In this document: one piece after another, positions 1-64,000 of the stretch
Position numbering within the stretch: the stretch's first letter is position 1
Layout: the number at the start of each line of letters is the position of its first letter
Assembly: GCA_961205875.1 (NCBI GenBank)
Contig: OY540819.1
Location: 8,124,501-8,188,500, forward strand
Length of the DNA: 64,000 bases
DNA from: Sialis fuliginosa
Taxonomy: Eukaryota; Arthropoda; Insecta; Megaloptera; Sialidae
Reading direction: 5' to 3'
Program-made: the position numbers and the translations under genes
The notes under the pieces: model-generated
Database searches by the model: none
What the model saw: the letters and a program-made list of their open reading frames with translations, nothing else
What the model was told of the DNA's origin: nothing

Positions 1-117
1 GGGTGCTCGGGGTTAAAAATAAAATTTGTAAGTAATAAAAAAATTATAAATATATACTTTCGTATACCCTAAGTCCCTAAAAAATAAAATATAAACTGAT
101 ACAAAAAATTAACTTAC

Positions 118-855
118 CCTTAAATACTTCCAACTCCAATTCCGATCATTCAAACTATTGTGTCTACTTTCATCTATACTATCTATGTTCATAGAAGCCG
201 ACGACGTCCTTCCTTTGTATGAACTGAGACTAGTACGGGCCATAAGTCCAACATTATCCGTCGAAAGCGTAGCACGTTGCAAGAACAAGCTCTCCGAAGA
301 CGTGCGTTCTGTACGTTCCCCTTGCACACTAACATCGCTGTTACTCGATCTATTTTTGTCATCTTTCGGTGGTTCCGTGATATTACCCAGTTCCGTTGTC
401 CATCTGGAACTTATCTTACTTCCAGAATCTCTGTGGACTTCTTGGAAAGATACCAAAACCTCCCTGGTAGTTACAGGTGCACATGTTTTACATCTAGCCG
501 AATCGTCGATTATAGTAACTCTCTGTTTTGACGGGATATTGATGGTAGAAGGACGTCTAGTCGGCTCTCTATTTTCAGCAGAGGTTTTCTTCTTCCGTAG
601 TTCTATATCTGGGATGTTTGCAATCGCTGCAAAGTGTTGGCTGTTTGGAGGAATGTTAATTGTTGTGTAATTTTCAGCGGAAGATTTTTTTTTACGTAGT
701 TCCGCTTCGGTTTCTTTGTCCGTTTCGGATTTTTTACGGTTTTCATGAAGAAATGATTTTCTTCTTTCTTTTGGGGCTTTTTCTGCCGGGTTATTGAGTG
801 CATTTTTTGATTTTGTCTTTATATTAGTGTCTGTATCACTATCAGGAGATGCCAT
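118..855 (-). CDS. First coding exon of an unrecognised Ser/Lys/Arg-rich protein (partial, continues left of window or in later exons)
   Basis: An open frame starts at ATG 853-855 and reads leftward for about 246 codons. It ends at a consensus donor (GTAAGT on the minus strand, bases 112-117), so this is probably a 5' exon whose partners lie below position 1. The protein is hydrophilic, charged and rich in Ser, Lys, Arg and Glu. It has no signal peptide, membrane segment or domain that I recognise, which suggests an intrinsically disordered N-terminal region. One thing stands out: a short internal duplication, with ELRKKKSSAEN followed by TINIPP near residues 52-70 and ELRKKKTSAEN followed by STINIPS near residues 85-110. 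Plus-strand frames over the same bases are shadows. I cannot assign a function. That it is coding rests on frame length, the donor site and a base composition richer in GC than the flanks. Confidence 0.6.
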
Positions 856-1719
856 TTTTAATTAACTTGTATTTCATCAAAATTTTCATTATTCACTTTA
901 AATTTCAATTTTCGTCACCTTTTTAATACATTATATTTTGGTGCATTCATCAAAATATCTGCAAAAATGTAATTAATATTATAATATTATAATTAAATTA
1001 AGTTCATTATTATCTTAACGAAATAGATAAGTTGCAGAAGATAACTTTGCTAACGAAATCTATATATAACTTGCAAATTGAACAAGGAAAATGTATCAAT
1101 TTCGTGTATTTACACTTTGTTCTAAGGGATTGCTAAGAAAAATGTAAATGGCAATTGATTATTTTATTATTCTAAAGTTACAAAAAAACATTCAAGCTTT
1201 TACATAATACAAGTATTTTGTAAATAAGCCAAACATATTTATTTTCTGTAAAAGTGGCATTTTTTAATTAATGTAATTTCGAGAATTAAAGACCTTATAA
1301 ACAGTTTTAAGATCACTGTTTCACCTCTTAATAAGCATTGTTATATTACCAAAAATGCACAAAAATATTGATCTAAAATACTTTTTTATTTTTACAATAA
1401 ACATGATAATTTTAATGATCTGAAAATTGATAAGATAGGTATATTGTACCGAGAAATGTTCTCAGAAATAAGATAATGTCATTGTAAAGACAGGTATATC
1501 AAACCTGAAATAATTTATCTCGAAAAAAAAACATTGTTTTTTATATCGCGGAATATTAATTATTAAGTAATTAATTAAATCCAATAGTGTTAAGATATCG
1601 ATAGCTATTGATTGAGTGGGAGTAATAAAAATGTTGTGATATTGTTGATGTTGTTTGTTTAATGTTTAAACCTACCCTGACAGACACAGTGGTACCTACT
1701 CTCAATTCGGTAAAAAAAA
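856..1719. other. AT-rich upstream spacer, no gene seen
   Basis: This stretch lies 5' of the minus-strand exon at 118-855 and probably contains its promoter and 5' UTR. I see no conserved frame, no clear TATA or initiator and no repeat shared with the rest of the window. Confidence 0.5.
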
Positions 1720-2262
1720 TCAAAGCTTTAATTATTATAAAAAATGATAGATCGCATATGACAAAAACAGTTGACTTAATAATTGACTTCAGAACAGTTA
1801 AAAGGTACTGGTACCAGTTATGGCCGCTATAAGAGCAAGGTTTACTGTTTTTGTGATTGACGGGTTTCTTTTTTGTAATTCTCATGAACTCATGTTACTA
1901 ATAAAACAAGTAACTCTTTATTTAATAAAAGTTATATACATATAATATAGTTTATTTTTTATTTTGTTTATGTTTTTTCTCCAGTAATGGATAAAGTAAA
2001 ACCAGTAATGAACACGCAGTGATGGACACTTGCTAATGATTACAAAATGATAAGTACTATGACACAAAAGATGTCCACCATTTTGACACCTATTGGCCGA
2101 TTGTCATCAAATCACGCTGTAAGACAGTTAAATGTACATGGATTAATATTCAGAAATGGTAGTAATCAAATTTCAACAAATATTTCTAATTCAGTACATT
2201 TAATTAAAAATTAGGCATTACTGGGGTCATATCCAAGACTAGTGCCAGTACCTTATGTATCT
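1720..2262 (+). repeat. Interspersed repeat, copy A of a pair (partner at 62055-62690, inverted)
   Basis: The stretch from the TACTGG box near 1806 to GGGGTCAT near 2223 recurs in reverse complement near the right end of the window. Shared blocks include CTCATGAACTCATGTTACTA, GATAAAGTAAAACCAGTAAT and the segment around 2080-2125 (hallmark CACGCTGTAAGACAGTTAAA). Similarity fades out near 1720 and 2262. No transposase frame is visible, so it is either non-autonomous or a remnant. Short frames in it (for example 1571-1885) are not conserved as protein. Confidence 0.7.
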
Positions 2263-2877
2263 ACACTTCATACTTCAAATAAGAATGTTGTAAATAAATA
2301 CTGTTTTCTCAACAACTACAGCAAACACTTAATAAACAATTGAAAGTTATAATAAATAGGTAATAGTTGTTTCCAAAGATTTTTTAAACTTATGATAAAA
2401 GACAATATCATACATTCGACTGGTGATATCCATAATCACTCCTTGTACTTTAATTGTAAACAAAGTGCTACTGTTAGAATTCCACGTATGATTTATCAAC
2501 TTAGACATTCTTTGATTACAGTCTCTTATTGCATTGCTATATCATTTTTTTTACTTATCTGTATAAATCAATGAAGAAAAACGTCAATAAAAATTGATAT
2601 ATTGACATATCTGATTGTGCATGAGCTTAAACTTAAGTATACTTATCAATTATTATGAAATGCAATTTTAAAAATTGAAAAATCCCAAGATTTAATTAAT
2701 TAAGGTTCGATCCAGACTACCGGTCTCGCTGGGGGGATATGACCCCCCCCCCCAAATCTCAGAAAATTAAGCAAATTAAATAGAAAAATGCTTATTAAAT
2801 ACACTAAAATAACTTTTTTGTCCATGTCACAGTCCATGGTCCCCCCCAAATTGTAAACCTAGATCCGCACCTGGTAG
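2263..2877. other. AT-rich spacer with degenerate repeat pieces and C-runs
   Basis: There is no credible gene. An 11-C run lies near 2743-2753 and a 7-C run near 2841. At 2702-2728, after TAA, a lone end of the GGGYCGATCC terminal-repeat family is present, matching the ends of the elements at 2881-4417 and 40679-40836. Confidence 0.5.
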
Positions 2878-2967
2878 TTAGGGCCGATCCACATTATCGT
2901 GCCGGTCGCGGTCCGGTCTCGTGTATAGTAAATACTGTATTGGAGTGTGACTGGAGCGAGACCGGCA

Positions 2968-3433
2968 GCATATTTCCAAAAGCCCGTCCAGTACAGAGCA
3001 ACGGATGAAAATTGTGCTCTGTAAAGCACTGGAGTTTGGAAATCGTTTCATTGATATTTGCACTCCAAACCCCAGTCGAGTACAGAGCATACTCAGACTA
3101 GAACTATGTGTGGAATCTCGATGTGGGGCTTATAAACTATAGTTTAAAAAATATGCGTTACTTATTATTATATCAAATTAAAACATTTTCGCGTCAGCGA
3201 AAATGTAGTATTCTTATATGCTATTTTATTATGTAATAAATTTTATGGTTGATACGGAGAATAGGGGTACAAGCTTTCACTACTGTCTAACATTAGCCTC
3301 AGTCTGAGTATGCTCTGTACTCGACTGGGGTTTGGAGTGCAAATATCAATGAAACGATTTCCAAACTCCAGTGCTTTACAGAGCACAATTTTCGTCCGTT
3401 GCTCTGTACTGGACGGGCTTTTGGAAATATGCA
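2968..3433. repeat. Foldback pair: 133-bp inverted arms around a 201-bp centre
   Basis: Arm 2968-3099 and arm 3301-3433 are near-perfect reverse complements, with only about one mismatch seen. Each arm is itself two hairpins: one built on CAGTACAGAGCA with TGCTCTG, and one on CTGGAGTTTGG with CCAAACCCCAG. The two short frames here with the same peptide start (minus 2878-3090, plus 3310-3618) are a by-product of the inverted repeat, not evidence of a protein. Confidence 0.8.
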
Positions 3434-3997
3434 ACCCGGCCGCGGATTGTGCCCGTTCCCTGACAGACACATTAGCACACTCCCACGCGACGCCGGTGAC
3501 TGCATTATTGTATGCAAATGACCCCAGTTGCACTTTCTTTGTGTGCACAATGATGCATGCGTGCAACGTTCGGTTCTCCGTATTTGGTGTTATTTTGAAC
3601 GTGTCTGAATATTGGTAGTTTTCGGTTATTTTTTTTAAATATTCTGAAATTTAATTTACAGTTAGTGCAGAAAAGTGTATATATTGAGTTAATATTTTAT
3701 TATATACAGATACAGGCCCAGATAGATGAGGGGGCTAGGAGGGCCATATAGCCCGGGCACGGAGTATGTTAGAAATTTCCTTACGCACGCGAAACGGAGA
3801 AGTATGGGGGCCCAGAAGTGTTGTTTGGCCCGGGCCCCATTGAAGTTTTCTCAGGGCATGTAAAGATATATACAAATATATACCTATTTATCAATACATT
3901 TATTAAAAATGGTGAATGAATTAGAAATTAAATACCTCATTAATATTTTTTGTATTTGCGGGCTTTTGGAAATATGCAGACCGGCACGATATCTATA

Positions 3998-4325
3998 CAG
4001 GGTGTCCACTTTCTGGAAAGTCAGGGAAGCCTAAAGTGGTCAGGGAAATTCAGGGATTATATTTAAAGTTCTGAAAAGTCAGGGAATTTATTAATTTTTT
4101 TTAGAAAGCCAGGGAAAAAAGTGTATAAATTTAAGTTGACGAACAAAAAAAAAAAAAAAGGTCATTGAATTGAAAGTAAGTAACAGCTGTAAAATTTTCA
4201 AGTTATGACCAAAAAAAAAGGTTTTCAAATTTTTTTTCTGCACACTCTTGCAGAGGCCCCCTGAGTCAGGGAATTTTGAATCTGTGGTCAGGGAATTTTA
4301 TTTCCAAAAACCAGTGGACACCCTG
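3998..4325. mobile_element. 328-bp MITE, TIR CAGGGTGTCCACT, 5-bp target duplication CTATA
   Basis: Perfect 13-bp terminal inverted repeats CAGGGTGTCCACT (3998-4010) and AGTGGACACCCTG (4313-4325) are flanked on both sides by CTATA (3993-3997 and 4326-4330). The body has repeated GTCAGGGAA motifs and a poly-A tract. A second, decayed copy is at 25650-25913. The unoccupied equivalent of this site exists in the related element at 40679-40836, which confirms both the boundaries and the duplication. CAGGG ends recall hAT elements, although 5 bp is shorter than the usual 8-bp hAT duplication. Confidence 0.88.
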
Positions 4326-4453
4326 CTATAGTGTGAATGCTTTCATTGTTTATTGTTTATTTATATTTGATTGGAGCGAGACCGGACCGGGACCAACACG
4401 ATAGTGAGGATCGGCCCTAAATCGAATTATTACCGAAGACATTGTCTGACATA

Positions 4454-4785
4454 TGTCCGGTATTATAAAGGACCTAGCAAATTTGTTAGCTAGCTAGCAC
4501 TTTCAACTGAGATATCAAACTTATATGACAGTTCTTTTGGAGTTTGTCGAAGACTTTGACAAGTTTCGCGGACGCGTTGTAGGTAAATACAAACGGTATT
4601 AAAACAGTGGTGATGTTATGAAAATTATTTTGTACGGTTATAGATGCCAACTGTGTTACAATTAGTTGAAGTGTCACTGCTCTAAAATCCATAACTAATC
4701 CATAGATACTAGTACAGAATTAATACCCCATTTGAAAGTAATTGCTAGCTAGCAAATTTTGTTAGCTCCTTTATAATACCGGACA
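4454..4785. mobile_element. 332-bp MITE, TIR TGTCCGGTATTATAAAGG, copy 1
   Basis: Long imperfect terminal inverted repeats (about 45 bp) start TGTCCGGTATTATAAAGG on the left and end CCTTTATAATACCGGACA on the right. Copy 2 at 35907-36238 has exactly the same length. The flanks are ATA and TAA here, and TAA and TAA in copy 2, so a 3-bp TAA target is likely. A 68-codon minus-strand frame (4486-4692) is present in both copies, but no known protein resembles it. Confidence 0.85.
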
Positions 4786-7700
4786 TAAAAGGATGTGATA
4801 ATAAATAAAAATACATTAGTAGGATGAGGATGAGAATATAATAACTGAATTTAAAATGAAAGAGAATTAACACCAATAATTTTAATTTATCATAATTTTA
4901 TAATTCTTATTCTTAAAATGTGCCTTGATATATTTCAGTCCGAGGAGTAGGGAATCCCCCACCAACCAAATTAATTAATAAAAATTAATGTAAACAATTG
5001 TATTTTTCTTTACTCGTATCAAAAACGTTGATATCTCGAAATGAGCTTTGTGTTGGTTGATTCATTAGTGCATAACAGTGTTCGCCAATGATCCCTATAC
5101 ATGAATACATTTAATTAACACAGATAAATATTGCATTCACATATAAATGTTATATTTTTGAAGGTCGATATTTTATTAATATTAATTAATAATAATACAT
5201 AAGTTATTTATTTTTGACTTCTGGGCGTGAGCTACGTTAGTGTACGAATATTAATTCGAACTCTACGCACGTACTGATGCAAATTGTTGAGTTACGAATG
5301 CGAAATTTAGCGACTTATAAAATTTTAATTAGGACTGTACACTGAGATTGGTATTTTGGATGAGATGAGTCCAAGACAATCCTATGATCCTGGGTTGAGA
5401 AAAAAAACTCATTGATTAAAATTTCTAATTAATGGCCTCTGTACACCACCCAATTTCACATCCAATCTGCAGGAGCAATCTGTCGAAACTATAATTTGTA
5501 TCATTTTTCCCTCCTCGACAGCCATGGAAGTGGTTATGTAACATTTCCCAAAGCTTTGAAAGACTGGACTGCTCCCTACATTATTGCAAGATCGCGCGAG
5601 AATCTTCAATGTTTATAAAATGTGCGTGGAATATTTTTTTGTCGTTTTTAACCATAAGTGTTGAAATATTATCATTTATAATTAAAAATATCAATTCTAA
5701 ATCATTTTTAATTTAATAATTACCTATTTAATAGTTCTTATCTAACAATAGGTAGGTTAATAGGTACATTTTATACCGGTGATAAGTTTTTATATTTTAT
5801 AAATCAATATAAAAAATATATACGAAAATAGTCTGAAATATGTATATTTTATAAATCATAAAATTGAGAAACATTTCTTATTTATATAAATTAAATAATG
5901 ATTGTTAATTAAACTATTTTTAAATTATTCTGCAAATCCAAAATAATCAATATTACGTTAACTATACATTGTTAAGTTTAATATTAGTTATTTGTTGTCT
6001 ATAGTCTATACTATGATACTTATAATTATTTTCCAGAATTATCTATATAATTATATATTTTGATAACAAATAAATGACGTGTACTGGTGTACTACACATG
6101 CACCAAAATCATGCACAATTATAAATAAAATATGTATCTAAGTATTACTTACTCATTCCAGCATCGAAATCCAATGCAGCTATTGTTATATTCAAAAACT
6201 TGATTGTTGCGAGTAAACCAATATGAATATATCAACAAACGAGTTTAACGATAACAACTTTATTAATTTCAATAGTTGTAGTTTTAATTGTTATTGTCAA
6301 CAAATTATTATAAATTATAAACTAATTATAAGTAAATGAAACATTTAAATTAAGCACAGTGATACAAAATAAACGCTTTTTAATGGTAGAAATTGTGACG
6401 AACTAATTACGTTTATCTTGATGTGAAAGTGATCAAGTACTGACTTGTATAATACAGCAAACTTCAGGTAACTTATCTATTTTAAAGATAATTATTAATC
6501 AGCTAATTAATCACTCATTTTTGTTTGTGTATTTTTATCTCTATTATGATGAAATGTCATTTTACATAATTTGCAATGCACTTTAGGGTTGATGTTAAAA
6601 ATTGTGCGAGTATATTAAAATTACATTGCTGCATAATTGTTTTTTAATTGTTTAATGATATTTTACAGAGATAAACGAGGAACACTGTATTTTATATCTT
6701 TCTGTTTACATAAATCGATTATTGCAAATTTATTAATCAATGAATACTTTGTGTTTTAAATAAACAATAATATATATTTTGGTAAAAATTATAAATAGTA
6801 TGTACTAATATATTGTTTAATGGAATGCCAAAAGATTGAAAAAACCTATAAAAAATATTGAAAAGAAAATACGTCATTACAATTTTTTTTAATAATTTTA
6901 TTATGAATCAAAGACCAAAGTAATGATTTCATAAAAAAGTCTTAACATTAATATATATATAATATAAATTTTTAAACATTAATATTCATAATATAAAAAT
7001 ACTTCAATTATGAAAAATATTTGCACTTATTTTTCTTTTTAATAATTAACTTTTTTTGATTATATTTATATTACAAAATGTCTTAATTTTACAAATTAAT
7101 AAAAGGTATATAAAAACAATTCATATAATAAAACTTAATTAGAATTTAAATATTATTTATTTAATAATTATATGTCTAAATCAGTGACTTGCAAAGGTGG
7201 TGCCAAAAAATATATTTAAATTGTAACACATTCAGCAAAAAATTACAATTGAAAAAAATACATATATAAAAAATATTAAATTTTGTATCATAAATTGAGA
7301 AATACTGATCTAAACAAATAAAATGTAAATAAATATAGTAAATATTCCATTTAAAATCATCCTTTGAGTTAAGTTGTGGCCACTATACAGCTTATATAAG
7401 AAGTATTCTATAAGCAGACTGCGTGGCCAAGCTTTAATCTAAATATCTTGTATCTTGGTCATATAAATTCTTTAATTTAATTATTTTTTTGTAAACAAAC
7501 TTTTTTTAAATATTATATTTTTTAATGCTCCTATATTTCCGAACATGTAAACAATACGAGGCATAGGTATAATATTAAAATATACATATATATGTATTTT
7601 AAACATTAAATTACTTTAGTTTCCTTGGGAAAAAGGCACATTTAGTATTTGATTTGTATTTATTATGTTTTAATATTATATATAAACATTATTTTTTTTA

Positions 7701-8038
7701 TAAGTAATACTCATTTTTTATATTATTAATAATATAATGTTATTTAGATATTATTTCTCCCATGCTCTACTTACTATTTATTGTCTATTTATGGCAAGCC
7801 TGTACATTTTATTTTAAGTGACAATTTTTTTAGTGAAGAAATGTGTTTTATATCCCTCAAATAAATCAAATACTTTATTTTTATTAATAAAAAACCTGTA
7901 TCGTTTTTACAAATTGTACTAGCCTGATTTATTATAACTAGTTATTTTTATATGATTGTTATTGTTTCAGTCATAGGCACAATACTACATCTTCTTGGCA
8001 CTATAATAAATATAAAACATTTTACAATATTCCCAACA
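4786..8038. other. AT-rich intergenic region, 3.2 kb
   Basis: I find no supportable gene. The composition is very AT-rich with long A and T runs. A slightly richer patch at 5215-5610 holds a 66-codon minus-strand frame (5409-5609) with no recognisable features. The right end should contain the 3' UTR of the zinc-finger gene. A minus-strand AATAAA lies at 7928-7933, about 105 bases past its stop codon. Confidence 0.5.
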
Positions 8039-8726
8039 TCATTTAACATGCGTCCGTAAATGTTGACCTAAATGATGCTTCAATTTAAACCCTTTAGAAC
8101 ACATATTACAGAAAAACTGTTTATCATCCGTATGTACCAACTGGTGCGTTATTAAATGGTGTTTATTCAAGAAAGCTTTATTACACGTTTCACAAACGTA
8201 TCTGCGTGGGTTCCTTTTCACGTCCCAATGTGACTTTTTATGTTTGTACAGGTGAAAGGCAAATTTAAACTTACTATTACATTCTGTACATGTAAATGGT
8301 TGATCTGACGAGTGTGTATTTGCGTGGATTATCAGATTACTTCGTTGCCGGAAAGATTTATCACACTTGTCGCATTTGTATAGCTTTTCATCGGTGTGGC
8401 TTCGCTCGTGCATGCGCAAGTAACCCAATTTAACAAAGCTCTTGTTGCATATTTTACACACGTGACTTTTATCCTGCCTGTGACGAAGCAAATGCCGCAA
8501 AAGAATTCGAGACGTTTTTAATTTCTTTTTACATTTAGGACATTCAAAAGAACCGTCAGTTCCCCTTGTAACATTATTATTCACTGGTTTTGTTAAATTA
8601 CTTTCGGAGGAAGATACAGTATGTTCTAACATGTTCTCTGTAACTGATGAATTTTCATTATCGTCATTTTCTTCTTCGTCATCATTTTCATCTGACAAAT
8701 GATCTACGTTTACTATTTCCTCTTCT

Positions 8727-8757
<31 letters not shown>

Positions 8758-9921
8758 GTCGATTTATTTCTAATGTATTCTGTTGTTTACTTTCTATGAT
8801 AGTACTTTTTTCAGAAGGCTTTTCATTTTCATATGAATCAATGCTTACATAACCACCTTTCACTGCATCGAACATGTATATTTTCTTTTGAGTAAAATTT
8901 GTTAAACATTTTTCAAGATTACTTTTTTCTGTTTGTTCATTAATTAATTTTTTTGTTAGTTGATTTAAATTTCCACAATTGTTATTGAAAGTTTTATTTT
9001 CATTAAGCTGAGTTAAATTTTTAACTGATATTAAAGTGGTATTATAATTTTCATTTGTTATCACAGCAGGGGCCGTAAAATTTTGAACCGACAGTAAACG
9101 ACTATTTAAGTCATACATTTCTTTCACTAGTGCAGAAGTTTCAACGTTTTCTACATCATCAGTTACAGGTTCCGTTTTTATTATAATTTCATTATCAGTA
9201 AAAGTTATAGGTTTCTCTGTTTCAATTTTATCTACCGGTTCTTGTTTTATTGGCTTAATGCAATTTTTATTATTAATACTACAATAGTCTTTATTTTCAT
9301 TAGATTTATCTGGCGAGTCTTTTATTTCTACGCTACAAAAATCATCTGTTAAGCAAGTCTCGGTTTTAATAAAAATGTCTGTAATATTATTTGAAACAGT
9401 CTCTTTAGGTAACATTTCTGATGTCCTTGTATCATTTAATGTCATATTGGTATCGTAATTTTTACTCTGACGTATATTTTCAATTGATTCAGTATTTATA
9501 CTATTTAAATAACTTCTAAGCTTACAGTCCGATTCAATACATAATTTTCTAAATTTATCACAGTCATGTAAAGATTTGAAACAAGTAGTACATATTACTG
9601 TCGGCAGTCTATCGTTTCTTGAAATCTGTAAAAAAAATTATCAGTATATATTACATAAAACAATTTTTTCTATGCAGAATGTGTGAAATATTTATTTTTA
9701 CAAAGATAATACTGATTTTACATCTAATAAATATCTAAATGAAATAAATACAGTTCTACATTGTACATGCATAAAATACTTACTTGTAGGGATGAACATT
9801 CCATTAAAATGGATGCTATATCACGACTAACGTTATATTGTGTAAAAATATCCACATGATCATTTCCCATCGACAGGCATACTCTACATCTATATTTCAT
9901 GTGTAATAACGTAACATCCAT
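8039..9921 (-). CDS. ZAD and C2H2 zinc-finger transcription factor (two coding exons)
   Basis: Exon 1 is 9784-9921 and exon 2 is 8039-9625. The intron of 158 bases is GT-AG in phase 0, and the total is 574 aa. The zinc-finger-associated domain (ZAD) is split by the intron: CRVC at residues 12-15 in exon 1 and CTTC at residues 58-61 early in exon 2. ZAD is an arthropod-expanded dimerisation domain. A long acidic linker contains about 13 consecutive Glu near its end, followed by more Asp/Glu. Six C2H2 fingers close the protein (about residues 400-572). The likely role is a nuclear sequence-specific DNA-binding regulator; its targets cannot be inferred. Starting only at the internal Met of exon 2 (9443-9445) would lose the ZAD, so I prefer the two-exon model. 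Confidence 0.9.
8716..8757 (-). repeat. GAA/GAG trinucleotide tract encoding a poly-Glu run
   Basis: A coding microsatellite lies inside the ZAD zinc-finger gene. On the plus strand it reads as TTC/CTC triplets and it translates to about 13 Glu. Length variation between individuals would be expected. Confidence 0.85.
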
Positions 9922-10896
9922 ATCTGTATATCTACAAAATAATATCTAGATACAATATAACATCATGCTGACACTCATAAAAATAAACAGTGCACACGTA
10001 TACTATTCAGTTCTGAATATTTATATTAAAAGAAGATAACATTTATAATAGTGCAAATACACAAACAAATTTTATGTACATACTACTAATAATGAATAAT
10101 ATATATTTTTACATGTACGTAATTTTTATATCGTGAACATACTAACTAAATATTTATATTTACCTTGAAATAAAATTATAAATAAAATATGATTAATTAA
10201 TAAATTAATGATAATAATAACAAGCAATAATAATAAAATGACAAATAATAACATAAAGACAAGTGTCGCAAACTTCACGTTAATTTATTGAGTGTCATAA
10301 TAATAGGGTTTTTGTTACTAACAAGTTGCCTTTTTCTTAATTGTTAACCACGGGGGTGTCACTCTAGTGGTAAAATTGGAAACACAGTTTGACATTAACG
10401 GGTGTAGGGATCTCAGGGGCATGGGCGGTAAGGGGATGCCGGGTGATGGGATCTCAGACGTATGAGAGGTAAGAGGAAGTGTCTTGCACAACAGTACAAC
10501 GTTGATAAAAATTTTGCAACGATGTAAAAAGTTTAGACATGAAGGAAGATGCGAAGTATTCTAAAATGGCGTATAGAACTTCGGGAAGTGTATCGTTTGC
10601 AAAACGTTGACGTTATTTTTTAATATTAATGTAAGTATTTAATTATTATTAGTTTTTCTATTACATATGACTGATTTGCTTCTTTATTTTAATTTATGTG
10701 TTGAGATACAACTTTGAATTGAACTTATTTTTATTAAAAACAAGTATAAATATTTTTATGTTAATAATTAAACTTATAATTTAATGAAATTTATTCTTCA
10801 CTTTACAGACACTACATACATCATATTTCCTGATCTTGAAGATAAAGAAACATTAAGAATATTGGTATGTACTCAAGTTTGATGTGTTTTTATAAT
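9922..10896. other. Upstream region of the ZAD gene; no further gene seen
   Basis: The first part is the likely promoter and 5' UTR of the minus-strand zinc-finger gene. At about 10350-10510 there is a GC-richer patch with repeated GGGATCTCAG motifs. A loosely similar patch occurs at 36840-36930 (GTACAACRTTGAT), so this is probably an old repeat. Confidence 0.4.
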
Positions 10897-10899
10897 TAA

Positions 10900-11055
10900 G
10901 GCTCAAGTCCGACTAGCCACTTCCAGCAACTAAAATATGGCTCAATGTTGCCAAGTAACAGCCACTGCCAGTGACAGTATGCCTTCAAAACTCGACTTCA
11001 GTTTGTTTTCAACTTCGAGCCATTTTTTAGTGACTTGAAGTGTCTGAGTTGAGCC
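10900..11055. mobile_element. 156-bp MITE with TAA target duplication
   Basis: The ends GGCTCAAGTCCGA and TCTGAGTTGAGCC form imperfect inverted repeats that extend about 40 bp (both arms contain CACTTC and an AACTAAAA or CACTAAAA block, then ATGGCTC). TAA flanks both ends (10897-10899 and 11056-11058). The TAA duplication suggests a PIF/Harbinger-type element. I see no other copy in the window. Confidence 0.65.
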
Positions 11056-11058
11056 TAA

Positions 11059-13192
11059 CTTACGAGAACTAGCACCTTTGAAATATCAGGAAAACTAACA
11101 TGTTTAACATATTTTAAAGAAAATTAACATGTTTAAAATATGCAGTGAGTTATCAAAAATGCTAGATAACGTGGTGAGAAATAAAATGTGCTAATTTTCA
11201 TGGCAAAATATCATACATGCTAGTTTTCGTAAGAAATAAAACGTGCTAGTCTTAATAACGCAATTGAAATAATGTAATATTGTACTTGAAATATATAAAT
11301 TTTGTGAATTAAGTGTAAAAAAATGTAAATCAAGTAATTTGTCATAGTTAATAAACATTAATTAAAACAATTTTGTATTTTTATTTCATTAATCTTAATA
11401 TAAGAATATTTTATTTATTCCTTAATAATCCGTGATGTTTTATTGTGTCTGACATAATTTGTGCATTTAATTTTTTGTACAATAAAAAATATTGTTTAAC
11501 ATAATAAAACATCATGGGTTGTATAGGTTAGGTTTAATTTCAATAAACAGAAAACATATGTGGATTTCAAATATTCGTATACTGGTACATGATTGGTTCA
11601 GAGTATATATATTCCCAACCAATCAGAACCGTCGCACCTCTTAATGTCAAACGATGTTTCCAGTAAAATAACGTTGAGTGTCGCTTCTGTATATTTATTA
11701 TTCTGTGTTGTTAACTTCAAAAGTTTGAATCTGATATTGTTGCGTCATTCAAAGAATACCTTGAAATTATCAATAATTGTTTAATATTATTGTTACCAGA
11801 GCCCCCTCATGGGGGGCTGACTGGAGTCTAATCCTAGGGTCATGATTATTATTTTATTTATTCATTATTATTTGTAAAAAAAGTTCAATGAAAACCGTCA
11901 TATTACTTACACAACATTTTAGTTGTGCCAAAATTCAAAATAGTCTATTATAAAAACATCCACTAATTTATATAGGTACATACCTACATCTAATTTGTTT
12001 ATTTTTAAATCTTAATTATAATATTATTATTTATTTATTTTACATAATAAACTGCAAATACATCCACCGAGTATGTACCTACATTTTTTATTTTGCTAGA
12101 AATTCCGGTCTACATTAATAATTCTTTTATATGACATGTGTTTTTATGAACATTCCAATTTTCAAAATCGTGATATACATTTTACTCGGTATTTGGATCA
12201 CAAACATTGCATTCCATAATATTTTTTACACATGATCATGGGCGGTTTCTTGGTAGATACAAATATAATTTAGCGAAATCAATTTACCTGTTTCTAGAAT
12301 TCTTGCGATTATTCATATAATTATATTGAATACTAAAGCATCATCTTAATACTATTAAATTAACGTAATTGTATCGTTTTCCGCGTATTTTGTATTAAAA
12401 AAATATAATAAATGTTATTATAAAAAAGGTGTTCTCTGATTTGGAATTATTTAGTGTTAAATTGTTGTTTTATAAAGAAAAAAATTAAAATTTAGTTTTT
12501 TAGGAAAGGGCTAACTGCATATTGTTATAAACAAAACATATACTTTCAAAGTAATCAAATTATATTAAATATAAGGTAAACAAAAACATCTGGACGATTA
12601 CGTTAGTAATATTTGATTTTTATTAACTCAGTGGCGTAGTAATTATTTGGGGGGGGGGGGGGGGTAAATACATATATTTTTTTTCTAATTCTAATTTTTA
12701 TTCTAATTATCGTGGACTATGTGTAATAAATATTAAGTGGGAGCCGAAAAAAATACACAACGGAAAACAGAAACCTACGAAACCTGAATGTGCTTTCTGC
12801 CACAGAATAATACACTTTTGGCGCCTTTTAGGGATTTCAATACACTGGGTATGTGTCATTGAATGCACATGTGATATGTTTGTGGTATGTGACGATTGCT
12901 AAAAATGTCTTGTAAAGTTACCACGTGTTCAATAAATAATATAAATTAATGACAAATACTTATTTTGTGTGACTGTGTATAGTTGAGTACATTATCAAAT
13001 AAAAAGTTTATTCGTATTCAAAAGAGTGTGCTTCTGTATACACAAATACAAATTCAATTTCATAAGATCAAATCAATAATATAATATATAAGTATCTAAT
13101 AAAATAAATAAATTATAACAATATGAATATAATTAATAACCAATAAGATATTATATATACAAACAAGTCTTCCAGAAATAATAAAAGAAAAT
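11059..13192. other. AT-rich spacer with a small hairpin and a 16-G run
   Basis: No gene is supported. A 16-bp inverted repeat (TGATGTTTTATTGTGT at 11433, mate at 11499-11514, one mismatch) encloses about 50 bases. A run of 16 G is at 12649-12664 after GTGGCGTAGTAATTATTT, a phrase typical of degenerate insect repeats. The right end is the promoter and 5' UTR side of the zinc-finger gene at 13193; CTTCCAG near 13170 could be a splice acceptor. Confidence 0.45.
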
Positions 13193-14587
13193 ATGAATAA
13201 CTATGATAAAGATCATTTAGAAAACAAATATATAACTGTAACTGATTCTTTATTTATATCTGATGATAGATACATAAAAAAAGAAATAAATGAAGATATT
13301 ACAGTACCTGTTGAGAACACTACAAAATACAATAGTGTCTCTTTTGAACGATACAATAAAAAGTTGTTAAATAAAATCACAGTGAAAGATATTGATAAAT
13401 ATTTGAATTGTAAAGTGACTTTAGAGAAGATAGATTTTCAACAATATGAAAATACATGTTTTGTTTGTAAATTATGCCTTAAATTATTTACATTAAAGGA
13501 AAGCTTAAATAATCACTATAAAACAAATCATAATATCAAACGCAAATCTTCACGTAAGAAATATGCAAAATCTGTTGACAGTAATGATAAGAACTTATGT
13601 CGTATTTGTAATAAAACATTTAAAGTGAAAAATAATTTGAAACGCCATTTATTAATTCATATTGGAACTAAGTATAAATGTGATATATGTAGTAAATTTT
13701 TTTCAACTAAAGGAAATGTAAAATATCACAAAATATTGGTGCATAGTAAAGAAAGACCGTTCGAATGTCACATTTGTAAAAAGAGATTTAAATTTACATT
13801 TATATTAAAAAATCATATAAAAATACACTCCTTCGATAAACGATATGAATGTAAAATTTGCAATAAAAGATTTAATCAAGAAAAAAAACTTAAAGAACAT
13901 AAATTAATACATACAGAAAATCGTCCATTTAAATGTAATGAATGTGGAATGGGTTTTTTGAAAAATTCTCGATTGAAAACCCATCTTGCTACTCATACGG
14001 ATAGAGAAAAAGTCGAATGCGACGTATGTAAAAAATACTTTGTAAATAAATATAGTTTGAAAAAACATCAAGTAATTCATACAGTTAAAGACATTTTTAA
14101 GTGCGAAATCTGTGGAAAAACAACTAACAGAAAGGATTCTTTGAAACTACATATGAGAGTACATATAAATGATAAACCTTTTAAATGTGATATTTGCAAT
14201 ACAGGTTTTAAATACAGGAGTTACGTAAAAACACACAAATTGTATCATCATTCGGAAGAGAGGCCTCATAAATGTGAGATATGTGATAAAAATTTTAAAA
14301 CAAAAAGCATCTTAAGTGATCATAAGTTTACACATGTTGAAGAAAGCCGTTTTAAATGTGATATTTGTATTGAACAGTACCGACATATAAGTAATTTAAA
14401 ACTTCACAAATTAAAACATAATAGTATATTTAGATGTCGTAAATGTAAAAAGAATTTTAGTAAAGAAAGTCAATTAGAAACACATAATTGTCCTGCAACT
14501 GATGCATTCGAGTGTAAAATATGTAATAAAAACTACTCATCAAAAATATTTTTGATGAAGCATATGAGAAATCATTTAAGAGAGTAA
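13193..14587 (+). CDS. Multi-C2H2 zinc-finger protein, 13 fingers
   Basis: This is a single open exon of 464 aa. The first 90 or so residues have no finger and contain a KKEIN motif that resembles a SUMO acceptor. Twelve regular C2H2 fingers and one altered finger then run almost to the C-terminus, many joined by TGEKP-like linkers in diverged form (for example HTENRPF, HINDKPF, HSEERPH). The twelfth finger (FRCRKC then THNC) has Cys in place of the last His, giving a C2HC finger. There is no ZAD or KRAB domain. The role is presumably a nuclear nucleic-acid-binding regulator. The coding sequence is very AT-rich like its surroundings. An upstream non-coding exon is possible but not needed to complete the frame. 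Confidence 0.88.
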   Translation: MNNYDKDHLENKYITVTDSLFISDDRYIKKEINEDITVPVENTTKYNSVSFERYNKKLLNKITVKDIDKYLNCKVTLEKIDFQQYENTCFVCKLCLKLFTLKESLNNHYKTNHNIKRKSSRKKYAKSVDSNDKNLCRICNKTFKVKNNLKRHLLIHIGTKYKCDICSKFFSTKGNVKYHKILVHSKERPFECHICKKRFKFTFILKNHIKIHSFDKRYECKICNKRFNQEKKLKEHKLIHTENRPFKCNECGMGFLKNSRLKTHLATHTDREKVECDVCKKYFVNKYSLKKHQVIHTVKDIFKCEICGKTTNRKDSLKLHMRVHINDKPFKCDICNTGFKYRSYVKTHKLYHHSEERPHKCEICDKNFKTKSILSDHKFTHVEESRFKCDICIEQYRHISNLKLHKLKHNSIFRCRKCKKNFSKESQLETHNCPATDAFECKICNKNYSSKIFLMKHMRNHLRE

Positions 14588-14974
14588 TTATATTGATTTT
14601 ACTAAGAATATGCAGTATATCTCAAAACATTTTTTTATTTAAAATAGTTATATGAAACTTTCAGGGAATATATGAATCTCAACAATGAACAATTTTATAG
14701 TTATCAGATTTTTTACTCTTGCTTATACATATCAGTGTTCAAAATTGGAATTTAAATTGAAAAATATATCTTGTTACATTATTTTTAAAAAAATCAGTCT
14801 TGTAATTAATTAAATTTAAAATCCACTATACTTTTCAACAGATATCAAAACAATTTCTTTATTTTATCTTAAGTTTATAAATTATTGTTGTAATTTATAT
14901 TTTTAAGAGGACAGATTAGGGGCTCAAGATTTGCACCTACGCCTAAAACTATCATTTTTAAGGTGAAAGAATGT
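14588..14974. other. 3' flank of the 13-finger gene
   Basis: AT-rich probable 3' UTR and spacer. I see no frame or structured element before the repeat that starts near 14975. Confidence 0.4.
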
Positions 14975-15521
14975 TTTGTTTAGTAAGAGGAAGGTACAAC
15001 TCAATTTTTATTCAACCGATATTATTGAAATTTGGTCGGATGGTTGGGTCAGGTTTGAGGACGGTCCCATTTCAAAATCATCAAAATCGTGTGTAAGGGG
15101 GAGGGGTGACATTCCAAAATATTTATTTTTTCAAGATATCTCAAGAACTATACATTTAACGTGAAAATTTTATAGAATCTTTTTTGTAGAGCATTAAATT
15201 TCCTATAATATGGGTCTACAACCTTTGTTGTAAAATATTCCCTTACAAAGATTTATCTCAATTTATTTTAAAAATTCGTGTTTTGTTTTTCTGAATTGAC
15301 AAGTCAAAATATTAAAAATATACGAAAAAAGAATCAGGTGTGTCTTGAGAAAAATTTCGAACTAATATTTTTTAGTAAAATTGTATAAAAATTAAATGGG
15401 TAACCAATTCCAGGCAATTTATCTCAACATTATCGGTTTTTATTTAAATTGTTCAATAATTAACTACTTTTGAATTTAGCACGAGGAAGCACTGTGCATT
15501 TACTTGGCAGATGTTTTTTTT
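14975..15521 (+). repeat. Interspersed repeat family R, left copy
   Basis: It shares its body with the inverted copy at 16683-17395 and the same-orientation copy at 58871-59357. The order of blocks is CCGATATTATTGAAA, then the C-rich AAGGGGGAGGGGTGACA, TTTTTTCAAGATATCTCAAG, TTGTTGTAAAATATTCCCTT, and finally GCACGAGGAAG with GTGCATTTACTTGGCAGATG. All three copies lose similarity just after the last block, which marks one end of the element. The plus-strand frame 14976-15164 is not coding. Confidence 0.8.
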
Positions 15522-16682
15522 ATTATTCACTTGTATAACCTACTGTGTCTTCTGGCCAGGAATTATTTTAAGGACATTTTATAAGTTCTAATTTAGAACT
15601 GCACAATTAGAACTTTTGAGACAAATCAAAATTTTAAAAATTCTCAATAATAATAAAAGAGCTTTTTTTCGTAAGTGCAATTGAATGACCTTATTTATCC
15701 TTGAGTACTGCACAAAATTACTTTTCAATTTTAGAACTGTACAAACCCCTGATTCTGGTTATAACATTAATTAGTAGATTTTAGAATTAAGAAGAAATTA
15801 TCATTAGCAAAACAGCAGGGGATTTACAAAAACATTTGCATATTCTTATTAACTAAAATAGTCCAAATTAGATCGTTAGTTATGTATGTACGTCATCAAA
15901 ATTTAACCAGTGGCATTAGAACGTTTTTACATCATGAGGGTGGGATATTTTTTAATTTCAAATGTTCCATCGCCACTTTATGATCAATTTTTATAACATA
16001 ATAATATATTATAAATACCTACATATGTATAAGCAATAATATAATTTTGATAGTTTTTAGAATTTTTATATTGATGGAACTTCAATTTAACTTAAGACCC
16101 TATAATTAATTTAGGATATATAATAATTAAATTAGAGTAGGACCGTAATAAGGAAAATGTGCAATTTATATTTTATAATAAAAATACCGACGACACGAAA
16201 ACTACTGAATCGACTTTTATGAAATTGTTAAAAAATTTATATTTTGGTTAGTCTAAAATTTCGTGTGAAAAGCAAAAAAACCATAGTGTTATTTGATTCA
16301 AAATTAAAACCAGAAGAAAATACTGAAAATAATAAATTAAAAATGGAAAAGCTCATTTAACAGCACTGTGGACATAAGCGGCAGAATCTTTATATGTATA
16401 TACATCATATGAGGGAGCAACACGAGCAAAAATGTATTATTAAAGGAGAGCGATTGCCCTCTATGCGTCCCCCGTTTCGCCGCCACTGAATTCAATATGC
16501 ATATTTTATTTTTCATTAATTTATTTCTGCAAAACAAAACAAAAAATCGCAAAATTAGGACAGTTATTATATCAATGTAGTATGTAATTTGATACAATTT
16601 AAAGCTATGTTCACACTGCAACTGATATACGGTGCTAAATATTTTCATTGTTACTAACAATAAAATAATAAAACCTCTTTCG
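15522..16682. other. Spacer between inverted repeat copies
   Basis: AT-rich, no gene. Near 16440-16490 there is a GC-richer phrase (GTCCCCCGTTTCGCCGCCACTG) typical of degraded insect repeats. The minus-strand frame 16337-16783 overlaps the repeat and is not convincing. Confidence 0.4.
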
Positions 16683-17395
16683 ACATATAAAAACATCTGC
16701 CAAGTAAATGCACAGTGCTTCCTCGTGCAAAATTCACTAAAACCGATAGTGTTCAGATAAATTGCCTGGCATTGGTTAACCATTTAATTTTTATACAAAT
16801 TTTACTAAAAAATCTTAGTTCGAATTTTTTCTTAAAACGCACCTGAATATTTTTTCATATATTTTTAATTTTTTGACAATTTCAATCTAAATCTAAATAT
16901 ATGCAAATGTCAAAATGACATTTAAAACGTCAAAGTGACATTTAAAACGTCAAAGTGACATTTAAAACGTCAAAATGACACTTAATATATCCAATCAAAT
17001 ATCAATTTAGAAAAACAAAACACGAATTTTAAAAATTAATTTAGATAAATCTTTGTAAGGGAATATTTTACAACAAACGTAGTAGACCCATATTATAGGA
17101 AATTTAATTCTCTACAAAAAATATTCTATAAAATTTTCTCGTAACATGTGTCGTTCTTGAGATATCTTGAAAAAAGAAATATTTTGGGGTGTCACCCCTC
17201 CCCCTTACACACGATTTTGATGATTTTGAAATGGGACCGTCCTCAAACCAAACCCAACCATCCGACCAAGTTTCAATAATATCGGTTCAGTGGTTCATGA
17301 GTTATGCGTGTGACAAGGATTCAGGGGACAGACGGACGGACGGACGGACGGACAGACAGACACGGAACGAAAAGTGTTTGTCTTGACGTGAAACG
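16683..17395 (-). repeat. Interspersed repeat family R, inverted copy
   Basis: Reverse complement of the 14975 copy, and the fullest version of the outer end. That end includes the phrase ATGAGTTATGCGTGTGACAA and a GACG/GACA tetranucleotide run (17327-17363). With the left copy it makes arms of 500-600 bases around 1.16 kb. Inside, replacing part of the family body, is a four-unit 20-bp tandem array at 16909-16980. Confidence 0.8.
16909..16980. repeat. 20-bp tandem repeat, about 3.6 units, each with a GTCA-AAR-TGAC core
   Basis: The unit is GTCAAARTGACATTTAAAAC. Each unit carries a palindromic GTCA/TGAC core separated by three bases, so the array is a row of evenly spaced dyads (spacing 20 bp, about two helical turns). 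It lies inside the inverted family R copy and is absent from the other two copies. Confidence 0.85.
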
Positions 17396-18319
17396 GATAA
17401 ATAAATTTAAAATTTTGAAATTGGAGAACTTTTTTTTTGTCTCAATCTGAAACGATCACATAGCTTCTCGTATCTTCGATATTGCGAGGAGCAAAAAGTA
17501 TAATTTGATAAAATGATTATTATATTTATATTATAATGTTAATTTTAAATTTAGTAATTATAATTGTTATTGTTTCCAAGGGTGGTGGTAATTTTTTTTT
17601 CGAATATTTTTAACCAAATCAATTTTATTTAATGATAAGTTTACGTTTATTGTTATTTTAATTTGTTTACAAATATTATTATATAATTTGATAAAACGAA
17701 AAAAAAATGTCAACAATCAATAATCAACAATGAAACAAATACAAAATCGCTAAGCGCGCTTGTGTCAATTAATAAATTCAACAATTGAATGACCGACAGT
17801 TTCAAAAATACTGCACCGGTGTGAACGCGGTCTAACAGATCCGGGTAGAGCAGAAACAAAGCCGTGGGACCCGGACCTCGACCACCAGGTAAAAGCGGTG
17901 GAGATGATAAAGAAAATATCAACCCGTCCCTGACCAGTAATAACTCGACTTTCATTCGAACATGGTCCATTGTTGAAGAAAACGCGTTCTGTTTATAAAC
18001 GTGCTCGATATCATCTTCATACTTTACCGCGTGATTGATTATTGTTTACGTTTTGTGTGTTGTATTTTTTTGTGATGATTTTTGTTTCGAGACTAATTAT
18101 TTTCTTTTTTTGAAATAAAATAATTGGAATGTTATTGTTGTAAATATCAAGATAATTAGTTTAATTGTTGATTTTATTTTAATAAAAAAACAACGCAATA
18201 AAAAGTGGTTTTCTGTTGTTGATCTTTTTTTACAGTCCATGATTAATTATCGTGTTGAAGAATTTAAAGTATAACAACAAATAATGAATAAGTCGAGTAT
18301 TCATTAACACGAAAAACAA
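17396..18319. other. Upstream region of the chitin-binding gene
   Basis: Presumed promoter and 5' UTR side of the small signal-peptide exon at 18320. A GC-richer block at 17800-17970 contains an 86-codon minus-strand frame with no recognisable motif, which I do not call a gene. Otherwise AT-rich. Confidence 0.4.
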
Positions 18320-18353
18320 ATGAAAATGTTGTTAGTTGCTGTTTTTCTCATAG
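18320..18353 (+). CDS. Signal-peptide exon (exon 1) of the chitin-binding protein
   Basis: ATG and ten further codons give MKMLLVAVFLI plus one base, then a consensus donor (GTAAGA). Joined in phase 1 to exon 2 at 27758, the N-terminus becomes MKMLLVAVFLIGVQQIHTSD. That is a typical short signal peptide in exactly the position needed for the secreted domain array, and exon 2 has no start codon of its own. The join skips 9.4 kb of repeat-rich intron. The evidence is phase match plus biological sense; a transcript would settle it. Confidence 0.65.
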
Positions 18354-20211
18354 GTAAGACAATAATATGTAATTATCAATGTTAATGAACATTAAAATAA
18401 TCACATTAAAGTTGTTACGTAACTGTGTTCTTAAAAAAAACTCATCAAAATATATGTATATTTCTTTTAAATTAATAATAATTAGGTATATAGAAAAATA
18501 TCCTTGGATTTCCTGTTTGAGTGTTTAATTATTCAGAAAAACTGTGTCCTGTTTTCAGGGCCGGATCAATAATTTTATTGATATTAAGTAATATTAAATA
18601 ATTTGTGTATAGCTCAATTCGAGGTGATAGAGCTAATTACTATAAGCGCCGATTTCACAGGAGTATATAAGTATATCCCCATGCTAACTTAATAAATTAT
18701 AAAATTAATCGTAGCAGGGAAGGGTGATTTTATTTAAAATTTTGAATATTTTAATGGGGCGTAATACACTCATGGTGAGGAAGGTTAAGGTTAAGAATTT
18801 GGCAATATACATAATTTACCCCCTCCCCCGTTTTTTTTTTTGGTGCGTCGCTGCTATGATGGTACCCTTGCTTGTGAATAGCCACCCTAAAAAAATCTGG
18901 TTACGCCACTGGGTCGAGCGGAAATTTTAATTTTTATAAGTATTTTTTCTTGCTGTTTTTTTGGTTTAAAAAAATTATATCGTTAATTTTTTTTTATTAT
19001 TAGAGTAAAGAAATGTATTATTTATGGTCGACTTGATGAACTGATCGTCTCAGAAGGAGGGTCTAGGGCGTCAGACTTGCAAAGGCCGGCTCTGCATCCT
19101 TCACATCTGCTTAAGCTGGTCCTGTTAGTACGAATTTGCGTACGCTGAAGATCAAACTATCCAATATTTACATACAAAAAATTACCATTCAATTAATGCA
19201 AAGACTTTTACTTTCCAACAAAAAATAAATTCACGTTTGGTCATTTAAAATTCCCATAACATCACGTACATATGCAAAAACAAAATACACATCATTCCAA
19301 AATAAACATACATCGAGATACCTGAGTGTATCAGTCAGGGCCGAATTAACACACAATAAGTAAAAAATTGTAGATCAAATATCAAACATCAAAACAGTTT
19401 ATAAAACTGAAACTCGATCAACGTTTTCATCAAGCAAAATCTTTAAATATTTCTATACAAATACATTGATTCTTAAATACGTTAATGACAGTGGTGGAGT
19501 AAGGTACGTGGTGGGGGGGATGAGGTAGAATAGCTTGATGAGGATTAAAAAGTGACATGAACATTAAAAAAAGGTATTTACAAACTGCAGGAGGGCGCAC
19601 AAATAATATTTAGAGGGCAAATTGAACTGAAAACGAAAAAATATCATTATTACACCAACGACGTGGGGGGGGGAGTTATAACTAACATTCCGCCCCGAAT
19701 ATCAACCTTCCTTAGTTCGCCACGAAATTTTAAAGGAGAAATTGGATCCAAATTGAAAGATTCATATTTTTGTGTACCGGAGTTCTACAAGGATTTGAGT
19801 GCGTTTCCGAAATTTGCCATCAGTCATTAACTTTTAATATTTTTACTGAGTTTATGATGACTCTTACCAAAATTACAATGTTTATAACATACAATATCGT
19901 CGTTCATTCCTGAGGATGTATCAATCAATTGAGGGGTTTGCAGCAACAACGAGTTAACTCCATTTTTAGGCCAAACAGAGTTAACAACTGTTTATTGGGG
20001 GAAAAAAATTATTATTTCGTTTGGTTCAACAAAGTTACCTACCGTTGATAGTTCTCAAGGTATCCGTTAGAATTCATTCGCTTGGGTCAAAATGGAGTTA
20101 ACTCCAGAAGCTAACTCTTTTTTTTGGGCTTAGAATTTAGTTAGTATACTCGTTACTGTGTTCTTTCTTGAAATAAACCAATTTTCTTGAAAATTGTTCT
20201 TATTCAATGCT

Positions 20212-23200
20212 GGGTCATTCCATATAAAATCATCAAGGTGCTGAAGTTGCACCATTTTTAATTTTGATGAAAGTTTAATCAGTTGTTATTATACTTATTA
20301 GATAGCAGAAACTGTACTTAGAAAAATTTTAATGGCCATAATTCGGGGGTGGTGACCGTTTTACCCTCTTAAGATATGAAGATTTCGTCGATTTTCAACG
20401 TTTTTTCAACTCGCTATAGCACGCGTTCTAATAAAGCAATTACAACGAGCTTAATGTCATTTGAAAGACTAAAGAATCTAGTTTCAATTGATCTAGCACA
20501 ATTTAAAGTTTAAATTATTTTTTTTTTAGATAGAGGCTTTTCAAATTTATTAATAAAATTGTCATTTTTTCTATTTTTCGAAATTTATTGTGGCTCTAAG
20601 GTTAAACTGAGAAAGCTATAATTATGTGTAAGTTATGTTCATTTATAGTACTCAGTACCCACAAAAAATCAGCTTGATTGATGCACATCTTTTATTAAAA
20701 AAATTTAGTTAAATATCGCAAAAATCACGAAAACACCAAAATCAGCTGTTTTCGAAGCAAAAAAAAGTTATGTGGGGGACGAGATAAAATTCTAAATTTT
20801 TTTTTACAAATGCTCTAAATAGTTATCTTTGAAGGCCTTATAGATTCGTTTTGTTATTTTCATTTTTATAGCAATCAGAATTTTTTTTTAAATTTAAAAA
20901 AATACAAAAACTTCAAAAACGGTTATTTTTAAACATAATACAAAAATATGTTGGGTACGAGATAGAATTCTGAATTTTTTTTTACAAATGCTCTAAATAG
21001 TTATCTTTGAAGGTCTTAATGATTCGGTTTGTTATTTTCATTTTTATAGCAACCAGAATTTTTTATTTAAATTTAAAAAAATACGAAAACTTCAAAAACG
21101 GTTATTTTTTAAACAATACAAAAATATGTTGGGCACGAGATAGAATTCTGAATTTTTTTTTTACAAATGCTCTAAATAGTTATCTTTGATAGCCTTATAG
21201 ATTCGTTTTGTTATTTTCATTTTTATAGCAACCAGAATTTTTTTTTGAATTTAAAAAAATACGAAAACTTTAAAAACGGTTATTTTTAAACATAATACAA
21301 AAATATGTTGGGCACGAGATAGAATTCTGAATTTTTTTTTACAAATGCTCTAAATAGTTATCTTTGAAGGCCTTATAGATTCGTTTTGTTATTTTCATTT
21401 TTATAGCAACCAGAATTTTTTTTTAAATTTAAAAAAATTCGAAAACTTCAAAAACGGTTATTTTTAAACATAATACAAAAATATGTTGGGTACGAGATAG
21501 AATTCTGAATTTTTTTTTACAAATGCTTTTAATAGTTATCTTTGATGGCCTTATAGATTCGTTATGTTATTTTCATTTTTATAGCAACTAGAATTTTTTT
21601 TTTAATTTTAAAAAATACGAAAACTTTAAAAACGGTTATTTTTAAACATAATACAAAAATATGTTGGGCACGAGATAGAATTCTGAATTTTTTTTTACAA
21701 ATGCTCTAAATAGTTATCTTTGAAGGCCTTATAGATTCGTTTTGTTATTTTCATTTTTATAGCAACCAGAATTTTTTTTTAAATTTAAAAAAATTCGAAA
21801 ACTTCAAAAACGGTTATTTTTAAACATAATACAAAAATATGTTGGGTACGAGATAGAATTCTGAATTTTTTTTTACAATTGCTCTAAATAGTTATCTTTG
21901 ATGGCCTTATAGATTCGTTTTGTTATTTTCATTTTTATAGCAACTAGAATTTTTTTTTAAATTTAAAAAAATACGAAAACTTTAAAAACGGTTATTTTTA
22001 AACATAATACAAAAATATGTTGGGCACGAGATAGAATTCTGAATTTTTTTTTACAAATGCTCTAAATAGTTATCTTTGAAGGCCTTATAGATTCGTTTTG
22101 TTATTTTCATTTTTATAGCAACCAGAATTTTTTATTTAAATTTAAAAAAATACGAAAACTTCAAAAACAGCTATTTTTTAAACAATACAAAAATATGTTG
22201 GGTACGAGATAGAATTCTGAATTTTTTTTTACAAATGCTCTAAATAGTTATCTTTGAATGCCTTATAGATTCGTTTTGTTATTTTCATTTTTATAGCAAC
22301 CAGAATTTTTTTTTTTAATTTAAACAAATACGAAAACTTCGAAAACGGCTATTTTTAAACAATACAAAAATATGTTGGGCACGAGATAGAATTTTGAATT
22401 TTTTTTTATAATTGCTTTAAGTAATTAACTTTAAAGGCCAATTGGCTTTTTCTTGTTATTTTCATTTTTCTAGTCACCAGACTTTTTTTAGATCCTTCAA
22501 AAATTCTGGTTGCTATAAAAATGAAAATAACAAAACGAATCTATAAGGCTATCAAAGATAACTATTTAGAGCATTTGTAAAAAAAAAATTCAGAATTCTA
22601 TCTCGTGCCCAACATATTTTTGTATTGTTTAAAAAATAACCGTTTTTGAAGTTTTCGTATTTTTTTAAATTTAAATAAAAAATTCTGGTTGCTATAAAAA
22701 TGAAAATAACAAATCGAATCATTAAGGCCTTCAAAGATAACTATTTAGAGCATTTGTAAAAAAAAATTCAGAATTCTATCTCGTACCCAACATATTTTTG
22801 TATTATGTTTAAAAATAACCGTTTTTGATGTTTTCGTATTTTTTTAAATTTAAAAAAAAAATCTGGTTGCTATATAAATGAAAATAACAAAACGAATCTA
22901 TAAGGCCTTCAAAGATAACTATTTAGAGCATTTGTAAAAAAAAATTCAGAATTTTATCTCGTCCCCCACATAACTTTTTTTTGCTTCGAAAACAGCTGAT
23001 TTTGGTGTTTTCGTGATTTTTGCGATATTTAACTAAATTTTTTTAATAAAAGATGTGCATCAATCAAGCTGATTTTTTGTGGGTACTGAGTACTATAAAT
23101 GAACATAACTTACACATAATTATAGCTTTCTCAGTTTAACCTTAGAGCCACAATAAATTTCGAAAAATAGAAAAAATGACAATTTTATTAATAAATTTGA

Positions 23201-23538
23201 AAAGCCTCTATCTACAAAAAAAATAATTTAAACTTTAAATTGTGCTAGATCAATTGAAACTAGATTCTTTAGTCTTTTAAATGACATTAAGCTCGTTGTA
23301 ATTGCTTTATTAAAACGTGTGCTATAGCGAGTTGAAAAAACGTTGAAAATCGACGAAATCTTCATATCTTAAGAGGGTAAAACGGTCACCACCCCCGAAC
23401 TATGGCCATTAAAATTTTTCTAAGTACAGTTTCTGCTATCTAATAAGTATAATAACAACTGATTAAACTTTCATCAAAATTAAAAATGGTGCAACTTCTA
23501 TATTTTAATAAATTTGATGATTATAAATGGAATGACTC
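20212..23538. mobile_element. Foldback element, 3.3 kb, with about 1-kb inverted arms and an internal 178-bp satellite
   Basis: The ends read RGTCATTCCAT on both sides. The left arm (20212 to about 21240) and right arm (about 22500 to 23538) are close reverse complements over about 1 kb. This includes a unique outer part of roughly 600 bases and about three satellite units per arm. Direct satellite units fill the centre. Long terminal inverted repeats with internal tandem repeats are the classic build of foldback (FB-type) elements. No transposase is visible. The 60-codon frames at 21007-21189 (+) and 22552-22734 (-) are mirror images of one another made by the palindrome. Confidence 0.85.
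20790..22985. repeat. 178-bp tandem satellite: about nine direct units, then about three inverted units
   Basis: The phrase TTATCTTTGA recurs at 20823, 21001, 21180, 21358, 21536, 21714, 21892, 22070 and 22248, a spacing of 178 or 179 bases throughout. A decayed unit follows near 22425. At about 22500 the orientation flips, and reverse-complement units continue to about 22985. Each unit contains TTTTCATTTTTATAGCAACC, a poly-T run, an AAACGGTTATTTTTAAAC box and GAGATAGAATTCTGAA. Confidence 0.9.
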
Positions 23539-25649
23539 TGCTTCCTTACTTTAAAAAGAAAATAATTTTCAAGTATTTGGGCCAGAAAGGAGTTAACTCC
23601 AGAATAAAATTGACACTATAATTGTGAATTTGACGAATTTCTCAATGGAATTTGGCCAAAACATGAAGTGGTAGGTGACAAATAATTGGACGAAGACAAA
23701 GGCGATTTAAATACATTCTACATTTTTTAAATAGTTTTTTTCTATTTTCCCACAAATTATAAAAACTGGAGTTAACTCCTTGTTGCTGCATACCCTTCAA
23801 TTGTATTTTTAAATAGCACAGAATAAAATGAAATTGAAGTATCTTTAATCCGGCACTGATTCAAAGTCAATGCGATCAAGATACCTATGTGTATCAGTCT
23901 TCTTGAGTCCACTGTTTACTAGATCTCATGCACTTGACACAGCTGCAGTGGCGCGGCGCGGCGGCGATTGTAGTAACTATAGTGTGTAAGGTCGACCACG
24001 TGACAGTCGCAGCCGCCTCGGATCGTTTCTTGTTGTGGCGTTGAAGTCACCCGGATTTCACATTCACCCAAACACACACACACATACGTATTGAGAGTGT
24101 GTAATTTACATAATAGAGCAATAAACACATTACGTATGGTCACTTATACACAATTTATATAATTTTTTAAATATTGAAGATGGTATCATGGAGAGAATTA
24201 TGGCTAATATTTTACATAGGGCTAGTTTTTTATTCAATTTTTATTTCGTTAATTTAAATATTTTTTGTATTGCTGCAAAAATGACGGTGTTGTTTATAAA
24301 TAGACCTCTGTGATTTTTATTTTCGGCTTTTTATGTTATTTATATATTTATTTTGTTGTCGTTTAAGATCTTTTATATTCCATTGATGTACCGAAATATA
24401 TTGTATTTACTAAATGTAATTTAGTAAAGGTGATTAATTTTTGTACGTACTCAATTTTGAATAATCTAAAAGTAAAATGTTTAAAAATGAAATTGGAAAA
24501 TGTGGCAATAGTAGGCATAGCCCCCACATCCTATCATAGGCCCCCAAGCTAGAATTGTTGGCGAGTCTCCTAAGGAATTTTTTCGGAAAAAAATCTCGGG
24601 TAAGTTTGTATAATCTTTCTTTCGGCCATTCGAATAAAATTTTACGTAAATATCATTCACCGACTTTTTTTGCTCGTCGCGCCGAATCCCCTTTAGCCCC
24701 AAGTCTTGAAAGGGCCATGAGTACTGTTAATCCGTCATTTTGGGCAGGCAGCAATTTTAGGAGGAATTTCGTAGAGGGGTCGGTTGTGAGTTTAACACTG
24801 AGTTTTCGGAACTGCATGGAAACGAATAAATTTTGTAAAGGGCATTAGTAGCTTCTTGACGTAAAAAAATGAATAAATAGTTTGAGGCAAAATAATTAGT
24901 ATTTTCAGTCGCTAACGATATCTGAAAAAAAAATTATGGTGCTTAGCTTCCTCGTGGTGGCCCCCCTAGCTCCGGGCCACCAAATTAACCCCTCATTCCA
25001 GTCATGGCTATGCCACTGACTTATAAATGTTTGTAAATACTGTAATCCATTATTAATTTGAGGGAACTGAAGATTTCCCCTAATTTTATAAATTATATAC
25101 TTATAATTTTTATATATTGATATAAAAACACACCATACCTACGTTTGTTTCGATTTTTTTAAATTCATATGTACACTTAAATGCTACAACTTTATTTTTT
25201 GTTAACTAAACATTCTCCAGTTCAAAATATTTCTACTACCTATAATAAATACATTTATTTATGTGTAGGTGCGTGATTAGAAAGCAAAAATCGCGATAAT
25301 TTTATTATCGGATTGGCCTGATTGTTAATATAATTTGTTCATTGAAATACCTACCACAAAATCTACAATAAATAATGATCTTAAACGTCCTCCAATTTAA
25401 TATGTGTTTTTATTTATAATAATAATAAATAACCGCGCGGCTAGACCGAAGTAATCTATTACCTAAATCCGTCGTACTTTGGCATAATATATAAATATAT
25501 ATAGCGAGCGAATCGGGGAGAGCGTTTTTTAGCCAATGGTCATGTTGCGGGACCCCTAGTACAGCACTGTCTAAATTATTTAGTAAAACTATGTGTAGTC
25601 AAGTTAGGTATTTTTTATGTGGCTTAAAAAACACAACAATATATATTCT

Positions 25650-25913
25650 CAGGGTGTCCACTATATAGAAAGTCAGGGAAGCCTAAAATGGTCAAGGAAT
25701 TTCATTAAAATTTATTTTTTTTAGAAAGTCAGGGAAAAAAAGAAAAATGTCATTGAATTCAAAGCTTGAAAGTAAGTAACAAATGTAAAATTTTCAAGTT
25801 ATGACCAAAAAAAAAAAGGTCTTCAATCTTTCAATAGCCCCCGAGTCAGGGAATTTTGAATCTGTGGTCAGGGAAAGTCAGGGAATTTTATTTCCAAAAA
25901 CCAGTGGACACTG
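25650..25913. mobile_element. Decayed second copy of the CAGGGTGTCCACT MITE
   Basis: It starts CAGGGTGTCCACT and keeps the GTCAGGGAA motifs, the AAGTTATGACC block and a right end AGTGGACAC with the last bases altered. It is about 264 bp, shorter than the 328-bp copy at 3998. No target duplication is discernible. Confidence 0.8.
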
Positions 25914-26752
25914 TAACATAAGAAGTAATTTTAGATTATTGATAACTTAATTGTTAATAGGTGACACGCGTACTAAGGGTATAATTGAAGACTTTTTTTT
26001 CGTTGTCATATCGATTTTGATGCTCCCTAAAATTGACTTGCGTTCTCCTGAAGTTTCTTAAAACCTTTTTTGTCCTCATGCTTTTCTACCTCATTTTAGT
26101 GCCTCCCTCGACATCAGCGGGGGTCGATTTCACTAACCCCTATCTACGCCTCTGCCCATAATAATATAGTTATCTAAAATGATGCTATCCTCCACAATTG
26201 ATACTTAGTTTTTTAAGACAAGAGTATTTTTTTAATATTATAAATTACGAAAAAATTTGGTCTAAAAAATGTAAAATTACTTCCGAGATATATTACTGAA
26301 GTGATACCCCTCCCCTTCTATATATAAATAGATACCGACTATATATCGATTTGAAAATCCGTTATTGTTCAACTTCCTGAAAATCTATTAATCCTTTTCC
26401 TGACTTAATAGGTACGCCGGCCTTGAATAAATCTACGTCCAGTAGGTACTTCCGATAATGGTTGGAGGGCATAATATTTGCTCAATGTTGTTCCTCGATC
26501 TGATTTAAATAATATTAATGATACAGCGTGCCGTTAATTTTTACGTTAAATTTATATATGTCTATGCCATGGCCATATCAAGGGGAAACGAAGAGAATGC
26601 AGAATTGTATAGGAGGTGTGTTCACAAAACCCATATATTATTATTATATAGTTATAGGTAGTACATGCTGATTTACATAATATTTACATCGAATATATGG
26701 ATCATCTAGCTATTTATTTTAGTTCCTCACAGTGGCGTCGCTAAGGGGTGAC

Positions 26753-26777
26753 ATTATACGGGTGACACCCGTATAAT
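26753..26777. repeat. Perfect 25-bp palindrome in a duplicated GGGTGACAC region
   Basis: Twelve-base arms (ATTATACGGGTG and CACCCGTATAAT) flank a single A. A similar GGGGTGACACCCG phrase recurs at about 26953, and each is followed by a related AATAAARCCTATTTAC block, so about 200 bases here look duplicated. Confidence 0.75.
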
Positions 26778-27757
26778 ATGTTAAAAAATAAAGCCTATTT
26801 ACCTTATATTTTGGTTATTTTAAGATTTCAGAGAGTAATATGTGTAAAAAAATTTTTTTTGGTCATTGAAAGTTTATAGGGGGTGAGATAATCGATAACC
26901 ATCGAATTTATTAAAAATATATATATATTTCTCCTGTCGTTAAAAAATCACAGGGGTGACACCCGCCTAATGTATACAAAATAAAACCTATTTACTTTTT
27001 TTGGCGTTGGGGGTGGGGGTGACACTCACGATTTTCGCCTCGGGTGTCATCCCTCATAATATACATTGAATAATTATTAACATTAGAGAAACTTCGAACT
27101 GTAATTTTTTAAAATAAGTAAATTATGACTAGTTCTCTAAATCCGGTTCTGTATACAAAAACCACTAAAATTCTCACCAGGGAATCGAGGCCCCCTATAC
27201 TGTAAATATTTATTACGCATTAATTAAATGATAATTATTGAATAATTTAAGTACGTAAACATTGTTTTTCTTGTATAATTTTATATACCTAAATATATAT
27301 TTAATGCGTGAATTAAAAAAAAAAAATTACAATTATAAATACGTTCTGAACGTAAAATAAGATTTGTTTATTTAATTAACACCCGGATATTATTAATTAA
27401 CTGTACATAAAACGCTTATCATCTTTATAAAATATTAAATATTAATATACGAGTACCAGTTTATTGACCTAAAATTTTGTATTATACATAACTTCATTAC
27501 TATTTTATATAGGTTTATAATATAGGGCACTTTACTCGAGTAAAGATCTTTACTACAAGGACATTATATTATGTTGTGTATAATTAATAATATGTAATAC
27601 AATAATTATAATATCATAAATAGGATGAAAATATATTTTGTTTAACTAATTTAAATAATAATCGAAGAATGACAATTGTTGAAATTTCAACAATCAAAAT
27701 TTTTTAAATTCAAATATAACCGCAACAATGCATTAAATTTAAAATAATTTATTACAG

Positions 27758-30004
27758 GAGTTCAACAAATTCACACATCTGATTCAGAAGGAGCTGAATT
27801 ATTTAAAGCATGTTTAAATACATCAGATGGAGTGAATACAGAACCCGGTACAAATTGTCAGAAATATTACGAATGTCAAAACAACACCTTGGTGAATCGA
27901 TATTCTTGCGAAGATGAATACATTTTTGATGTAACCGCGAAAAAATGCGTTCCCGAAAATGAAGCAACTTGTGTTGATATCGACTGTACTGAAGATAGTA
28001 ATCCATTCAAGTTTTTTACTATTCCTGGAACAAAATGTAGAATGTATTACAGGTACATGAGTATTATTATTTTCTATATTAAAAAAATACAAAATAATAT
28101 ACTACGTCCACGTGGTAACGACAGATGGCAGTACATAGAAATTTGATTGTTGAAATAATTTGAAAAAAAAATACAGATTTAAAATTAATATTATTTATTA
28201 TTCTGTGCCTATACCTTAACTACAATAATTATTATTTTATAGAAATTTTCGATTTTATTTTTATAGATGTGTAAACAACTACAAATCCATCTACAGCTGC
28301 CCAAAACCTGACCAGATATTCAATTATGAACTACAAACGTGCGTCAAAAACGGCTACTGTTACGAACCAGTTTGCACAGGGAGAGTAAATGGGTATCATC
28401 CAGACACAACGCAACGATGCCAAAGAAGTTTTTGGTGCTACGGTGGAAAAATTACCATCGTTAGAAACTGCCCAAGCGATCAAGTCTACTCAAGCACCAT
28501 TAAAAGCTGTGTTGGAGTTCCGTATGCAATGGAAACCTGTGAAAGCCCTCAAAAGACATCGATAGCATTCCCACCGATAGAACAAAACGGTCATAAATGT
28601 TCTAAACTTGAAGATGGCCTTTATTCTGAACCAAATACATTATGTAAAGAATACTTTATATGTAAAAATGGTCTGAATCTTGGAACACTATCTTGTAATG
28701 AAGGTTATAATTTTGATGGAAAAAATTGTGTACTTGAAAGCCTTATACCATGTAAAGATGTATGTTTTTCGTTACAAGATGGGATTCACGTAGATTTATA
28801 TTCAGGGTGTAAAAAGTTTGTTATATGTACTAACGGACGTTTGATTTGGAATGGATCATGTCCACATGGAACAGTTCACAACGGCTTAGACTGCGTAGAC
28901 AGAAGTTTATATAAATGTCTGATAGAAAAGCCAATTGATACGAACATATGCAGAAACAAAAAAGACGGGTATCACAGAAACTATGGCAACTGTAAGGAAT
29001 ATTTTTACTGTGCTAACGGAGAGATAGTTTTGAAAGGAACGTGTCCAGAGAAACAAGTTTACAATGGTGAAACTTGTGTAGAAAAATCATGGTTCTTTTG
29101 CGAAGGACCTGAACCGTGGGTTGGATGTTTAGTTCAAAATGGATTATATCAAGATAAGAGTTCACGTTGCAGGAATTATTATTATTGCAAAAATGGAAAT
29201 CGGACTAAATATTCATGTCCACCGACTGAAGTTTTTAACGGGGAGATGTGTGTACCGATTTATTTATATGAATGTCCTTTGAAAGAACATAATATATGTG
29301 AAGGAAAAACAGACGGTTATTACAGTGATAATTCTTCAAGTTGTAGATCGTATTACTTTTGTTCTAACGGTCACAAGAATATGTACATATGTCCGGAAAA
29401 TAAAGTGTTTAATGGTGAAAAATGTGTTAGTTCTGATCAGTACCAGTGTTTGAACATGTCACCAGATTGTTTAAATAAATCTAATGGATATCATTTTGAT
29501 TTAACGTCTAATTGTAAAAAGTATTTCTACTGTTTGAATAATGAAAAAATAACATCGTTTTCTTGTCCAAATAAACTTATATTCAATGGACTGTCATGTG
29601 TTGAACCAAAACTATTCACCTGTCCTGTTAAAATCAATGGTGATTTCTGTCTTCATAAAACAGACGGATATTACGTACAACCGAAAACTAAATGCCAGAA
29701 ATATATTCATTGTAAAAATAAAACTATTTCAGACTACATTAGTTGTCCAGAAGACAAAATATTTGACGGAATAAGTTCATGTATTTCAAATAAATGTAAA
29801 AAAAATGATTCAATGATTTGTCAAAAAGATGGTTTGTATGTTGATTACAAATCATCTTGTAAAGCTTATTTTAGTTGTATAAATGGGAAATTAACTACAC
29901 TACAGTGTCCTGAAGGGAATCTGTTTAACGGACAAGTATGTGTTGAAGAAAAAAAGTATTATTGTCCAGAAATTTGCAGTAAGAGAGACTATTGTGATAC
30001 ATAA
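27758..30004 (+). CDS. Secreted multi-domain chitin-binding (peritrophin-A / CBM14) protein, exons 2 and 3
   Basis: Exon 2 is 27758-28052 and exon 3 is 28267-30004, with phase 2 at the join. With the signal-peptide exon at 18320-18353 the protein is 688 aa. I count eleven chitin-binding type 2 domains, each with the six-cysteine pattern and the aromatic core C.KYF.C or C..YY.C. The core is followed by CP...FNG..CV in domains five to nine and eleven, and the first three domains are more diverged. There is no membrane anchor or catalytic domain, so the protein should be secreted and bind and cross-link chitin in cuticle, tracheal lining or a gut matrix. The domain-only layout resembles peritrophins and obstructor-like proteins. 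A possible poly-A signal AATAAA is at 30191-30196. Confidence 0.9.
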
Positions 30005-33000
30005 ATATTTATTATTACTAGTGTTAATCTAAATATATAAATACAGTTCCGATTTCATTCATGATAAGTACTTCAAAATTTCTGGTAAATAGTAGAAATA
30101 GTTGTACATATTTATTTTATTTTTAAGATTCTTTCTATAAAAACAGATTAACAAAAACCAAAAATATTCCTGTACATATGCAATTCCGTTAATAAAATTT
30201 GACTTCAGAATCCCCACCTACAATCTTTATCACACATTAATTAAAAGCCGAGTTACTCCTGATTAGATAAAAATATTTTTTTCTCAATTTTCTGTATGTT
30301 TTGCAGTAATAATTTTTTATAATCATGAGTTTCTCAGTAAACATTTACCAAAGAAACATTACAAAACGAAAATTAATAATAGAATAAAACACCGTTTCGT
30401 TGTCTTGCCAATATCATATTTATTAAATATTTATTATATTTATTAGTTAACATATATGTAACTTTATTATTATACTATATTCCTATACAGGTAACATATC
30501 AATAAATTTATATACAGTTTTACATTTAATGTACATAGAAATTTTTTATGATCTCTTTTATATTATATAATAGAATAATAGAATTACTTTCTGTACAATT
30601 CCATTTGATTGATTTCATTTCTAACACGTAACATAAGACATCAAATAAAACAATTTAACTGATAAAAATGCACTAATTATAATGTACAATATTAAAACAG
30701 TGGCATAACATTTTATATAAACAAATTAAAGATTTATTTAAAAATATACTTTTATAAGTAATAAAAGTACAAAATAATATATGAATGTATGAACCTCTTT
30801 TATTGAGAAAATGATTTAAATTACTTCTCCAAACAAGTAAATTTTTATTTAAATCACTTTCAAAATCAATAGTTCATTTTAAATAATACATTATTGCTCA
30901 GAAACGTATTATATGGATATTTTTATCGATTAAATCTAATAAAAAATAAATAGTACAGACACAATTTAAAGCTATATAAATAAATGAATTGAGATTATTC
31001 ATATTGAAATATTTCAATAAGCACCAAACATATCAAGAAGTACATAAAAAAATATAAGTATAAAATATTTACGATATTTATTTTCATCTTTTAAAAAAAT
31101 ATTAGAAGCACATTTATATATAAAATAAATATACAAAAACCTGTCTTTTGTTATGCCAATGCATCAAAAATCAATTTAATTTTCAATTGAAAACATTTTT
31201 TAATGACATTCAAACAATGTTAAAGTATAAATTATCTGTTGTAATATATAACTGTAATTTTCTTTATATTTATATTATATCCTTAAACAATAACTATTGT
31301 AATCTATTTCCTTTTATAACAATTTTAAATTAAAACACAAAAATAACTAAGCGTACTATTATTCAATCTACTTCCAAAACTCAAGTATCAAAAAATATTA
31401 TTTTTTAAATTCGGTCCCTCTGCAACGACCTACTGGTATTCACGGATTCACCACATCGTCATTCGTAAGTTGTAAGATTATTGCCACCCTCTAATTATTA
31501 AGTTGAAATATTTGAAGCTCAGCAACAATTAAAATACGGAATCATAAAGCAATAAATTACTATACAGTAAAAAAAAAACAGTCAAGTTCCAATATCAAGT
31601 TTCAGATAAACCTTATTTAATACCAGATCAACAGAAAACACATCTTAAACAGATGAAAATTTAAAAGAAAGTACATATTTATGTAATATATAAAGATTGA
31701 AAAATTTATACTCCAAAGTTTAATCACGCAATTATGTTTGTAAGGCAAAGAACTGTTATTTTATATTTTAATCACAAGAAAAACACCGTTGCAAGTCAAT
31801 CAGATGGTACCATTATACAGTTAAATAGCCATAACTTCAATGGTAATAATTGAAAAAGAATGCAAGTTCGTAAAGCTATACCCAGAGTATGACTGTAAAG
31901 GTGTTACAGTTTGTCAATGCAATATAAATATTCGTTAACTAATTTTTAACCTCTTAAGTTACAACAAACTCGACATTATGGTAAATCCATTACTACCTAC
32001 TGGAAACTATAATTATTTATTATCACAAGAAACTTTTCAGTTACCTTAGCCAAAGATATTTAAAATTTCAATATCTTAATACAATTATTTTTCAAAAATA
32101 CAAAATTATATGATCGGACAGTGATTTTCAATCAATGGGATTGGAATCCTAATAAAGATATTTAGTACCGAAGGCAAGCCGTGCTTTTGGTGTTTAAATG
32201 TGTAGATTTCTGTTGGTATCTTTGTTAGCATTTTCAGCATCCTATTTTAGTTTAGCGTTAACATCTTAAACATAAAATTAATCAAAAACGAGTATATAAT
32301 TATCGCTTATCAATAATTAGCTGTAAAGATCACATACATATTGATTGAAAACCAATGTATTTAAAATATTAGCAGTTGAAAATGAACCTTATATTTCATC
32401 GCAACATCATTCCAATTTTATTTTCTTTATGTCAAAAATAATTTAATTGATTAATCTAATTTAAAATTCATTATCAACTATTGTTATTCTAATATTAATT
32501 AAAATATTTATTGTTTGAAAAGATGTAATGGATAAGATAGCACCAAGCACTTGTAATATTATATTTATTAAACTTCAATCGAACAATGTGCATTTAAAAG
32601 TGTGTAAGGTTGCAAACATCGAACACGATTTAAAAAATAATAAATTAGAACTGTCAGACGTTTCTTTATGCATCTTTCAATTTGCTTAAAATAAAATCTG
32701 GCAATTCCAATTTCATCGTGGCCTTATACCAATAAACAAATTTAATTAACATTTCTAGACCCTCTTCAAAAAACACGGTAAAATTTATAACTGCAAAAAA
32801 CAGTAAAAGAGCTTATTACTATACAAACCATATCAAGGAATTATTTGATGCTTTCTTTTCCAAATTCTTTGATGTCTAAATTTTATATTTATATTACTAA
32901 AAACAATATTTAAATATAAGCAATCTATATAATATCTTATTCATTCATACAATATTCAGATAAATGTCGATTTGTATTTCATAATATGATTCTTTGTGTA

Positions 33001-33266
33001 TATTTTGCAATATATCGGAATATGATTTCTTAAATAAAATAATTTCATAAGACTCTTGCCAGGTGTTCTTTATATCTGATGGTCAAAGAGTTATTAAATA
33101 TAATATGCTGAAACCTAAATTTTGAAATAACTTACTCTTCGGCCATCCGACAACCATGTAAGATACAAAAAGAAAATACATCTCATCATTGATTCATCGT
33201 AAGACTAAAAAAAGATTCCATAATCAATTATATTGCTACACAAACACGAAGCACTTATCCTTACAA
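30005..33266. other. AT-rich spacer and convergent 3' UTRs
   Basis: It lies between the 3' ends of the chitin-binding gene (+) and the WDFY2 gene (-), and probably contains both 3' UTRs. It is extremely AT-rich. I find no frame longer than about 60 codons, no inverted-repeat element and no copy of the other repeat families. Confidence 0.5.
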
Positions 33267-34913
33267 CTAAACTAAAGCAGATATGTCCCAGACTTTAATA
33301 AGGCGATCCTGACCAACGGTGAGAATACGATTTCTAGCCTCATCGAGATGCATCGCGACAACCGCATGCTTAACATCATGGAAAGTGGCCAGCGACGGTC
33401 TGTCTACCGCCTGCAGATTCGTGTGGCATGGATCACATACTCTGACCGCGAACTCGAAGCCCATCGACGGTATGGTTATACGTGATGCCGAGCACTTATC
33501 ACACACAGCCTTGCCGCAGTGACGGCAGTGATGTTGCCGCAAACCGAGCTGCCGTTGGTCCATCATTGCACGCAGGTTCCAAAAGAATGGTCGACCGCAC
33601 AACTGGCATGTATCAGACTCGACCCATTCTGGGGTCTCCCTACGGGGCGCATTTATATCCCAGAAAACTAGCACGGCGTCTTCACCAGTACTTATCAGCT
33701 GGTTGGAACTGGAAACATATGCCAGAGCTGACACTTTGTTGCTAGAATTGTAAAAAAAAAAAAAATTAAAAGACTATCTTGATAAAGTTATATTTACAAA
33801 CATAAGTATAAAAATTTATAAAAAACTTTGTAGTATTTTTTTCAATTCACCCCTGAAATAATATTATCAAACTTTGTGTAATTTGTTTGTACTAAATATT
33901 GATATCTTTTATTTGTTCACCAATGTATCATCATTAAAACTGGAAATACAGTACTAATCAAGTTGATAAGAATAATAACATTTAATGATTTTTACTGCTT
34001 AATCATATTACAGTACAAGATAACACTAACTGGTATTTTTCATTAATAAAAATGTTGTATTCTGAACTATTGTACACATACATAATATAGTTTCAATTTA
34101 ACTTACGTGTGGCCCTGCAACTCATAAGCTGTCCCTTGTCTTCCACCAATATCCCACACAATAACAGATTGATCAAAAGAGCCGCTGAATAACATTTTCT
34201 TGTCTGAATCCCATGCCAATGTTCGGACAGATCCTGTATGACCTTTAAGATGAGTTACAACCGAAGCTCCTGAGTTATCTAGTTTCAACATTGTAATTTG
34301 ACCAGAGTAATCACCAATGAAAGCATGTTTAGATTGTGCATCAAATTGTAATGCTGTACACCATGCCTCTGCTGTGTAGCCGCCTAAACGATGACCTGTC
34401 TGTGTACAGTGGTACGCAAACACTTTATCACGACCAATACTTAAAATCCATTCACAATTCAAAGCAAAGAAAACTTGTGTCACTCTTGCTTGATGAGCAA
34501 GATATTCTCGGAAAGGTTGGATTCTATTAAAATCAGAAGCTAAAGTAAATTCTGAAACTGTTCCATTTTCCTGACCGACAAAGAGTTGTCGGGTTTCTGC
34601 CGTATAGAACATTGATGTTGCTCCAGATGGCATGTAATAACAGATGCTAGGCCAATATTGACCAGAATCTCGTTTTAGCCATACTCTCACGGTTCTAAAG
34701 CAAAATTAAAAATTATATTCCGACAGAAAATGTCAAAAAAAGAAACACTTACTTATCATCAGAAACACTAATAACTCCTTCTTCTCCAGCTATTAAAACT
34801 GCCGCGTTAATTTCATCATTATATCCTTCTAATTTAGATAATAACACAGGTTTTTTTGTTGTACAAAAACGATCATTTGTCGTTCTTGTTGCGGGTTTTA
34901 TTTCGGCAGCCAT
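33267..34913 (-). CDS. WDFY2: WD repeat and FYVE domain protein (WDFY2/WDFY1 family)
   Basis: There are three exons: 34753-34913, 34107-34694 and 33267-33741. All introns are GT-AG and in phase, giving 407 aa, close to the family's usual 400-410. WD40 repeats occupy most of the chain. A FYVE zinc finger (about residues 289-360) interrupts them before the last repeat, the layout specific to this family. Visible FYVE signatures are CQLC, RQHHCR (normally R-R/K-HHCR) and RVCDPC. Such proteins bind phosphatidylinositol 3-phosphate on early endosomes and act as scaffolds, with Akt and PKC-zeta reported as partners in mammals. The gene is head-to-head with the kinase gene that starts at 35527. Confidence 0.95.
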
Positions 34914-35526
34914 TTTTCTAGAATTGTCAAAAATCTATTAGGTATAACGAGTAAACTTGATTACACTGCAGAACTACCTTAAAACGTGTAATTATTTGTA
35001 GAAATTAAATATACAACACTAATCACTCATTATGCTATATTATAATTAATATTCATAACGTAAATTATATTTCTACTATAAGTTTTGCTTTTTTTCTCGC
35101 GATTAAACTTCGTAAATTTTCAGGTTCTTATCTAAACTTGTTATGACAGTACCACAGAATAATGACAAACAGTACAATACGTTGTAGTAGAAAGTACAAA
35201 TAGTGTAAAGTACAAAACACGAATTAAATGAGCCAGAGTCAAATGAGTAAAAAGTGTAAAAATGCAATATGTAATTTACCACAACTGGAATTTATTTGAT
35301 TGAAATAAGATCATCAAATTTAAATTGTAACAAGTCAAAATTATAATGAATACATTCATTGATTCCCAATCATTTTTCCAACATTTTCGATTCCCATCGC
35401 ATTTCCTTCTTAGAATTCCCATCACCTGAGCATTCGATTGTTTTCAAAATATTTGTAGATATATCATAATCAGTCAAAAGTTCTGCAGTTTCTTTCAAAT
35501 ATATTAATACTAGAAAAGCTAGCATA
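34914..35526. promoter_or_regulatory. Shared upstream region between WDFY2 (-) and the PKA-like gene (+)
   Basis: 613 bases separate the two start codons, so both promoters must lie here unless there are distant 5' UTR exons. I see no convincing TATA box or factor site. The promoter role is inferred from gene arrangement only. Confidence 0.5.
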
Positions 35527-39621
<4,095 letters not shown>

Positions 39622-40262
39622 ATTTTATTTGTTATTTAATATTTGTTGATTATATTATAATTGTGCTAATTAATTATTTTTAGTAAATATAATTTACGCT
39701 AACAATAAAGTTTATTTATAAAATACATTGATAATATAGTTGTAATGATGAGATGTTATAAAAAGGAAAACAGTGCTACATAGAAAATTTATTTATTTTA
39801 TCTAATGTTTTTTAACACGACATTACAACTGTTTGAAAATATTATATACTAAATTAACTTTTTTTAATTATGACAATTCATCTCGTATTTGAAAAATATT
39901 TAATAATATGCACAATTTTGTACTTATCTTACATACATTAATATTAACTTTCTGATTCCAGTATAATTTATCTATTTCTTACCTTATTTTCAAGTACTCA
40001 ACCAACCTCTGCTCTAAATTTAATCAAAATTTAATATTTAATTTACTTCAAAAATTAGAAGGTACCTTTAAATATAGAGTACCTTATATATTATATCATT
40101 TCATATATTTTCGTATACATCAATATAATAATCCCTTTGATACAGTGGTTCGATTTATTTATAGTTACGATATTTTGTTAAATCAGAAATTTGTAGCAAA
40201 TAAGTTATAAATTGAACGATTCTTCTTCAATAAAAAAATACTGGCATCTGGAAGTTATTTAA

Positions 40263-40409
40263 CCCTTTAACTACTGGTGTCATCAATAGATGAAATACGG
40301 GTGTCAACAATAAGAAATTTATTAACAATTTCGGATCTATTTACAATTATTTGTTTATTATTTATTCATTTGGAGGGTTAGTGTTAGTAATACTTCTGTA
40401 GTTAAAGGG
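40263..40409. mobile_element. 147-bp piggyBac-type MITE with TTAA target sites
   Basis: TTAA flanks both ends (40259-40262 and 40410-40413). The element begins CCCTTTAACTAC and ends GTAGTTAAAGGG, a perfect 12-bp inverted repeat. TTAA targets together with CCC...GGG ends are the signature of the piggyBac superfamily. No internal gene. I see no other copy in the window. Confidence 0.85.
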
Positions 40410-40678
40410 TTAATAATATAATAATCCACAAAATAAAATTTTTAATGCATTAAGAATATACGAGCTAGTCTTTTAGAAATCCTTGTTTTGAATTACAACT
40501 ACTCTTACACTACTTGTATACATTTTAAAATTCAAATACATCTATAATACTATCCCTGTAATGTCGATTATTTTTGTTTTTTCACATTAAAAATAATCAA
40601 AAGTACCACAACCATTTTATAAATTAGGTAACATAATTTGGTGTGTACATTCATGTTTCTTACACACATGTAGATTAA

Positions 40679-40836
40679 GGGTCGATCCAGACTATCGTGC
40701 CAGTCCCAAACCGATCAATCAAATATAAATATACAATAAACAATGAAATCATTCACACTATAGATATCGTGTTGGTCTCGGTCCAATCACGTTCCAATAC
40801 AGTATTACTATACTGAATATTTAACTGGATCGACCC
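40679..40836. mobile_element. 158-bp MITE, TIR GGGTCGATCCAG, TAA target duplication
   Basis: A perfect 12-bp inverted repeat (GGGTCGATCCAG, and CTGGATCGACCC at 40825-40836) is flanked by TAA (40676-40678 and 40837-40839), suggesting a PIF/Harbinger-type element. It is the compact relative of the composite element at 2881-4417. At 40759-40763 it carries a single CTATA (minus strand) where the composite carries a duplicated CTATA around a nested MITE. Confidence 0.88.
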
Positions 40837-41792
40837 TAAAGAAGAGCAATATCAAATGAAAATTGTATCTCTATTGTAAAAAATTAAAAAAGAATACAGA
40901 TTTTGAAATATTAAATTTAACTATTACTGATATTGTCCCAATTTCTTAAATCTAAGTGTTACTATTGACCTGCTGTTAGTGTAACAAAAAAAAATGTAAA
41001 TAATTTATTGTAAATCTAGACTTCGAAATGTTACTAAAAGAAAAGACGTTGCAATATTTGTTTGCGATACATGATATTGAAGGCTTGCTTAATGCCCCTA
41101 AAAGTATAATTTAAACTTTTGGATGAACAGTTGTGTTTCAAAAAATTAATAAGTTCACATAGCCTGACATGTTTACTAATATCAATAGTTAGAACCTCAT
41201 ATACAAATACATTATTTTGATAACTATTCAATTGTACTAGATTCATTTAAATTTTTTAACTAAAATACCCACACTTACTTCTTCTATCATTATAAATATA
41301 TACACATTATTATTATAAGTTAGATCTTATAATTTGTTTTAAAAATTCCTATTTATAATTTAAATAATGATTCATTTAGTAATTTTCGTTTTTTTATTTT
41401 AATCTCACTCAAATAGTTTATACATAAAACACATTGACATAACGACAAAAGCATTTAATATTAAAATTAAATGCGATTAGTGCAATAGTTTGCCGATATA
41501 CAAGTACAGATTAAAAAATTTCTAAATGAATTGTTTGTTAAAAAACATTATACTTATTGCAAAATTCAAGATGAGTATTAATAATAAATTATAAAAAAAT
41601 ATTGTGTTTTTAATTACCAAAACAAAAACGAATAAGATACCCGATAATTTAAAAATACTTATTTAATCAGTAAGTAACATATAATATGATTCTCTCTACA
41701 CAATGACAATACTTAATATTTATAATAAAAATGTCCCATCATGCACAGCACGTTATAGTACAAAAGTACTCTAAAAGTTAAAAACATGTTTA

Positions 41793-43337
41793 TTACGGTG
41801 GTGGTTGGTACGCACCGTATTGATATTGACCTTGTGGGGGGCCTCCTTGAGGAGGAGGTGGCATCTGACCTGTGGGCGGTCTTGGGTATTGGTAAGCTTG
41901 ACCTGGATATTGGCCCTGCGGAGGGTATTGTTGAGGTCCATGGGGTGGATACCCATGGGCATACGTAGGTGCTCCTGGCGCCGGTCCATACCCTTGTGCT
42001 GGTGGTGGAGGGTTATAAACAGGCTGCGGAGGAGGTGCCCCAGGTGCAGGTGACTGGTTAGCTGGTGGAGGTTGGAAACCGGGACTTGAAGGTTGAGAGT
42101 TTGGTGGCGGGTAACCACCAGGTTGGTTGTTAGGTGGGTAGTTTGGTTGGGGATTTTGAGCAGCAGGACCAGTCGGAGTATAACTTTGACTGGTTGTCGT
42201 CGGAGTGTTTGTTGTAATACTTTGAGCATAAGTACTTGTGGCTGGAGCTGAAAATGGTGGCGATTGCGCTGAAGATGCCGGAGGACCATAATTGACCGGA
42301 CCTGGTCCCCCGGGACTCGGTTGATTCGCGTAACCTGGGTTCGGTGGCTGGCTTTGTGTGGTTGAAGGCGGAGGGTAGGGCTGCTGAGAAGGTGGATACC
42401 CTTGCGGCGGGTAAGGAGGCCCTCCACTTTGATAGTTTGGTGTCGTAGGAGGAGGTGGAGCGTTGTTCTGAGGAGGGCCATAATTAGTTGTCTGACCAGA
42501 GTTAGGCCCATAGTTTGTAGTTGCAGGTCCACTAGGTCCATAGTTTCCCTGTTGAGGAGGTCCCGGTGGATATGAACTAGCTTGGTTTGGAGGTCCGTTC
42601 ACTGGATTTGAGCCATACCCTGGCTGACTTGAAGGTGGGTATATTTGATTTGGTTGAGGTGGTGCACCGTAACTATTATGTGTAGTAGTAGGTGGTTGGC
42701 CATAATTTTGTGGAGTATTTGATGGAGGATAGCCTTGAGGCTGTCCCGGAGGCCCATTTGGATACGATTGTTGATATCCAGGTTGATTTTGAGGGTATGG
42801 AGGTTGTTGGTTAGGACCAGGATATTGAGAGGGGTATTGGTTTTGTTGGTAATTACGTTGTGGATAATTTTGCACTCCACCAGCTGAACCAGGGCGTTGA
42901 GGCATAACAGGTCCTTGCCCTTGTACTCCGGTTGCACCTCGGTAATTTCCTGGTTGTTGATGGTTAAAATTTCCCATTGGATTTGGATTATTTGGCGGAA
43001 TCTCATTTCCTGCATTTTGATTTGAACCCGGCACAGCATGCATTGGTTGAGGTGGCTAAAAATGATGTACATCAAATTGAAGTATTGCCTACAAAGAATG
43101 GCATGTTCTACTTACAGGTAACAGTGCTTGAATATTTTGATTGGTATCAGCTATACTTGCAAGATATACGAGATTTCTGTATAAAATCTGCTGGTATTGT
43201 AGGCATTCTTGAGGTTTTCCTTTACTTTGGATTTCTTGTATAGTTTGAATAAGATGTCCATTCTCATCAAGCATTTTTTGTATTTGTGCAGGATTAGGCG
43301 GTGGACGTCCTCCACGTTGTGGGAACGTTAGAGACAT
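41793..43337 (-). CDS. SS18: SS18/SYT-type transcriptional co-activator (SWI/SNF subunit)
   Basis: There are two exons: 43116-43337 and 41793-43055. The 60-base intron is in phase 0, and the total is 494 aa. Exon 1 is the conserved SNH domain (about residues 14-72): IQKMLDENGHLIQ, then KGKPQECLQYQQILYRNLVYL with ASIADTNQN, closely matching the SS18/CREST family. The rest is a long low-complexity Gln/Pro/Gly/Tyr-rich (QPGY) tail of about 420 residues, as expected for the family's transactivation domain. SS18 proteins bind the BRG1/BRM ATPase through SNH and are stable subunits of BAF chromatin-remodelling complexes in the nucleus. Several long frames over exon 2 in other registers are composition artefacts. 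The start codon is 537 bases from that of the BBLN gene, head-to-head. Confidence 0.93.
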
Positions 43338-43874
43338 TTTGATAACTTTAAAGCACGTGTCTTTAATTAAATATGTATCAGTTACACGAAAACAAAATAA
43401 GTAGTGAAAATCACTTTAATAGGTTTCTAAATATACTTTTTCAAACAATTTCTTTGCTAACCAAGCATAGACAACGCATGTGTATAAATTTCCAAAGATA
43501 AAGAACAGAAATTATACACGTCGTAACTTTCTTTATATTTAAATTTATTAAATTAAATTAATTAATTGATAATATTAAATGCTTGAAATGAAAAAATACA
43601 ATTTAAAATTGAAAACATGTTAAATTCGCAGTTATATTAATATCATACAACTTACTTTATTAACAAAGCTACCATTAGGTTTGCCTAAAGTTAAAATCGA
43701 TACATAGGATACAATTATCATGTTTGTTGTTTTTGACATTTAATATTTCCATCTTTATCTGTTTCATTAACTTTTCATTCTTTCATCTCTTCGCGCACGT
43801 GATGTGGGCTTAACTCGAAATGTTCTGTCGATTGTGACATAGTAAATAATAAAACCATAATAAAAATAATTTTG
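43338..43874. promoter_or_regulatory. Shared upstream region between SS18 (-) and BBLN (+)
   Basis: 537 bases separate two divergent start codons, so it presumably holds both promoters. A CGCGCACGTG E-box-like phrase lies near 43793-43802. The promoter role is inferred from arrangement; no core element is certain. Confidence 0.5.
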
Positions 43875-44201
43875 ATGGATAAAATGGTTCAAAACGCAAC
43901 ACCTAATGATGAGTATGATGAGACAGATGAAGAAGATTTAAATTCGGAAGGTATAAAATGATTTAACATGTATCTTTATACTTAAATATATATGAAAACA
44001 TGGTTTACAGAATATTTGGCATTGAGTGATAAAATTGATGAGCTGAACGATGCTCTTGATTCATTTGAGAAAAAGAATGATGATATACAAGCCCAACTCA
44101 TTGACCTACTTCAATCAAATAGAAAAATTAGGCAAGAAATTCAAGAAAAGAAACTAGCTGAAGAACAAGCCCAGCAAGCTGCTAACAGCGAACAGAAATA
44201 A
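43875..44201 (+). CDS. BBLN: Bublin coiled-coil protein (UPF0184 / C9orf16 family)
   Basis: There are two exons, 43875-43950 and 44011-44201. The 60-base intron is in phase 1, and the total is 88 aa, matching the family's usual 80-90. An acidic N-terminus (DEYDETDEEDLNSEE) leads into the conserved core YLALSDKIDELNDALDSFEKK with NDDIQAQLIDLLQSNRKIR, one continuous coiled coil, followed by a Gln/Ala/Glu-rich tail. Human BBLN and nematode BBLN-1 have been linked to intermediate-filament organisation. The function in insects, which lack classical cytoplasmic intermediate filaments, is uncertain. An ORF scan that starts at the upstream in-frame Met at 43992 would read intron sequence; the spliced start is better. 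AATAAA at 44302-44307 may be its poly-A signal. Confidence 0.9.
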
Positions 44202-44543
44202 TAATTACTGGATGTAACACTGGTGTATTATTTTATTTATTAGCAAAATGTAATTTTGATTTTGTAATATACAGTATTTACTATATTATTAATTTTATTT
44301 AAATAAAAATATTATAGAATGTTGCTACCATTTTAATATATTTCAATATAACCTTAACGAAAATACATAGATCTGTCAATTATCAGTGTTGATAAATGTC
44401 ATAATAACGACGGTCGAGTTGATGTTCAATAATGATTTAATTGACGATATATTGTTTTATTTTTAGTAATCATGAACTGATTAGTTAAATTATTATTTAT
44501 TAAAAATTTCTTGTTAATCCTTTTTTTCGAATAAACTTAAATT

Positions 44544-48288
<3,745 letters not shown>

Positions 48289-50907
48289 AATCATTTAATT
48301 TTCATTATTAATGTAATTTAATATCAGGAAATATATTTTTTAAAGTACTCTTATTTAATTTTAACTTGTATAGAAATAGAATTATGTATAAGCATTTCTT
48401 AATCTTATATTCATTTTATTTTTCACTTATCGAGCAGTTGCATAAAAAAAATTCCCTCTTGATAAGAAGTATCAAGAAAACATAACCTTACAAGTGCAAA
48501 AATACTTATCTGTCTTTAATTTTATATTATATTAGTTCTTGTCTTTGGATTAAATAAGTAATTTGATATTATGCAAAAATAATCAATGTGAATGTTGTAC
48601 AAATACTGATACAATAATTTTTTTTATTTCGTCATAAATTTTTAATAATTTCAATATTTGTAATTTTCCTGTAATACTTTGTTTTAATTATCTACTGGTA
48701 TTGTTTCGGTCTATTAATCAATACTATAAATATCAATTGTTTAAGTTTAGAAACATAATGGTATTTATAATTCATATCATACACACAGGAATGTTTTTGA
48801 ATATAAATTATTTCTCAACCAGTTCTAGTTTAAATATTGATAACATGTTTTATAAACAAATACGTTGCATTTATAATAACTTAAATTCAAATAAGTTATT
48901 AAACATATAATTTTTTGTTAATGAATTTATAAAATATATATGCTCTTTATATAATCCCCCCCTGACAAGATAATTCCAAGAAAATATTATGGTTCATGGA
49001 TTAAATATGTTGAATTTTTGAACAGAAAAAATTGCTGAGCTTGAGATTGACTTTGAAGATAAACTGTTTGAAGATAGAGAGAAAGATTAAAAAAAATGAA
49101 GAGAATCCGTACTGATATATTGCTTATTGTGATCCAAATGAAGTCATTAGGATTTAAGATGCTTTTCTTATTATAATAATTAGATAAGTGGATATTTATG
49201 CATGCCATAGCTATAATATTTATTAAAATATTTATATTTTCACGTAGATATTTGTTTGTTTTTAAGTATAAGTTAGGTATAATGTTTGTATAACATTTAA
49301 ATGAGTATGTTTACATAGCACCGTTATTCCGGTTTTACTGTAGGGTTTAAAAATATGTGTAGATGGCACATTACACCCGACATAACTAATCAGGTTTAGT
49401 TATTCTATTCCTGTTGAACTACAGGCATAGCATAACTAAACCGCAATCTATTTAACCAACCTCAAAAAAAAAGTATCTATGGAGTATAGGGATTTCATCA
49501 TAATGCACTTCGCATTAACATTTAAAAAAGCCTCGTAAGTTAAAACAGCTGAGACGGAGAGATGGAAAACAAAAGAAAACGTGATTCATGGGACGTACAG
49601 GAGACAAAGTATTTTTGGGATTTCTTGTTGGTACACCATTGAACTTATAGCGTATTTCAAATCGGAATTATAATTCCAGCTAGCGTTACTTGTTCTCGTA
49701 TGTGAAAACAGCACCACTTAACAACAGTTTAACTACATTGGTTATAGTAAAACCGGAACAACTGCGCTATGAAAACGTACTCAATGTTATTTTGTGATTC
49801 ATCCTACTAGTCAAACTATTTGTACGAAATGATCTCATTTTCTAGCCTATAATTGTTAATGTTGCAAAATGCATGATACATAAAAGTATTATAACTGCAC
49901 AAATTATTAATTTATTGAATGATTCAATGATATAATAAATAATTTCAATAAACATTACTTTTTTTTAATATAATTACCTTAAAATATATTCCTGAATCAA
50001 TTATAATACTGAAAGATATATATCTATTTTACAATCGTACACAAAATGTGAAATTAATATAAAAAATATATATAAAGACTGTTTTGTTATTTTTATTTAA
50101 ACTAACTCTAATATAGCAATTACATCTCTACATAAATTAAGTCTACAAAAAATATAAAAGTTTAATGTAACTTATATTTTTATTTTAAAATAGGACATTT
50201 TTACAGTGGTGATACTAAAACAGATGAAATGATTCAAAAAAATATTTCAAATTAAATGCCGAGAACTTCAATGTACTCATTAAATACATTTATGAAAAAC
50301 ATTGGCAGTGAAAATTAATAACACTATTTTATAACAGAATAAAATATCTTATTGTAAATTCAAATAAAAACATTTCTTAAAATTAAACTTGAGAGTAGCG
50401 CGATTGTCCGAACAGTTCTTTTCATTGAACTTGACTTTAAGAACTGTTTTGTTTCTTATTTTTATAGTTTTTTAGATTATGAACTCTCACTGCCGAGTTT
50501 TTAATCAACAAACAACAGGGTCTGTTTTTTCGATAATAAATCGGTTTCACAAGAAAACATATTATCTAATCTATGTTTATTCTTAACACGTAAAGAATAT
50601 ATTTACTTTAATAAACACACATTTTGATTGACTTATTCTAACTAGTGCACAGAGACACAGAATGAACATAGATAAACAATCAGCATCACCACCGAATAAT
50701 TAAATGAATTTGTACACAAAAACCCTCGGAGTAAGTGTCACATCGCACAATACACTCAAGTCTTACGCTCCGACAAGATGGAAATCATTCACGCAATATG
50801 AAAACATCAGTCGGTCTGATACTCGCGTGCTCAAAATATAGGAAGATTAATTCACAGCTTCATAACTTTGAGCATCAACTAAAGATGCTGTACGTCATTT
50901 AAATCCA
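48289..50907. other. Convergent spacer between KIFAP3 and WDR82, with one TIR element
   Basis: AT-rich, no gene. Both 3' UTRs end here. A candidate TIR element lies at 49314-49771. Short frames such as 48701-48910 and 48987-49208 have no supporting feature. Confidence 0.5.
49314..49771. mobile_element. 458-bp candidate TIR element, ends CATAGCRC...CCGGTTTTACT
   Basis: The left end CATAGCACCGTTATTCCGGT (then TTTACTGTA) matches the reverse complement of the right end (AGTAAAACCGGAACAACTGC, then GCTATG at 49771) over about 28 bp with a few mismatches. No clear target duplication. A further weak dyad, GGTTTAGTTAT and ATAACTAAACC, lies inside the left half. Confidence 0.6.
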
Positions 50908-51852
50908 TTATGTGTCTTCTACGGTGGGTAACCAGAATGCCATGTTGGTGCACGCTGATGCTAACATCATGTATTTTGGATTGAACTGTACGCATTGGAC
51001 GGGTGCTGGGTGATCTGCGTTCAACACGCACACTTTGTAGCCGGTGTCTGCATTCCAAACGTGGACGCGACCGTCTGTTGATCCGCTAAATATGAACTGT
51101 GAGTCTGGACTGAACGATGCCTCTATTGGTATACCTTTGTTGTTGAGGTGGCCTGTAAACGTTTGCAAAGGTGTGCCGTGAAACGCGTCGATTAATCGTA
51201 TTATTGAACCATTTGTACTGATCAATATTGTTTTCCCGTCTCTGGAGAATTTCAAACCGGTCCAATCACATTCTTTTTCTTGACTTAGTTTAAATGTAAC
51301 AAAAGGTCCTTTATCGAATGATCTCAAATCATACAATTTAATGCTTTCTGAATTTACACCAGCAGCAAAAATCAATCCTTCTGGATCATATGCTGCAACA
51401 GGTCTACCAGCTAAATGCATAAGACCTTGACAGTTGGGAGACCGCAAATCCCATAAACGTAATGTTTTATCCAGTGATCCTGATAAAAATGTGTCTTCAA
51501 TTGGTGACAAGCATAAAGAAACAACTTTTTTTGTGTGGCCTGGGAAATAACGTATGTATTTGTTATCATGTAATGACAGGTATCGAATGGTGTCATCAAT
51601 TTTTGTTGAACTGTGGATTGCTGTATTTTTTGCATGTGTGAAATGGATTAGGTCTACTCCGTATTTTTTACTATTGACTGTTCGCACTTGTGTGCCTTTC
51701 TCACAGTCGTAAATAACAATTTGATCATCTTCACTACATGATATAAGCGTCTCACCATTCGGCGAAAAATCGATACTGTTTATTTTATCAGAATTTTCGC
51801 GAAATACTTTTGCAACCTTAAAACTACGTACGACAGAGTCTACGAGCTTCAT
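50908..51852 (-). CDS. WDR82: WDR82 (Swd2) WD-repeat subunit of Set1/COMPASS and PNUTS-PP1 complexes
   Basis: A single exon of 314 aa, the family's usual length. The N-terminus [20 protein letters not shown], then [53 protein letters not shown] and [20 protein letters not shown] are nearly the same as animal WDR82. WD40 repeats span the chain and should form one beta-propeller. The protein recognises RNA polymerase II phosphorylated on CTD Ser5, recruits Set1 for H3K4 trimethylation and acts in transcription termination. The lack of introns in a conserved gene amid split neighbours may mean a retrocopy origin, or simply an intronless coding region with a 5' UTR intron. It is divergent from alanyl-tRNA synthetase. 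Confidence 0.96.
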
Positions 51853-52876
51853 TGTAAATGAATATTACTTAATATTATATATTAATTATCAATTACACAT
51901 TAATAATTGCCTTATCTACAAACAATCAACAATAAAATTGACGTTGGTATCACGTTGGTATTGGTATCACAAGTATTACGTATGTTCTGTAATGACATCT
52001 TAGTTTTAGTTTGTAGTCGTTATGTATTTTATATTGGTAGTAGAAATATACAAAATTTCCCGCAAAATTTAAAATACAAAAACTTAAAATGAATTTATTA
52101 TATTTATTATTATACGTTATTTTTCGAGTAAAAAAGTAAATTGTAAGTATGTATAAAACAAATAGTTATTATATTTATATTGATTATGAGTTTTATATTA
52201 TTTTATTTCTTTATTGTATTTTTATACATATTTATTAAACTATAATCCGATTGTAGTTTAAAATCTTTTTTAGAATATTACATATTTAGTTTAAAGTTTT
52301 GCAAATTATATTATGTTTATAAACATATATTTGTTAGAACATATTAATATTGAAATACAATAAAAAATAATAATAACATTTGAATATGTCTTCGATGTCT
52401 TCCTTCTCGATTTTTCTATTCTGCAGTGTTAACCTGTGGCGTTAACCTTAAAAATATTTTTGTATGTGTCTCACATTTCAAATCACTCTATTTTTATGGT
52501 GAAAGTAAGGAACCTATTTGAGACTGTTATATTACTGATAGCAAAAACAAAGTAGTGGGATACATAATATTGCATCACGTTGCACTAGTTTCACCTTTGA
52601 TTAATATTTTATGTATGTATTGTGATTCAATCATTCATGTGTGCCATATCATAAGCACTACATATAGCAAATAATTATATGTAATAATTTGAAAGTTGCA
52701 AATTACTACTGAAAATTGTGAACTGTAAATGTTAACATATTTTATACACTTTTAAATGTGAGCTTTCATTTAGAAATTAGTATTTGAATAGATTTTTGTA
52801 TAAAAACATATGGTTGTCATATTGTGGATTATATGTTAATAAGTGAATATATATTTTTTTACAGAAATAAATCAAA
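51853..52876. promoter_or_regulatory. Shared upstream region between WDR82 (-) and AARS1 (+), with a likely 5' UTR splice acceptor
   Basis: 1,024 bases separate the two start codons. ATTTTTTTTACAG ending at 52864, just 12 bases before the alanyl-tRNA synthetase ATG, looks like a splice acceptor. The synthetase probably therefore has a non-coding first exon further left. Bases 51945-51970 contain a small duplication (TTGGTATCAC). Confidence 0.5.
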
Positions 52877-55800
52877 ATGAATACTAATTTATCTGCTAAG
52901 GAAATAAGAAATATATTTATAAACTTTTTCAAAGAAAAAAAACATGAATATGTTCATTCATCATCAACAATACCATTGGATGATCCAACATTATTATTTG
53001 CTAATGCTGGTATGAACCAGTTCAAACCTATATTTTTGGGTACGGTCGATCCAAACAGTGATATGGCAAAATGGATCCGCGCTGTAAACACACAGAAATG
53101 TATTCGTGCAGGAGGAAAACATAACGATTTAGATGATGTAGGAAAAGATGTGTACCATCATACGTTTTTTGAAATGTTAGGAAATTGGTCTTTTGGAGAT
53201 TACTTTAAAAAGGAAGTCTGTACCTGGGCATGGGAATTACTTACAAAAGTGTTCCATTTACCAGCTGAACAATTATATGTTACGTACTTTGGTGGCAGTG
53301 CTGAAGCCAATTTAGAACCTGATTTAGAATGCAGAGATCTTTGGATAAAACTTGGTGTACCAGAAAGCCATGTTCTTCCAGGTAATTATACCAATTTATA
53401 CCATTTTTAATGTAAATTTAAGCATTTGAAGCAGTAGGTAGCTAGACTGAGGAAACTATCTTACCCTCCAAAATTTTTAATAAAAATTTACTATTTTTGT
53501 AATTAATGATACATATATTTCTCATTTATGTTATTTGAATCATAAAACAATGCTTAAAATTTTATTTTATATTATGGAGTCTTGTTTGTATTGCCAAAAC
53601 TGGAAATTTTATGTTACAATTTATTGTTATAATGGGTATATTAATAATTAGACACTGGTACCTACTTTGGCAGTATGTGTGTAATGATTTGTCTATTCAA
53701 GAATAATTTATAATTTAAATAGGTAGTATGAAAGACAACTTTTGGGAAATGGGAGAGACAGGACCTTGCGGACCATGTTCAGAACTCCATTTCGATCGCA
53801 TCGGAAATCGTGAAGCTGCGCATCTCGTAAACATGGATGATCCGGATGTACTCGAAATATGGAATCTCGTATTTATACAATTCAACAGAGAAACAGATGG
53901 AACATTGAAATTACTTCCAAAGAAACACATTGATTGCGGTTTAGGTTTCGAAAGACTGGTATCTGTAATTCAAGGCAAACGCGCCAACTATGACACTGAT
54001 ATATTTCTGCCATTGTTTGATGCAATTCAAAAGGGTACAGGTGCTCCTCAATATCAGGGACGTGTTGGCGAAGATGATGTAGATGGAATTGACATGGCTT
54101 ATCGGGTTTTAGCTGATCATGCTAGAACACTTACTATTTCATTATCTGATGGTGGTCGACCTGATAATACTGGAAGAGGTTACGTTTTGCGTAGAATATT
54201 ACGACGTGCTGTAAGATATGCTACAGAAAAACTTAATGCAAAACCTGGGTTCTTTTCAACCTTAGTTTACACGGTAGTCGATCTTTTGGGTGATACTTTC
54301 CCAGAAATAAAGAAAGACCCCGAGGAAATCATCAGTATTATAAATGAAGAAGAAGTGCAGTTCTTGAAAACATTATCACGTGGTCGTAATTTACTGAACC
54401 GTACAATAATAAAAATGACAGACTCAAAAATCGTCCCAGGTGATATTGCTTGGAGATTGTATGATACATATGGATTTCCTGTTGATTTAACTCAGTTAAT
54501 GTGTGAAGAAAAGAACTTAACTGTTGATATGGTCGGATATGAAGAAGCTAAAAAACAAGCTCAGCTTATTTCACAGGGAAAGACTGGAAATATAGAAGAT
54601 ACAATAAATCTTGATGTACATGCTATAACTGCTCTGCAGAGTGAAGGTATTTCACCTACAGATGATACTCCTAAATATAATTATAAACCACAATCAACCG
54701 ATAGTAATGGTACTTACATTTTTGAACCTTGTGTCGCTACTGTTATTAAACTACGCCATTCTAAACAGTTTTTCAATGAAGTTACATCTGGGCAAGAGTG
54801 TGGTATTTTACTTGATAAAACTTGCTTCTATGCTGAACAAGGAGGGCAGATATACGATGAAGGATTTTTAGAAAAAGTTGGTGATGATAGCGTGGAATTT
54901 GCTGTAAGAAATGTTCAGGTCCGAGGTGGTTATATTTTACATATCGGTACTGTTGAAGGTACTCTTCGTGTAGGAGATAAAGTGAATCTTCGTTTAGATG
55001 TAAACAGAAGAGAATTAGTAATGAAAAATCACACAGGTACGCATATATTGAATTTCGCTCTCAGAACTGTTCTAGGAACGGAAGCCGACCAAAAAGGTTC
55101 TCTTGTAGCCCCTGATAAGCTGAGATTTGATTTTACAAATAAAGGTGCTATGTCAGTCCAACAAATAAAAGACACAGAAGCAAGTGTGGTAAATGAAGTT
55201 AAGAAAAATCAACAAATTTATGCAAAAGATACAAACTTGGCTTTGGCTAAAACAATTCAAGGTCTTCGTGCTGTGTTTGAAGAAACATACCCTGACCCTG
55301 TAAGAGTGGTTTCTGTTGGAATTCCAGTTGAGGATTTAGAAAAAGATCCTTTCAGTCCTGCTGCAACTAAAACTTCGGTAGAATTCTGCGGTGGTACGCA
55401 CTTGCATCAATCGGGCCATATTGGTGACTTTGTGATTTCAAGTGAAGAAGCAATTGGCAAAGGGATTAGAAGAATCGTTGCTCTGACTGGTCCAGAAGCA
55501 TCTAAGGCTTTGAAAAAGGCTGAATTACTTGAAAATGAAGTCAGTAAAATACAATCATTACTAAACAATGGAAATAATGTAAATGTTAAAGAAATAGTAA
55601 AAGGAATTGTAGAATTGAATGACGATATTTCACAAGCTATTATACCATACTGGAAAAAAGATAATCTCCGAAACACTCTGAAAACTCTTAAAAAGAATTT
55701 AGATGATAAAGAACGGTCTGAGAAAGCTGCAGTTGTTACAGTTGTCAGTGAAAAAGCAAAAGAACTGTGTTTGAAATATCCAGAATGTAAAATATTAGTA

Positions 55801-56118
55801 GAAGAGTTGCCTGCATATTCCAATACGAAAGCTCTAGATGGGGCTTTGAAACAAGTGAAAGCTTTAAACCCTACAACTTCTGCTATGTTCTTTTCTGTTG
55901 ATACTGATACTAAGAAAATTGTGTGTTTGTCATCTGTACCTAAAGATGCAGTTAGTAAAGGTTTGAAAGCGAATGAATGGGTACAACAAGTGTCTCCATT
56001 GATGGGAGGCAAAGGTGGTGGTAAACCTGAATCAGCTCAAGCTTCTGGTTCCAATGTTGGCTGTATACAGGAAGTTTTGAAATTAGCTAGAGAATTTGCT
56101 AATACTAAGTTAAGTTAA
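52877..56118 (+). CDS. AARS1: Cytosolic alanyl-tRNA synthetase (class II)
   Basis: There are two exons, 52877-53381 and 53723-56118, joined in phase 1. The total is 966 aa, against about 968 in mammals. Order: the catalytic aminoacylation domain ([34 protein letters not shown], then [15 protein letters not shown] and GLGFERL), the tRNA-recognition helices, the editing domain with HTGTH (from residue 605) and CGGTH (residues 724-728), and the C-Ala domain with [15 protein letters not shown] near the end. It attaches alanine to tRNA-Ala and hydrolyses mischarged Ser- or Gly-tRNA. There is no mitochondrial targeting sequence on the start used here. The 3' end is 159 bases from the 3' end of MTG2 (convergent). 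Only the exon at 53723 onward would be seen by an ORF scan from the second Met. Confidence 0.97.
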
Positions 56119-56277
56119 TCTATTCCGATTTTTGTATTATGCTGAATTGCATTTAAATGAAGATTTCAAAGATAATTTTTGTCTTTTTTTTTTAAAATAC
56201 CATCCACTTCTATATTTTAGAACTTACATTGTAAAGGGAAGATATAAAAAAGATAAAAACTTAAAAAATAATCTACT

Positions 56278-57659
56278 TTATTCACTTTTTTTCAATATCA
56301 AATTATCATACAAAATTCTAATCTCTATTAAAAGTTTTTCAATGTTAGTTCCCACTTTTGCTGAAATAGGAATAATAGGTAAATCACAGTTTTCTTTAAA
56401 TTTTTCTAAATTATTTTCGGCTTCTTTAAGATCTAGTTTATTAGCGACAACAATTTGAGGTCTTTCAATCAAATCCTTGCTAAACATTTCTAATTCAGTC
56501 TGTAGTGTTTTTAAATATCTCCATGGATTCTCTACTGACATATCAATTACATAGAGTAAAGCCGAACAACGTTCTGCATGTTTTAAAAACTGAATTCCTA
56601 ATCCTTTGTTTTTATGACTATCTTGAATTAATCCAGGCAAATCAGCAACTGTAATATGAGAATAACGTATTTTATTTTGTAAATATCAGTATAAATATTA
56701 TATATTACCTGCGATTTGTTCATAATCATCATATTGTACCATTCCTAAATGTGGTTTAAGTGTTGTAAATGGATATGGGGCTACTTTTGGTCTTGCTCTG
56801 GATATAGCTCGTAACAATGTACTTTTCCCGGCATTTGGGAATCCTATCTATAAATGATAAAAGCACATAATTACTGTCAAAATTAATCATATTAATTAAA
56901 GATTAAAATTAAATTATGCTTATATATTATAGTTGAACTATAATAATTTAAATTTAATATTCATTTATTTTAAATAAAATATACTTACTAAACCAACATG
57001 CGCTATACTACGTATTTCAAGAACATACTCTTGCTGTTCGCCTTTTGCACCGTATTCACTTATCTGAGGAGCCTGTTCAGTATCAGTTGTGAAAAAATGG
57101 TTTCCTTTACCTCCTGCACCTCCACGTGCAGCAACAAACATAACACCATGCTTTTCTAAGTCACCCACAACTTTACCTTCTTTGTTTCTTATAATCGTAC
57201 CCAGAGGAACTTTGATTACAGTGTGACTAGCATTTTTACCATGACAGTCTTTGTTATGGCCATTTTCACCATTATCGGCTCGTAACACTGTTATAACATG
57301 ATCTAGGTCTTTTATATCGGAGTTTGCTTCAAATACTACATGACCTCCATTCCCACCGTCTCCGCCATCTGGTCCTGCTGCATCATTTGCCCAGAGTTGG
57401 AGAAATGATATACAACCATCACCACCTTTCCCTCCAACTGTTCTGACTTTTCGGTAATCAACGAATTGCTGAACCTAAATTTTTTTATTGAGAACAATAC
57501 AGAGGTATTTGTTAATATATTAATACTTACGGTATTATTTAATGATTTAGGTTTTTTAATTTTCAATGGTTTTGCAACATTAACAACAGCTTTATTAAAT
57601 TGCCTTATACAAGAAGTACAAGATATTTGAGGTTTCAAAAATGAAATGATTTTCAACAT
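56278..57659 (-). CDS. MTG2: Mitochondrial ribosome-associated GTPase 2 (Obg family)
   Basis: There are four exons: 57531-57659, 56989-57474, 56709-56847 and 56278-56648. All are in phase and the total is 374 aa. Exon 1 (43 residues) is basic and Ser/Lys-rich with no acidic residue, which suits a mitochondrial presequence. Exon 2 is the glycine-rich Obg fold ([29 protein letters not shown]). The G domain follows: G1 GFPNAGKST (from residue 207), the G2 region YPFTTL, G3 DLPG, G4 NKLD and G5 SAK. Proteins of this type assist large-subunit assembly of the mitochondrial ribosome on the inner membrane. The stop codon overlaps an AATAAA hexamer (minus strand, 56277-56282), so the 3' UTR may be very short. 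Confidence 0.95.
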
Positions 57660-58870
57660 ATTTGTGCATAGACGCTTTTCATATATATATCGTATTAAAA
57701 ATTAATATATTTTCATATTTGTTGAGGTTAATTCGCACGATTTTTTGACAACTCCAATGACAGATGATAATTGTGAAGATAGATGCAATGATTAAGTATA
57801 ATAGCCAACATATAAATCAAAAAGTTCATGTTCTATAAAAAAAACGACGGACGTCATACATCGTTATTTTTAATTGTTGAAAATACAATAGACTACAAAT
57901 TATATATTGATAATTATTTATTCGTTTTTTTGTGCTAATTCTCAATATAATTTCTCCGAAAATGAAAAAATAATCTGTATGTGTAAATAAACCAGATCCT
58001 AGTCAGAAATGTTTCTCGGGAGTGGAAAGGTGCAAATCATCAACAATCAACATCATACGAAGACTGGAAAGCAAAACCTCATTTTTGAATTTGCACGAAG
58101 CAAATACAGAAATACTTTATTAAAATTTACAATGTTCTTTTCTAGCGTGTTAGGTGTTAATTTAGTATGACGTGAGTATGACTCCTTCTGACTCGACTTT
58201 TCTGTATTCTGTAACTGCTTATCACGTAGATGTGTATTTAGTTTAAAATTCCTAACACGAACTCATTTGCAAAATATCTATTCTCAGTAGCGCGTTATCC
58301 AGTAATTATTTAATGCAACTATACCTAGTAATTCGGTAATAACCTTTTTTTTCGTTATTACCCCACTTTATTAATTTTCGTTTGTTACAAATAATACTTT
58401 TTTGTTTCCCAATTTTTATGCTCCTGCGGGGCCCCGGTGGTAGTTACGGCCCTGACGACGTTATACTATTAAGCTTCCCCTTTTAAATGAGTTAATTTGG
58501 AGATGAAAGTCAAAAAAACTTAAATTATACAACCATTTTTAATTAATTATAAAACACCTGTTCGTTTCAGATAGGTGTGTAGAATTAATATTAATAATAT
58601 GCCGACCTTCAACTCTTTGACCATCACTTTGTCCGCATCCACTTCCGAAAGCTTTAATTACACAATAAGTACTTAGTACCTGTGTAGATACATCGTACTA
58701 TTAATTAATGCATTACATTGTTCAATTAATCAAGAGTTATTTTTTGTTTTTGTTGAAATTTTAATGCTTCATATCAGAGTCGAACAATTTTATTCGATTA
58801 ATTTTATTTTTTTGTAGTAGGTATAAACATTTCATGATATTTTCCACTCCAAACTGAATAACTTTTGTTA
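57660..58870. other. Upstream region of MTG2; AT-rich, no gene seen
   Basis: It presumably starts with the MTG2 promoter. Around 58420-58460 there is a GC-rich phrase (GCGGGGCCCCGGTGGTAG then TTACGGCCCTG) that looks like debris of an insect repeat. Nothing else is supportable. Confidence 0.45.
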
Positions 58871-59357
58871 AAACAAACACTTTTCGTTCCGTGTCTGTCT
58901 GTCCCCTGATTCCTTGTCACATGCATAACTCATAAACCACTCAACCGATGTTAATGAAACTTGGTAAGATGGTTAGGTCTGGCTTAATGCCGGTCCTATT
59001 TCAAAATCGTGTACAAGGGGAAGGGGAAATATCCCAAAATATTTATTTTTTCAAGATATCTCAAGAACAACACTTGTTACGTGAAAATTTTATTTTATTA
59101 TTATTATTATTTCCTTTAATATAGGTTTACAACGTTTGTTGTAAAATATTCCCTTATAAAGATTTAACTCAATTTGCTTTAAAAAATCTTGTTTTGTTTT
59201 TTTAAACGGGTTTTTTTAAGTAAAATTGCATAAAATTAAATGGTTAATAAGTTTATCTTAACATTTTAACGTTTTTTATTTAAATTGTTCAATAATTAAC
59301 TACTTTTTTGTGAATTTAGCACGAGGAAGTACAGTGCATTTACTTAGCGGATGTTTT
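58871..59357 (+). repeat. Interspersed repeat family R, third copy
   Basis: Same orientation as the copy at 14975 and about 42-44 kb from the other two. It has the outer phrase ACACTTTTCGTTCCGTGTCT, then CCGATGTTAATGAAACTTGG, TTTTTTCAAGATATCTCAAG, TTGTTGTAAAATATTCCCTT and the shared end GCACGAGGAAGTACAGTGCA up to GCGGATG. An internal portion is deleted relative to the other copies (near 59210). Confidence 0.8.
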
Positions 59358-60233
59358 TAATTTTTTAAGGATCTCTCAACAAAGAGACCCCAAATTATTT
59401 GCCTAGTGGTAAAAACGGCCCTGTTCATATGTACTTACATTAGCAAAATTAAATTATTACAATTAATTAAGTGCATTATTTATTTTATGACTTAAGTCGA
59501 GATTTCAACATTTTTAACTCTGACAACAGTCAACAACAATTTGCAATTAATGACAAATATGGAAATGCCACAAAGAATATTTTCTTGACTTTTTGTTATG
59601 TGTCTGTCATCTAACAAGTCCATGATGATCACATCCATATGAATACACATATGACACACACCCATATGCGTCATTTATGTTTATAGGTATGGTGTATGTA
59701 TGTAGATAGTAACTTCACAAAACGTTGCGAAAATCAATGTTTTTACAAGCTGACTTATCTATGTATTAGACGTTAAGGTACTTTACCTTAAATGACTATT
59801 GTAGCGAAATTACTGAAATTTTGGCTGTATAATGTCTTATTTATTAGAATATAAAATAAACCTTTTTTTTTATTTTTGTATCCTCATATCACTTTTTACT
59901 GAAAATGATATTGTCACGCATTTTACCAATTAAATTTTATTTAAATTTTACTGCCTTCGGTGATTGGCGCCTGCATGAAAATCACGCATCGTACCCGCCT
60001 TCTGCCGGCCCTGCCTACGCGAATTACTTCTTAATTTTTAATAGTTTTGTGTTTCGAACAACAAATTCTCCAATTTCGTTATGCGAATTTGATTTTTTTT
60101 CATGAAAAACAGCTTTAAAATTGCAGTATAATGTATTTTTCCAAAAATTTACCCCACCCTCCACCATCCCGGACGCGTCTTGAAGGGTACGCCGCGCGCC
60201 GGTAACACTTAACTCTCAAAAGGGGTACATAGT
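59358..60233. other. AT-rich spacer with GC-rich repeat debris
   Basis: No gene is supported. The stretch 59950-60215 is GC-richer (GCCTTCTGCCGGCCCTGCC, GTACGCCGCGCGCCGG) and resembles fragments seen in other spacers of this window. The frames at 59492-59674 (-) and 59905-60105 (+) lack recognisable features. Confidence 0.4.
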
Positions 60234-60270
60234 GGGAGCGTTCACGTCTGACCAAAAAACGGAACAACGA

Positions 60271-60558
60271 GCTTTGATTGGTTGATTCTAGGAATTTCTG
60301 GTAGAATGTACCAGAAATTAAAAGAATGTCATTTTTTAAGCGTGTAAGGAAGTGAAAAAGAAGTAAGTAGAAAGAGATAGAAACTAGTGTTCTGGCAGAA
60401 CGCTCAACATGAAGTGAACATAAAAGTTCTTTGGTTAGTCACTAGTTTCTGTCTTTCTAGTTACTTCTTTCTCACTCCCTTACACGCTTAAAAAAATGAC
60501 ATTCTTTTAATTTCTGGTACATTCCACCAGAAATTCCTTGAATCAACCAATCAAAGCA
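60271..60558. repeat. Palindrome with 118-bp arms and a 52-bp loop
   Basis: The arm from 60271 to ACTAGT at 60388 is mirrored by the arm from ACTAGT at 60441 to 60558, with a few mismatches. Each arm contains a smaller perfect hairpin (AATTTCTGGTA, mate TACCAGAAATT). It lies just inside the left end of the 60234-61601 element. Confidence 0.85.
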
Positions 60559-60640
60559 CGTTGCAGTGCCAGCCTTAGCAAATCTGGCGCCCTCTCTCCC
60601 TCTAAAAAAATGTTAAAAAATCACCGAAAATGTCAATTTA

Positions 60641-61170
60641 AATTGATAAATTAACAAGTAAGTTGAATAATTCATATCTCAGTTTGACACGATCCTACAG
60701 ACTCAAACTTTTTTTTTTAAATATAGCTTACATCATTAATTTTAAGACTATCAAATGCCCTAAGACCGTCGAGACCTCCTTCTCCTATTATGAACAAATT
60801 AAAATTGATAAATTAACAAATAAGTTGAATAATTCATATCTCAGCTTGACGCGATCCTACAGACTCAAAATTTTGTTTTAAATATAGCTTACATCATTAA
60901 CTTTAAGACTATCAAATGCCCTAAGACCGTCGAAACCTCCTTCTCCTATTATGAACAAATTAAAATTGATAAATTAACAAATAAGTTGAATAATTCATAT
61001 CTCAGCTTGGCACGATCCTACAGACTCAAACTTTTTTTTAAAATATAGCTTACATCATTAACTTTAAGCCTATCAAATGTCCCTAAGACCGTCGAGACCT
61101 CCTTCCCCTATTATGAACAAATTAAAATTGATAAATCAACAAATAAGTTGATTAGTTAGTATCTCAGCTA
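60641..61170. repeat. 162-bp tandem repeat, three units plus a partial fourth
   Basis: AATTGATAAATTAACAA recurs at 60641, 60803 and 60964, and as AATTGATAAATCAACAA at 61126, a spacing of 161-162 bases. Other unit landmarks are CGATCCTACAGACTCAAA, CTTACATCATTAA and CCCTAAGACCGTCGA. The apparent 72-codon frame 60663-60881, which repeats its own peptide, is an artefact of the array. Confidence 0.9.
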
Positions 61171-61328
61171 ATACCTTATTAAAGGTTTTCTGGGTTACTG
61201 AATAAGTATTTGTTACTTAGCAGCTATCAAATAATCGATTTTTTTTACAAATTAACATTGGATCTTGGCTTCTGGGTGTAAACCGCGTCGGTTTGGTCGT
61301 GTTATTGGCCAACGTTTCGTCACACGTT

Positions 61329-61359
61329 GCAGTGGACATCTTCTGAAGATGTCCACTGC
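61329..61359. repeat. Perfect 31-bp hairpin (15-bp arms, 1-base loop)
   Basis: GCAGTGGACATCTTC and GAAGATGTCCACTGC flank a single T. It is preceded by GGCCAACGTTTCGTCACACG. The pair of a GAAGATG phrase and a GGCCAACGTTTCG phrase is common in animal interspersed repeats, so this may be a fragment of another element nested here. Confidence 0.8.
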
Positions 61360-61601
61360 GTAAGCCTCAAGATAAATTAACATTATTTATATTTAGCTAT
61401 ATTTTTTGCTAAATCGACAAAAAATTTAAAGATAAAAAAAAAGTTTACTCAAAAATTACAGCCTGTACACTGATTTGAACCAAATGACTTATGCTTCATT
61501 GTGCGCCGCCCCACCTGGCCTGGCGCCCCGAGCGGTCGCCCCCCCACCTAAAGCCGATACTGGCTCGTTGTTCCGTTTTTTAGTCAGACGTGAACGCTCC
61601 C

Positions 61602-62054
61602 AGTGATTCTAACTTTTGTAAACACTGGACTAGTCTGTACGACGACACACACACACACACACCCATGTGCGTCTTTTGTCTACAAACAATACATGTGTGT
61701 GCGTGTGTGTGTCCGTTAAATTTCCTATTTCCCCACATTGTTCCGCATCCACACACGCGGCTCGTGAATGCCGATGACCTAACAGGCTTACGTGATCGAC
61801 TCCGGTGACGTCAAGTGCCGCCTTCATTAATCTAATATCATTTCAATAACTATTTACCTATAACGATCGAAACGTGCATGTCGTCCCCGAAACTTAATGT
61901 AGTATTAGGTACATACAGTGACAAATCTCAGAATGCAAACAATTGGGGCAAGGGCGACTAAATTGGATGACATTGAACTGTTTTTAAGTTGTTTACTCGG
62001 ATGTAGAATATAATATAATAACGTAATCTAGTATTTGAATGATTTTTTAAATGT
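61602..62054. other. Spacer with opposed AC and GT microsatellites
   Basis: An AC run at about 61644-61662 and a GT run at 61694-61712 face each other across 30 bases and could pair as a hairpin. A GC-richer patch at 61745-61825 (ACACGCGGCTCGTGAATGCC) holds no clear gene. The antisense frames 61590-61808 and 61630-61827 are products of the microsatellites. Confidence 0.5.
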
Positions 62055-62690
62055 ATCAATAAGGTACTAGTTAGCACCAGTCTTGGAGATGACCCCAGTA
62101 ATGGTTATTTTTAAATTAAATGTACTGAATTAGAAATATTTGTTGATATTTGATTACTTACTACCAATTCTGAATATTAATCTACATAAAATATACATTT
62201 AACTGTCTTACAGCGTGATTTGATGACAATCGACCAATAGGTGTCAAAATGGTGGACATTTAAACTAATTAATTAGTGTAGCTTATTTATTAATTATTAT
62301 ATTATCATAGAAACTGCTTTACATTGTTTCAAATTTGACGATTCTTTCTTTTATATCTTTTGTGTTGTAGTACTTAATCATTTTGTAAAGTGTTCATCAC
62401 TACGTGCTCATTACTGGTTTTACTTTATCCATTAAATTAAAAACATAAAGAAAATAAGGCTTTAAGTAATGTAAAAAACAAAACTATATCTGCAGACTTT
62501 GGTAATTAATTTGATTAAATAAAGAGTTACTTGTTTTATTAGTAACATGAGTTCATGAGAATTTAAAAAAAGCCTGTAAATCACAAAAACAGTAAACATT
62601 GCTCTTATAGCGGTCATAACTGGTGCCAGTATCATATTTACTAATATATAAAACTGTTGGTTATATGCAATGAAAATAATTTGGGGTTCA
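62055..62690 (-). repeat. Interspersed repeat, copy B (inverted partner of 1720-2262)
   Basis: Reverse complement of copy A. It includes ATTACTGGTTTTACTTTATC, TAGTAACATGAGTTCATGAG, the TTTAACTGTCTTACAGCGTG block and GGAGATGACCCCAGTAAT. It is slightly longer than copy A owing to an AT-rich insertion around 62460-62520. No protein-coding potential is retained. Confidence 0.7.
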
Positions 62691-64000
62691 AAATTCAAAT
62701 TTATATAGTAGTAACACTTGTAATATTGACGTTACTAAACCGACAATTAATTTTAATTTTGATTAATTAGGTGAGGCACGTATTAAGAAACATTTACAAA
62801 TAATATTTTCTAATAAAAATGTATTTAAGAACGGAAATAATAATCAATGGTAGTTAGTTTTAAAATGCAGCCAGTCGCGCCACTTTTGAAATACCGCGGA
62901 GGAACTTCTAGTTGTAGAATACAAATATTCGTATAAATGTTGATAACTGTATATTTTAGTAAATAAATAGTAAAGTACTCTACATTTTGAATTTTGATAA
63001 GTTTTACATAAAGCGATATACTATTTTTTTTATAAAAAAAAACATTCATGTTTTTAAGAACAGCTTAACACACTTTTTTATGTTAATATATATGAATAAT
63101 TACAACAAGAAAAATTTAACAATATATCTGATTCGAAATGAAAACGAGACAAAACAACTTTATTTAATATAATTATAAGCTAAACATTGCTAAATTTTGG
63201 TTGAGGTGCGGAGTCATCTGAACTTATACTATTTATACTGAAAATACTATAAATCTTTACGATACTCACCTGGTAAGATCTATAAAAAATATTAATCACC
63301 TGCAATTTTTAGTTTATTACGTTTTCAAGTACAGCTGACATAGAACAGTCATTAAAAATAAGTATATATTAGTTAAACCTTATAAAACAACACACAATAA
63401 TAAATATAACATAACATGTAGATGTATATTTAGTATTTGTAAGGGCTAAGGGAGACTATTAGTATTAGATATAGCCATGGCCTACTAGATCCACCCTCTA
63501 ATACACGTCCTTGGTTTAAATATCACATTCAAAGGGGTCAAGGAGGTAATGTTACCCCATCCCTTTGTAGATAACCAAATAATACATTTAATATTAAAAA
63601 GCTGCCATGGCGCTATGAGACTTTCTTATACGCAGTATAAAGTGTACAGAATACCTGTGTTTAATTATATAAAATAAATATTTCTTGCTAAAAGATAGGA
63701 AAAATAAATAAAATATAGAAAATAACGTTTTATCTCAAACATTTTTTCTATTATGATCTAATTGAAATATAATTTAAAAAATCGAGTATTAATGGGGATA
63801 AATAAAAACAAAATAACTTTTATCTAAATAAATAATCGAAAAATTCAAAAATTGACAAGAGTAAACATTTGTTTTCGATTGTAAGATTGTTTTAAAAAAT
63901 TGGAGGATTTCTTCTCAGTTACATATTGATCTTAAATACAAAAATTTCCCCTTCACAGATTGATCGACAGATATACATACATCTGAATAATACTTTCTTA
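62691..64000. other. AT-rich end of window, nothing recognised
   Basis: No long frame, no shared repeat and no RNA gene that I can recognise. A possible partial exon cannot be excluded because the window stops here. Confidence 0.4.

Follow-up and report, generated by a model that had tools for sequence, protein, structure and literature searches.

The window, meaning the whole 64,000-base stretch of DNA analysed here, has a G+C content of 29.5% and contains zero N bases. Domain matches, sought in 10 stretches drawn from its 159 frames, include zinc-finger proteins (one with zf-AD), peritrophin-A, alanyl-tRNA synthetase, an Obg GTPase, a kinesin-associated protein, a protein kinase and WD40 proteins, and by its sequence this gene set looks animal; the DNA is taken to be that of an insect. 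Several repeats are scattered through the window: a palindromic element at 60265-60563, with 84% identity to its own reverse complement, which adjoins a 161-bp tandem array at 60635-61169 (TRF, 3.3 copies); a self-complementary segment of ~465 bp at 2968-3432 (79% identity to its own reverse complement); an inverted repeat pair at 15014-15299 and 17002-17287 (93% identity), with an extra diverged copy near 58941-59201; and a 336-bp direct repeat pair at 4453-4788 and 35906-36241 (93% identity), perhaps a dispersed repeat. The locus of primary interest comprises a gene with peritrophin-A (CBM_14) domains and two nested elements predicted to lie within its first intron, with the following features.

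18320..18353, + strand: predicted exon 1 of the CBM_14 gene, 34 nt, MKMLLVAVFLI-G, signal peptide
18354..27757, + strand: predicted intron 1, 9404 bp, containing both nested elements
19926..19931, no strand: CAATTG, left copy of the candidate target-site duplication flanking the outer element; the right copy is at 23798-23803
19932..20211, + strand: outer element, left part, 280 bp; terminal inverted repeat (TIR) ARGGGTWTGCAGCAACAA; GAGTTAACTC palindromes at 19951 and 20095
20208..20211, no strand: candidate 4-bp target-site duplication of the foldback, TGCT; right copy at 23539-23542
20212..20777, + strand: left arm of the foldback, outer flanking domain, starting GGGTCATTCCAT
20600..20777, + strand: probable degraded unit F0, one period outside F1; 104/185 columns
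20778..22379, + strand: nine full 178-bp units, F1-F9; mutual identity 91-100%
22380..22489, + strand: degraded tenth unit F10, at the palindrome centre; 83-87 of 107-108 columns against full units
22499..22963, - strand: right-arm units R3 (109 bp, truncated), R2 and R1, the mirror partners of F3, F2 and F1
22964..23538, - strand: right arm of the foldback, outer flanking domain, its end on the - strand being GAGTCATTCCAT
23539..23797, - strand: outer element, right part, 259 bp; GAGTTAACTC at 23590 and 23769
27758..30004, + strand: CBM_14 gene from exon 2 onward, several peritrophin-A domains

Matches to CBM_14 occur at 27757-28050 (E 1.6e-08) and at 28256-30004 (E 8.5e-59, with eight stretches), and from exon 2 onward the gene seems to contain at least one additional intron. 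Two first-exon candidates passed the filter on the + strand of 12000-27758, and the one chosen, at 18320-18353, has the higher donor score (6.5 versus 4.7) and is in the correct phase for the reading MKMLLVAVFLIGVQQIHTSDSEG. From this predicted exon follows the predicted intron of 18354-27757 around both elements. An earlier note on this DNA had described a foldback, nested and with a tandem array inside it, within an intron of this gene; the sequence backs that arrangement, with the intron itself hanging on the predicted 34-nt exon. For the host gene the inner element would probably amount to neutral intron ballast. The predicted intron is otherwise mostly AT-rich; beyond the outer element but close to it, a short G+C-rich stretch at 23940-24060 may represent a promoter or a further repeat, and a second stretch of higher G+C is found at 24500-24749.

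The inner element is a foldback that spans 20212-23538. Its arm repeats, at 20226-21276 and 22465-23515, are 97% complementary; local alignment gives 1021 identical columns of 1055, gap columns being counted as differences, and blastn gives 97.3% over 1038 bp. Exact inverted repetition extends to 267 bp, whereas none of 100 dinucleotide shuffles goes beyond 22. The arms of about 1 kb described in the earlier note are confirmed. Both structural marks of a foldback are present, namely very long terminal inverted repeats (arms of ~1.05 kb) and direct tandem repeats within the inverted repeats (178-bp units, in both arms). The ends of the element read GRGTCATTCC at 20212 and 23538: of the 26 terminal bases of GGGTCATTCC (from 20212) and GAGTCATTCC (from 23538, - strand) 22 are alike, and GRGTCATTCCAT is common to both ends, with TGCT directly outside each. 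When flanks were paired at random 100,000 times within the window, with boundary shifts allowed, a match of at least 4 bp arose in ~7% of cases, so that a TGCT duplication of 4 bp at these ends is suggestive only. The longest stop-to-stop frame in the element is 62 aa; hence it holds no transposase gene, and any movement would require a transposase from elsewhere. Rfam returned no match at gathering scores. The arm pattern had 0 matches in viral and prokaryote collections, the outer-end pattern 0 in the viral collection and 20600-21000 none among plasmids, results with little bearing on an insect genome. In the literature, GGTCATTCCA brought up no transposon title among the matches listed, and none with 'transposon' and 'inverted repeat'; no publication naming this element was among the matches listed, which is no proof that it is unpublished.

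On either side of the foldback lie the two parts of a short element. Its terminal bases are alike at 27 of 30 positions with the boundaries set at 19932/23797, and the count is the same at 19931/23798. The earlier note had treated the whole as one inverted-repeat element of 3.9 kb; since the best local inverted alignment between the outer parts extends over only 48 columns, palindromic target counted in, that description gives way to a short-TIR element (280 + 259 bp) interrupted by the foldback and about 535 bp long once this insert is taken out. CAATTG is itself a palindrome, and the outer duplication can therefore be read as 4 bp (AATT), 6 bp or 7 bp. The 6-bp reading requires no offset, whereas the 7-bp reading (TCAATTG) requires a one-base offset of the TIRs, which leaves 10 of 30 bases in line. 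By chance, a duplication of at least 7 bp would be expected with a probability of 0.003 and one of at least 6 bp with 0.008, estimates that ignore the palindromic nature of the target. The motif GAGTTAACTC, its own palindrome, has four exact copies in the window, all in the outer element and two on each side; with up to one mismatch there are seven matches in the window against 1.28 expected, and none of 100 shuffles reaches seven. These copies are possible transposase binding sites. Self-blastn of the window (threshold E 1e-6, minimum piece 80 bp, pairs within the array excluded) revealed no second copy of the outer element or of the foldback.

Within the foldback, TRF reports a 178-bp period: 9.7 direct copies span 20769-22489, and 2.7 copies in inverted orientation span 22499-22972. 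With units delimited at a fixed anchor, the count of nine direct and about three inverted units in the earlier note resolves into nine full units and a degraded tenth in the left arm, and two full and one partial unit in the right. The units of the right arm match those of the left in mirror order. R3 is identical to F3 over 109 bases, after which the match is broken. Over the first 108 columns R3 and F3 show 0 differences and R2 is nearest to F2, with 2, while R1 has 4 differences from each of F1, F4, F6 and F8; over the full unit R1 has 6 from F1 and likewise from F4 and F6. The mirror assignment totals 6 differences, which is the minimum, attained by 4 of the 504 possible assignments. As R1 is equally near to other units by distance, its place in the mirror order depends on two shared bases, a G at column 1 and an A at column 10, found in F1 and R1 alone. 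The start of F3 and the start of F10 are 1246 bp apart, or 7.0 x 178, and the left arm is exactly seven units longer than the right. Among the left-arm units F4 is identical to F6, and these two alone carry a T at column 129; a T at column 100 is exclusive to F5 and F7, and F7 stands at 6 differences from each of F5, F4 and F6. The sharing between F4 and F6 and between F5 and F7 hints at a two-unit step, with few columns behind it.

In the rest of the window the unit profile has no match up to E 1, and the unit pattern has 0 matches in the viral and prokaryote collections, which bears little on an insect genome. Whether the 178-bp unit is homologous to the 161-bp array at 60635-61169 was considered, and the idea was rejected: the match is gapped and AT-rich, 2 of 300 shuffles attain its local score of 21.5, and the profile search with the 178-bp unit returned nothing from that array.

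One period outside F1, in the flanking domain of the left arm, lies what is probably a degraded unit, F0. In comparison with the unit the exact register is the best one, and 1 of 2000 shuffles does as well. Most of the match is carried by the last 63 bases (42 of 64 columns, equalled by 0 of 2000 shuffles), and nhmmer finds 20715-20777 to match the unit with E 0.003. The remaining controls are weaker: when local alignment is left free, the score is attained by 5 of 300 shuffles and the reverse complement of F0 itself scores 20.0 versus 22.5, and of the 12,269 positions, spaced 5 apart, at which the last 64 columns of the unit were compared with the remainder of the window, one, at 32056, exceeds F0 (20.5 versus 18.5). 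The case for F0 therefore rests on its exact register. Further degraded units at 20420-20600 and at 20240-20420 were tried and rejected (250 and 154 of 300 shuffles, respectively, did as well).

These data suggest that the inner element is probably a non-autonomous DNA transposon of the foldback type, inserted into an older short TIR element and shaped both by copying or conversion between its arms and by steps of whole units. The layout is that of a foldback, with long TIRs made up of an outer flanking domain and, towards the centre, tandem 178-bp units, and the nesting, as judged from the ends, would have arisen when this foldback entered a short non-autonomous TIR element already present in the intron. 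Its mobility would have depended on recognition of its ends by a transposase provided in trans. The repeat itself probably derives from part of the arm, as F0 suggests. Copying of one arm, or gene conversion from arm to arm, may then have produced the mirror match between F1-F3 and R1-R3, and because the units are matched by position, the tandem units would predate the last such event. Unequal exchange or slippage by whole units may account for the seven-unit difference, units having presumably been gained or lost in one arm after the arms were last copied or converted. Where unequal exchange operates, the outermost units of an array are left degraded. Taken together, the mirror order, the whole-unit difference in length and the degraded edge units fit local amplification within a foldback, of the kind published for Tetris of Drosophila virilis. 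On this account the locus would be a clean single-site record of tandem-repeat growth inside a foldback transposon.

Other histories deserve consideration. It is possible, if unlikely, that the outer ends and the palindrome make up a single transposon, with 19932-23797 mobile as a unit and GRGTCATTCC marking merely the stop of the inverted repeat. The agreement of the outer TIRs and the flanking CAATTG (or TCAATTG, given the one-base offset) would suit such an element, 7 bp is the length named for Galileo copies in the part of that account available (PMC3573991), and the inner TGCT duplication is weak, at a chance level of 0.07. The outer match, however, ends after those 48 columns of best local alignment, some 220-240 bases short of the palindrome on either side, and the palindrome has its own terminal motif with TGCT on both sides. 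Less probable again is the formation of the palindrome in place, through an inverted duplication (by template switch or hairpin repair) of an array already resident in the outer element and not through transposition. F10 faces R3 across an 11-bp centre at 22488-22498, both stopping near the same unit position, and a duplication of this kind would yield the observed mirror order; it does not predict the terminal motif or the flanking TGCT, and mobile foldback elements with the same internal structure are known.

A separate question is whether the locus acts through its RNA. The predicted fold of the foldback transcript (20213-23537) has a minimum free energy (MFE) of -1773 kcal/mol, a single energy without a shuffled baseline, and contains an uninterrupted helix of 330 stacked pairs, some of which must be G-U pairs because the longest exact match between the arms is 267. 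The description of this hairpin as near-perfect holds for the arms of about 1 kb and fails for some seven left-hand units that have no right-arm partner of their own. In flies, as far as the available part of one account goes (PMC10317233), hairpin-RNA (hpRNA) loci consist of inverted repeats, and Dcr-2 cuts their transcripts to 21-22-nt siRNAs; one such locus has arms homologous to the BS2/Jockey transposable element. With these loci as precedent, and with the energy and helix given above, the foldback might be an active hairpin-RNA gene, its intronic hairpin diced to siRNAs that regulate matching transcripts or the transposon family. This we consider improbable: the great stability of the predicted hairpin is a direct consequence of the palindrome, the intron is only predicted, and the window outside the foldback holds no match to the unit profile. 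If small RNAs do arise from the foldback, it would count as a hairpin-RNA locus that lies in an intron and derives from a transposon. Finally, long palindromes and arrays pose difficulties for assembly, but an artefact of assembly or library, such as a chimeric palindromic read, is most improbable: between the arms 34 of 1055 columns (~3%) differ and the unit number differs by exactly seven, in a window without N, whereas a fold-back read would be expected to yield near-identical arms.

The inner element, read as a foldback-type transposon, is by its structure an addition to the foldback class, and its design of tandem repeats within inverted repeats is already known. The FB elements of Drosophila have long inverted repeats composed mostly of tandem units, although these are far shorter, at tens of bp. 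Closer parallels exist. Tetris, according to the part of its description available (PMC4079207), has a flanking domain followed by ~220-bp AT-rich tandem repeats in variable number, without a conserved ORF; its repeat has a 37-bp stretch in common with the flanking domain, growth and shrinkage of the array are credited to unequal exchange, long satellite-like arrays of the repeat are shown, and a related short-TIR element, DAIBAM, exists. So far as that description extends, the present element resembles Tetris in its long TIRs, in the order of outer flanking domain and then tandem repeats, in the lack of a conserved ORF and in the differing number of units, and the 37-bp sharing is comparable to F0. 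The target-site duplications of Tetris, for which its authors suggest Mutator, are given there as 8-10 bp, a length not found here, where the best reading at the inner ends is 4 bp, and 0 of 4 published Tetris primer sequences match the window at up to three mismatches.

Galileo F of Drosophila mojavensis, a member of the P superfamily, has in the available portion of its account (PMC3573991) TIRs of up to ~1.26 kb extended by ~210-bp direct tandem repeats, unequal in number between the two TIRs (two or three copies), and a 7-bp target-site duplication. By that description it is like the present element in having long TIRs that contain direct tandem units, unevenly distributed between the arms, and unlike it in that nine full units occupy one arm here against two or three. 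Against the 7 bp of Galileo and P elements stand 4 bp at the inner ends and 4, 6 or 7 readable bp at the outer. A P-type transposase is known for Galileo (PMC3573991, in the part available); a P-type transposase with a THAP domain is absent here, no frame in the element exceeding 62 aa, but non-autonomous copies lack one in any case, and the long-TIR copies of both Tetris and Galileo F are described, in the same portions of the two papers, as having no transposase ORF (PMC4079207, PMC3573991). Because the duplication lengths differ and the four Tetris primers are without a match, membership in Tetris or Galileo, as these are characterised in the portions cited, is not supported. Compared on duplication length alone, the 4-bp candidate at the inner ends is like that of the Sola2 superfamily, whose target-site duplications are 4 bp, and AT-rich in the elements described, in the part of the source available (PMC3627910); Tm1 of root-knot nematodes is a further entry, placed by the title of its report in a Mutator/Foldback family (PMC3169594). 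It is a highly speculative idea, to which we give little credence, that a foldback of a superfamily with 4-bp duplications evolved tandem-repeat TIRs independently of the P- and Mutator-like elements, its hairpin feeding the siRNA pathway and its array seeding a satellite. What the locus adds to these systems is the match of units in mirror order across the arms, together with a difference in arm length of exactly seven units. If the genome holds copies of the element and satellite arrays of the 178-bp unit, this foldback would join Tetris as a supplier of building blocks for satellite DNA.
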